Shown here piece after piece: positions 1-64,000 of a stretch of DNA of 64,000 nt. Source of the stretch: Ehretia macrophylla (lineage: Eukaryota > Streptophyta > Magnoliopsida > Boraginales > Ehretiaceae); NCBI GenBank assembly GCA_037974665.1, contig CM075767.1, positions 17,066,840-17,130,839 on the forward strand, in the 5' to 3' direction. The position numbers and the translations under genes were made by a program. How positions within the stretch are numbered: the first letter of the stretch is position 1; each line of letters opens with the position of its first letter. The notes beneath the pieces are model-generated. The model was given only the letters and a program-made list of their open reading frames with translations. It did not search any database and was not told the origin of the DNA.

Positions 1-2523
1 ATTTCTCGGAGGTTTGGAATAAGATTTCCATTTGTTTGATTATCATGCTTTTAGAGATTCATTTTTCTTTGAATCTTATACTCTCAAATTAAAGGCTATC
101 AATGTATCTCTTGATTTTGATAAGATGATTATAAAGCTCAGAAACTAGTTTACATTTCTTTTACCCTTATTTTATTCGTTTTTTGGAAACAACTAATAGG
201 GCATATGAGCACCACACCTTCACTTTTTTGTTGCATCTCATGTAATATATGAAATATCTCGGCTCGTTAACATTCTGCTTGTTTTATAGGAACATCTCAA
301 ACAAATTGATTAGTCCTTTGTATTCTACCTTCAGGTACTCGAAGCCTGTTTTATTGTCTTTCATTTTTTCTTCACCTTCAGCAATCTGTATTTTACATCT
401 CATTAGTCATTAGGCAGGTTTTGGAGTTTGTGGGAAACTAATTTGATTTATGTTGGATGTATCTTTATAATAAACTCATTATGCGTTTTAGAATGAGGAT
501 GATAGCTTTATCTTGAATGCTCTGTTTTCCATATCTCTACTTTTTGGTCCATAATCCAGTCTTATTGCCCATTTCATTACCCTTTTGGTGATCTTTTGGT
601 TAATTAAGTTGAATACAAAAATTTTCACGAGCCTTGTTACTTTTCTTTTATTTTGTTAACAGGATTTGAGCCAGTCCAATTTGAAGGAAAAATGGAAGAT
701 TGAATCTTTATATAGTAAGAGTTATTTAGCATAAATTACTTATGGGTTATGCATATAAATTACTTTCATATATTTATATATCACATAAGTTAAATGAAAT
801 ACCTTTGTATTGACTAGTATGGAGTAAGTAGGGGATTTTGTTGTACTAATTTGTCCTAAGTCTTGTGGCTCCTATGCACGGTGGTGAAGATTGGCTCTGG
901 TGATGGTGCTCTGTTACGCGTTTATTGTGTTTATAAGTGTTGGTAAAGCAAAGGATCTTGTACAATGATGTGTTCTTGAGGTATATAGCCGTGTGTGTGA
1001 ACTAGTCATGCATATGTGTGTGAGTGTTTGTCGCGTGTATGTATGTTTGCATAAGCTACATATGTAATTAATTATTGTGCTATATGGTTTAAGGGTTAGG
1101 TGTGGGTGATATATACATATATGCATGTATTGTGTTTGAGCGAATGAATTGCGTCGTGTTAGTATTATAAGGAGGTAGAGGGTGACTGATAATGATGGTA
1201 GAGATCTTTGGTGCTGGGCATATGTTAGTAATAATGCTTGTAACAAATGATATGTATGTTCTAGTGTGTGCATCGTGTAGTATGTGCTGGTAGCTTGAGT
1301 AAGTTTAGTCAACTATGTTAAGTAGTGTATTTTCTTTTCCTTGATTAGGTCCTGCAATAGAGACGAAACAACTAGAAAAAGATAGGAGAAGATAGTATAA
1401 AGGCAAGGAAAAGATAAAAGAAGATAGAATTATAGTATGATTAGACTTATTATATTTTAATAGAACTAATTTATATGCTTAAGTGTGAAAGCATCCATAT
1501 CTAACTATGTTATTCTATTTGTTTTTCTATTGTAAATTGTTTACTTGATTTGCTTATCTCTTATTTTTGTAGGTAATATTATCTCTAGATGTGGACCCGC
1601 CAATTGTCAGAATAATGGACTATGAGTAAGATATATCTTCATGCTCTGGTTTCTGCTTTCTTATTGAACATTGAATCCAACATTTTTTGTCATGCCGGGT
1701 ATTTTAATTAACTTAAATAGTTCAATAGATAGTTTTTTAGAACCATTTTGGCATCAAATAAATTAGAAGTTGATACTTTAAGTATATCTGAAATCCAACA
1801 GGTCTATATGCTTGATCTTTTTTTATGAAATCCAAATTTTTATAGTATTTTTTATTTCATTCTTTTGCAAATTGTTTAAGCAAATAATTTTTTAATTCGT
1901 TTTTCATATTTTACAGTAAAAGGAGCAACAGTGGTTGAGCTATTCCTCTCAGTCTACAATAGCTACAGAGTTTAAGAATTATATTATCGATTGCTTATTG
2001 TTGGTTTGTCCTCCAATTACTGTAATGGAGACATGGAAAGAGTTAAACATTTGTAATTATATCATTGTGCATGATATTGGTATGCATATCTCATTTGGAA
2101 TTTGAAGTTTGTATGCCATCTTTCTAATTTCAATTTTTTGTTTTGTTATTATAAGGGCAGTTAAAAGAACTGCTACATATTCAATTATTATTGTTTTCTT
2201 TTGCTTGGTGCTTGCCTATAAGTTAATATAATTATTTTTCGAAAACAATTTCAGCATTGGCGGCGTTTTAAAAAACACCACCTATAATTTTTTTAAAATC
2301 TGTTCTATTATAGGCAGCGGTTTTCTAAAACAATTAACGATGGTTCTTGAACCGTCGCGAAAAGATTTACTTTGCGGCAGTTGGCTAAACCGCCACGATT
2401 TCTATTTGCGACCTACGAATTTGTGCCGGTTTATTGAACCGCAGCCTATTGTTTAGTGGCGGTTTAAAACTGCCGCTAATAGCTAAAATAACCGCTGCTA
2501 ATTATCACTTTTTTTTTGTACTG
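1..2523. mobile_element. CACTA DNA transposon, right-hand part (block U1)
   Basis: This is the right end of a CACTA-superfamily transposon whose left part lies outside the window. It aligns along its length with about 60966-63482, where the complete copy shows both ends. The subterminal zone (about 2250-2500) is rich in GGCGGTTT and AACCGCC words in both orientations, as expected for transposase-binding repeats. It ends in TTGTACTG at 2523, a one-base variant of the TTGTAGTG end of the other copy, and is followed directly by old Copia LTR sequence. No transposase ORF is visible, so it looks non-autonomous. The antisense 132-residue ORF at 914-1312 is low-complexity and not kept in the sister copy. 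Confidence 0.8.
1573..1938 (+). pseudogene. Captured exons resembling translation initiation factor IF-3, inside CACTA (U1)
   Basis: An exon-like segment 1573-1625 follows a TTTTTGTAG acceptor and precedes a GTAAGATA donor. It reads VILSLDVDPPIVRIMDY in one frame. Joined at 1917 (after TTTTACAG) it continues DKRSNSG and stops at 1936-1938. Organellar and bacterial IF-3 proteins carry a closely similar segment, roughly DLVxLSPxADPPVVRIMDYxKY, so I read this as a fragment of a host IF-3-like gene picked up by the transposon. The match is from memory, not from a search. The sister copy at 62546-62911 has the same structure with a few substitutions. The fragment is far too short to work as IF-3. 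Confidence 0.5.
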
Positions 2524-2695
2524 AAAATGCTCTGTAATCTCTAATAGTCAACAAGTTTGACTATTAGAGATTTGTACAGTTATGTAATCTCTATAATTCA
2601 ACAAACTTGAATTTTGCACAGCTATGTAATCTCTATAATTCAACAAGCTTGACTTCTAAAGATTTATACTACTATGTAATCCTTACAATTCAACA
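2524..2695 (-). repeat. 3' LTR of old Copia (U1), part right of the CACTA insertion
   Basis: Matches 63483-63654 and the matching part of 43218-43495. Its outer part lies beyond the CACTA element, outside the window. It contains imperfect copies of a roughly 50-bp unit ending in ATTCAACA. Confidence 0.85.
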
Positions 2696-5600
2696 CTCCC
2701 CTTGAAGTTGGTGCAAGGATGTCCCACATGCCTAACTTGCCTATAAACTTTAAGAACACTCGATTTGAGACAACGTTGGTGAGGATGTCAGCCAACTAAT
2801 CTTCTGAACGAATCTTAGGTAATTCCACAATTTTTTCATCTAGCTTTTCTTTAATGAAAAATCTATCTACCTGGACAAGCTATGTTTGGTCATGCTGAAC
2901 TGAATTATGTGCAATATCACGCGTTGTTTTATTTTCACAATACAATCAGATAGGTTGTTCAAATAAAATGCCTAAATCCTACAAGAGAAGTTTTAGCCAT
3001 AATGCCTCATAAAGAACATTTGCCAAACCTTTGAATTTAGCTTTTGCACTTGACTGAGCTACAACACTTTGTCTCTTGCTTTTCCATGTCACAAGATTAC
3101 CTCCTACAAAGTTAAAGTAACCAGAAGTAGATCGTCTGTTACCCACATCACCAACGCAGTCAGCATCAGTATATGCTTCTATGTTTTGATAGTTTGCAGT
3201 TTTAGTGAATAATATTCATTTTCCTGGAGCAGACTTCAAATACCTCAAAATTCATATAACAACATCCATATGTTGTTCACAAGAATTATGCATAAACTGA
3301 CTGACAATACTCAAGGCATAAGCAAGATCTGGTTTGGTGTGATATAAGTACATTAATCTACCTACAAGTCTTTAGTATCTTCTTTTGTCAATTGGTACTT
3401 GGTTGGATTCAACACATAGCTTTAGATTTTCTTCTACTGGAGTATCGATTGGTTGACATGCTGACATACCAGTTTCTTGTAATAGATCTAATGCATATTT
3501 TCTTTGAGATAGAAATATTCACTTATTAGAACGGGAGACTTCAATCCCAAGAAAATATTTCAAGGGGCCTAGATCTTTCATCTCATAATCTTTGGATAGA
3601 TAATTCTATAAGGTCTTCCTTTCATTAGGATTATTACCTGTAACCACCATATTATCCACATATACAATAAGCGCAGTGATTTTTCCTTTATCCCTTTTTA
3701 TGAAAAGCGTATGGTCTGAGTTGCTTTGATGGTAACTAAATGCAATCATAGATTTTTTGAACCTTCCAAACCATGCTCTAGGAGATTGTTTCATCTCATA
3801 CAATGATTTTTTTAGCCTGCATACCTTTTGGCTGTGCCTTTTTGGTATCATGCACCCAGGTAGGAGATCTATGTAGACTTCTTCAGATAATTCACCATGG
3901 AGAAAAACAATTTTCACATCAAACTGTTGTAAGGGCCAATCTATATTTACCACTAGAGATAGCAAGACATGAACTGTGTTGATTTTGGCTACAGGTGTAA
4001 ATGTTTCTATGTAATCAATCCCATAGGTTTGAGTGTATCCTTTTGCTACCAGTCTTGCCTTAAAGCATTCAATTGTGCCACCAGTCTTGTACTTTATAGT
4101 GTAAATCCATCGGCATCCAACTAGTTTCTTTCTTGGTGGAGGATCAACGAACTCCCATGTTTGATTTTTTTCCAAGGATTTCATCTCCTCATTCATAGTT
4201 GTTTTCCACCTAGGATCAACTAAGGCTTCTTGCACACTGTTAGGAATAGATACAATAGATAATTGATTCACAAAAGACATATTTGATTCCGATAAACGAT
4301 GGTTAGACACATAATGGCTCATGGGATATTTTACTTTACTAGAAAGATCTGACTTATATGTGGGTTTAGGAATACCTCTAGTGTGACGATGTGGTAATTG
4401 TCTTCTGTGTGGCTCACGAACATCTTCAGTAAACGATTGGTATGATATGTCGACTAGAGAAGAAACCATATTTTCTAGAGACTCAATTTCAGGTTGGGCT
4501 GAAGATAAACCTACTTCTTCAGTTATTGGGTGCTCATCACCACTTTGATCTAATATCATGCCACTTAAATCCAATTCACCTATATCTAAGTTGCCTTCAC
4601 CACTGGAATCCAACATTATACCACTTATATCCAAGTTGCCTTCACCTTAATTATCATAATCAAGAGTTTGAATTTCCATATGGTACTCCCCCTGAAATTC
4701 AAGTGTAGAGAAGTACATTGTGTTTTCATGAAAAATAACATCCATTGTGATAAATAATCGACTTGTTGGATGATGGTAACACCGATAACCTTTTTGATGA
4801 GTGGCATTACCAACAAAAACACATCTCAAGGTTTTAGGAGTTAATTTGGTTTGTTGATGCTTGTGAAGGTGTACCAATACCACATACCCAAAGACATGAG
4901 GAGTTAAATGTGCAATAGCTAGGGCAACAACCGCATCAGTAAGTGTTTGAAAGGGCATTTTGAAATTAATGGTGCTTGAGGGTACCCAATTGATTAAATA
5001 AGCAGCAAAGATGACTGCTTCTCCCCAATAAGACAGTGGCATTTGGGCTTCGATTAACAAAGATCGGACAACCGCTAACAAGTGTCAATTTTTTCGTTCA
5101 ACCACCCTATTCTATTAGGGTGTGTTAGAGCAAATGGTGTGATAAATCAATCATTTTGCTTCTAGATAGCGTTGAAACTCGGTACTCTGATATTCTTTAC
5201 CATTGTCACTGTGAAGAAGTTTAATATTCCTTTTATACTGAGTTTCAATTTTTTTTTATGAAACTTTTGGAATAATGAGTTCACTTCACTTTTGGATTTC
5301 ATGAAGCAAAGCCATGTCATCCTAGTACAATCATCAATAAATGTTACAAACCAACGTGACCCACCTAAAGTAGTGACTTTAGATGGACACTAGACATTAG
5401 AATGAGTCAACATAAAAGGAAGTGGACTTTTATTCAATCGTGATGGAAATGAAGCACGATGACTTTTGGCAAGTTTACAAACATCACACTTAAAACTAGA
5501 AACATCAATTGCTCTAAATAAACTGAGAAATAATTTTTTTAGATATCCAAAAGAAACATGTTCAAAACGACGATGCCATAACCATATTTCTTTCATTTTC

Positions 5601-7754
5601 TTATCGTCAGGACCACCTACTGTCAGAGCTTTTTGTAAGCTTTCAGTACTATTTGATCCCAAGTCCAAGTAATATAGCTTTCCCCGTCTAATACCACAAC
5701 TAATCATTTTCCTGATTTTGATGTCTTTAAACACACAAAAATTAGGCCAAAAAATTACAACACAAGATAAAGTAGTGGTTATTTGAGAAACTGACAAAAG
5801 GTTGTAATATAAAGATGGAACAACCAAAACATAATCTAAATTTAATGTACTTGTTAGATTCAAAGATCATTCCTCAAGCATTGGGGTGAAGGTTCTATTT
5901 GCAGTAGAGACAAATTTTTGGGATGTGTGTTTGAGTGATGAGACTTGTCAAGAATCATACGTCATGTGATCTGTTGCACCAGAATCAATTATCCATGCAT
6001 TATTCAAAACAAGTGTAGAAATAGTTAAAACCTTACCACCATTGTTTGCAGTGATTACCAATGCCGAGATGTTATGATTTCATCTTCCATCTTTGTATCG
6101 ACAACAACTGCAGTGGATGGTTTTGGTTGATTTTTCTTTGCGCGACTAAGATCCCACCATTCTAGATAGCCCACAATATCAAAACAACGACTTTTGATAT
6201 GACCAGTCTTATTGCAATGAATGCATTTGTAAGAAGACTTGTCAACACCACTGGGTGGTCTACCATTGTTGGGTCGAGCATGATCTTGTTGACCATGATT
6301 AGATTGGTTCCGAGCAACCATGGCACTAGCTTCAAATGTATCGGAATTTCCTTTGAGGGTGGTACGACGAACAACTTCTCGTCTAACCAAAGAATAACAT
6401 TCATCTAGATTTGGTACTGAGTCTCTACGCAAAATCTCTTGTCTGATTGAATCAAAATCCTCATCCAATCTAACAAAGAATATGTGTCCTCTTAGTCGTT
6501 CAATAGTTTTGCAGTAGGATTTCACATCATTTGGATCTTTTATAACCACCGTATCACGATAATCTAATTCTTAGAAAATTTATGTCAGTTCTCTATAATA
6601 CACAAAGAGAATTCGCCCAGCTTGTTTTGCAGAAAATGTTTTTTGATTAAGAGTAAAGACTTGTAATTCATCACTGCCATCATAAAAGGCTTTTGACAAA
6701 GCAATCCAAATATCATAGGTTGTGGGTAATCGTAAATAACGCCTCATGATTTCTGGAGACATGTTTGACCTTTTGATTTTCAGTATACCATTTTTCATAG
6801 TGTTCATCAGATTCTACATGTTGTTTATTCTTACCATGAATGTATGAGCTCTTGTCTCTTTCAGCAATTTGCATTTTCATGAGCTACGACCATATGTCGT
6901 AATTGGATTTAATAAGAGTGATTCCTGCATTAAAAACTCATTCGTACTGAACTATAACTAGAATAGATTTAATTCCAGATGATTCACTCATTTTTTGAGG
7001 TCATGCTATCTTTTGCTTTTATTTTTCACTTTGCTTTGAATCAAAAGACTATTGAATTAGAAGACCTTTTTTTTTTCACAACGGATTTTTTTTTTTGCCC
7101 TTTGTGAATGTTGAATGATTTCTAAAGGACAATTTCAAACATATTTACGTGGGAATGTTTGAAAGCACCTCAAAAGCATAAACTATATAGGCCACCAAAC
7201 CTTTTTTTTTTGTACAAGTTAGACAACAAAAAAAAAATTGAGATTCAAAACATTCTCACGTAAAGAAACAATGAAAAGCAAAGGTAAAAAAAATATGCGG
7301 GGCCATTTCATAATTATGTTTTCTTTAATCATTAAGCCAACTTTTCTATAGTTGACATCTTATGTGTCGTTGCTAATATTTGTAGATGTAGATATCTTCA
7401 AAAAATTGAGACTTTCAACATCATACACACACAAAAAAAAGGACTCACATAGATATGAGTCACGATGGACGGCAATGAGAGATGCGGTAACTCCGACGAC
7501 TGAACAAGTTTATTTCCCAACTTTGGCTTTGAGGGTACTATTTATTTATTTATTTATTTTGTTTTGATTCTGAGTATTTGGATTTGAATCTGGGGTTTTT
7601 TTTTTTTTTTTGATTTTTGGATGAATCTGAATATGGGTTTGGGTTTGAGTTAGTCAAAGACTAATATATATATATTTTTTGGATATGTTTGGGATTTCTG
7701 GGATTATTTTTTATGGGTTTCATATTCAAATAATCGTATACCTCTCTGATACCA

Positions 7755-8031
7755 TCTTCAAAACTAATGAAATGATTTTTTCCATTATATTACTGATTAA
7801 AAATATACAAGGTATTTATAGAGAATTTAAATCCCTCAATCTAAGCTTATCAATCTACCACAATCCTCTGTAATCTCTAATAGTCAACAAGCTTGACTAT
7901 TAGATATTTGTACAGTTATGTAATCTCTATATTTCAACAAACTTGACTTTTGCACAGCTATATAATCTGTAAAATTCAACAAGTTTGACTTCTAGAGATT
8001 TGTACAACTGTGTAATCTCTACAATTCAACA
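7755..8031 (-). repeat. 5' LTR of old Copia (U1)
   Basis: 277 bp, reading TGTTGAATTGTAGAG to TTTTGAAGA on the minus strand. The adjacent minus-strand primer site TGGTATCAGAG (7744-7754) fixes its inner edge. ATTTT at 8032-8036 corresponds to the ATTTA target duplication seen in U2. Confidence 0.88.
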
Positions 8032-9206
8032 ATTTTTAAAAATTGCTTGTGGATAAATATCCTTCATTGAACTATTAACTTGACAATTGGAAAAAGAAAT
8101 CATTTTAATCCCTAAAAAATATGATAAGTCTCAAACAGGTCCCTTTGAATAGAAAGTCTCTCAACGAATCTCTTCACTTTAATATCTAGGTTTCGTTCTT
8201 ATATACTGGGCTCGTGTCATAATATTTAGGGTGGTTGTTTCACTAAGAGCTAGGTCAATTCACTTTCAAGATGTCTTGGTGGTAAAATGGAAGACACGTG
8301 AGACTCATTCTTATATATATTTATATATTTTAATGAAAGAAGGGAGAATGCATTAAAATATCATTTTTGCCCTTTCAATTTGATTATGTTGGTTCTTTTT
8401 TCCATTAATTTTATACTTGTTCGTTGGAATGTGATTGCATTAATGTAATTTTTTTAACCAAGAAAGCAAACGGTCACACTAATTAATCTTTGATAGCCAA
8501 AATTCCTTTCTTTGGTGTCGTTGCATGAAGCAATGAAAATTTAGAAGTTCACATCATATTTTAAGGGAAAAAATAACATTTTAGTGCATTATTCCTTTTT
8601 TTCATAAAAAAATCACAAAAGAAATTAAAATGCAGGAACTTGTATAGAGATTTTCAAATTCACAGAGACTTGTTTGAGACTATCATATTTCTCTGAAACT
8701 AAGATGACTTTTTTTTCGAAAATGTTTTTCTAAAGAATGTCAAGAAATATATAACTTCAGTATATTGAAAGAATAACTAGGCATCTTCAATTCAACCGTG
8801 AATATTGCTTAAAATACTAAAAAAGGAAATTCAAAAGACACAGAAACTCCAACCAAATCCTATTCCAGTAAACTCAGTTATGTTCTCATTGGGTTTTGAG
8901 AGTTGAAATCAAACATACTTAAAAAAGAACATAGCTCACAATAACGATAATTAACAAAAACTATTTAAGGAGTCATTTGAAAGCCCAGATCACGATGAAT
9001 CTTTTTGAGAGAGACGTGTAAGTGCGAAGGAAGAGAAAAAAGAAGGGGGAAAAAAAAGTAAAATTAGAGTTCTGTTACAACCTTGATTTGTCGGCAATTT
9101 AAAACTGCATACAAGTTAAGTGATCACCGGCATAATTTATCCTTTGGGCTTTAAGTTTAATATTAAGTTGTAAATGATATATTTGTCGTTCACTTCATCA
9201 GCTTTA
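8032..9206. other. Intergenic DNA shared by blocks U1 and U2
   Basis: Aligns with 48855-50120 (about 5% different by eye). AT-rich, without a credible ORF. The short TA tract near 8310-8330 is expanded to a 49-bp (TA)n run in U2. Confidence 0.8.
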
Positions 9207-9617
9207 GGCTTGTTTGAGTTGGTTTTTTTTATATTTAAAAATACTTTTTGTGAGTTTAAAAGGTGATGCTAACCAATTTGATTCATTTTTTAAAGTGCTT
9301 TTAAATAAAAATCAAAAGTAAAAAAAAAAAAACTAAAAAATAAGAAACACCAAATTGGAACTTTTTAAAATAGGTTTTTGCGAAACTCTTTTTACATAAT
9401 GCGGGAAGTTGTTATTTTTTTTATTTTATTTCTCAAATATACTATTTCATATATTTTAAAGTCCAATAATGTCCTTAAATTTTTTAAAAGCTCAACATTG
9501 CCCAATATAAGTCAAATTGTTAACGATTTTTGTTCAATAATATTTCTAACCAAAGATTTACTAATAAAAACTTTACATCTCAAAAATTAAAATTCTACAA
9601 TTAGACCAAACAGATCC
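9207..9617. mobile_element. Tourist-like (PIF/Harbinger) MITE, about 411 bp
   Basis: Present in U1 but missing from the aligned place in U2 (around 50115). Flanked by TTA on both sides (9204-9206 and 9618-9620). Ends are GGCTTGTTTGAGTTGG and, inverted, GGATCTGTTTGGTC. No coding capacity. TTA duplications and GG-TGTTTG ends are typical of Tourist-like elements. Confidence 0.6.
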
Positions 9618-9620
9618 TTA

Positions 9621-10289
9621 TTCTTAAAATTGTGGTGGGAATGACTTATTTGATGTAATTAGCCCTTTAAAAAAAGGTTTTGGAAGTACAATAACGAAAA
9701 AAGTTTCCAACATCTCTTTGTTTGAAAAAAAAAGGCAGGTAATTAATAAAGCGAAAGTAACTATCATCCTTTGCACAGCACAAAAGTCTAAATATGTTTT
9801 CTTAAATTAATATTAATTTAAGACTTTCTTATGCCACTAAATCAAAGTAAACACTAAAGTTAGAATGGAGGGAATAACAGGAGGTAACTACTGTTTTGAT
9901 TATGAGCCGCAATGAAGGAACCGTTTTGAATTTCGATCCTCTCGATTAACTCTTTTTCCATTTTTTTTTACCTCCCATTCTCACCTTTTTTTTTCTTTTT
10001 TCTTTTACCCCCATCTCCACCTGCCTCCACTCTATAAAATTCGAACTTTGGTCTCCCAACTAACAGGAAGAATATGTCAAAATATACACTTATATAAGAT
10101 CTTGGGTTACTCCACTTGATACCAATTGATTTTTGGATGAAAAGTCAGGATTCTTAACAGAATAGCCCACGAGTAAACTAACACCTGAAATCTCTTATTC
10201 TTTTTCATTTGCCCCTCTATTTATTCATGATTATACTTATTCATTTGTTATTCTAGTAGATCTTCTATCTGAAATTCAACTTTATTCTT
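9621..10289. other. Intergenic DNA containing the end of homology with U2
   Basis: Matches U2 (52024-52180) up to about 9812, where U2 switches to the sequence that starts U2 and U3. To the right the sequence is single-copy in the window. No gene seen. Confidence 0.7.
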
Positions 10290-10292
10290 TAA

Positions 10293-11038
10293 GGCCTTGT
10301 TTGGATTCGAGGGAAAAAATAATAAAGGAAATGAGAGGATTTAATAATAAAGGAAATGAAAGGGGAGGATTAACTCTTGTTTGGATTGGATAAAATTATA
10401 AAGGAAAAATTTATAAAGGATTATATATATTCTTTGCTTGGATTGGAGAAGAAATGAAAGAGAGGGATCAATTTTATAAATAAATTGATAAGTTTGCCCT
10501 TTTTATAATATATTTATCTCCAACACCATTTTTACTAGCCATAAAATGCATAGTTTCATAAATCTTGGATACTGCAACTTGAAACACTTCTTCGAGGTTT
10601 CTAATGTATTTAGCGTTACTGTTTGAAAGCTAATAGAAGAAAAAAACTTGGCATAAAAAATTTAGCATAAAAACTTAACATAAAACATTCATGCTCAAGC
10701 TTCTTTGTTTTTAACGACCTGATCATATGATACAAGTAGAAGAGAAGAGCTGCAGCAGAGAAGAAGAGAAGAGACTAGAGAGGTCTGCAAGATTAGTGGC
10801 AATGCTGTAATTTTTTAAAACTACTAAGGATAATAATGTCATTGTGGTACATAAGATTTTTCTCTCCCTTGTTTTGACCCCAATTTGGGGTGATTCAAAA
10901 AGTGAAGGCTGGAGTAATTTTTTAAAACATCCCAAATCATTTCCACCCATTAACCCCCCAATCCAAACAAGGGAAATGATTGAATAATCACCCCAAAACC
11001 AATCCCTCCCACCCAAATCCTTCAATCCAAACAGACCC
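10293..11038. mobile_element. PIF/Harbinger-like non-autonomous element, 746 bp
   Basis: Terminal inverted repeats GGCCTTGTTTGGATT and (inverted right end) GGGTCTGTTTGGATT, flanked by TAA on both sides (10290-10292 and 11039-11041). Several internal GTTTGGATT words occur near both ends. The 100-residue minus-strand ORF inside is not recognisable as a protein and is not called as a gene. Confidence 0.7.
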
Positions 11039-11041
11039 TAA

Positions 11042-11689
11042 TTGTTCACCATTAATTTATTTACAGAAAATTGAAGGTTAGAAATATTTAGAGTTAATGG
11101 AAAAAGGTAAAATTGTTGAATCAAATAAGGAAACATAACATGCTAAGACTAAAATTTTATATATGAAGTATCAACTCAAAGGTTACGAGTTTTATTGTTT
11201 TTAGTATTTTATAAACAATAAAATATTTCGTCAAAAACAGGAAGAAAATAAAATAAATGGAAGAAAGTAAATGTAGAGATCCACGTCCTTTTAATATGTA
11301 CATTACAAGTGAGGACAACATCCCCGCCCTTACCATGGCTGACCTAATAATTTTCTTTTGATTAAAAGAGACCTAAGCTAATATTTCATTTTCAACTTCA
11401 CTCTGAAAATTGACCTAATAATTTTCTAAGCTATCGTTTGTTTCACATCTGTGGCCCATATTTAAACATGGCAAATTCTAAGATTTTTTAGTGCTTTGAT
11501 GCATCAATTACCATTTTCCATTTCTTGCTCAAAGTACCTCCATATATCACGGGAAAATGTTAGTAGTTATGTAAATGAACAGATGAACGAGTAAGGATTA
11601 TAACAAGTATCACCATGTTTAATGCAATTTGACTTGTGTTGAAGTTAGCATTGAGAATTTCTTTGGTTGTAGTCATCTCTGTTGATATG
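11042..11689. other. Upstream region of the divergent defensin
   Basis: AT-rich DNA without an ORF. It should contain the promoter of the gene starting at 11781; apart from the TATA box at 11690 I see no motif I would call. Confidence 0.5.
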
Positions 11690-11697
11690 TATAAAAG
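11690..11697 (+). promoter_or_regulatory. TATA box of the divergent defensin
   Basis: TATAAAAG, 91 bp before the ATG at 11781. Spacing is like that of the U2 defensin (98 bp). This supports exon 1 at 11781 as real. Confidence 0.55.
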
Positions 11698-11780
11698 CCT
11701 GCAATAGCCATGACATTGAGGATCATATCCCCTACATTAAGAATTAAAATCTGCATTGAATTAGTCTTTCGAATTCCAAG

Positions 11781-11844
11781 ATGAAGGGCATTAATTTGGT
11801 TACCACTGCTCTGTGCCTGCTGTTGCTCTTCAGTACCAACAATG
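11781..11844 (+). CDS. Divergent plant defensin, exon 1 (signal peptide)
   Basis: A 64-nt exon encoding MKGINLVTTALCLLLLFSTN plus one residue and the first base of the next codon, a clear secretion signal (charged start, then a run of hydrophobic residues). The exon length, phase-1 split after a G, and position within the signal peptide equal those of the other two defensins here (exon 1 of 64 nt each). With exon 2 at 22295 it makes a 77-residue precursor, the same length as the U2 protein. The donor is G|GTTTTT, weaker than the GTAACT donor of the others. The intron is 10.4 kb only because a 9.5-kb Gypsy sits in it; without the insert it would be about 969 nt, close to the 882 and 908 nt of its paralogues. 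Spacing and frame support the call; transcript evidence is lacking. Confidence 0.65.
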
Positions 11845-12071
11845 GTTTTTTTTTTCTCTATCTCATCCATGCGATATTGCATCATTACATTAATTACGGC
11901 TTCAATTCTGTTTGATTTTTGTTACAATTTAATTTGTACAATGCTCCTATATTGATAAGATAGAACCGAATAATTTTTAATATAGTATTAAAGTTGAGAC
12001 TTAGTCAATTCTTATTCATTCATGTCTGAATTATTTTTCTTACTGATGAAACCCATACTTTTAAAGAAAAG

Positions 12072-12410
12072 GTTAATACTTATTTTGGTCTTTTATCTTT
12101 GACTTAATTGACAAAGTAGTCATTTATTTTTAAAAGTGATACATTTCAGTCTCTTATCTTTGGTCTAAGTGACACCGTTAGTCATTTTTAGTGATTTTGT
12201 TAAAATATTGACGAAAAACGCACGTACTAAATGCACAATTTGGGATAAATGTCCTAATCACGTGTGTTTTACGACAATTTTTTTAAACAAAATTACTAAA
12301 AATGACTAACAGTATTACTTGGACAAAAGTTAAGAGACTGAAATATATCACTTTTAAAGATAAGGACCACTTTGTCAATCAGGTTAAATATAAAGAACCA
12401 AAATGGGTAT
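12072..12410. mobile_element. MITE with long inverted repeats, split by the Gypsy element
   Basis: The left arm begins GTTAATACTTATTTTGG and folds back on the segment ending at 12410; the last bases of the right arm (to GTATTAAC, 21891-21895) lie beyond the Gypsy insertion. Arms over 100 bp pair imperfectly (TTGACAAAGTAGTC against GACCACTTTGTCAA). It therefore lay in the defensin intron before the Gypsy arrived. Flanks are A-rich and I could not fix a clean target duplication. Confidence 0.6.
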
Positions 12411-12890
12411 TGATAAGGGCAAAAGCGCCAACCTCGAGAAAAGGATTCCCATGCCCCTGAGACATCATTTTTATCACACAAAAGTAGGAAGGTCCCCGGC
12501 AACCGACCTAACCTCCGCACCTCGCCTACCTCCCAATGACATCCCAAAACGGACCTCTCGATGACATCCCAACACGGACCTCCCAATGATATCCCAAAAA
12601 ATCTTATCCAAACGACAACTTACCTGACAAAGTTTGCGAGTGTCAGAGCATGTCGTTTCTCTCTCATCTAGAGACTATAAATCGTACTCAACATTCTTCA
12701 GGGGAGGTGACTAATTTATTATTGTCAAAAATTATCTACACTCTTCTTCTTTAAGCACCCAGCTGACTTAAACATCAGAGTGCTAACGCAAGGACGCCCC
12801 TTGCAGCTCCGTTCTTTGTTTTGCAGGTTTACAAAAGTTGGAAGCAAGCTTGATTCCCAAATCCAGCTTTACCAAATTCATACCTTAACA
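12411..12890 (+). repeat. 5' LTR of Gypsy element
   Basis: 480 bp, TG at its start and CA at its end, bounded by GGTAT (12406-12410) and the primer site at 12891. TATAAATC near 12675 is the likely core promoter. Confidence 0.9.
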
Positions 12891-12942
12891 GTTTGGCGAC
12901 GTCTGTGGGAAATCGAAAAAGATTCCTCATTGAGCAAAAACA

Positions 12943-14082
12943 ATGGTTCATACTAGAAGTCATGTCGGCTCTGGCAACTTATCACCACAGAACAACAATG
13001 AGCGGCAATTTACCGAAATGACCCCCATACCAGAAATGGATGCTCCAGCTGAAAATATCATACAACAGCAAAAAAACCCGGTTGGACCATCTGGGACAGC
13101 CCAGACTGGGCAGCCTGTGCAAGAGCAAGTGTCGCGTAATGAGATGCAAATGCTTACTCAACTGGTCCACATCATGAAGCAGACCATGGACAGCTTCATC
13201 CAGGAGCAAAGGTCAGATAGAGAACAACCTCTAGCACCCCGGAGAGCTCGTTCAGGCAATGACCGATGCTCTCTACCCAGGCGAAAAGAACCAAGGTAGA
13301 AGGAAAAGATGAGGGAAGATTCCATCAGTTCCTTCAGCAGGGAAGTAAGGAGGCCACAAAGGCAAGAAAGCGACAGGTCAGATCCAGACCTGGCAAGAAT
13401 CCCGGAGGATTTAAAAAGATCAATAAGCGGCCAAGGTTTCCATTCATTCGTCAGAAGGATACGAGAGGTGTCCACAGCAGCATATAACCTGCCCAAACTA
13501 CCAGTGTATGATGGCACGGGAGATTCGGAAGACCACGTGCAACGCTTTGACCATCTTATGCTCTTTAAAGAAGTGCTTGAGGAAGTCAAGTGCAAAGCGT
13601 TCCCCGGAACACTCGATGATACTGCAAGAAAATGGTTATGTGGTTTACCTAAAAATTCCGTTAGGAGTTATGCTAACATGGTTGAGGTTTTTCTGAACAG
13701 ATTTTCCAGCAGCACCAAGGCATCAAAGCCCACTACCTCCCTGTTTCGGCTAGAGCAGGGAAAGGATGAAACTTTTCGTGAGTACACAGAAAAGTTCAAC
13801 AAAGCAACCCTAGACATCCTAGGCCTAGAGGAAGCTATGGTTATAGTAGCCTACAAGCAGGGGTTAACCAGGTCTAAACATTTTCGCTCCTCCCTGGCCA
13901 GGAAGGAACCTAGAGATCTAGACCACCTAATGAAAAAAGCTAGGAAATACATCACATTCGAGGAAGATACCGTGGATCTAAAGCACAAGGTGAAAAGCTC
14001 TATTCGTGTAGCGCCCCACGGGAAAGGGAGAGACGAAGGATCCACCAGAGGATCCAGGTCGAGTCCGATGATGAGCTTTTAA
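12943..14082 (+). pseudogene. Gypsy gag region (fossil)
   Basis: Begins MVHTRSHVGSGN, 52 bp after the 5' LTR, with a polar N-terminal part and a retrotransposon gag core around 13550-13920 (KAFPGTLDDTARKW and YTEKFNKATLDILGLEEAM). Capsid-type protein of the element; not a host gene. Confidence 0.8.
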
Positions 14083-14184
14083 ACTCATAGAGACAGGTTT
14101 GAGAAATACACGCCATTGACTATGCCTAGGTTAGAAGTGCTAATGGAGATCAAGTCTTGACCTGACCTTTACATTAAATGGCCC

Positions 14185-14961
14185 GTGATGCTGAGATCAA
14201 ATCCTGAGAGAAGAGGAAAAGAGAAGTTCTGTTGGTTTCACCAAGACTACGGTCACGAAACCAATAAGTGCAAGAACTTGAAGAATGAAATCGAAGCTCT
14301 AATCCAAATAGGGAAGCTCAATAATTACGTAGCTGAGAAGGAACAGGATCCCGAGCACGTAGGTGGACGAGAAAGGGACAGGAGCCCGCGGAAGGTCGAT
14401 GGGAGGTTGATCGACATCAACATGATCACTGGAGAATCGGCTACAGGAGGCATCAACAGATCAGCCAGTAGAGCATACGTAAGATCAGGAAGAGAAGAGC
14501 CATTACCCAAAAAGTCAAGAGTTCACGAGGAATTAATCATCTCAACTTATGACTTGGAAGAAGTCAAAACCCCGCATGACGATCCATTAGTAATCACCAT
14601 ACAAATTGCAAAACGCAATGTCCAGTGGATGATGATTGACATGGGCAGCTCAACTGATGTACTGTTCTACGACGCCTATCTTAGAATGGGCTTTACCAGA
14701 GAACAGCTTGCTGTGTTCAATGGTGAACTAATGGGATTCACTGGCTATGGTTTCAGACCGGAATGCATAATCCAGCTCCTTATCACTATCGGGCCAGAAA
14801 ACAAGCAGGTCCAATTCATGACAGAATTTTTGATAATAGACTATCAATCAGCGTACAACGGGATATTGGGACGTTTGGTCCTCCATCACCTTAGGGCGGT
14901 CGTCTCGACCTACTACCAGGTAATGAAATTTCCAACACATGGTGGCATAGTAGTGGTTTAA
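14185..14961 (+). pseudogene. Gypsy nucleocapsid-like segment and protease (fossil)
   Basis: Starts with FCWFHQDYGHETNKC, followed by LKNEIEALIQIGKL, a signature of Tat-like gag ends, then an aspartic protease segment (IDMGSSTDVLFYDAYLRMG) near 14635-14695. Confidence 0.75.
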
Positions 14962-15036
14962 AGAGACCAAAGGGCGACAAAAGAATGCTACGCTGCTGCA
15001 CTGAAAATCAAAGGCTCTAGTCCATGGGATGGGGCG

Positions 15037-16992
15037 ATGAAGGAAAGAAAAAAAGACAAGAAGAAGGAAAGAAAAGGGCAGGAGATAAAAGCAATCCCAA
15101 TAGAAAAATTGGATGAGGTCGAGATGGAGCCAGGAAAAATAATTCGGGTCGGCGGTAAGCTGAATCCCTTAATGAAAGAAGGTATAACCAATTTCTTATT
15201 TGAGAACAAAGATATATTTGCATTGTCTTCTTCTGACATGACAAGAATAGGCCCGAGTCCATAGTGCACCACTTGAATGTGGACCCGAATCACAGGCTGG
15301 TAAAATAGAAGCGCAGGAACTTCCATCCTGATAGGAATTAAACCATCAAAGAAGAGGTTGGGAAGCTTCTGAAAGCAGGTCATTTTTGGGAGGTACAATA
15401 CCCGACTTGGTTGGCCAACGTAGTCTAGGTAAAGAAAGCCTCAGGGCAGTGGCGAATGTGTATGGACTATACAGATCTCAACAAGGCTTGCCCGAAAGAT
15501 TGCTATCATCTGCCTCAGATAGACTAACTGGTAGAGTCAATCTCGGGGAGCCAGATGCTGTAGTTTATGGATGCATTCAAATGATATAACCAGATCAAGA
15601 TGGCCCCAGAAAATGAAGAGAAAATCGCATTCATCGCCGACGGAGGCACCTACTGTTACATGGTGATGCCCTTCAAACTGAAGAACGCAGGGGCCACCTA
15701 TCAGAGGATGATGAACCAGGTTTTCCAGCACTAGATCGCGCATAACATGGAAGTTTATGTGGATGATAAGGTGGTAAAAAGCCAAAGCACAGAGGATCAC
15801 CCAGCCGATCTGGCAGAAGCATTCGAACCCATGAAGAGGTTCGAGATCAAGTTAAATCCAGAAAAATGCACATTTGCGGTAACTAGAAAATTCATGGGAT
15901 ATATGATCACCCATAAGGGAATTGAAGCAAACCCGAACAAGATCCAAGCTATCCTTGAGATGACCCCCCTCCCCCCCCCCTTCCCCCCCGCAGAGTATAA
16001 GGGAGTGCAGTCATTGGCAGGAAAAATGGCAACACTTAGCAGATTCATGGCAGGTCGGCCGACAAATGTGCACCCTTATTCAAGGTGTTGCGAGGCCCAA
16101 AAAATTTCCAATGGACAGAAGAATGCCAGAAGGCTTTTGAGGGATTAAAGGAGTACCTGAGCTTTTCCCCAATATTGTCCCAACCCGAACATGGGAAGCC
16201 ACTCTATGCTTACTTGTCAATAACGGCCATAGTAGTAACAGCGGCCTTGGTTCGAGAAGACGGGCGAATTCAAAAACCAGTTTATTACATCAGCAAAGCC
16301 CTTCATGGGGCTGAGGCCAAATACCCGTAGATTGAGAAAGTCACCTTGGCACTGATAACAGCTTTGAGGAAGTTAAAGTATTACTTCGATGCGCATCTAA
16401 TCAGAGTGATGACGAACCTACCTCTAAGACAAGTCTTAAGCCGACCAGAAGTATTAGGAAAGTTGTTAAAATGGGCAGTAGAATTAAGCCAATTTGACAT
16501 CGAGTACCAACCCGATCGGCAATAAAAGCCCAGGCACTTGCGGATTTCATAGTCAAGTGCACTGGAGAAATAAAAGCAGAAGATCCGACCTGGTACATGC
16601 AGGTCGATGGATCTTTTAACAGACAAGAGAGCGGAGCAGGGAGAGTGTTGACAAGTCCATCCGAGGAAGAGATGCTATACTCACTGAAATTTGGGTTTCC
16701 AGCCTCGAATAATGAGGGCGAATATGAGGCCTTGGTAGCAAGACTGAAAATGGCCAAATTGCTGGGGGCAATGGCCGTAGATGTGCAGACTGATTCACAG
16801 TTAGTAGCCCACCAGGTCCACAGGGAATACGAAGCAAGAGAGCCTATAATGGCGGCATACCTAACCCATGTTAAGGATATTCTATCAAGGTTTGAACGGT
16901 TCAGCATAACACAGGTCCCTCGAGGGGAAAATGAAAGAACAGACGCACTTTCTCGATTAGTGCTAAACACAACTAAAAGAGCAATAGTGTAG
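15037..16992 (+). pseudogene. Gypsy reverse transcriptase and RNase H (fossil)
   Basis: The reverse-transcriptase catalytic motif YVDD lies near 15758, with a downstream connection segment (QKAFEGLKEYLSFSPILSQP) around 16127-16190. An RNase H with DGSFNRQESGAG and DVQTDSQLVAHQV spans 16597-16992. Domain order is typical of Ty3/Gypsy. Confidence 0.8.
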
Positions 16993-17159
16993 CTCGGGGA
17001 GGTCGAAAGACCCAGCATCATTGTGAAAGGAAAACTAATAGCCACCATCAGCTTTAAAGATGCTTGGACTCAACCCTGGGTCTAGTATCTAAAGAACGGA
17101 ACACTTCCCAGCGAAAGAAATGAAGCCAGGGCAATCGAGCGCTGAGCTCACCGATTTAC

Positions 17160-18297
17160 CATGATCGGCGACCAGTTGTACAAGAGATCATTCACTTGCT
17201 CGCTTCTTAAATGCGTGGACCAGGAGGAAAGGAGGTACGTACTCCGGGAAGTCCATGAAGGAATATGCAGAAATCATATGGGATACCGAGCTCTGGATCG
17301 ATTAGTGTTAAGGCAAGGATACTACTAGCCCATGCTTCATGAAAATGCACAAAGTTTTGTGTAAAAATGTGATGTCTGTCAAAGATTCTCAAGGATTCCA
17401 AGATTACCAGCCATTGAGATGACTTGTATTACCAACCCATGGCCCTTCACCCAATGGGGACTGGACATCATAGGAAAGCTCCCCATCAGCGTTGGATAGA
17501 AGAAATACATCTTTGTAGCCATCGACTACTTTACGAAGTGCGTAGAGGCTGAACTAACCTTTACCATAACCAACAAGCTGCTTGAAAATTCCTATGGAAG
17601 AATGATGTTTGTAGGTTCAGGATTTCACGGACTGTGATCACCGACCACGACACACAATTCGATTGTGCTTACTTTAAGAGACAGTGCAAAGAACTAAGCA
17701 TGTCATTAAGATTTGTATCTGTAGCTCATCCGCAGACCAACAGTTAAGTCGAGGTCATTAATCGAACTCTTTTGCAGGCATTAAGGACGAAAGTGGAGAA
17801 TGCCAAAGGTTTATAGGCCGAGCTGCTCCCCGAGGTGTTTTGGTCTATGAGGACAACCCCAAGCTCGGCAACAAGGGAACTCCTTTCTGCCTGACCTATG
17901 GGACGAAGGCGGTGCTGCCAGTAGAGATAGGCTCACCAACCCCCAAGATATCTAATTTCAATGAAGAAACAAATAACAGGGTCCTGAGAACGAACCTCGA
18001 CCTAACAGAAGAGTTCAGGGTGAAAGCTCAAATCAAAATGTTAGAAAATAAAAGAGCCATGGAATGAGGCTACATCAAGCTCGTTCGACCTCGGCGTTTG
18101 CAAAAATGAGACTTAGTCTCGAGAAAAATATGTTTTTGACCCGATCCTACCCAGGGAAAACTTGGGCCACGTTAGGAAGGCCCTTACAGATCACAGAAGA
18201 GCTCAAGCCAGGAACTTACAAGCTGGCTGATCTAGAAGGGAGAGTGCTTAAGAATGCTTGGCATATTGAGAATCTTAAAAAGTATTTTGTGCAATGA
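17160..18297 (+). pseudogene. Gypsy integrase (fossil)
   Basis: A zinc-binding start (about 17250-17390), a catalytic core (IFVAIDYFTKCVEAE near 17509-17553) and a C-terminal part with ITEELKPGTYKLADLEG and AWHIENLKKYF ending at 18297. The integrase after RNase H marks the element as Gypsy rather than Copia. Confidence 0.78.
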
Positions 18298-18763
18298 TCT
18301 GAAGTAATCAATGAAATACAAAAATGCGTTTTCCTATACCTTTTGCAAGTACTTATTATTACAAATTTTATGAGGTCAAAAGCCATTAAGGCAAGACCCA
18401 AGGTCGAAAAATCACAAGGTTTGACCCGTCAAATCGCTAAAGGAGTTCCTAAAAGCACTAAAAGGAACCATTAAGCGGTAAGGTTGTGAAATAGCCTGAT
18501 AAGCAACTGGTAGTTGCGCCCGAGTGGTCACACAAAAGTCAAAGAATTGACAACAAAACATGCAAAGATAAAAGATGTATGTACAAATACAGAAGACCTG
18601 AAAAGGGTAAGAGAGAAGTCATAACATTTCTCATAAATACATAAAAAAGAAAGAAGGAAAAAAAGAGATGTCTAAACCTCCCACAAAGTGAAAGAGAAAT
18701 TCAGTTATACATCAAGAGAAAGGTCAACAAGAAGACCTCAAAAAAAAAAAAAATCAAAGGAAA

Positions 18764-20998
18764 CTAGACATCAGCAAGACCATCGTCGTCCTCCCTCTCT
18801 AAGTCAGATGTAGACTCCCTCAGTAGCGAGGAAAAGTCAAACTCAACACCGCGAGCTCTGGCCAGCTTCTCGGCTCGCATAAAAGAGATCTGTTGGCCTT
18901 CGGTGATGCAACGGCTCTGGGCTTTGAAGTAGGCCTGAGAGAAAACCTCGCGATACTTATCACTGCCTTTGTAATCCTCAGTAACTACTTGAGCTCGAGC
19001 CTCGTGATTTACCAACGAGGTATTCAATACCAAGCTCAAAACCTCAACAAGCTGCTGGGAAGAAGACAAACCAGCCCGAGTCCTTCTTAAGTCACTCTCG
19101 TGCTGAGCCTTCAGCGCCCTGACCTCCGCCTCATGAGACGTCTTCAGGCCAGAAATCTCTTGTTCTTTCTCATTTTTGTACTTGGCATAGCCATGGAGAT
19201 ATGTCTTCTTTTCATAGTATCTATCTGTCAGGTCATTCGCAAGATTTTCGGCCTTAAGAAAATACTTATTGCCATCATAGTGAGCTTGAGTTTGCTGCCA
19301 AATGAGGAATAACACAGATGAGATCAACATGAATAATTATAGATTGAAAAATTAAAACTGGTATAAGGAGAAGGCAAACCTGTTTGAAGCAGTATTCTAT
19401 GGCCTCTCTCACCGCAAGAGAGTTAACTAACTTAGAGGGGGCACTCAAAATCGCCTCAAAATGGGGATCTTTCTTGTAACTAGGCTAAGGCCCCAGATTG
19501 AATTTGATTCTCGGAGAGGCAGTAATGCTAGGTTTAGGATGGGCCCCCTAGTGAGCAAGATCAGCAGATTGCGTGTCTCAATTCGGTGGGTCGACAGCCT
19601 TACCCTCTGGCTCTTCTAAAGGGACTGGTCCCCTAGTCTCATTAACAAAGAATTGTGGGTGCTCATTGGCGGGATGTTCGATACCAACCTTACGAACCTC
19701 TACCTAGACCTTAACAGTCTCAAAGCGACTCCTTTTGAAAGGAGCAGTGCCCTCACCCATCTTCTTTTTTCCTTTCCATTGAGCCTGCTATGCTAAGGTA
19801 GCCTTTAGCTCATCAGAAATATCCATCCCTATAAAAAAAAAAGAGAAAAGAGAATGGTTAACTTGGGAAAATGAGCAAAAGGAAAGGCAAAAACCTATGA
19901 AAACTCGGCCTTACCAATAGTGGGATAATGATCTTCGAACGTCTCAACCTCACTCTTAAGAGAAGGTTTGGGAGATTCACACATATTTGGATTAGCTTAG
20001 GGAATTCGGGGATTCTCCCCATACAGGTCTGAGTTGAAAACCTCCTCAAGAACCAAAAATCTATTACCATCAACACGAAGGTGACCCTTGAAGAAGTATC
20101 TTATAGCTTCCTCTTCCGGGGTCAAGACCCCACTAGTTGGATAAGGTTTCGGGAGAACACGCCACTTGGCACTGACATCCCACTCCGAATCAGAGAAAAT
20201 ATACATTTATTTAGAATGCCATCCATTGTTTGAAGAAGGCCACTTCGTAAAAAGGTTTTTTCCAGTTTGGGCGGTAAAATAATACCAACCCAGTCCATCA
20301 GCAAACTTTATTGCGTAAAAGTAAAGGAAGAGGTTAGGAATCGGATCAAAGCCTAACTCCTTAAGGTACCTATAAAACCCGATCATCATCCGTCAGCTAT
20401 TCGGAATCACCTGACCAGGACTAAGATTGAAGATGTTTAGGATGGTTCTGATAAAGGAAGGGATATGCAAAACATAAAACTGGAAGATATCAGTATAAAA
20501 AGTGACCTCACCATCACCAGGTCGACAGGCCCTCTCGCGTTTTTTGGGAATTCGTAGAGAAAAGCCAGATGGGACAACCCCACTACTCTTAACATAAAGA
20601 GCAAGTTCATCACTAACGTGGCAGTTGCGCGACAAAGCAGTAAACTGAGGCTCGACCGTTCTACAAGAAGCTACGGTAGTCCTCTCCGACCTCCTAGGGG
20701 AGTTAGGACTGGAGGAAATAGGAATTGTGGACTCAACTGTTGCCACAGTAATGGGTGCTCTAACTTCAATAGGTGGGGGAGCAAAATGGCACAAGTTAAC
20801 CCTAATAGGGGAGACAACCCTAAGTGGAGTAGTGGTAACAGCTGTTGCCCTAAGGAAAATCCAAAAGGGATGACTAGCCTTAGGTGTTGAAGGCACATTC
20901 TCAACGGGGGTACCAGGATTAAAAGAAGAATCACTACTCTCCTCGCTGCCATAAGAGTGATCAGATTGATTCTAGGAGTCCGAACTACTGCTACTCAT
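18764..20998 (-). pseudogene. Antisense ORF region of the Tat-like Gypsy (fossil)
   Basis: Between integrase and 3' LTR a coding-like region runs on the opposite strand from ATG at 20998 (MSSSSSDS) to 18764. Segments include GDGEVTFYTDIFQFYVLHIP, FYRYLKELGFDPIPNLFLYF and WYYFTAQTGKNLF (about 20250-20530) and a coiled-coil-like KNEKEQEISGLKTSHEAEV (about 19080-19180). I recognise this layout from the protein family annotated as putative gypsy-type transposon (PF04195), and antisense ORFs are known in Grande/Tat-like elements. A TATA-like CTATAAGTAG on the minus strand near 21190-21200 could be its promoter. Several breaks. Assignment is from memory. Confidence 0.6.
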
Positions 20999-21430
20999 TG
21001 TTCAAAATATATATAAGAAGGAGGAAACGGCTATAAAGACATACCTAGCAAATCAAGGCCCTAAAGAGATGACAAAGAGGCGAGAAGTTCACGGACAGAG
21101 AATAAGGGAGAAAGAAGACGATCACGGGATATGCAAGGAAGAACAAAACAAGTTTAAAAAAAGGTGAAGTTTGAAACTTGAAAAGACCCTCTACTTATAG
21201 ACAAAAATAAAGGGAAATTGAAGAATCCCGAAAGATGCGCCAGTTACACTAGACACAACGCTTTAGAAAAGCTGCCAAAACTAACGCATTAATGAGAGGA
21301 CGACATGTGGCATAGAGCAGTAAATGACCTGCCAAAAATAACACAGCTGGGAAAGATCGAGGTTGGGCAAAAGCACCAAAAAGGTGATTTCCTGACTTGC
21401 TTGCAACAACTCAAAAAATCAGGGGGCAGT

Positions 21431-21886
21431 TGATAAGGGCAAAAACGCCAACCTCGACAAAAGGACTCCCATGCCCCTAAGGCATCATTTCTATCACACA
21501 AAAGTAGGAAGGTCTCCGGCAACCGACCTAACCTCCGCACCTTGTCTACCTCCCGATGACATCCCAAAATGGACCTCCCGATAATATCCCAAAAAATCTT
21601 ATCCAAACGACAACTCACCCGACAAAGTCTACGGGTGTCAGAGCATGGCGATTTTTCTCTTATCCAGAGAGTATAAATCGTACCCAACATTCTTCAGGGG
21701 AGGTAACTAACTTATTATTGTCACAAATTATCTACACTTTTCTTCTTCAAGCACCCAGCTGACTTAAGTATCGGAGTGCTAACGCAGAGCCGCCCCTTGC
21801 AGCTCCATTCTCTGTTTTGCAGGTTTACGGAAGTTGGAAACAAGCTTGATTCCCAAATCCAGCTTCACCAGATTCATACCTTAACA
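21431..21886 (+). repeat. 3' LTR of Gypsy element
   Basis: 456 bp, about 9% different from the 5' LTR and lacking about 24 bases in the middle. Followed by the GGTAT target duplication (21887-21891). Confidence 0.9.
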
Positions 21887-22294
21887 GGTATTAACTGTAA
21901 AAAAAACTGCATAGTTTTGCCGATGTCGATTCAATTTCTCCATGCAAACCGATAATGCGGTTATTTAATTTTATTACTAGAAATTTTGGCATGAAAAATG
22001 ACCAAGGCTGCATCATTAGAAGAATAACCATTATAGGGTCGTCATTGCATCAAAATCATGGATATATATTTCCCTATGTTTTTATTCTATAACGTTACTG
22101 CAAGATGGTTTCCTTTTGCCAGCGTTAGTGATAATTTCTAGTTAGCTATATTGCATAACCATTGTAAGACAATATTTGTCTTTCGAATGAGAGGAAAAAT
22201 TAATGTTTTTCCATTTGCATTCAGAGATGGTAATGTTGTCTTTGTCATTGTCATCATTCTCATCATGGCTTTTAATAACATGATATTTATGCAG

Positions 22295-22464
22295 AAATGG
22301 GTCCTATAAAGGCAGAAGCAAGGACATGTCTTTATAAGAGCAAAAACATTTTGGGACTATGTTTCAGTGAAGTTAGGTGCTCTAACGTTTGCCAACGCAA
22401 GGGCTATCAAGGAGGCGATTGCCGTGGATTAGGCTGTCGTTGCTTTTGTTTTAAAGATTGTTGA
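22295..22464 (+). CDS. Divergent plant defensin, exon 2 (mature peptide, nine cysteines)
   Basis: Follows a good acceptor (TTTATGCAG) and is 170 nt, exactly as long as exon 2 of the U2 and U3 defensins. It completes the signal peptide (EMGPIKAEA) and encodes a 47-residue mature peptide starting RTCLYKS. The eight conserved cysteines keep the normal spacing (C-x10-C-x5-C-x3-C-x9-C-x6-C-x-C-x3-C) and the gamma-core GGDCRG is present, but a ninth cysteine replaces arginine at mature residue 39. Plant defensins are secreted antimicrobial peptides held by four disulfides, so an odd cysteine is unusual and could be unpaired or form a dimer. The frame is open to TGA at 22462-22464, and AATAAA follows at 22516. 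It shares only about half its mature residues with U2/U3. Confidence 0.85.
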
Positions 22465-22515
22465 GATGAAACAAGGAGTGCTTGACCAATCTTTTTATGT
22501 ACTTCTATGTTTCGG

Positions 22516-22521
22516 AATAAA
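22516..22521 (+). other. Polyadenylation signal of the divergent defensin
   Basis: AATAAA 52 bp after the stop codon. Confidence 0.5.
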
Positions 22522-22735
22522 ATGTTAAATACCGTCGTATTTTACTCTTATACTCTTTCACTCTTTCGTATATAATCGATTTTTTATCATATATACTAAA
22601 AATTTGATAATTAATACATGAATTATGACTAAAATTTTATCCATGCCAGCTGAATATTTTGTAAAACTAACAAACTATTTGAAACAATAAATTCCATAAA
22701 ATTTATGAAATTCATTTACAAATCCAATTTTTGGT

Positions 22736-23466
22736 ATTTGGAAGCACCCTTTTAAAAAATTAAAAATTCACGATTTGTAAATCTTAGATTTTCTTATACT
22801 TTGTCCATATAGGGCTCAAGAAATGGAATTTGCAAATCCATGTTTTTTAAATTTGTTACTCATTTTTTGATGACAAAATTGTACCTAGGTTTAAGAAATG
22901 GACTTTGACTAAAGCACAACGATAAAAAAAAAAAAAAAAAAATCATTGCCTCTCTCCATGTTTCTCTTTCACCAAAATAAATAAATAAATAAATTTGATG
23001 CCTCTCTCACCCTTTCTTTAAGATTATTTTTTCATATTAAATGTATGATTGAATTTAAGGTTACTTTGTTACTTAGAATGTAGGTTTATTCTATAATCTT
23101 GACCTAGTGGTTGGAGTTATGATTTATTTCCTATTGTTTAACTATATTGAAAATTTTTCTTTGTTGTTTTTTTTTTTTGCTTTTTTGGGGGTAATTTTAA
23201 TATAATAGCAATAATCAATAATATGATGAGATGATAACTTATCAAAAGCCTAATTTCAATATAATAAAAAGGGTATATAAGTAAAATAAAAATATTAATT
23301 CTAATTTCACATGTATTTCAAACACAATTTGTATTCGCAAATAACAAAATTGACTTAAAACTGTTTTACAATTTAAAACAAGGGAATTCATTTGTAAATT
23401 CAAATCATCGCGGAATTCATTTATAAATCAAATAAATTCTACACCTCAAGTGAAGTGCTTCCAAAT
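22736..23466. mobile_element. Possible non-autonomous DNA element
   Basis: Ends ATTTGGAAGCACCC and, inverted, ATTTGGAAGCACTTC, with GGT on both sides (22733-22735, 23467-23469). Inner sequences (AATTCATTTATAAAT, GGAATTTGCAAATCC) recur near 53080-53832 in U3, suggesting a repeat family. No ORF. The superfamily is unclear; hAT- or CACTA-like are possible. Confidence 0.4.
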
Positions 23467-23517
23467 GGTATGTAATGAAGCAATGTTTGAGAGATTGCCA
23501 AAGTGAATGACCATTAA

Positions 23518-24352
23518 TTCTCTCTCTCTACAAACCCTTATGCGAGGGTTTTGACTTTGCCACCTCTCGTTGAAGGTCTCGTTTCCATTGTAGTGTGATG
23601 TTTTTCAGTACTCCGAGCAATGTCCAGTAGCACCTACTTTCTCTTAGTCTGTTTTTGTTGCTTTCTTTTTATTCTATTTTGGTTTCTTGTACATATCTTT
23701 TCTTGTTTTAGATGGATCATTCAGTTTTTCTTTTCTTTGTGGCTTAATCCCTTCTTGTGAGGCTCGTTTGCATTGTATAGCTCATTGCTAGTGTTTAGCC
23801 CATTGCACTTCCTTGCTGCTACTACTCCTTTTCTTCATCCCCTTGTTGTTGTCTACCTAGTGTTGCTGGAGGTTTCAGGTAGACTGCGCCTTCGCCGTTT
23901 AAGGTCTGGGTTCCTTTCTTAATTGGAGATTCCGTCTATCTACGTACCTTCGTCCTAGGTCGCGTGTCGCTTTAAGTATTTGCTCAATGCTTGCCTATTG
24001 TGGGCTATTGGTTATTGTTTTGGTGGCTTCAGTGAGTGTTTATGGGTTGGGAATGGCTGGGTTGTTACCTATGTTTGGCTTCAATGCTTTTGGTTGGGAT
24101 TTGGCGATGTTGTGATTGCCGATATTGCGTATTGCTTTTGCATGGCGTTTGTTTGTTGTTTGCTATGGTTTCTTTTGTTGGGCTTTGGGCTTTTGGTTTG
24201 CCCCATAATTTTTGCTTTCTGTTTTGTTCTTTGTTGGGCTTGCTCATGGGTCCAACTGGCTGTATTTTTCCTTCTTGAATTATGGTGTGCTTTCCCGCTT
24301 TTGTATTTGGTTTGTTTATGTTAATATAAATTTCTCTTCAGAAAAAAATAAA
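23518..24352 (+). mobile_element. Poly-A retroposon, copy A (LINE- or SINE-like)
   Basis: 835 bp, flanked by a 13-bp duplication with one mismatch (GAATGACCATTAA 23505-23517, GAATGACTATTAA 24353-24365). The right end is TTCTCTTCAG followed by an A-rich tail (AAAAAAATAA). A shared core near 23868-23960 (GGAGGTTTCAGGTAGACTGC, then CGTCCTAGGTCGCGTG) recurs in copy B at 50553-50640. The 114-residue ORF at 23980-24324 is a T/G-rich hydrophobic reading without family resemblance, so I do not call it a gene. Confidence 0.65.
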
Positions 24353-24470
24353 GAATGACTATTAACTAATTTGCAAGTATTCTAGAACTTGGCGGCATTT
24401 CAATTCTTTTTACTTGTGTCATATGCGGCTGAATATTTCACATCAGCTTGATACTTGATAGAAAAAAGAA

Positions 24471-24870
24471 GGGTTATTTAATGAAATGGTTCTAAATTTT
24501 TGTATTTTTTAATATTTAAGTCTTTTATCTTTTATTTTGAATAAAATAGTTCTTCATATTTTATTTTAATGACAATCATTAGTCCTTAGAGCAACATTTA
24601 TAAAAAAATAATGTTAGTGAACATATGGATGACACGTAGACACAAAAAGCACAAATATTTAAGAGTAAAATTATCACGCGATAAAATATAAGTATAAAAT
24701 ATTTTCCAAAATTATCACATGGTAGTCCTCAACGTGCTATCCACGTGCTCACTAACGTTATTTTTTGACATATGTTACTCCAAGAACTAATGATTATCAC
24801 AAAAGTGAAAGATGAAGTATCATAAATGTCAAAAAAAATAAAGATTTAAGACTATTTTGATAAATTACCC
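24471..24870. mobile_element. Mutator-like MITE, 400 bp
   Basis: Long imperfect inverted repeats starting GGGTTATTTAATGAAATGG and (inverted) GGGTAATTTATCAAAATAG, flanked by a perfect 9-bp duplication AAAAAAGAA (24462-24470 and 24871-24879). A 9-bp target duplication is the Mutator hallmark, though this one is A-rich and less telling. Confidence 0.65.
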
Positions 24871-24879
24871 AAAAAAGAA

Positions 24880-25226
24880 AGAAAAGAAAAGTTATTACTG
24901 ATCCTAAAAACATCAAAATTTTTCTCTTTGTCATGGATGTATAGAGATCTTTACAAACTTATGAAATTGATTTTTTTAAGTAGCGACAGTCGTCACATCG
25001 CCTTATCTTGTAAATCGATTGGGACTCGGATATTACCTTTTTCCCCCAAATTTGTTGCTACATTCCTCTCCTTTTTTATTTTTATTTTTTATTTGGGCAA
25101 ATTCTACATTCCTAGCTCCCTTATGAAAAGATTTTCTACTCTTATGACACTCTTTCTATCGCTAATGCTCATTTTTAATTTACCATACAAGTGATTCCAA
25201 AAAAATAATATAAAAGGCATAAAGCC
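24880..25226. other. Intergenic DNA, nothing recognised
   Basis: AT-rich spacer. An 88-residue reading at 24928-25194 is low-complexity and has no recognisable motif. Confidence 0.5.
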
Positions 25227-25249
25227 TAGAGTATGGGCCCCCACATCGA

Positions 25250-25420
25250 TTTGCGTACGATACCTCATTTTGTGTGCCCTAACCTTGAATTGTGTGCCTA
25301 GACCTAGGTTTAAGAGTTGTGTTTCGATTTATGTGCCTTGCATTGAATTGCGTGCATTTGTCTAGTAGTTCGTACCTTACCTCGTAGTACGTGCCCTAGA
25401 CCTAGGAAAACGTGCCTACA
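25250..25420. repeat. Degenerate short repeats around TTGTGTGCC
   Basis: About seven loose copies of a roughly 20-25-bp unit containing TTGYGTGCC, some with CTAGACCTAGG. Periodic by eye, much diverged. Confidence 0.4.
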
Positions 25421-26434
25421 CGCTAATCAAGAAAGCATCCTACACAAAGCACTAGACTATAGAATAATCCTACAAACTCCACTAACTATATTTTAATCCA
25501 AAGTCAATGCACTGGAAGACAAAATTTCACTAAACACTAAACATTCTTCATTCTTTATTCCTTATTCTTTGCAAATTCCAAGCACCTAAAATACCACATC
25601 AACCCACAATAAAATAAAGCTCAAAACATGACAAAAAATTCAGAATTGAACCTTACCTTGGCCGACCATGTGAAGACATTGGACATGCTTTGCAATTTCA
25701 AAAATCAAACCTAGACAAACTATGACATAATCACTTCAAACAATGCATAGAAAACTCCAAAAACACACCATCATACATGCTTGTCTCGGCCCTTGCAATG
25801 CCATGCCAAAAAACAATTCAAAACATGTTTTAGATGACACAAAATCAGAATTTTTAGAAGCTCAAGGCCGACACATGCTCACACAAACATTTTATTCTTT
25901 TCAAACTTTCTCATTCTCTCATTTACTCTCTCTCTCTCTCTTGGCCTTGGCTGCATCCTTAGACTCCATAGCTTAAGTTCTCATTCTAAGGCTCTCCTAC
26001 ACACTCAAAGACTCTAAAGAACTCGACCATAGCAGCCCAAGCAAGCAAGAAACAAGAAAAGATGCATGCAAGCTCATAGAACTCTTCATTTCGGCCCTAG
26101 GTATGTTTGATAGCTTTTCTTTCATTTCCTTTTGTTCTAACCACATGCACATGCTAAGAACATGATAACTAAGCTAGGAATTAAAAGAACCACAAGCTAT
26201 CTCTCAGCCAAGCAAGGACAGAAGGCCTTTTTGTGCATCTTCAAGAGCATTGTGCATCTTCATCTATTATCTTGCTAAGGTGAGGGTTAAAACTCCTTTA
26301 AAAGCTTTCAAAAATCACATGCATGCCTTCATATGACTATATTTGCCTCTGTAGTTGTTGCATATGTGTGTATATGAGCTTATATAACCATGTATGGCTA
26401 GATATTTGGCTAAAACTTGAAGATAGGTAAAATT

Positions 26435-26860
26435 GCGTAGCTGGCAGATTTCTGACTTGGTAGAACAAAGTACATTTGGCCTGGTAAATGATGCTGAAAA
26501 TGCCTAAAAATTGGTAGGTGACTAGTTTTGCCAGTTTTGAGAATTTTTTATAGAAATAGGCCAAGGCCAATTCTGACTCTAAGGCCTCCACAATGGTAAA
26601 ACATTGAGAGGTATCTAAATCTGGAAAAAATTGGAAAGTTGAAGTAGAATCTGGCAGCCTTCTAACTTTGTAGAACGAAGCCGTTTCAGTCTAGCAAATG
26701 ATGTCCAAAATGCATGAAAATTGGTAGGTTTCTATATTTTGCAGTTCTGGACATTTTTCTCAGAAATAGACCAAAGCCAATTATGACTCTAAGACCCTCA
26801 AAATTGGCAAAAGTCGTAATATGTCTAAAACTGGACAGTTTTGCGTAGGCTCACGGTTTT
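26435..26860. repeat. Diverged tandem duplication, unit about 215 bp
   Basis: The segments starting near 26440 and 26650 share CTGGCAG..TTCT..CTT..GTAGAAC, AAATGATG, AAAATTGGTAGGT, TTTT, AGAAATAG-CCAA-GCCAATT and TGACTCTAAG in the same order. It lies inside the LTR-like insertion. Confidence 0.6.
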
Positions 26861-28811
26861 GGCCATAACTCCTAAGTCCGAACTCCAAATGATGCGAGGT
26901 TTGTTTCTGGATTTAAATTACTCATTAAGATTTAATTTGACATCCTGTTCACTAGAATTGGAGATTGTTTTCTTGTCCAAATGATCGCGGGAAAACAGAC
27001 CATTGCATTGAGGTTTTTGTTTAGTGATATGCTTTGAAAAATATTATAACTTCTCTTGTGGTATTGAATGCTTGGGATTATGGCACTTGGATGTTGTGTG
27101 GACTGTTTTGGATGATTGATGATGTTTTAATTAATCGATGCATTGCTTGGGTTTAATTACCTGACAACTTGTGGCTTAATCGCACGTGTAAGCATGAATT
27201 AAAACCCTATTGACTATGAGAACTCGCTAGGTGTTGATCCTATGGTTATTGTGTCTAATTATGTGATTAGTGGGCTGCCCGTAGTTTTCCTTATAGCCCT
27301 AAATGGGATTTCCGATGATTACATGTTGATAAGTAGACTTTTTTTTGCACCTGGTCTTATGTAAACATCGTTGTATGCTTGTATAATCTTATTACTTGAT
27401 TACGTGAACCCCGAAATGAGTTATATGACTTAATTTACATGTGTTACTTGGCTGCCCGTTTAATATTCATATAACTCCATGTGTTTTACAAGCGAAATTA
27501 TATGTCAAAGCATACCTCGTGTGTTTACTTGTCAACGTGCGATCTTATAACTGCTCGGAGGCAACCTACTTTGTTATCCTCCTAATGTGATATGTTAAAT
27601 GTTATAAATGTGCATTGCATACAAGGTTGTAACCTTTCATTCTGGCGTGGCAGCGTTTCACGCACACCAGGCGGCATCGGGCTTGCCGGTGCAACCGTGA
27701 CTACCATGATCTAATTCCCTCTCTCGCTTGGGGGCTAGACTTTCTCGGAGAGTTGGGTCGTAGGATTTCGGGGTACATCTGGAGTACACCCATTTGGCGT
27801 GATAAGTGGATGATTTGAAGTCGGCCGCAACAACTGTTATTGGAAATGAGTTGAGAGCAAAAGCTCACCGTATCTTTTTCACTATGTGTATAAATACTCT
27901 CGCTTGGTTCCTAGAGGACCTCAGGGAGGAAAGACGGGTAAATGTATTCTTTTACTTCATATTACGTTATAAAACTTACTTGTGTTATATGTCATGCTTT
28001 CAAAAAGGGGTTTTTCATAAGCTAACCGAAAAAAGGGTTTTCAAAACATATTTGTCGTTCCCCCTCGCTGAGTTCATAAGGACTCACCCTCTTTTATCAT
28101 CTCAGGTGAAGAAGATCAGGAACAGGTACCCGAGGATAACGTGCCTATTGATGACTTCTTGGAGTGATTGCCTGCCCTACGTGCCTTACTTAGCTGTGAC
28201 TATTTTGTGAACGATATGTTTATTTTGAAGACTACCTCTTATGTTGTTTATCGTTGTTATTGTAAATGACCCCCGTTGTAATTTGGGGTCTAATTTTGGC
28301 TTGTACTGACTATGACTAGACGACGCACGCTCTCTTATGAGTTGCTATTACTGTTTTGATTTAGTAACTACCATAGGCAACTCAATCACTAGGTGAAGAA
28401 ATCAATGATGTAACTCTATCTAATTCTACATAGGTACTCAATAGTAAGCTAAGATCAACAGGTACTTATGTAACAGGAATTCAACAAATAAACGGGACAT
28501 AGTTATCATGCTAGGTTATTAATCAAACGAGACTTTCAAGATAACTAGTAGGTATATCGGTTGGTGATGGAGAGTAATCTTAGTTGGAACCGAATTTGAG
28601 ATTGAAAGTTTTGAGGCGTTTAGAAAATTAGGTCCAACTAAAGAGCTCAATTACAGCCGTTATGCTGCCGATTTCCTAGAAATTTTTTGGAGTTCTAGTC
28701 TAACGGATAAGCTTAACCTTCGTTAACCGGTTATAGTCGTAAAAGAACGCGAACGATTAGATTACACCCTAGTCTAACCTTCATAGGTCGGGTTAGGGAC
28801 GTGACATAGAG

Positions 28812-30704
28812 GACCCCCCAATCCGAAGTAAAAAAATCATCAGGTTATCTAGACGACTCAGGTTGGAGCAAACGTTTATTGGTTGGAATTTTTTTGTTAA
28901 CAATGAGGTTGAAACAGTAATTCGATTCAAAGTTTTTAATTATAATGAATCACTATTTTATTATTTAATCAACTTTTTGCTGCTTATTAATTGGGATTAT
29001 GATTAGCCATTCATGATGCAATTTGGACAAGTCGCAGACCATTGACCACTTTAACTTTCTTAGGTCATTGTTCTCTATTGGCGTTGGATAGCCTCATGGT
29101 CCATTTCTAAATTTTCCATTTAATATTAGACGATCATCTTATTATAGACTGCTCAAAAGGCTTCCATTTAATATTAGACGATCTTCTTATTATAGACTGC
29201 TCCAAGCCTTTTGAGATCAAAATGTGTGACCTAGGCGACCTCCCAAATAATACAATTATTGTTGGTTCAAAGCCACACCCACCTCGTTAAATTCTTAATT
29301 ACATTATAATCTTTTTAAATTAATAATTTTGAGACCACCTAAATTCTATTGATAATTAATAACTATTAATTTAAAAAGATATTTTAACATTTTCGGCTAA
29401 TAATATTTAACATATGCATCAAGTGATCAAGTTAATGTTAAAAGTATTACCTCTACATATATTTAACCAATTAAGAATTTATTAAATCATGCGTAATTAG
29501 TATAAAGATCAATTGTATTCAAGTTTATTAAAACAAGTGAATAAAATGTATATTGAATCAAAGAAAATATTAAATCAAAACAATCTCTTATTATTTATGG
29601 TATCTTTGGTTGTTAAATAGAAAAAATAACTTCTCATCTCAAAGGTATAAAGAAAAGAACCATAACAGATAAAATGCATAGAACATTATATGAGCATAGT
29701 TAAGAGTATGCTTCATGTACGTTAAAAGAATTGCAACAATGAGTTTTGAATTGAAAGAGTTAAAGGTAGCTTGTCTAAAATATAGAAGGAGAAGGTTCTA
29801 AAAAGTTCAAAGTGAAAGAAGTTTATTATTTGGTGCACAATCATGAGAATTGTACGTGTGTATTCTTTAGCTAATTATTAATTTATAAAATATTCGAGAC
29901 CTACAAAATAGAAAATAAATACTTAAAATATATTATCTTATAATTTTATAAAAATAATTAAAAATAAAACATTGGTCCTAAATTATATCGCGACTAAACA
30001 ATTTTATTTACAAAAAGATTATCAATTTATCGAGTTTTGATTTAAAGACAATCTACGCTATATGGTAGTTTCCTTTTGTTATTTTTTCAAGCTTAAAATA
30101 TATTTCACTTGTGAGGTTGTTAAGAGTATAGTAAAATAACATAAACTCATCTTTAAAGGTTAGAGATTTACAGAATCTATAATTAGAAATGTTGGTTCAG
30201 AAATTTTATTAATGCAGCTAAAACAAATATTTGAGAGTTTCTTTACATTGAACAACAGGACACACTTCGACCAAAAAAAAAAACAAAGAAAAAACAAAGA
30301 ACAACAAGATTAGCGTGGAACTCATTGAAAAGGAATACAAAGGAATTATTAACATTGCCGAACAATTGGTCTGATGTGTAATTTATTTTAAAAACATTTT
30401 TCTAAATCCTTTGACACTGATTAGGTTTGTTATCATTTTTCACAATTTTGTTGCTAATTTTTTTTTTCTCTGTTAATTTTACTATTTTTTTTGCTAATTT
30501 AAGTGAGCCACTTTGCAAATTAAAGCACAGATATTGTCTCAATCGATAAGCAAATAGGGGCAAATAAAGAAGAGGTTTTGTTTATTCTCAAATATTTCCA
30601 TGATATGACTGTAATGCCTTATGCATTAATGTATAATAACATGTTTTCATTCCTTGAAGGAATTATACGATCATATTCATTATTGAAATTTTGAAGTTAT
30701 CTTA
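28812..30704. other. AT-rich intergenic DNA
   Basis: No ORF or element edge recognised, except a short tandem repeat at 29114-29202. It forms part of the spacer between blocks U1 and U2. Confidence 0.6.
29114..29202. repeat. Tandem duplication, two 41-bp copies at 48-bp spacing
   Basis: TTCCATTTAATATTAGACGA and the following 21 bases occur at 29114-29154 and again at 29162-29202 with one mismatch. A local slippage product. Confidence 0.8.
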
Positions 30705-30879
30705 TCAATTGCAAGGCTTAAAGCAGTAGCATCGGCGACAGAACCCGCGACAATCTCCACCATTAAAACCCTCTTTCTGGCAAACTTGGGAACAATTAAC
30801 ATCACTGAGGCAGATTCCTCGAAATTTTTCACTCTTGTACATACATGTCTTTGCCTCGGCTCCCATTGGACCTATTTCT
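30705..30879 (-). pseudogene. Defensin-like exon 2, broken (about one break)
   Basis: On the minus strand, after a TTTATGCAG acceptor at 30880, the sequence encodes a propeptide (EIGPMGAEAKTC) and, further on, a defensin second half with NCSQVCQKEGFNGGDC and then RGFCRRCYCFKPC plus one asparagine and a stop. The gamma-core GGDCRG is present. It carries an extra cysteine at the position matching mature residue 38, one residue away from the extra cysteine of the 22295 gene. The reading frame looks interrupted about once. I found no matching signal-peptide exon in the next kilobase, so the gene looks incomplete. It is closest to the 22295 defensin and lies in the opposite orientation. I treat it as a fossil. 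Confidence 0.75.
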
Positions 30880-31842
30880 GCATAAAAAATATATATTAAG
30901 ACATAATATAAATTCTGAAATAAAAAAGAGAAAAAATCTAAATAATTATTAAGTTACCACCTCATCTAAAAGCTTAAAGTGTTAGAAAAGAGTGTTATAT
31001 TTATTTATTATGTTTAGCAATAATTATGTTGACAAAAAGAAGGTCTAGTTATCCCAATGCTTTTGGTATATTAAAGGATCAATAGGCATATTTTTGTTTA
31101 AAATGTCAAATTTGTTCCAACCTAAAATAATTTTATTCAAGCACAATTACTTATTCTATAGATCCTTGTTAATTCCAAATTTATACAAGATGAATTTTGT
31201 TAAAACTTACTATAAGGAAAGATTATGAACTATCGAAATTATTAGGATCTAAAATTTATTTTCTAGTAAACAATGGTAGAACACTTCAATACTAGTTGTA
31301 CTAATTGTGTAAAATATTGTTTTGAAAGGTATAACAATACTTAGAAATGGTTGGTGAGAAAATTCTTTTTATTTATTTATAATTATATATGATTTTTTCT
31401 TCAAATAAATTATTAATTAATGTATGAAGAGAAGTTGTTTTGAGTATGACATAAAAAGCCTTAGACCTTGCAATCTAGTGTACTAAGAACTTGCAACTCA
31501 TACGATTTTCACTTTTAAGGACATAGTTTTGCATAGTTATAACGAATAAATTCAACCTAACCAATAGATATAGACATCATATGGATCAAGATCAAATAGA
31601 CGAGATGAGGGAAAAAGAAATCTTTAATTTGTCTCGTAATTTTAGCTACTGCTTCTTGTGAGCTAGTGAAAATATTGCTAATTTGACATTTTCGAGCTCA
31701 ATCTATAATTCATTCGAGGCCCGGGAAAAAAAAAGAGTACGTATGAACGAGATATAAGGTAAGCATCTCTTGTTTAACCTCGAATTCTTATGTTAATTTA
31801 TTAAAATTATAATTTAAACTTAGAATCTCTTATTATAATATA
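30880..31842. other. Region upstream of the minus-strand defensin fragment
   Basis: AT-rich, with a good splice acceptor at its left edge but no recognisable signal-peptide exon. Ends at the start of block U2. Confidence 0.5.
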
Positions 31843-32841
31843 TTGTTATTCGACTATTCTACCGAACTCTTACGTTAATTTATTCTTGGGTTAATCTATT
31901 CGACCTTGCCTAAATGAAACTTCAAAACATTCAACTAATTTAAATTTTTGGGAGAGAAAATTAAGGTTATTATGGTTATATTTACAAAAGGAAAAAAGTA
32001 CAAAGAAAGGAAATGGTCGTCAACCAAGCACAAATAATCCGTGTTGGTAAAGTTGAATGAGAGAAGTAGTCTCTAGAACATTTGGATTAATCAGTCAATG
32101 ATTTTTATTTAATAGCACTTCTAATCAAAATTTTACTTGTAAAAGTTGTACAGTTCAAAAACTAAAATTTCACAATTAAACTAAACAGAGTCTTAATTTC
32201 TTTTGTTATGTAAATACATGCTTTAATATCTTTGAGTCTGTTACTTAAAAGGTGTCTAGTGTCCACACTACGGAATTGAATTATTAGATCTAAAATATTA
32301 CTTCAGTAGGACTATAACAATAATAAGCCCTAATCTATTTTTTGTACAAAAGATATACATATTTTGGAAAAAGAAAATATGAGGTTAGTGGAGGCTACAC
32401 TAACTCTTATACAAATCTGTCTTTTATTGTTCGTGGTACAATAAAAATTAAAAAAGTAATTTGAACTCAGAATGTCCTCTGATTAAAAAAAATGAGTACG
32501 TGATCTTTTTACCAAATTCTTGACGGGAAATGTGCCTTTGATTATGCTCTTTATCAATAGTCAAAAGAAATTGCTTCCAGAAATCCTTTTTTTTCCGTTT
32601 GGAGACTGATTTCTTCAATCTAAAAAGATAAAGTATCGATTGGATGAGAGATAATCTCCCTCAAATGTAAAGTTCTTTTTCAAATAAGCAATAACATGAT
32701 ATACACATGGCCTAGAACCGTCCACACCATTCACGATTAGTTATGTTTATACCATAAAGGGTCGTGCCTGCCTGCTTTTTGAGCATCCTTGTAATGTTCT
32801 GCATTTTAAAGTCGGTATAAACTTACGGATAGTAGTGGAGA

Positions 32842-34013
32842 GAACATAGTTATCAAATCGTAAATTGTATTATAAATTAAAATATTATTTTTTTGAATTG
32901 TAAATTAAATTGAATTGTAAATCGTATTAATTCGGTCACAAATTTAAAACTAATTGATATTTAATATATTATATTTATATTAACAGTTTTTAGTTGAGAT
33001 TCTTTATTTAAATTAATATTAATATATGTTTTTGTTACTTTTTTAGATTGTTCACTACTTCACTTGTTCTTAGTAGCCCAAACAATTTATGTATCACAAT
33101 ATCACACTATTTTTTTTGGTCGGAACAATATCACATTTCACAAGTGGCCAAACTAGTGTTCAAAAGCTTCTATAAACACAAGTGGTCCAATCCATAGTTG
33201 TCAAATCGTGAATCGTATCACGAATCGAAATATCATTTTTTTGAATTGTGAACCATATCGAATCGTGAATCGTAACGATTCGTTCACATTCAAAATTGAA
33301 TTTATAACTCTATATTTGTATGAATCTTTAAAGTAAACTAATAAAAAGGTCATCACAACAACATTATTAACCACAACAACTACACTTATCTCTTCATCAC
33401 CTTCAACTTTATCAAGGATTTTAGCCAACAACACTAGTAAAGGTTTTTGTGCCTTGACTTTGGCTATTTTTATTATGGTTGACTATGCTTTGTTATGGTT
33501 TGGACATAGAAGAAAAGAGAAAGAAAAAATAATGAGACTTGACTTATATGTAGCATTGCAATGAATCGTATTAATCATTGAATCGTATGTTGAATCATAA
33601 GATTCACCATAATTCAGTGCAATTCATGTATATTTTCGATTCGCATGCTGATTCGTATTTTTCTTATGAATCGAATCGAATCGTAAGATTCGAATCGTGA
33701 ATCGTATGATTTTGATAACTATAGTCCAATCAGTTACGAGTTTTGTCTCCCTTTTTTTTTTTACTAAAGTATGTTTATTTTGTTATCTACTTTGAAATAT
33801 TTTGGATTTTTTAAAAAATAAAATAAAAAAATTGACCCGAATCGTGAACGATTCAGTGAATCGTTCGATTCACATGATTGGCTATGATTCGGTACCAATT
33901 TACTTGCGATTCATGTCGATTCACGATTCTCCTATCCGATTCGTATTATTTTTTAGTGAATCGTATCAAATCATACGATTTACATCGCGAATCGTACGAT
34001 TCCGATTACACTG
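32842..34013. mobile_element. hAT-like MITE rich in GAATCGT words, outer element
   Basis: About 1.17 kb, flanked by GTGGAGA (32835-32841 and 34014-34020). Missing from U3, where TAGTAGTGGAGCTC near 53020 is the empty site. Both ends carry dense GAATCGTA/TACGATTC words in opposite orientation. A second member of the family is nested inside. Confidence 0.6.
33193..33723. mobile_element. hAT-like MITE rich in GAATCGT words, inner element
   Basis: 531 bp with an 8-bp duplication GTCCAATC (33185-33192, 33724-33731) and inverted ends CATAGTTGTCAAATCGTGAA and TATAGTTATCAAAATCAT. The 8-bp duplication suggests the hAT superfamily. It sits inside 32842-34013, to which its ends are related. Confidence 0.68.
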
Positions 34014-34020
34014 GTGGAGA

Positions 34021-34257
34021 TCTTTATTAAAAACGTTACCTTAGACCACCTAATCAAGATGCTTCTTAGATCATTTAATTGTTGTGACGATAACATGCAC
34101 ACAAAGATAAAGACTAAAATAGATAAGATTTAACTTGTTCAGTGACCTTTGTCTTACATCAAGATCTTACCTTTGAAATAATCTACTATCACAACTGACA
34201 TATGCACGAACAATATCTCCACCCTCTTTTTTTGTGTCTCAATTATTAAGTTAAAAA
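34021..34257. other. Intergenic DNA, nothing recognised
   Basis: Only partly matched in U3, where 53080-53832 holds different sequence. No ORF. Confidence 0.5.
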
Positions 34258-34262
34258 GTCAT

Positions 34263-34594
34263 TGTTAAGGATCATGAGATTTTATACTAAAAATAATTGG
34301 TATTAGGTGAAATAGTTTAAGATCTTATATGGTGAATTTAGGGTTAGTGATTTTTCAATGTGAGAGTAATGTATATTCCAACAAACGAGTACTCAGTGAG
34401 AGCAAAATGAAACCAAAGAGATTGGTCATACGTAAATGAATGCGATTGGACTAAGAACCCAACTCTAATATCATGTTAAGAATTATGAGATTTTATCGTA
34501 AAATCAATTAGTGTTAAGTAGAGTAACCTAAGATCTTATATAATATATTTGTAATTGGTGATTTTTTAATGTAGGCGAAATGTATATTCCAACA
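34263..34594 (-). mobile_element. TRIM-like miniature LTR element (U2; fossil)
   Basis: Two 121-bp direct repeats (34263-34383 and 34474-34594), reading TGTTGGAATATACATT to CTTAACA on the minus strand, enclose only 90 bp. In the U3 copy the internal side of the upstream repeat reads TGGTATCAGAG, an initiator-Met primer site; in U2 the same place is slightly altered. There is no coding capacity. Terminal repeats plus primer site in about 330 bp is the definition of a TRIM. It is present in both U2 and U3, so it predates the duplication. Confidence 0.72.
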
Positions 34595-34599
34595 TTCAT

Positions 34600-35146
34600 A
34601 TCTTTAAGAAACTGTTTTTTATCCCATTCTCATTTAAATTTTACTTCTATTCTGCATGATTTTTGGGTTAGATTTTCATCCAAACTCAAATTCACTCGTT
34701 TCACACTTTGTACTTACATCTTGCTTTACAAAAAAACACTTTACATCTTGCACACTTAAAGTTGTCCACGAGCAACATGTTTTGAGTACTTAAGTATTGT
34801 GGACGAATCATTACACGCAAACGCTTTGGTTTTGTATCAAAATGGTAATATGGTAAAAGTTAGAGGAAAAAAGTTTAGCCATTTTAATACTTTGCTCTAT
34901 CAGTGCAGGCAATCGGTCAGTTGATTTTAAAGTCCAATGGCAGCAACTAGCTAGAGGCAAGAATTCTCTCGTAATTTTATAATGTTGTGAAGGAGATTGT
35001 AATAGGAAAACGATACTATAATTTCTCAATAAAACAAAAAAGATAAAATTATTCGAGATAAATTCATCATATTTAATAGTCAAAATAATTTTATTATAAT
35101 TATATAATCACTATACCTTCATTGATTTCCTCGTAAAGTTAGGGTC
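34600..35146. other. Distal upstream region of the U2 defensin, left of the younger Copia
   Basis: Aligns with about 54160-54840 in U3. No ORF is kept in both copies. The younger Copia interrupts this region at 35151. Confidence 0.6.
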
Positions 35147-35151
35147 CAAAT

Positions 35152-35753
35152 TGTTGATATATGTCAACATCCACCTCTTCATAATAAGTATCGTTAATTA
35201 TATGGTAGCATAAATTAATGATTACGACTTAAACGTCGATGAGGTCAAAAGAGATCGCGATGGCTACAAGAAAGAAGTTCAGAAATTTGGAATTACCTAA
35301 GATGACGTCGGGATGATACAATGCTAAAGTTAGCCAACTTGACCAAAGGAAACTTCCTAGAAGTTGACTTGGATGCTAGCCACCCATGTGGTTAATTGTA
35401 GCCACCCATGTGATAAATATGGGTGGCTAATACTTTGAACATGGTTGGTAAAGCCAACCAAGATTGAAATATTTGATAGGAAAGTCTCCTATGACGGGCT
35501 AGCTGAATTCTATAAATAGGCATGCATTAGTTCATCATTTTCATCCACAACACAACTCCAAACACAATCCTAAGTTAGTCTTTCTTTCTTGTATTCTTCT
35601 TGTAAGTCCAGAAGCCATTGAAGCTCTAATCTTGAGAGCGCGCGGTGGGACAATTATCTTGTAAGTGTTATATTGAATTGTTATAACGAGTAGTGTTGTC
35701 TTTCTACTTGATTGTTGTTAAGACATTTCTGGAAAATTGGTTATATTCTTACA
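35152..35753 (+). repeat. 5' LTR of younger Copia
   Basis: 602 bp, TGTTGATATATGTCAAC to ATATTCTTACA. Contains TATAAATA about 240 bp from its end, a TGACGTC motif, and an 11-bp inverted repeat (TAGCCACCCAT/ATGGGTGGCTA). Confidence 0.95.
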
Positions 35754-35811
35754 TGGTATCAGAGCTTAAGGGGCTCTTAACAACAATCTTGTCTAGTAAA
35801 GCTCAACAACT

Positions 35812-38800
35812 ATGAATACTCAAGGTGCTAGTTCTTCTTCTACCAGTTCTAGTTCCGGTTTAGTACCGACAATTCGTATCCGTCCCCCTACATTCACAGA
35901 AGGAAAGCTTGATGGCACGAACTATCTTTTGTGGAAGTTCAAAATCACTACAGTTCTGGACTCCTACGAACTCCTTGATACAGTGTTAGGCACAGATACA
36001 GAACCAGTTGCAGTCCGTGCTGAAGATGACACAAAAAAGGTCACACCTCCAGATCCTCAGCTTGTCAAAGAATGGAGGAGACGAAATGCTGATACACTTT
36101 GTGCAATTGTCACAAGTGTTCAAGATTCTGTCCTCACTCTTATTCAACACACAACCAAGGCATCTGAAGCTTGGAACATACTGAAAAATCAGTATGAAAC
36201 AAGGAACCAGACTCGCATTCAGAACTTGGAGAATCAGTTAGCTGCTGAGAGATTAAGTGAAGATGAAGCAGCTGAGTCATTTATCAGTAGGATGAAAAAC
36301 CTACGTGATCAAATGGCTGCAGTTGGTATTGCCAAATCAACCGAGGAACTAGCTCGAAGGTGCATTAGAGTGTTGCCTCCAAAATTTGACGGCCTTGTGA
36401 CAGCACTCAATACACAAGTTTGTATTCCTCCTTTGACGTTTGAAGAATTCACTGCTATGTTGATGGAGGAGGAGATGAGGCTGAGGAGCAGAGAAAATCA
36501 ACTTGACTCTGCCTTTACAGCCAAGGTGAGGAGTAACCAAGAAGAAAAGAAGAAAGCAAAGAAGAAGACGTTCTCTGGATCGTGCTACTACTACAATAAG
36601 AAAGGTCATGCTGTCAAAGATTGCAGGAAACGAATCCATGACGAGAAGAACGGAACTTTAAAACCAAATTGGAGAAATAAAGAATCTGCCAATACGGCTG
36701 AAACGGAAGTGCATCTGTTTACTGTAACAGATGTATCGGAGGAAACGTGTACTAGCGCACATGTACATCAAACAAGTGCATGGGTGTTAGATAGTGGAGC
36801 TTCCCGACACAAGACCAGCAAGAAAGAGTTATATGACTCCATAAAACCTCTACAAGAACCAATGAATGTTGTCGTCGGGAATAATGCGAGGTGTCCCGTT
36901 GAGGGCACTGGAACCATCTCGCTCGTGTCTCAAGATGGAGGAAGCAAGAAGCTGTCCAACGTACTCTTTGTACCCCAGATCACCAAAAATTTGCTATCTG
37001 TAGCTGCTATTACAGATAATGATCTAGAAGTGCGGTTCAAGAAGACGGAAGCTTTGATTCTTGACAAGGATCAAAATATCGTAAGTAAAGGTATTCGCAA
37101 AAATAATCTTTACGAAATCATCTCTCTTTCTGCTGTCGTGGATGCCAAAACAAGTCAACTTTGGCATGAAAGGTTCGAGCACATTTCCTATCCTGTGTTA
37201 AAGGAAATGCAAAAGAAGAAGATGGTGGCCGACTTGCCTTCAATTGAAGAAATTGAAGGACCATGTGAAGCTTGTATGCTGGGCAAGCAACATAGACAGT
37301 TATTTCCCAAAGAGAGTCATAACCGATCAAAGGCTCCTCTAGAGTTGGTACATGCTGACCTCTGCGGAAAAATGACTACGATGGCGTTGGGAGGATTTTC
37401 CTACTTTATGCTGTTAGTCGACGATTATAGTAGGAAGATGTGGGTGTACTTCCTTCGGGACAAGGCTGATACTCTTGAAAAGTTTAAAGTGTAGCACAAA
37501 CTTATGACAAATGAGAATACAACTCAGTTGAAGAAACTTCGTACCGATCGTGGGGAGGAATTCTGTTCTACAGAGTTCACCAACTACTGCAACAAGCTTG
37601 GGATTAAGCGCCAATTGACTGCTCCATACACACCACAACAAAATGGAGTTGTGGAACAAAGAAATCGAACAATTGTAGAAATGGCTCGATGCATGTTGAA
37701 AGGTGCTGGCCTACCTGACACATTCTGGGCTGAAGCAGTCAACACAGCGGCATACATCCTCAATCGGTGCTCAACCAGGGTACTCAACGATAAGACTCCT
37801 AATGAGGCTTATTATGGTACGAAACCTTCTGTGTCTCATTTAAGAAAATTTGGGTGTGAATGTTTTGTACACATTCCAAATGAAAATCGAAAGAAATTGG
37901 ATGACAAGAGCAAGAAGGGCATTTTCTTGGGATATAGTGAAGAGTCTAAAGCATACAGACTCTATGATTTAGAGGCCAAGAAGGTGATCATAAGCCGAGA
38001 TGTGGTGTTTAATGAGAGACCACACTCAATGGAGGATAGCGGTCCTGCCATTTCATCATCAACTGATGAAGTAATCCACCAAGTGCCTGAACAACGACCG
38101 TTGAACAATGAAGAAGTCTCTAATGATGATGAGACTGAAGACCAACCTGTTGTACCCACAAGGAAGCCACAACCGAAGTGGTTCCAACAGCTCTTTGATG
38201 GAATAAATCCAGGAATTACTGATGATAGTCCACGTCCTGATGGACTAAGACGATCAAAGAGAATAGAGGAGCAGAACAGATCAGGACAATAACTAGTAAA
38301 CATGGCTTTGATGACCCAAATCATCAAGACGGTAAAATAACCGGTAACTGTGGAGGAAGCAATGTCAGATCCAAATTGGAGAGCAGCTATGCAAGCCGAG
38401 TATGATAGTATCATGAAAAATGATACTTGGGAGATCGTTGAAAAGCCACCGAATAGAAAAATTATCGGCACCAAATGGATCTGGAAAGTGAAGTACAAGA
38501 CAGATGGAAGTCTTGAAAAATACAAGGCACGCCTTGTAGCACAAGGATTTTTGCAAGTCGAAGGTTTCGATGTATATGAAACCTTTGCTCCAACAGCAAA
38601 AATGTCAACAATCAGGCTAGTTGTTGCAACTGCCGCGCATTATGAATGGATTGTACATCAAATGGATGTCAAGTAAGCTTTTCTTAATGGGCAACTTGAA
38701 GAAGAAGTCTACGTTGCACAACCCCCTGGCTTCCAAATACCAGGTGAAGAAGAAAAAGTCTGCAAATTGAAAAAGGCTTTATATGGGTTAAAGCAAGCAC

Positions 38801-39861
38801 CACGAGCTTGGTACAAACGTATAGACTCTTTCTTCTTGCAACATGGTTTCTGTAGAAGCAAATCAGAGGCCAACTTGTATGTTCTAAGTGAACAAGGAAA
38901 GAAGGTAATTGTAGTCCTATATGTGGATGATCTTGTAATCACTGGTGACCATGAAGATAATATTCGGAAGACGCAAGAATGGTTGAGCCAAGAATTTGAA
39001 ATGACAAATCTTGGTCTTCTTCATTATTGCTTGGGAATCGAGGTATGACAAAAACCTCATACGATCTTCATCTCGCAGCAACGATATGTTCGTGAGCTTC
39101 TGACTGCATTTGGTATGTCCGAGTGCAAACCAGTTGTCACCCCGATGGAAGTGAATACAAAGTTATCAATTGACGATCCTTCAGAACAAGTTGATAACAA
39201 GCTCTACAGAAGGTTGGTAGGAAGTTTAATCTTCCTTTGTAACACAAGACCTGATATTAGTTATGCTATGAGAGTTCTCAGTCGGTTTTCAAATAAACCG
39301 AAACAAAGTCACTGGCAAGCAGGGATGCGGATCCTCAAATATCTCAAAGGCACGTTGGAGTATGGGATATCATACAAGTCTGGAGATACTTTATCTGGGT
39401 ACTGTGACTCAGACTGGGCTGGTGATATTGACTCAAGAAAATCTGTTACAGGTTACGTATTCACATTCGGTGGTGGAGTCATCTCATGGGCTAGTAAGAA
39501 GCAACCCACCGTTGCATTTTCATCAACGGAAGCAGAATACAAGGCTGCTTGTGTAGCATCTTGTGAAGCTGTTTGGCTACGACGCATCATGACTGATATT
39601 GGCATTCCAATAGAGGAAACAACAATGTTGAAATGTGACAGTCAGAGTTGTATAGCCATGTCAAAGAATCCGGTATTTCATGCTAGAGCAAAACACATAG
39701 AGATTCAGTATCACTATGTGAGGGAACTTATTGAGGAAGGTGAAATCTACATGGAGTACTGCCCTACAGAAGATAATTGTGCAGATATCTTCACTAAAGC
39801 GTTAGGGAGCATCCAATTGAGCAAGCATCTTCAAACATTGGGTGTTGGCCCAATAGCTTAG
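35812..39861 (+). pseudogene. Younger Copia gag-pol region (fossil)
   Basis: In order: gag (LDGTNYLLWKFKI near 35910; zinc-knuckle-like segment near 36580), protease (WVLDSGASRH near 36781), pre-integrase and integrase (LWHERFEHISYPVL near 37160; DYSRKMWVYFLRD near 37425; YTPQQNGVVEQRNRT near 37627), reverse transcriptase (KWIWKVKYKTDGS near 38475; [10 protein letters not shown] near 38918), and RNase H (CDSDWAGDIDSRKSVTGY near 39403; FSSTEAEYKA near 39520). Integrase before reverse transcriptase marks Copia. About four or five breaks. Confidence 0.93.
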
Positions 39862-39888
39862 TCAACATGAGGTGAACATTGAGGGGGG

Positions 39889-40490
39889 TGTTGATATATG
39901 TCAACATCCACCTCTTCATAATAAGTATCGTTAATTATATGGTAGCATAAATTAATGATTCCGACTTAAACGTCGATGAGGTCAAAAGAGATCGCGATGG
40001 CTACAAGAAAGAAGTTCGGAAATTTGGAATTACCTAAGATGACGTCGGGATGATACAATGCTAAAGTTAGCCAACTTGACCAAAGGAAACTTCCTAGAAG
40101 TTGACTTGGATGCTAGCCACCCATGTGGTTAATTGTAGCCACCCATGTAATAAATATGGGTGGCTAATACTTTGAACATGGTTGGTAAAGCCAACCAAGA
40201 TTGAAATGTTTGATAGGAAAGTCTCCTATGGCGGACTAGCTGAATTCTATAAATAGGCATGCATTAGTTCATCATTTTCATCCACAACACAACTCCAAAC
40301 ACAATCCTAAGTTAGTCTTTCTTTCTTGTATTCTTCTTGTAAGTCCAGAAGCCATTGAAGCTCTAATCTTGAGAGCGCACGGTGGGACAATTATCTTGTA
40401 AGTGTTATATTGAATTGTTATAACGAGTAGTGTTGTCTTTCTACTTGATTGTTGTTAAGACGTTTCTGAGAAATTGGTTATATTCTTACA
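39889..40490 (+). repeat. 3' LTR of younger Copia
   Basis: 602 bp, about 98.3% identical to the 5' LTR. Its TATAAATA (40248-40255) points toward the U2 defensin, 577 bp from its ATG. A TGACGTC motif lies at 40040-40046. Confidence 0.95.
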
Positions 40491-40733
40491 CAAATACAGA
40501 GAGGAGAAAGCATATAGAAGTTGGTAGAAGCTAAATTTTAGCTTAATGCTCATGTAAAAACGAAGTTATGGGTAGATGCTCTAAATTAGAGGTTTTTTAA
40601 TAAAGCGAAAAGTAGCAGACAAGGCTAGTGCAAATTGAATAGTCATGACTCATTTTACAGATTGGATATGCGTCTCCCTTTTTCTGGAATTTTCAAACTA
40701 TCACATGGCAGAATATTCATTCAAATTAGCCCT

Positions 40734-40740
40734 TATAAAT
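40734..40740 (+). promoter_or_regulatory. TATA box of U2 defensin
   Basis: TATAAAT, 98 bp before the ATG at 40832. In U3 the matching place reads TATAATA and several following bases are missing. Confidence 0.65.
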
Positions 40741-40831
40741 ACGCACACTTAGCATGGCTTCATAGCAATCCATCTCTCTTTTACACACACATTTTACAGA
40801 TTGTTTCACTCTCTCTTTTAGGCTTGCAAAG

Positions 40832-41947
40832 ATGGCACGCTCCTTGAGATTGTTTGCTATTGTGTTCCTCATGCTCATGCTTGTCATGGCTGCTGGTAAC
40901 TTTAAAATTTAATTTCTAGTTAATTAATGTGATATAAAATGAATTATCGTACATTTAAAACCGCACTATGTTTTTTTTTTTTTTTGGAGCTAGGTAAACT
41001 ATGTTATTTTCTGGTCTCTCCTTTTTTCAATATAATATCATTCATATGTCAATGATGATGCTGTACATACTACCTTAATATTGTCACACTATGTCAGTCT
41101 ATTCACGGAATCTCGGAATCATCTTAAAGAAATGGAAAATTGTTCTATGAAGCATGTGGCAAATCAGCCATAGGTACATGTCAAGTTATTATTCTATAAT
41201 GCTAATCCATATTAGTTTGTATCGTGCAGACATGCTATGTCAAAATGTCAGAAGTTTCTATTTTAACTAATTTGGCCTAATTGAAGCACTTTTTGTCCAT
41301 GTGGCTGTGGCAGATTTGTCACATGCCTCATGGAAGAAGAATCCTAAAGAAATTGTATTGTAAAACACATAAATTGAGTTTTTATAGACTCTAGAAATTC
41401 GTAATTAAAATTTCATGACTTTCACCTTGTAATTCCTTTCTTTTCGGGACCACTAGCAACCAGTCAAATCTAAGAATTCAACAGCTGATTGAGGATAAGA
41501 TCGTATGAATATATATAGAGACCCATTAGTTGGGTCGTCGCAACCTGGGAAGTTGTGCGCCCCACAACTCTGTAGCTTTTGTTTGGTCTAATTACGTTGA
41601 TACTAGCGCGATGTTCCGAATGTGAACCAAGACTTATTTTTTTCTCTACAGTTCTCATTGGAAAATTATCAATTCCATAATGCTTGAACTTGAACCAATC
41701 ATCATACTAAACAACCTAGCACTTGTTAATACGTGGTACTAATTAGCCATGCTCATATTTTTTTACTTTGCTTACAGAGATGGGTCCAATGGTTGCCGAG
41801 GCCAGGACATGTGAGTCACAAAGCCACCGCTTCAAGGGAGTTTGTGCGAGGAAAGCTAACTGTGCTGCTGTCTGCCAGACTGAGGGCTTCCATGGTGGCC
41901 ACTGCAGGGGCTTCCGTCGCCGATGTTTCTGCACTAAGCATTGTTGA
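40832..41947 (+). CDS. Plant defensin, block U2 (two exons)
   Basis: Exon 1 is 40832-40895 (64 nt), the intron 40896-41777 (GTAACT to TTACAG, 882 nt), exon 2 41778-41947 (170 nt). The product has 77 residues: a signal peptide [20 protein letters not shown] continued across the splice to about residue 30 (EMGPMVAEA), then a 47-residue mature defensin [12 protein letters not shown]. The eight cysteines are spaced C-x10-C-x5-C-x3-C-x9-C-x6-C-x-C-x3-C, as in the gamma-thionin family, with the gamma-core [11 protein letters not shown]. These basic peptides are secreted to the cell wall space and act against fungi by binding membrane lipids; the exact target here is unknown. The phase-1 intron in the signal peptide is the family standard. 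A MITE sits in the intron (41134-41344) and a Copia ends 342 bp upstream. Exon 2 differs from U3 at about 8 of 170 sites. It looks intact. Confidence 0.95.
41134..41344. mobile_element. Mutator-like MITE in the U2 defensin intron
   Basis: 211 bp with 9-bp duplications TAAAGAAAT (41125-41133 and 41345-41353). Inverted ends of about 32 bp: GGAAAATTGTTCTATGAAGC and GGATTCTTCTTCCATGAGGC, each continuing with ATGTG-CAAATC. The U3 intron has the empty site with a single TAAAGAAAT near 55505, which proves the insertion. Confidence 0.88.
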
Positions 41948-42048
41948 TTTTAATTTTATTTTGTGACCCGCACCTTAAGAAATTAACTTTCTAGCTATCA
42001 GTATGTTGAGTTACTTGTCTTGGCTTGTATCCCGTTGTATGCCTCAAA

Positions 42049-42054
42049 AATAAA
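42049..42054 (+). other. Polyadenylation signal of U2 defensin
   Basis: AATAAA 102 bp after the stop, conserved in U3 at 56432. Confidence 0.6.
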
Positions 42055-43212
42055 CAAACGACCCTTTTAGATGAAGGGCGTTTCATTTCGTGATTGAGGG
42101 TTGTTATTAAAAGTTATTTGTACGACTTTTGTCGTTACTCTTATTTGTTGAACTTTTTCCTCTCTCTCTCTCCAAACATCCCTAGATTCACAGTGATCAT
42201 TTAAAGGATTTACATAATATATATCAATTTATAACAACTTGAGTTCATTATTACGAGTCTACGACCACCATAAATTTAAATATTTTGAACTTAATTAAGC
42301 TCGATACATTGACATAAGGGACTTTCACATGCCTTAGAGCAAAAAAGACCATAAAACTTATCAATTTCAAATAAAAAAAACCTTTAAACCTCAATTGGAC
42401 ATAAGTCTCTTTACACCTCTAGCTAGAAGGCTTTACATCTTTATGGGATGACAAGCCACCTTCCGACATAAAAAACCTTGATTCTTTATATCTCGAGATT
42501 TATTAAATGAACAATTGTTCACAAACCTTTGCGCTTTATGCTTCTAGATCGAAAACATTTTGGAGCGCCACCTTTTTCATGTAAAAATTACAAAGTAAAC
42601 TCAGTTTAATTACGTCGAAATACAATAAGCCTTATAATCATTCTTCAAACATTACCTTCTAAAAATAGCGCGCATTACTATATCACCTTTCTTAGATGGA
42701 AAATTATTCGGTTAGCTGGTCATATTCAAATTAATTTCTACTCGGGTAGAACTCAGATGGTGTGAGCCCCACTATAACTAGAAATGTCATAAGTTCTGAC
42801 TACCTCAAACCCAATAGTTCCTTTCTTAAATTACAGTTTGCTAGCAACCAAGAAAAGAAATACAATCACATCATTGCCTCATTTTTCTAGGACAAAAGAT
42901 CACGCAACAATAACTGGATAATTCTGTAAACTTTATAAATCAGCATGTTCAAGGTTGGCATGCATCTTAAACAGCAAAATATCAATGGAAGCAAAGCCAT
43001 ACTCTGCTAACCAATTGACATCAACCTAAAAACGCATGCTTATGTTAGCAGTACATAGTGTCTTTGTTGGTTAGTGACATTATGTTCGAAAGAGAAATGT
43101 TATAATTTTATTGTAAAGCAAAAATAGCAATAACTTCATAATTATTTTAATCTCTCCTTGAATAACACTTCGGGTAAAAGATAGACCTTAAGGTATGTGT
43201 AACCAATAATGT
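42055..43212. other. Downstream region of U2 defensin, shared with U3
   Basis: Aligns with 56438-57588. AT-rich, no ORF conserved between the two copies. Runs up to the old Copia. Confidence 0.75.
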
Positions 43213-43217
43213 TATTT

Positions 43218-43495
43218 ATCTTTAAAACTAATGAAATGGTTTTTTCCATTATATTACTCATTAAAAATTTACAAGGTATTTATAGAGAATTTAAATCTCT
43301 CAATTTAATCCTATCAATCCCTCACAATCCTCTGTAATCTCTAATAGTCAACAAGCTTGACTATTAGAGATTTGTACAACTATGTAATCTCTATAATTCA
43401 ACAAACTTGACTTTTGCACAGCTATGTAATATCTATAATTCAACAAGTTTGACTTCTAGAGATTTGTAGAACTATGTAATCTCTACAATTTAATA
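43218..43495 (-). repeat. 3' LTR of old Copia (U2), uninterrupted
   Basis: 278 bp. Contains four imperfect copies of a roughly 50-bp unit with GTAATCTCTA and ATTCAACAA. The stretch TCCCTCACAATCC holds the intact site that carries the CACTA insertion in U1 and U3. Confidence 0.9.
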
Positions 43496-46400
43496 CTCCA
43501 TTTGAAGTTGGTGCATGGATGTCCCACATGCCTAACTTGCCTATAAACTTTAAGAACACTTGATTTGAGACAACTTTGGTAAGGATGTTAGCCAACTGAT
43601 CTTCTGAACAAATCTTAGGTAATTCCACAATTTTTTCATCTAGCTTCCTTTAATGAAAAATCTATCTACATCGACGTGCTTTGTTTGGTCATGCTGAACT
43701 GAATTATGTGCAATATCACGCGTTGCTTTATTGTCACAATACAATCAGATAGTTTGTTCAAATAAAATGCCTAAATCCTGCAAGAGAAGTTTTAGTCATA
43801 ATTCCTCATAAAGAACATTTGCCAAACCTTTGAAGTCAGCTTCTGCACTTGACCGAGCTACAACACTTTGTTTCTTGCTTCTCCATGTCACAAGATTACC
43901 TCCTACAAAGGTAAGTAACCAGAAGTAGATCGTCTGTTACCCACATCACCAACCCAGTCAGCATCAATATATGCTTCTATGTTTTGATAGTTTGCAGTTT
44001 TAGTGAATAATATTCTTTTTCCTGGAACAGACTTCAAATACCTCAAAATTCATATAACAACATCCATATGTCGTTCACCAGGATTATGCATAAACTGACT
44101 GACAATACTCAAGGCATAAGCAAGATCTGGTCTGGTGTGAGATAAGTATATTAATCTCCCTACAAGTCTCTAGTATCTTCCTTTGTCAATTGGTACTTGG
44201 TTGGATTCAACACATAGGTTCAGATTTTCTTCTATTGGAGTATTGATTGGTTGACATGCTAACATACCAGTTTCTTGTAATAGATCTAAGACATATTTTC
44301 TTTGAGACAGAAATATTCACTTATTAGAACGGGAGACTTCAATCCCAAGAAAATATTTCAAGGGGGCTAGATCTTTCATCTCATACTCTTTGGATAGATA
44401 ATTCTGTAAGGCCTTCCTTTTCTTAGGATTATTACCTGTAACCACCATATCATCCACATATACAATAAGCGCAGTGATTTTTCCTTTATCCCTTTTTATG
44501 AAAAGCGTATGGTCTAAGTTGCTTTGATGGTAACCAAATGCAATCATAGATTTTGTGAACCTTCCAAACCATGCTCTAGGAGATAGCTTCAGCTCATACA
44601 ATGATTTTTTTAGCCTACATACTTTTTGGCTGTGCCTTTTTGGTATCATGCATCCAAGTGGGAGATCCATGTAGACTTCTTCAGATAATTCACCATGGAG
44701 AAAAACATTATTCACATCAAACTGTTGTAAGGGCCAATCTAGGTTTTCCGTTAGAGATAGCAAGACACGAACTGTGTTGATTTTGGCTACATGTATAAAT
44801 GTTTCTATGTAATCAATCCCATAGGTTTGAGTGTATCCTTTTGCTACCAGTCTTGCCTTAAAGTGTTCAATTGTGCCATCAGTCTTGTACTTTATAGTGT
44901 AAATCCATCGGCATCCAACTAGTTTCTTTCCTAGTAGAGGATCAACCAACTCCCATGTTTAATTTTTTTCCAAGGATTTCATCTCCTCATTCATAGCTGT
45001 TTTCCACCTAGGATCAACTAAGGCTTCTTGCACAAATTGATTCACAAAAGACATATTTGATTCCGACAAATGATGGTTAGACACATAATGGCTCATGGGA
45101 TATTTTACTTTACTAGAAAGATCTGACTCATATGTGGGTTTAGGAATACCTCTAGTGTGATGATGTGGTAATTGTCTTCTATGTGGCTCACAAACATCTT
45201 CAGTAAACGATTGGTATGAGATGTCGGCTAGAGAAGAAGCCATATTTTCTAGAGACTCAATTTCAGGTTGGGCTGAAGATAAACCTACTTCTTCAGTTAT
45301 TGAGTGTTCATCACCACTTTGATCTAATATCATCCCACTTAAATCTAATTCACATATTTCTTGATTTTTTTTTTCAATTTGTGAGTCATCACCACTGGAA
45401 TCTAACATTATACCACTTATATCCAAGTTACCTTCACCTTGATTATCATAATCTAGAGTTTGAATTTTCATCTGGTACTCCCCCTGAAATTCAGGCGTAG
45501 AGAAGTACATTGTGTTTTCATGAAAAATAACATCCATTGTGATAAATAATCGACTTGTTGGACGACGGTAACACCGATAACCTTTCTGATAAGTGGCATT
45601 ACCAACAAAAACATATCTCAAGGCTTGAGGCATTAATTTGGTTCGTTGATGCTTGTGAAGGTGTACAAATACAACACACCCAAAGACATGATGAGTTAAA
45701 TCTGCAACAACTAGGGCAACAACCATATTAGTAAGTGTTTGAAAGGGCATTTTGAAATTGAGGGTACTGGAGGGTACCCAATTGATTAAATAAGCTGCAA
45801 AGATAATTGCTTCTCCCCAATAAGACAGTGGCATATGGGCTTCGATTAACAAAGATCGGACAACCGCTAACAAGTGTCAATTTTTTCGTTCAGCCACCCC
45901 ATTCTATTAGGGTGTTAGAACAAGTGGTATGATGAATCAATCCTTGTGCTTCTAGATAGCGTTGAAACTCCGTACTCTAATATTCTCCACCATTGTCACT
46001 GTGAAGAAGTTGAATTTTCCTTTTATACTGAGTTTCAATTTTTTTTATGAAACTTTTGGAATAATGAGTTCACTTCACTTTTGGATTTCATCAAGCAAAG
46101 CCATGTCATCCTGGTACAATCATCAATAAATGTTACAAACCAATGTGACCCACCTAAAGTAGTGACTTTAGATAGACCCTAGACATCAGAATGAATCAAC
46201 ATAAAATGAAGTGGACTTTTATTCAATCGTAATGGAAACGAAGCACGATGACTTTTGGCAAGTTCACAAACATCACACTTAAAACTAGAAACATCAATTT
46301 CTGTAAATAAACTGAGAAATAATTTTTTTAGATATCCAAAAGAAGCATGTCCAAAACGATGATTCCATAACCATCTTTCTTTCATTTTCTTATTGTCAGG

Positions 46401-48577
46401 ACCACCTACTGTCAGAGCTTGTTGTAAGCTTTCAATACTATTTGATTCCAAGTCCAAGTAATATAGCTTTCCCCGCCTAATACGACAACCAATCATTTTC
46501 CTGGTTTTGATGTCCTTAAACACACAAAAATCAGGCTAGAAAATTACAGCACAATATAAAGTAATGGTTATTTGAGAAACTGATAAAATGTTGTAATCTA
46601 AAGATGGAACAACCAAAACATAATCTAAATTTAATGTACTGGTTAGAGTCAAAGATCCTTCCTTAAGCACTGGGGTAGAGGTTCTATTTGCAGTAGAGTC
46701 AAATTTTTGGGAGGTGTGTTTGAGTGATGAGACTTGTCAAGAATCATACGTCATATGATTTGTTGTACCAGAATCAATTATCCATGCACTATTCAAAACA
46801 GGTGTAGAAATATTTAAAATCTTACCACCATTGTTTGCAGTGATTACCAATGCTGAGATGTTGTTAGTGATTTCATCTTCCATCTTTGTATCAACAACAA
46901 CTGCAGTGGATGCCTTTGGTTGATTTTTCTTTGCGCGACTAAGATCCCACCATTCTGGATTGCCCACAATCTCAAAACAACGACTTTTGGTATGACCAGT
47001 CTTATTGCAATGAATGCATTTGTAAGAAGACTTGTCAACACCACTGGGTCCACTGGGTAGTCTACCATTGTTGGGTCGAGCATGATCTTGTTGACCATGA
47101 TTAGATTGGTTCCGAGCAATTATGTCACTAGCTTCAAATGTATCAGAATTTCCTTTGAGGGTGGTACGACGAACAACTTCTCAGCTAACCAAAGAATAAC
47201 ATTCATCTAGATTTGGTACTGAGTCTCTACGCAAAATCTCTTGTCTAATTGAATCAAAATCATCATCCAATCTAACGAAGAATATGTGTACTCTTAGTCG
47301 TTCAATAGTTTTGTAGTAGGATTTCACATCATTTGGATATCTCATAACCACCGTATCACGATGATCTAATTCTTGAAAAATTTATGTTAGTTCTCTATAA
47401 TACACAAAGAGAATTCACCTAGCTTATTTTGTAGAAAATGCCTTTTGATTCAGAGTAAAGACTTGTAATTCATCATTGTCATCATAAAAGGCTTTTGACA
47501 AGGCAATCCAAATATCATGGGCGGTGGGTAATCGTAAATAACGCCTCATGATTTCTGGAGACATAGGCATTAGTAGCCACCGTTGGACCTTTTGATTTTC
47601 AATATACCATTTTTCATAGCGTTCATTAGATTCTACAGATTGTTTATTCTTACCATGAATGTATGAGCTCTTGTCCTTTTCAGCAATTTGCATTTCCATG
47701 AGCTACGACCATATGTTGTAATTGGATTTGGTAAGAGTGATTCCTGCATTAAAAACTTATTCGAACTGAATTATAATTGGAATAGATTTAATTCCAGATG
47801 ATTCACTCATTTTTTTAGGCCATGCTATCTTTTGCTTTTATTTTTCACTTTGCTTTGAATCAAAATACTATTGAATCAGAAGACCTTTTTTTTTCACAAC
47901 ATATTTTTTTTTGCCCTTTGTGAATGTTGAATGATTTCTAAAGGACAATTTCAAACATATTCACGTGGGAATGTTTGAAAGCACCTCAAAAGCATAAACT
48001 ATATAGGCCACCAAACCTTTTTTTTCGTCCAAGTTAGAAAACAAACAAAAAAAATTTGAGATTCAAAATATTCTCATGTAAAGAAACAATGAAAAGCAAA
48101 GGTAAAAAAAAAATTATGTGGGGCCATCTCATAATTATGTTTTCTTTAATCATTAAGTCAACTTTTCTGTAGTTGACATCTTATGTGTCGTTGCTGATAT
48201 TTGTAGATGCAAATATCTTAAAAAATTGAGACTTTCAACATCATACACACACACACACACAAAAAAGGACTCACATAGATATGAGTCACGATGGAAGGCA
48301 ATGAGAGATACGGTAACTCTGGCGACTGAACGGGTTTATTTCCCAACTTTGGCTTTGAGGGTATTATTTATTTATTTATTTTTGGTTTTGATTCTGAGTA
48401 TTTGGATTTGAATATGGGTTTTTTTTTATTACTTTATTTCTGGATGAATCTGAATATGAGTTTGGGTTTGAGTTAGTCAAAGACTGATATGTTTTTTTTT
48501 TTTGGATATGTTTGGAATTTCTGGGATTATTTTTTCTGGGTTTGATATTCAAATAATCGTATACCTCTCTGATACAA

Positions 48578-48854
48578 TCTTCAAAACTAATGAAATGGTT
48601 TTTTCCATTATATTACTGATTAAAAATATACAAGGTATTTATAGAGAATTTAAATCCCTCAATCTAAGTCTATCATTCCCTCACAATGTTCTGTAATCTC
48701 TAATAGTCAATAAGCTTGACTATTAGATATTTGTACAACTATGTAATCTCTATATTTCAACAAACTTGACTTTTGCACAACTGTGTAATCTTTATAATTC
48801 AACAAGTTTGACTTCTAGAGATTTGTACAACTGTGTAATCTCTACAATTCAACA
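48578..48854 (-). repeat. 5' LTR of old Copia (U2)
   Basis: 277 bp, about 8% different from its partner. On the minus strand it is followed by TTGTATCAGAG, a slightly altered initiator-Met primer site. Confidence 0.9.
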
Positions 48855-48859
48855 ATTTA

Positions 48860-49130
48860 TAAAAATTACTTGAGGATAAATATCCTCCATTGAACTATTA
48901 ACTTGACAATTGGAAAAAAAATCATTTTAATCCCTAAAAAATATGATAAGTCTCAAACAGGTCCCTTTGAATAGAAAGTCTCTCTACGAATCTCTTCACT
49001 TTAATATCTAGGTTTCGTTCTTATGTACTGGCTCGTGTCATAATATTTAGGGTGGTTGTTTCACTAAGAGCTAGATCAATTCACTTTTAAGATGTCTTGG
49101 TGGTAAAATGGTAGACACGCGAGACTCATT

Positions 49131-49184
<54 letters not shown>

Positions 49185-50139
49185 AATGAAAGAAGGGAGA
49201 ATGCATTAAAATATCATTTTTGCCCTTTCAATTTGATTATGTTGGTTCTTTTTTCCATTAATTTTATACTTGTTTGTTGGAATGTGATTGCATTAATGTA
49301 ATTTTTTTAACCAAGAAAGTAAACGGTCACACTAATTAATCTTTGATAGCCAAAATTCCTTTCTTTGGTGTCATTGCATGAAGCAATGAAAATTTAGAAG
49401 TTCACATCATATTTTAAGGGCAAAAATAACATTTTAGTGCATTATTCCTTTTTTCATAAAAAATCACAAAAGAAATTAAAGTGCAGAAACTTGTGTAGAG
49501 ATTTTCAAATTCACAGGAACTTGTTTGAGACTATCATATTTCTCTGGAACTAAGATGACTTTTTTTTCCGAAAATGTTTTCCTAAAGAATGTCAAGAAAT
49601 ATATAACTTCAGTATATTGAAAGAATAACTAGGCATCTTCAATTCATCCGTGAATACTGCTTAAAATACTAAAAAAAGAAATTCAAAAGACACAGAAACT
49701 CCAACCAAATCCCATTCCAGTAAACTCAGTTATGTTCTCACTGGGTTTTGAGAGTTGAAATCAAATATACTTAAAAAAGAACATAGCTCACAATAACGAT
49801 AATTAACAAAAACTATTTAAGGGGTCATTTGAAAGCCCAGATCACGATGAATCTTTTTCAGGGAGCCGTGTAAGTCTGAAGCTTTGTAAACAATTATTGC
49901 AGCAAGGCTAACTTATAGTCTTTAGTCGCCGTAAGAAGGAAGAGAAAAAGAAGCTGGGAAAAAAAATCAAAATAGAATTCTGTTATAGCCTTGATTTGTC
50001 GGCAATTTAAAACTTCATATTTACAAGTTTAGTGATCACCGGTATAATTTATCCTTTCGTCTTTAAGTTTAATCTTGAGGTGTAAATTATATATTTGTCC
50101 TTAAATTCATCGGCTTTAACCTTCAAATTGTGGGAGTGA
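48860..50139. other. Intergenic DNA of block U2, shared with U1
   Basis: Aligns with 8037-9206 and beyond. No ORF. Includes the TA run at 49133-49181. Confidence 0.75.
49133..49181. repeat. (TA)n microsatellite
   Basis: 49 bp of TA repeats where U1 has only a short interrupted TA tract (about 8312-8330). Confidence 0.95.
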
Positions 50140-50166
50140 CTTATTTGACGTAGTCTCAGCAATCCT

Positions 50167-51024
50167 AATATGGAACAAGGTGGTGGATAAGCATGCACCT
50201 CTAAATTTTCTCTCAAGCTCCACCGCATTCACTTGTTCTTCGTCTCATCTTCTCAGCTTCTTCTTCTTCTTCGTTCTTCATCTCCCTCCTTTGCTTTGAT
50301 CTTTTTTGTATCTTTAGTTGTTCGTGTGAGTTTCCTATTTTTGTGTTGGTATATGCTTTCAGTTATGTTCTTCTACTTGCTACTAGATGGGGGTTTTTGG
50401 TGATCCGCGTTCAATGATGTTCATATTTTCTTTTCCTTTTCTCGTTGTACAGCCAAACGACGTGGTTGCTTTTGCCCCCATTGCCTGGCTCTTGATGCTC
50501 TTCCTCCTCTTCCCCACCATATTGTTCACCACTTGTATTGGTAGTATTATTGGAGGTTTTAGGTGGACTACACCTTTGCCGTTGAGTTCCGAGTCTCTGT
50601 TGAAGACTTTGACTATCTCCCTGCACTTTAGGTCGCACGTCCTTTCATGCGTTTGTTTGTTAGCCACTATTTCGACAGCTCCGGTGGGTTATTTGTGGAT
50701 TGAATGTTGGTTGTTGGATATTCTTGCCGCTGTTTTGGCCGTTGGGAGGTCGTTTATTGTCCCCTGTGTTTGCTGCCTACTCCACGCTAAAGTTTTGCTA
50801 CTGTCCAACTCCCATGCTTATCCTTATCGTTTTGGACATGGTGCTCTTCACGTGGTCTCTGTGCTGCTCTCTGTTGTTCTACTTTTATCGCTTGTTTTCA
50901 TTGATCTCTTTGGTTGTATTTTATATATTTTTTTTGGGCTCTTAGTTGATTGAGTGTGGGCCCAATCTTTTGTATTCATGTTTGTTAGTTAATAATATTA
51001 ATATCATCTTGACAAAAAAAAAAC
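50167..51024 (+). mobile_element. Poly-A retroposon, copy B (LINE- or SINE-like)
   Basis: 858 bp, flanked by a perfect 12-bp duplication CTCAGCAATCCT (50155-50166, 51025-51036) and ending TCATCTTGAC followed by ten A. Shares a core with copy A (GGAGGTTTTAGGTGGACTAC at 50553, later TAGGTCGCACGTCC). The 188-residue ORF at 50387-50953 is hydrophobic and T-rich and resembles no family; I do not call it a gene. It could be a short LINE derivative or a SINE-like element. Confidence 0.75.
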
Positions 51025-51075
51025 CTCAGCAATCCTCTCTTAAAAAAAAAAAAAAACCTTATTTGACGTAATTAG

Positions 51076-51835
51076 TCAACATGTTAATTGGGTTGGGTTT
51101 TAGGGTCACTACGCATCCCAATTCAATAATAACCCAACTCAATCTAACCCAATTGCTAAAATACTAGGGTGGGTTATAACACATGAGCCAATACTGCAGG
51201 TTGAGTTGGATTCAAGTTCAAAAATTATAAATTTAGCCCAGTTCAGCTCAGATAAGAATCTAGCATAGCTCGATTTGGTACCCCAGTCCAACTCGATTCG
51301 GTAACCAAACACAACTCAATTCAGTAAAATAGCTCAGCTCGATTCAGTAAACTAGTCCAATTCAATTTAGCCTTTTTTCTAAGTGAAGTGATATCGTGCA
51401 TGATCATTTTTTTATTTTTATTTTTATTTTTTTAAATGAAGTCAGATCTGCACGATGAGTCATGACCATAATTTTTTTTTTCTTTTCGTCAAAGCATGAC
51501 CACAATTAGCTATACTATAGCCTATAGGAAAACAACAAGGATTATCGAAATGGAAGAGGATTTTGAAGAAGATATGTACTATGAGGGAGAGAGCTCACCT
51601 AGTGAAGATCTCAAAGATTAATTGTAAGAAGAACAATATTAGTTGAAGAAAGAAAGAAATTGAAACATTAGTTTGTAAAAGTTTTATTTGTTTTACAACT
51701 AAAAATAATTAGTTTGAACATGATTTTTTGTATTATTTCTCATATCAAATTTGAATTTTTGTAAGTTCACATTTTTTACTTAGTAACATTTTGAGTTATT
51801 TTTAAAATTTTGTATTGTCTCAAAATTTAGTAATT

Positions 51836-51887
<52 letters not shown>

Positions 51888-52023
51888 CTCTTATTTTTTT
51901 GTTTAAAAAAATGGACTAACCCGAATCTAACCCAATTAACCCATTTAACTCAGCCCATTTATTAATTGGACTAAATGAGTTCACGGGTCGAGCTATCCTA
52001 GCTCGGCTCAAATACCATGTTGA
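51076..52023. mobile_element. hAT-like non-autonomous element, 948 bp
   Basis: Inverted ends TCAACATG and CATGTTGA, with a perfect 8-bp duplication GTAATTAG (51068-51075 and 52024-52031). Subterminal AACCCAA/TTGGGTT words occur at both ends. U1 has the uninterrupted site GTAATTAGCCC near 9655. No ORF of note; a TA run lies at 51838-51882. Confidence 0.75.
51838..51882. repeat. (TA)n microsatellite inside the hAT-like element
   Basis: About 45 bp of alternating A and T. Confidence 0.95.
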
Positions 52024-52177
52024 GTAATTAGCCCTTTAAAAATGGTTTCGGAAGTACAATAAAGAAAAAAATTGTAACATCTCTTTGTTTGAGAAAAAAA
52101 ATGCCGGTAACTAATAAAGCGAAGGTAACTAGCACCCTTTGGATAGAACAAAATTCAAAATATGTTTTCTTAAATTA

Positions 52178-52183
52178 ATATTG
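52178..52183. other. Junction of tandem duplication between U2 and U3
   Basis: Left of this point sequence matches U1 (to about 9812); right of it sequence matches the start of U2 (from 31843). The two parents share ATATT at the join, a 5-base microhomology. Confidence 0.75.
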
Positions 52184-53848
52184 CTATTCGACTATTCTAC
52201 CGAACTCTTACGTTAATTTTTTCTTGGATTAATCTATTCGTCCTTGCCTAAATGAAACTTTAAAACTTTCAACTATTTCAAATTTTTGGGAGAGAAAGGT
52301 TATTATGGTTATATTTACAAAAGGAAAAAGTATAAAGAAAAGAAATGGTCAAGCAAGCACAAATAATCCGTGTTGATAAAGTTGAATGGGAGAAGTAGTC
52401 ACTAGAACAGATGGATTAATCAGTCAACGGATTTTATTGAATAACACTTTTAACCAAAATTTTACTAATAAAAATTGTACAATTTAAAAGTTAAAATTTC
52501 ATAATTAAACTAAACAAAGCCTTAATTTCTTTTGTTATGTAAATACGTGCTTTAATATCTTTGCGTCTGTTACTTAAAAGGTGTCTAGTGTCCACACTAC
52601 TGAATTGAATTATTAGATCTAAAATATTACTTCAGTAGGACTATAACAATAACATGCCCTAATCTATTTTTTGTACAAAAGATATACATATTTTGGAAAA
52701 GGAAAATATAAGGTTAGTGGAGGCTACACTAACTCCTATATAAATCCATCTTTTATTGTTCGTTGTACAATAAAAATTAAAATTAAAATTTGAAATCAAA
52801 ATGTCCTCTGATTAAAAAAATGAGTATGTGATCTTTTTACCAAATTCTTGACGGTAAATCTGCCTTTGATTATGCTGTTTATCAATAGTCAAAAGAAACT
52901 GCTTCCAGAATTCCTTATGAGCATCCTTCCAATGTTCTGCAATTTAAAGTCGCCTGTCTTATGAGCATCCTTCCAATGTTCTGCACTTTAAAGTCGGTAT
53001 AAACTTACGGTTAGTAGTGGAGCTCTTTATCAAAAACGTTAATTCAGACCACCTAATCAAGATGTTTCTTAGACCATTTGCAACTTCATTTTTTTTTTTT
53101 TGGTTGTACCTTTTTAAAATATTCAAAATCTAAGATTTACAATTTTTGGATTTCCACAAGCCTTACTCAAATTTGAGCTCAGGAGGTAGAATTTGCAAAT
53201 CTACATTTTCTAATCCGGCTGCTAATCTTTTAAAGACAAAACTACCTTCAAGTTTAAGTGGTTGACTTTGTTAGGAATAGTCAAAAACTCAAAAAGAAAA
53301 AAATAAACGTCTTCTACTCTTCTCTCTTAGACTACAAAAAAAAAAAAAAAAAAAAACCAACATCTTCCATTCACTCCTCTTTCATTGAGGTATTCCTTTG
53401 ATTTTTCTTATAAATTTATTCGTAATTTTTCTTTTGGACAATATGTATCCTACCTAATTGATTTGTATATAAAATCTTGTTCTAAACTAGGCCCTGAAAT
53501 AAAAAATAATTATATGGAAAGTAGCTGGAAAAAAAAACGAAGCTAAACCAAATAAGAAATTAATTATTATACCAACTGCTTTATGATAGAGAAAGTAACA
53601 CTTATATGATAACTTAATTTCAATTGAATAAAAGAAGGATACTTAAGTAAAATACAACTATTAATTGTAATTTCACATGTGTTCCAAACACAATTTAGAT
53701 TTATAAATAACAGAATTGACTTAATATTGTTTTACATTTTCAACCAAGAAAATTCATTTATAAATGAATTCTATGAGGAATTCATTTATAAATGAAATGA
53801 ATTCCACACATAAATTGGTTCCAAACACTATGTAAGTTAAAAAGTCAT
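52183..53848. other. Upstream DNA of U3, partly unique
   Basis: The first part aligns with 31845-32830. A 44-bp-spaced tandem duplication around GAGCATCCTTCCAATGTTCT lies at about 52913-52996. The part 53080-53832 is absent from U2 and resembles 22736-23466 in word content, so it may be a related insertion. No gene. Confidence 0.55.
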
Positions 53849-54159
53849 TGTTAAGGATCATGGGATTCTATACTAAAACTAATTGGTATTAGGTAAAATA
53901 ACCCAAGATCTTATATGAATTTTTGATGTGAGAGGAATGTATATTCCAACAAACGAGTTAGTGAGAGCAAAATGAAACCAAAGAGATTGGTCACACGTGG
54001 ATGAATACGATTGGACTAAGGGTTCAACTCTGATACCATGTTAAGGATCGTGAAATTCTATCCTAAAACTAATTGGTGTTAGGTAAAGTAATCCAAGATC
54101 TTATATAATGGATTTAAGATTGGTAATTTTCTGATGTGAGAGGAATGTATATTCTAACA
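53849..54159 (-). mobile_element. TRIM-like miniature LTR element (U3; fossil)
   Basis: Counterpart of 34263-34594. The second repeat starts at 54039, and next to it the minus-strand primer site TGGTATCAGAG is intact (54028-54038). No coding capacity. Confidence 0.72.
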
Positions 54160-54806
54160 TTTCTATTTTTAAGAAACTGTTTTTTATCCTATTCTCATTT
54201 GAATTTTACTTCTGTTGTGCATGACTTTTGGGTTAGATTTTCATCCAAACCCCAACGGTAATTAAATAAGAAAATCTTAAACAAAGGGGATCAAAAGGCT
54301 AGACTACTTAACACCAAGTTAGCTATGTCTTTAATTTATCGCATTCCTGCGTGCGTTGTCTTTCCAAATTCAAGTTCATTCGTTTCACACTTTGTATTAC
54401 TTCTTGCTTTACAAAAAAACACTTTACATCTTACACACGTAAAGTTGTCCACGAGCAATATATGAACATGGTTTGAGTACTTAAGTATTGTGGACGAATC
54501 ATTACACGCAAACGCTTTGGTTTTGTATCAAAATGGTAATATGGTAAAAGTTAGAGGAAAAAAGTTTAGTCCTTTTAATACTTTGATCTATCAGTGCAGG
54601 GAATCAGTCAGTTGATTTTAAAGTCCAATAGCAGCAACTAGAGGCAAGAATTATCTCATAATTTTATAATGTTATGAAGAAAAATATTGATAGTAAAACG
54701 ATATTACAATTTCTCAAAAAAAAAAAAAAAAAAAATTATTCGAGGTAAATTCACCATATTTAATTGTCGAAATATTTTTATTATAATTATATAATCACTA
54801 TACCTT

Positions 54807-54874
54807 CATTGATTTCCTTGTACAGTTAGGGTCAAAATCCCATTGATTTCCTTGTAAAGTTAGGGTCAAAATCC
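54807..54874. repeat. Tandem duplication, two 34-bp units
   Basis: CATTGATTTCCTTGTACAGT and the next 14 bases, repeated at 54841 with one mismatch. It lies at the place where U2 carries the younger Copia. Confidence 0.9.
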
Positions 54875-55109
54875 GGATATGAAAAAGCGTATAGAAGTTT
54901 GGTAGAAGCTCAATTTTAGCTTAATGCTCATGTAAAAACGAGGTTATTGGTAGATGCATGCTCTAAAGGAGTTTTTTAATGAAGCGAAAAGTAGCAGAGG
55001 CTAGTGCAAATTGAATAGTCATGACTCATTTTACAGATTGGATATGCGTGACCCTTTTTCTGGAATTTTCAAAGTATGACATGGTGGAATATTCATTCAA
55101 ATTAGCCCT

Positions 55110-55116
55110 TATAATA
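55110..55116 (+). promoter_or_regulatory. TATA box of U3 defensin
   Basis: TATAATA, 84 bp before the first ATG. Compared with U2, several bases are missing here, so the core promoter is altered. Confidence 0.55.
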
Positions 55117-55193
55117 CTTAGCATGGCCTCATAGCAATTCATCTCTCTCTCTCTCTCTTTCTTTCTATCTCTCTTTTACACACACAGAGTGCA

Positions 55194-56338
55194 ATGATGG
55201 CACGCTCCTTGAGATTGTTTGCTACTGTGTTCCTCATGCTCATGCTTGTCATGGCCACTGGTAACTTTAAAATTTAATTTCTAGTTAATGTGATATAAAA
55301 TGAATTATCGTACATTTAAAACCGCGCTATATATGGTTTGTTTTTTTTTATTTTTTTGGAGCTAGATAAACTACGTTATTTTCTGGTCTCTCCTTTTTTT
55401 TAATATAATATCATTCATATGTCAATGATGATGCCTTACATACTACCTTAATATTGTCACACTTATGTCAGTAATTAACTATCCACGGAATCTCGGAATC
55501 ATCTTAAAGAAATTGTATTGTAAAACACATAAATTGAGATCTTGTAGACCCTAAGAATCCGTAATTAAAATTTCACGACTTTTACCTTATAATTCCTTTT
55601 TTTTTCGGGACCACTAGCAATCAGTCAAATCTAAGAATTCAACGGCTGATTGAGGGTAAGATCGTATGAGTATATATAGAGACCCAGAAAGCTCTATAGA
55701 GCTCCCTATTTATAGGGCTCTGGGCGCTGGCTCAATCTCCTCCCCAAGAGCCGAATGATCTATGTCTATCTTTCTTTCATATCTCGCGTGTTAATCTGTT
55801 ATCTCCCTTAATCTGTGATAACGATTAGTTTCCGTGCCTTACTTTGGCCCCCCTCCTTTTACGGGTCGCGATTGAGGGAACTTCCCATGTGAGCTTCCCG
55901 TTAGTTGGGTTGCGACTTAGGAAGTTGCGCGTCCCACAACTCTATGGCCTTCGTTTGGTCTAGTTACATTGATGCTAGCCCAATCTTCTGAGTGTGAACC
56001 AATACTTATTTTTTTCTCTATAGTTCTCATTGGAAAACCATCAATTCCATAATGCTTGAACTTAAACCAATCATATTCTTTTGTTCAACGATAACATACT
56101 AAACAACCTAGTACTTGTTTGTACGTGGTACAAATTAGCCATGCTCATATTTTTTTATTTGCTTACAGAGATGGGACCAATGGTTGCTGAGGCCAGGACA
56201 TGTGAGTCACAAAGCCACCGCTTCAAGGGAGCTTGTGTGAGGAAAGCTAACTGTGCTGCTGTCTGCCAGACTGAGGGCTTCCAAGGTGGCCACTGCAGGG
56301 GCTTCCGTCGCCGATGTTTTTGCACAAAGCCTTGTTGA
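55194..56338 (+). CDS. Plant defensin, block U3 (two exons)
   Basis: Exon 1 runs to 55260, the intron 55261-56168 (908 nt, GTAACT to TTACAG), exon 2 56169-56338 (170 nt). Two ATGs in a row (55194 and 55197) give [20 protein letters not shown]; the second matches the U2 start, the first adds one residue, so the product is 77-78 residues. The mature peptide [20 protein letters not shown] has all eight cysteines and the gamma-core [11 protein letters not shown] and ends TKPC. Mature-peptide differences from U2 are four residues: VCARK to ACVRK (two), FHGG to FQGG, and KHC to KPC. It is a secreted antimicrobial peptide by family. A block at about 55686-55905 in the intron is missing from U2. It appears intact. 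Confidence 0.95.
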
Positions 56339-56431
56339 TTTTATATTTGTGATTCGCACCTTAAGAAACTCTCTAGCTATCAGTATGTTGAGTTACTTGT
56401 CATGGCTTGTATCCCATTGTGTGCCTTAAAA

Positions 56432-56437
56432 AATAAA
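56432..56437 (+). other. Polyadenylation signal of U3 defensin
   Basis: AATAAA 94 bp after the stop codon, as in U2. Confidence 0.6.
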
Positions 56438-57588
56438 CAAACGACCCTTTTAGATGAAGGGCGTTTCATTTCGTGATTGAGTGTTGTTATTAAAAGTTAT
56501 TTGTACGACTTTCGCCGTTTCTCTTACCTGTTGAACTTTCTCCTCTCTCTCTCTCTCTCTCCAAACATCCCTAGTTTTACAGTGATTGTTTAAAAGATAT
56601 ACATAATATATATATCAGTTTATAACAACTTCAATTCATCACTACGAGTCTACGACCACCATAGGTTTAAATATTTTGAACTTAATTAAACTCGATACAT
56701 TGACATAAGGGACTTTCACATGCCTTAGAGGCAACAAAACTTATCAATTTCAAATAAAAAGAAACCTTTAATCCTCAATTGGACATAAGTCTCTCTACGC
56801 TTCTAGCTAGAAGGCTTTACATCTTTATGGGATGACAAACCACCTTCCGACATAAAAAGCCTTTATTCTTTATATCTCGAGATTTTTAAAATGAACAATT
56901 GTTCACAAACCTTTGCTCTTTATGCTTCTAGATCGAAAACATTTTGGAGCGACACCTTTACATGTAAAAATTACAAAGTAAACTCAGTTTAATTACGTGG
57001 AAATACAATTAGCTTTATAATCATTCCTCAAACATTACCTTCTAAAAATAGCACTCATTACTATATCACCTTTCTTAGATGGAAAATTATTCGGTTAGCT
57101 GGTCATATTCAAATGAATTTCTACTCAGATGGTGTGAGCCCCACTATAACTAGAAATGTCATAAGTTTTGATTACCTCAAACCCAAACCCAATAGTTCCT
57201 TTCTAAATTACAGTTTGCTAGCAACCAAGAAAAGAAATACAATCACATCATTGCCTCATTTTTCTAGGACAAAAGATCACGCAACAATAACTGGATAATT
57301 CTGTAAACTTTATAAATCAGCATGTTCAAGGCTGGCATGCATCTTAAACAGCAAAATATCAATGGAAGCAAAGCCATACTCTGCTAACCAATTGACATCA
57401 ACCTAAACGCATGCTTATGTTAGCAGTACATAGTGTCTTTGTTGGTTAGTGACATTATGTTCGTAAGTGAAATGTCATAATTTTATTGTAAAGCAAAAAT
57501 AGCAATAACTTCATAATTATTTTAATCTCTCCTTGAACAACACTTTGGGTAAAAGATACACCTTAAGGTATGTGTAACCAAGAATGTT
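56438..57588. other. Downstream region of U3 defensin, shared with U2
   Basis: Aligns with 42055-43212. No conserved ORF; the 61-residue reading at 57113-57298 is not open in U2. Confidence 0.75.
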
Positions 57589-57593
57589 ATTTA

Positions 57594-57701
57594 TCTTTAA
57601 AACTAATGAAATGGTTTTTTCTATTATATTACTGATTAAAAATTTACAAGGTATTTATAGAGAATTTAAATCTCTCAATCTAAGCCTATCAATCACTCAC
57701 A
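57594..57701 (-). repeat. 3' LTR of old Copia (U3), part left of the CACTA insertion
   Basis: Starts TCTTTAAAAC after the ATTTA duplication (57589-57593) and is interrupted at 57701. It continues at 63483. Confidence 0.88.
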
Positions 57702-57806
57702 CACTACAATAAAAGACCTTATGTGCGACACTGTTTTCACTTTGAACCGCCGCTAATTGTGCATAACAATGCATTTTTCGCTACAGTTTGGGAAACCGCC
57801 GCAAAA

Positions 57807-57855
57807 ATTCCACTTTTAGAGGCGGTTTTGGGGAACCGCCCTCTAAAAGTGGAAT
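57807..57855. repeat. Long near-perfect inverted repeat in CACTA subterminal zone
   Basis: ATTCCACTTTTAGAGGCGGT and its reverse complement face each other around a short loop; the stem is about 22 bp with one bulged base. Confidence 0.85.
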
Positions 57856-60800
57856 TATAGCGGTAGTTTTTGAGAACCGCTGCTAAAAGTGTGGAACTTT
57901 TTGCAGCACTTCCCTAAAACCGCCGCGAATATTAGATTATAGCAAAAACTAAAAGTAAGACACCTAGGTAAAGTCTAGGTCATTTCGAGGCAAGCGAATC
58001 ATTTATCAGCAGTTTTTGGATATCAAATAGACCTCTCAGTTTTTAATCTCTTCTTTCAATGCAAAGGACAAAGAAAAAAATCTCATAGAAGATATTGTTA
58101 AAAAATCATTAATTCCTAATGAAATGGATATGAAAAGGTTAGCCAATATTATAATTATCGTTGATTAGCATGAAGAATATACGAACCTGCGAGAGTGTAT
58201 CACTTTGGGAAATGTAGATATCGCGGGATAACATCCTGCCTTAAAATTTCTTAAAATTTTATTTAATTATAAGGGGCGGTTTAGTAATGAGAAGTATTAT
58301 AATTTATTTTTTTATTTCCAAATGAAGCTAATATGCGTTTTATTGATAGTATCATATATTTGAATTGTAAAACATATTTTTATTTTTTTATCATAATATA
58401 GGTGGCGGTTAACAAATGATTACATTTATTTTTCATATATATAAATATATATATATTACTTTTTATCTAAATACACTTTTTAATAGTTCATATACTATAT
58501 TTTTTTTGTTAAATTCAATTTTAGTTTAATAAACCATATTGTTTATATTCAAATTCATCAATTATTCAATAATAATTTTCTTTAATAATCAATTTAGTTT
58601 CCATTTAAGTTGAATTATCATAAGAACTTTAACTGTTCTTTACTTGTATTCTATTTGATTCAAATTTATATTTACTTTAGATATAACTTTCACCAACTCA
58701 TATGCACTTTTCATTAAAGTTATACTAATAACTTCAATTTTTCTTTACTTATATATTATTTTTTTCAAAATCGCGAATCATTCATAACTACTTTTTAACT
58801 CATATTTAGTTATTGTTTGAGCTCAATTATCATACTAATTTCAAAATTTATATATATATAAACATTTTTTTTTAAAATTTGGATCACATACTATATATTT
58901 ATATAAATCTATGTTTTTAAATTAAGATAATTTTACTTTTTACAACAGCTAAATACAATGTCTATATATGCATTCATTTATTTTTTTTTATTAATATTGA
59001 AATGACTATAATAAAAGTGATTCATTTTTCTATTTATTTACTTTTTATTAATACTGTAATAACTATATACTCACTATTTTTTTTTAAATTAAAAACCACC
59101 TTTAAACTTGAGGGATTTTCTTAGGGATTTGGTGGTAAGCAAAAAAAAAAAAAAATTATATGTCTTTAAAAGTACATATTATTGAATTGACAAAATATAC
59201 CAAATTTATAAAAAGATAAAAATACATATATCACTGTTAAAAAGGTAATGTCCTAACACTTCTCATCCTCCAAAGCTCATTACTTTGCCCCAATCTCATC
59301 TCTCCCTCTTCTCTCTCACGCGACGACGACATTAATCCAACAAAAGAAGACATGGCCTTCCAACGGCAATAATCCGGCACAAGAAAACATGGCCTTTCGA
59401 CAATGTCCGCCTCCATGTCTAGTTATCAATTTTTTCCTTGATTGTCGAGGTCTGAATTATCATTTCTCTAAACCCTAACCTCTTCCTCTATTATACACAC
59501 ACAATATATATATGCATGTGTCTATATTGATGTATATATGCGATATATGTGTGTATCTGTACATGTAAGCCATTTGTTGAATATTGTGTTCGAAATTTCT
59601 TAACTGAGATTTGGTGAATTAGCAAAGATTTGAGTTGATTTTACACACACATAAGCTATTTGTTGACTTTCATGTTTGAACTTTTACCCGAAAGTTAGTG
59701 AATTAGGGCTGGATTAGAGTTGGATTTCTTGATTTTAAAGTTAGGGTTTTGTGGATTTTACTATCAATTTTGAATAACTTGACTTTATTTTGTTATTTCT
59801 TTCAGTTATTGAAGATTTTGGTAAGAGTAATTGAAATTTATTATTAAGTTATTATATAGTGGTAAAGCTATGAGGTCTACTGTAAGGAAAGAATGAAAAA
59901 GATTGCACTTTTGCTTATTTTGGGTTATAAAATATGTGGAGGATTTGTTTGGTGGTTATGCTAGTAGAAAGTCTCAGATTAGAGCTCAGGGTCTTGACTA
60001 GTTTTCGGTTTTGCTAAACACAATGTAGTAGTGGGATAAGTGTGACCGAGTTGAATTTATGTCATTGAAGTAGACCCAGAAGATAGCATTGACGAGGGAA
60101 AACTGAATTGTTTTAGCTGAAGCCAGTGTAAATATGAGTTAAGAACTGACAATAATTTGAATACAAGATGTTGGGTATAGGTTTTTGGCAAGCCGATTGG
60201 TTAGAACCTGATACCCTAATTGAAGATCAACCATTTGGCTTAGTGGTTTCAAATGAGATAATTTGCGGATTGGGCTTCTTTCCTCCAGTTCCTCTCCGGT
60301 CTAACATTTAGTGCACTAATTGAACCAAAGAGTTGATGTCGAACTGGTAAAACAAAGTTAATTTCAGAGCTTTACTTCCTGAAACTAACATGTATTTAGT
60401 TCAGTGTGAATATTTGGATAAACATTCATGGCCTTCTATGCAAATATAATAGCTAGAAAGACGTCTTGTATGTTCATTGGTTGTTAGAGTTTCTCTCATG
60501 GTGCCATGCTCTGAAATTTTCATGTGTGGTCGGATGAAGGTGTGTTTCTATTCTTCCCCTAAAACGATTGTTAGTAGATTCAGTTCATTGGTTGAGAAAA
60601 TTTATGGAGACTGAAGTACTTAGAATCACAATAAAACATCAATAGCTTTGATTTTAGGCATTCCATTTGTATCCAAAGGTATAAATCAACATTGTGGTCA
60701 GTTTGAATGTATATATTTATAGGCTGAATTGATGAAATTGCCAATGAGCCTTTTTGCTAAGAGTTCTATGATCAAGAACATGTAACTAGTAGGTAAATCC

Positions 60801-60883
60801 TCCTATAACCATAACTTTTGAGTCATAACGATAGTTACCAAAGTTTTATTCTCAATCCTATTCTTTTGTTGTACACAATGCAG

Positions 60884-62911
60884 ATGTTGGAGCAAAATGT
60901 CTGGGGTAATATCATCACTTAATGCACACATAGATAATAGGTTGGACAGGTTAGTATATCTTGATGATACTTCTTGGAGGTTTGAAATAAGATTTCCATT
61001 TGTTTGATTATCATGCTTTTAGAGATTCATTTTTCTTTGAATCCTATACTTTCAAATGAAATGCTATCTTATGTATCTTTTGATTTTGATAAATTGATTA
61101 TAAAGCTCGAAAACTAGTTTACATTTCTTTTACCTTTCTTCTTTTATTCATTTTGTGAAAACAACTAATAGAGCATATGAGTACCACACCTTCACTTTTT
61201 TGTTGCATCTCATGTAATATATGAAATATCTCAGCTTGTTAACATTCTGCTTGTTTTTATAGGAACATCTTAAACAAATTGATTAATCCTTTGTATTCAA
61301 CCTTCAAGTACTCGAAGCCTATTTTATTGCCTTTCATTTTTTCTTCACCTTCAACAATTTGTATTTCATATCTCATTAGTCATTAGGCAGGTTTTGGAGT
61401 TTGTGGGAAACTGATTTGATTTATGTTGGATGTATCTTTATAGTAAACTCATTTTACATTTTAGGATGAGGATCACAGTTTTATCTTGAATGCTCTGTTT
61501 TCGATATCTCTACTTTTTGGTCCATAATCCAGTCTTATTGCCCCTTTCATTACCTTTTTGGTGATCTTTTGGTTGATTAAGTTGAATACAAAAATTTCAT
61601 GAGCCTTGTTACTTTTCTTTTATTTTGTTAATAGGATTTGAGCAAGTCCAATTTGAAGGAAAAATAGAAGATTGAATCTTTATATAGTAAGAGTTATTTA
61701 GGATAAATTACTTATGGGTTTTGTATATAAATTACTTTCATATTTTTATATATCACATAAGTTAAATGAAATGCCTTTGTATAGACTAGTATGGAGTAAG
61801 TAGGGGATTTTGTTGTACTGATTTGGCCTAAGACTTGTGGCTCCTATGCACGGTGGTGAAGATTGGCTCTGGTGATGGTGCTCTGTTATGCGTTTATTAT
61901 GTATATAAGTGTTGGTAAAGCAAAGGATCTTGTACAATGATGTGTTCCTAAGGTATATAGCAGTGTGTGAACCAGCCATGCATATGTGTGTGAGTGTTAG
62001 CCACGTGTGTGTGTGTTTGCATAAGCTACATATGTAATTAATTATTGTGCTATATGGTTTAAGGGTTAGGTGTGGATGATATATACATATATGCATGTAT
62101 TGTGTTTGAGTGAATGGATTGTGTAGTGTTAGTATTATAAGGAGGTAAAGGGTGACTGATAATGATGACAGAGATCATTGGTGTTGGGCATATGTTAGTA
62201 CTAATGCTTGTAACAAATGATATGTATATACTAGTGTGTGCATTGTGTAGTATGTGCTGGTAGCTTGAGTGAGTTTTGTCAACTATGTTAAGTAGTGTAT
62301 TTCCTTTTCCTTGATTAGGTCCAGCAATAGAGACAAAACAACTAGGAAAAGATAGGAGAAGATAGTATAAAGGCAAGGAAAAGATAAAAGAAGAAGATAG
62401 AATTATAGTATGATTAGACTTATTATATTTTAATAGAACTAATTTATATGCTTAAGTGTTAAAGCATCCGTATCTAACTGTGTTACTCTATTTCTTTTTC
62501 TATTGTAAATTGTTTACTTGATTTGCTTATCTCTTATTTTTGTAGGTAATATTATCTCTAGATGTCGACCCGTCAGTTGTCAGAATAATGGACTATGAGT
62601 AAGATATATCTACATGCTCTGGTTTCTGCTTTCTTTTTTAACACTGAATTCAACATTTTTTGTCATGCCGCGTAGCTTGATTAACTTAAATAGTTCAACA
62701 GATAGTTTTTTAGAACCATTTTGGCATCAAATAAATTAGAAGCTGATACTTTAAGTATATCTGAAATCCAACAGGTCTATATGCTTGATCTCTTTTTATG
62801 AAATCCAACTTTTTATAGTATTTTTTATTTCATTCTTTTGCAAATTGCTTAAGCAAATAATTTTTTAATTGGTTTTTCATATTTTGCAGTAAAAGGAACA
62901 GCAGTGGTTGA
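60884..62911 (+). pseudogene. Captured IF-3-like gene fragment with introns, inside CACTA (U3)
   Basis: Three exon-like pieces with splice signals: 60884-60949 (after ACAATGCAG, before GTTAGT), which includes EQNVWGNII, comparable with EQQNMVGVV of IF-3; 62546-62598 (after TTGTAG, before GTAAGA), reading VILSLDVDPSVVRIMDY; and from 62890 (after TTTTGCAG), adding DKRNSSG and a stop at 62909-62911. The order agrees with the N-terminal domain of organellar IF-3. The first piece is not open in a single frame, and the whole lacks the C-terminal domain, so it cannot act as IF-3. Retained introns mean DNA-level capture rather than retrocopying. Identity is inferred from remembered family motifs. Confidence 0.5.
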
Positions 62912-63482
62912 GCTATTCCTCTCAGTCTACAATAGCTACGGAGTTTAAGAATTACATTGTCGATTGCTTATTGTTGGTTTGTCCTCTAGTCACTGTAATG
63001 GAGACATGGAAAGAGTTAAACATTTGTAATTACATCATTGTGCATGATATTGATATACATATCTCATTTGGAATTTGAAGTTTGTATGCAATCTTTCTAA
63101 TTTCAATTTTTTGTTTTGTTATTATAAGGGCAGTTACAAAAACTGCTACATATTCAATTATTATTGTTTTCTTTTGCTTGGTGCTTGCCTATAAGTTAAT
63201 ATAATTTATTTTCAAAAACAATTTCAGCATAGGTGGTGTTTTAAAAATTACCGCCTATAATTTTTTTAAAATCTGTTTTATTCTAGGCAGCGGTTAGAAA
63301 ACCGCCGCTAAAACAATTAACGGCGGTTCTTGAACTGCCGCAAAAAGATTTGTTTTGCGGTGGTTGGCTAAACCGCCATGATTTCTATTCGCGACGCACG
63401 TATTTGCGACAGTTCGATAAACCGCCGCCTATTGTTTAGTGGCAGTTTAAAACAGCCGCTGATTATTACTTGTTTTGTAGTG

Positions 63483-63654
63483 ACAATCCTCTGTAATCTC
63501 TAATAGTCAACAAGTTTGACTATTAGAGATTTGTACAACTATGTAATCTTTATAATTCAACAAACTTGACTTTTGCACAGCTATGTAATCTCTATAATTC
63601 AACAAGCTTGACTTCTAGAGATTTATACAGCTATGTAATCTCTACAATTCAACA
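63483..63654 (-). repeat. 3' LTR of old Copia (U3), part right of the CACTA insertion
   Basis: Resumes with ACAATCCTCTGTAATC and ends CAATTCAACA. Confidence 0.88.
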
Positions 63655-64000
63655 CTTTCCTTGAAGTTGGTGCATGGATGTCCCACATGCCTAACTTGCC
63701 TATAAACTTTAAGAACACTCGATTTGAGGCAACTTTGGTGAGAATGTCAGCCAACTGAACTTCTGAACGAATCTTAGGTAATTCCACAATTTTTTCATCT
63801 AGCTTTTCTTTAATGAAAAATTTATCTACCTCGACATACTTTGTTTGGTCATGCTGAGCTGAATTATGTGCAATATCACGCGCTGCTTTATTGTCACAAT
63901 ACAATCAGATAGGTTGTTCAAATAAAATGCCTAAATTCTGCAAGAGAAGTTTTAGCCATAATGCCTTATAAAGAACATTTGTCAAACCTTTGAATTCAGC
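63655..64000 (-). mobile_element. Old Copia, block U3 copy, 3' part only (fossil)
   Basis: The C-terminal RNase H region of the same Copia (YCDNKAARDIAHNSAQHDQT, later QLADILTKV) on the minus strand, cut by the window edge. It corresponds to 2696-3060 in U1 and 43496-43850 in U2, about 5-6% different from each by eye. Confidence 0.9.

Follow-up and report, generated by a model that had tools for sequence, protein, structure and literature searches.

A plant defensin gene of Ehretia macrophylla carrying a Gypsy-type retrotransposon in its intron, with filled and empty paralogues in one cluster

The defensin gene and the elements in its intron

We analysed a stretch of 64,000 nucleotides of the Ehretia macrophylla genome (C4:17066840-17130839), hereafter the window, and searched 1.58 Gb of genome sequence. 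The window contains a gene of two exons (Table 1), which join into an unbroken translation of 77 amino acids, a plant defensin precursor. The match to the Pfam family Gamma-thionin (PF00304; E 1.7e-9, 38.2 bits against a cut-off of 25.1) spans residues 31-77 of the precursor and positions 1-47 of the 47 of the model. The solved relatives of this protein are plant defensins or gamma-thionins (11 distinct chain sequences at E <=0.001), the best match being the plant defensin 7c2p. Inspection of the translation showed that all eight framework cysteines of the usual plant-defensin spacing are kept. The coding part amounts to 234 nt, and the gene has the two-exon layout, with a phase 1 intron placed where the signal peptide ends. 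The initial annotation had proposed both exons, and their coordinates, lengths, phase and splice sites were reproduced here; the TATA-like box and the AATAAA signal were likewise read at the distances it gave (91 nt upstream and 52 nt downstream). Its claim that the exons equal those of relatives in length holds for the other two complete defensins of the window, as all three genes have exons of 64 and 170 nt, but not for the four direct relatives that lack the insertion, described below, in which exon 1 measures 61 nt.

Table 1 Features of the window defensin gene, its intron and its relatives (window positions unless C4 is named)
Feature	Location	Strand	Remarks
TATA-box-like TATAAAAG	11690-11697	+	91 nt upstream of ATG
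Defensin exon 1 (signal peptide)	11781-11844	+	64 nt, phase 1, GT donor
Defensin intron	11845-22294	+	10,450 nt
MITE, long inverted repeats	12071-12410	.	about 340 bp; last bases TAAC beyond the Gypsy at 21892-21895
5' target-site duplication GGTAT	12406-12410	+	
Gypsy-type LTR retrotransposon	12411-21886	+	9,476 bp; oriented like the defensin gene; reading frames disrupted
5' LTR	12411-12890	+	480 bp, TATAAA at 12676
3' LTR	21431-21886	+	456 bp, TATAAA at 21672
3' target-site duplication GGTAT	21887-21891	+	
Defensin exon 2 (propeptide end, mature peptide, stop codon)	22295-22464	+	170 nt, TGCAG acceptor, PF00304
AATAAA polyadenylation-type signal	22516-22521	+	52 nt past stop
Complete window defensin 2	40832-40895/41778-41947		exons 64 + 170 nt, intron 882 nt
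Complete window defensin 3	55197-55260/56169-56338		exons 64 + 170 nt, intron 908 nt
Filled copies	C4: A (window), B 17.288, C 17.339, D 17.238, E 17.177 Mb		same Gypsy insertion
Copy E	C4:17177637-17195773		MITE, Gypsy and third LTR element nested; intron about 17.9 kb
Empty copy e1	C4 17.049 Mb		intron 956 nt
Empty copy e2	C4 17.138 Mb		intron 976 nt
Empty copy e3	C4 17.361 Mb		intron 951 nt
Empty copy e4	C4 17.415 Mb		intron 970 nt

Most of the intron is taken up by an LTR retrotransposon. It had been described as a complete-ended Gypsy with GGTAT target duplications, and the ends bear this out: the LTRs read TG...CA and are flanked on either side by GGTAT, a target duplication of 5 bp. The interior, however, is broken. 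Profile searches recovered, in this order and all on the strand of the gene, gag (13300-14082), reverse transcriptase (RT, 15585-16148), RNase H (RT_RNaseH, 16040-16522), a second RNase H-like domain (RVT_3, 16498-16992) and a weak match to the integrase zinc-binding domain (17146-17325; E 0.004, below the cut-off), while three further pieces of the region gave no domain match. RT and the later domains are spread over several short frames instead of the intact frames of an autonomous element. The position of RT ahead of the weakly matched integrase fits Gypsy rather than Copia. A second, archaeal-type RNase H after the first is a hallmark of the Tat-type Gypsy lineage, and in this element RVT_3 follows RT_RNaseH. 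The family is common, since an LTR search of the genome gave 357 first-look candidates; the 40 that were scored yielded 43 matches, ten of which are the LTRs of the filled copies A to E.

Without the Gypsy and one target duplication the intron would measure 969 nt. The initial annotation had estimated about 969 nt and compared this with paralogues, and the length stands; the empty paralogues have introns of 951-976 nt. It had overlooked, however, that this residual intron includes an element of about 340 bp which hosts the Gypsy. Short, non-coding, bounded by inverted repeats and present in many copies, that element has the properties of a MITE. Its arms (12124-12205 and 12282-12363) are 88% complementary, and of 1358 first-look candidates genome-wide 40 were scored, among which full-length or nearly full-length matches were found on many contigs. 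The insertion point of the Gypsy falls within the right terminal repeat of the MITE, which reads ...AAAATGGGTAT before the retrotransposon and resumes as GGTATTAAC... after it. In the empty paralogue e2 the same site reads unbroken as ...AAAATGGGTATTAACC..., and e1, e3 and e4 match e2 there except for a few substitutions.

A single insertion, later duplicated with the gene

Exon 2 DNA of the window gene found nine places and exon 1 DNA, with the 91 nt upstream of it, found twelve, all at C4 17.04-17.42 Mb. Complete genes of this type number nine, all on contig C4: the window copy A and four others (B to E) are filled with the Gypsy, and e1 to e4 are empty. All nine keep the ATG, the reading frame, the GT-AG intron ends and the AATAAA signal, and the TATA-like box is TATAAAAG in all copies except e2, where it is TTTAAAAG. 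The MITE occurs in all nine genes and the Gypsy in five, which indicates that the MITE is the older of the two. The same insertion in five paralogues, that of the window included, and an empty site in four exclude chance as its explanation. Collectively, these comparisons make a single defensin gene split by the insertion of an LTR element a well-supported reading, as the initial annotation had proposed, since the four empty-site paralogues display the intron as it would have been before the insertion. For the empty allele that this annotation had suggested looking for, the four paralogues provide a partial counterpart within this one genome.

In copy E the Gypsy was itself invaded. A third LTR element of about 7.5 kb, with LTRs about 98% alike and the target duplication ACTAG (L031 9050 to L032 7091), lies within the Gypsy at the equivalent of window positions 18763-18767. 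In e4 a stretch of different sequence, about 1.2 kb long, interrupts the upstream region some 190 nt before the ATG (L024 about 720-1901).

Three extra exon 1 places (L034, L035 and L036, around 2090-2290) consist of promoter, exon 1 and about 128 nt of intron, without an exon 2 of this type. We considered chimaeric genes made by exon shuffling and rejected this; these places are probably orphan fragments. L034 was judged so because the defensin downstream of it aligns with the one at window positions 55197-56338, a gene that has an exon 1 of its own, and L035 and L036 were judged by their likeness to L034. We also considered gene conversion between filled and empty copies, as D and E and likewise e1 and e3 are shorter in the 3' half of the intron. 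The deletions lie at different places in the two pairs, so that conversion is not needed.

The LTRs record the order of events. Both target duplications read GGTAT in A and B, and one base has changed in each of C, D and E. An unrooted LTR tree splits all 5' LTRs from all 3' LTRs with a support of 100. This branch has a length of 0.038 substitutions per site; another well-supported one, of length 0.036, separates the 5' LTRs of A and B, and the branching order of C, D and E is without resolution in this tree. The two LTRs within a copy differ by K80 values of 0.101, 0.106, 0.099, 0.109 and 0.093 for A to E, while values between copies range from 0.023 to 0.089 for 5' LTRs and from 0.022 to 0.062 for 3' LTRs. 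Every within-copy value exceeds any between-copy value, albeit by a small margin over the largest, and the insertion must thus be older than the copies. These comparisons show one insertion event: when the Gypsy arrived, the single intron of the defensin gene already contained the MITE, whose right terminal repeat received it, and the filled copies had not yet diverged. Duplication of the filled gene together with its flanking DNA followed, giving five filled among four empty copies in one cluster. The element multiplied at this site through gene duplication, not through transposition. A and B are recent sisters, with a flank K of 0.008-0.025.

Plant substitution rates lie at 0.7-1.3e-8 per site per year, and a K of 0.10 would place the insertion at roughly 4-7 million years ago. 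This age is probably an overestimate, since divergence is higher in the element pieces (mean p 0.046-0.076) than in the flanks (0.014-0.042). Variable columns are richer in transitions in the compared parts of the Gypsy (the two LTRs plus interior stretches of about 1.9 kb on the 5' side and 2.5 kb on the 3' side) than in the flanks, with transition to transversion counts of 598:177 vs 76:47 (p 0.0005). Counted per cytosine, the excess in the Gypsy pieces is 1.3x for CG, 1.8x for CHG (p 0.019) and 2.0x for CHH. We do not claim a methylation footprint, because transversions show a similar excess (1.5x) and the GC content of the element is higher.

The gene belongs to a dense defensin cluster at C4 17.04-17.44 Mb, with 32 exon 2 matches by hand count among those listed. 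A smaller cluster lies at C20 8.42-8.86 Mb, and two exon 2 relatives there have a DNA identity of 75-78%. Downstream of the Gypsy-bearing gene, the window holds a defensin exon 2 on the minus strand (30711-30932) for which no clear exon 1 was found; C4 has five such minus-strand loci (L048-L052), three of which have non-canonical cysteines, one of these with two stops. Just upstream of the second complete defensin (40832-41947) sits a young LTR element (35152-40490), Copia-type by eye, with long open frames and 602-bp LTRs 98.3% alike. The window also contains large direct duplications (2526-9206 / 43326-50118 and 3-3041 / 60971-64000), mostly about 92% identical, which suggest that the cluster grew by segmental duplication.

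Selection on the coding exons and the state of the window gene

The two groups of copies differ in how their coding exons have evolved. Exon 2 has 19 variable columns of 170 in the filled clade, against 97 of 1516 in the flanks, and 7 of 170 in the empty clade, against 202 of 1484; this contrast between the clades has an odds ratio of 5.65 (p 6.5e-5). These counts leave out columns with gaps, a homopolymer run that forms the first 20 columns of the 5' intron half, and the upstream region, in which e4 is only partly homologous. Exon 1 alone displayed no contrast (2/64 variable columns in filled and 3/61 in empty copies, p 0.66). With both exons pooled the contrast persists (21 vs 97 in filled and 10 vs 202 in empty copies; odds ratio 4.4, p 0.0002): the exons of the empty clade vary far less than their flanks (p 1.4e-5), which indicates that the empty copies are clearly constrained, and those of the filled clade do not vary above theirs (p 0.16). 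Non-synonymous to synonymous changes, counted by hand from the codon list, are 15:6 in filled and 4:6 in empty copies (p 0.13).

Codon models fitted to 72 codons, of which 17 belong to exon 1 and 55 to exon 2, gave an omega of 0.72 for the filled clade vs 0.18 for the rest (p 0.06), and of 0.82 vs 0.23 under another topology (p 0.08). The window lineage had an omega of 1.04, with no significant difference from 1 (p 0.97) or from the remaining lineages (p 0.16). Copies A to D, a grouping chosen after seeing the data, had an omega of 1.35 vs 0.16 for the rest (p 0.0055). Copy E has three synonymous and no non-synonymous changes of its own; its omega of about 0 rejects a value of 1 in a post hoc test (p 0.0037, about 0.02 corrected for five copies), and single-copy tests of C and D were not significant. 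On these data the sequence evolution leans towards lost constraint in the window copy, although not in every Gypsy-bearing copy, and copy E is a caution that selection does not necessarily cease just because the intron is large. Constraint on the peptide of the window copy lies below detection at the limited power of these tests, while the copy itself looks intact. Moreover, the filled copies form one clade, so that any link between the Gypsy and relaxation rests on a single event.

The cysteine framework, too, is beginning to alter in three of the five filled copies. Copy A has nine cysteines in its mature domain, the ninth at precursor residue 69, copy B has the same extra cysteine and has lost one of the framework, and copy C has a different extra cysteine, while D and E are canonical, as are all four empty copies. 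In a survey of 30 exon 2 loci, the best of 80 matches, we scored as canonical only sequences with exactly eight cysteines, a strict rule under which the window copy counts as non-canonical. Canonical cysteines were found in 24 of the 30, and the six exceptions are copies A to C plus three of the five C4 minus-strand loci of another subgroup. Outside that subgroup, non-canonical loci are 3/5 among filled copies vs 0/20 among others (p 0.004), or 3/5 vs 0/13 once identical sequences are merged (p 0.012); against all 25 other loci the difference has a p of 0.04.

Based on these findings, we propose that the window gene is probably poorly expressed or silent, and drifting: an intact-looking gene on its way to becoming a pseudogene. 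The initial annotation had allowed for either continued splicing or silencing. The promoter, both exons and the splice sites outlived the insertion, and an mRNA could still be spliced across 10.4 kb. The mature peptide of most filled copies, that of the window included, has changed about as fast as non-coding DNA since they split, although the high non-synonymous change could also reflect positive selection. Most likely these copies yield little or no normal peptide, either because transcription would end early at the element or because the locus would be silenced. The intact frames are weak evidence of function, and we rejected them as proof of it: the probability that all five filled copies would be free of disabling substitutions without any constraint is 0.26, or about 0.09 by a hand estimate that adds indels at the rate of the flanks.

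The early ending of transcription can be spelled out as a mechanism under this reading, not wholly separate from it, and we put it forward tentatively. Transcripts from the defensin promoter would be cut and polyadenylated in the 5' LTR, leaving a non-coding RNA of exon 1, unless heterochromatin suppresses this. AATAAA is absent from both LTRs, which speaks against such an ending, but plant polyadenylation signals are loose and the absence proves little. The coding pieces of the element lie on the same strand as the gene, and four sense AATAAA motifs occur further inside it (16521, 16569, 18047 and 21206). A 5' LTR in the first intron acts in this manner at RPP7, as described in PMC7529245.

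Relaxation might instead stem from redundancy in a cluster of many copies and be unrelated to the Gypsy. This would agree with copy E, which has the biggest insert and no amino-acid change of its own, and with the non-canonical cysteines of the minus-strand subgroup. We regard it as somewhat doubtful, since the four empty copies belong to the same cluster and remain strongly constrained in exon 2.

A gene that is fully functional, with the 10.4-kb intron spliced out and the peptide changes due to diversifying selection on a defence peptide, seems quite unlikely to us. In its favour, all five filled copies retain unbroken frames, splice sites and a TATA-like box, exon 2 of the filled clade is more variable than the flanks (p 0.025), and the point estimate of omega for A to D lies above 1; in Arabidopsis, heterochromatic marks stay on TEs within actively transcribed genes (PMC4417168). 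The changes in the mature peptide of the window copy are the extra cysteine, F40I, W41L and R68G. Against this, the omega of A to D is indistinguishable from 1 (p 0.64), the sister copy B has lost a framework cysteine, and a hand calculation with context-specific rates predicts about 14 variable exon 2 columns in the filled clade where 19 were observed; the excess over the flanks has a p of 0.16 once exon 1 is added. Another reading, also unlikely, is that defensin copies whose introns contain 10-18 kb of nested transposons continue to be produced and remain under selection, with E under purifying selection and its sisters diversifying their mature peptide. If so, the element would act as a tolerated or even regulatory intron in a secreted-peptide gene with just 234 nt of coding sequence.

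Transcription of exon 2 from the 3' LTR, whose TATAAA is kept in all five filled copies, is very improbable, as the RNA would be without exon 1 and hence without the signal peptide, and the in-frame ATG of exon 2 begins within the propeptide.

Comparison with known intronic elements

The encoded protein resembles plant defensins (gamma-thionins, PF00304) in its signal peptide and in a mature domain with eight framework cysteines; it is unlike the usual members in having nine mature-domain cysteines. We found no description of a retrotransposon in a plant defensin intron among the titles and abstract openings of open-licence PMC papers listed for the terms searched. Intronic TEs as such are well described in Arabidopsis, where, according to PMC4417168, about 3% of TEs lie within genes, mostly in introns, and about 17% of these intragenic TEs measure at least 1 kb. 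Gypsy elements are under-represented there, at 1.7% of TEs in genes vs 17% between genes. Genes with silent intronic TEs can be transcribed through under the IBM2/EDM2 pathway (PMC4417168 and PMC7529245); compared with the intronic TEs under that control, the window element is a Gypsy-type element of 9.5 kb.

The closest known parallel is RPP7/COPIA-R7, where, again in a plant defence gene, an LTR retrotransposon occupies the first intron and separates exon 1 from the coding sequence. According to PMC7529245, the LTR element of this Arabidopsis immune gene supplies a premature polyadenylation site, which is suppressed by EDM2 and H3K9me2. That system comprises a Copia element and an immune receptor, with expression and epigenetic control shown, whereas ours comprises a Gypsy-type element and a secreted peptide in several paralogues, known from sequence alone. 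An LTR element in the intron of a defence gene is thus of a known kind, and what makes the present case useful is that the gene occurs both with and without the insertion. One genome offers, at one site, five filled and four empty versions, a natural experiment in which the effect of a large intronic retrotransposon on a defence-peptide gene could be read from RNA and methylation data without crosses or mutants.
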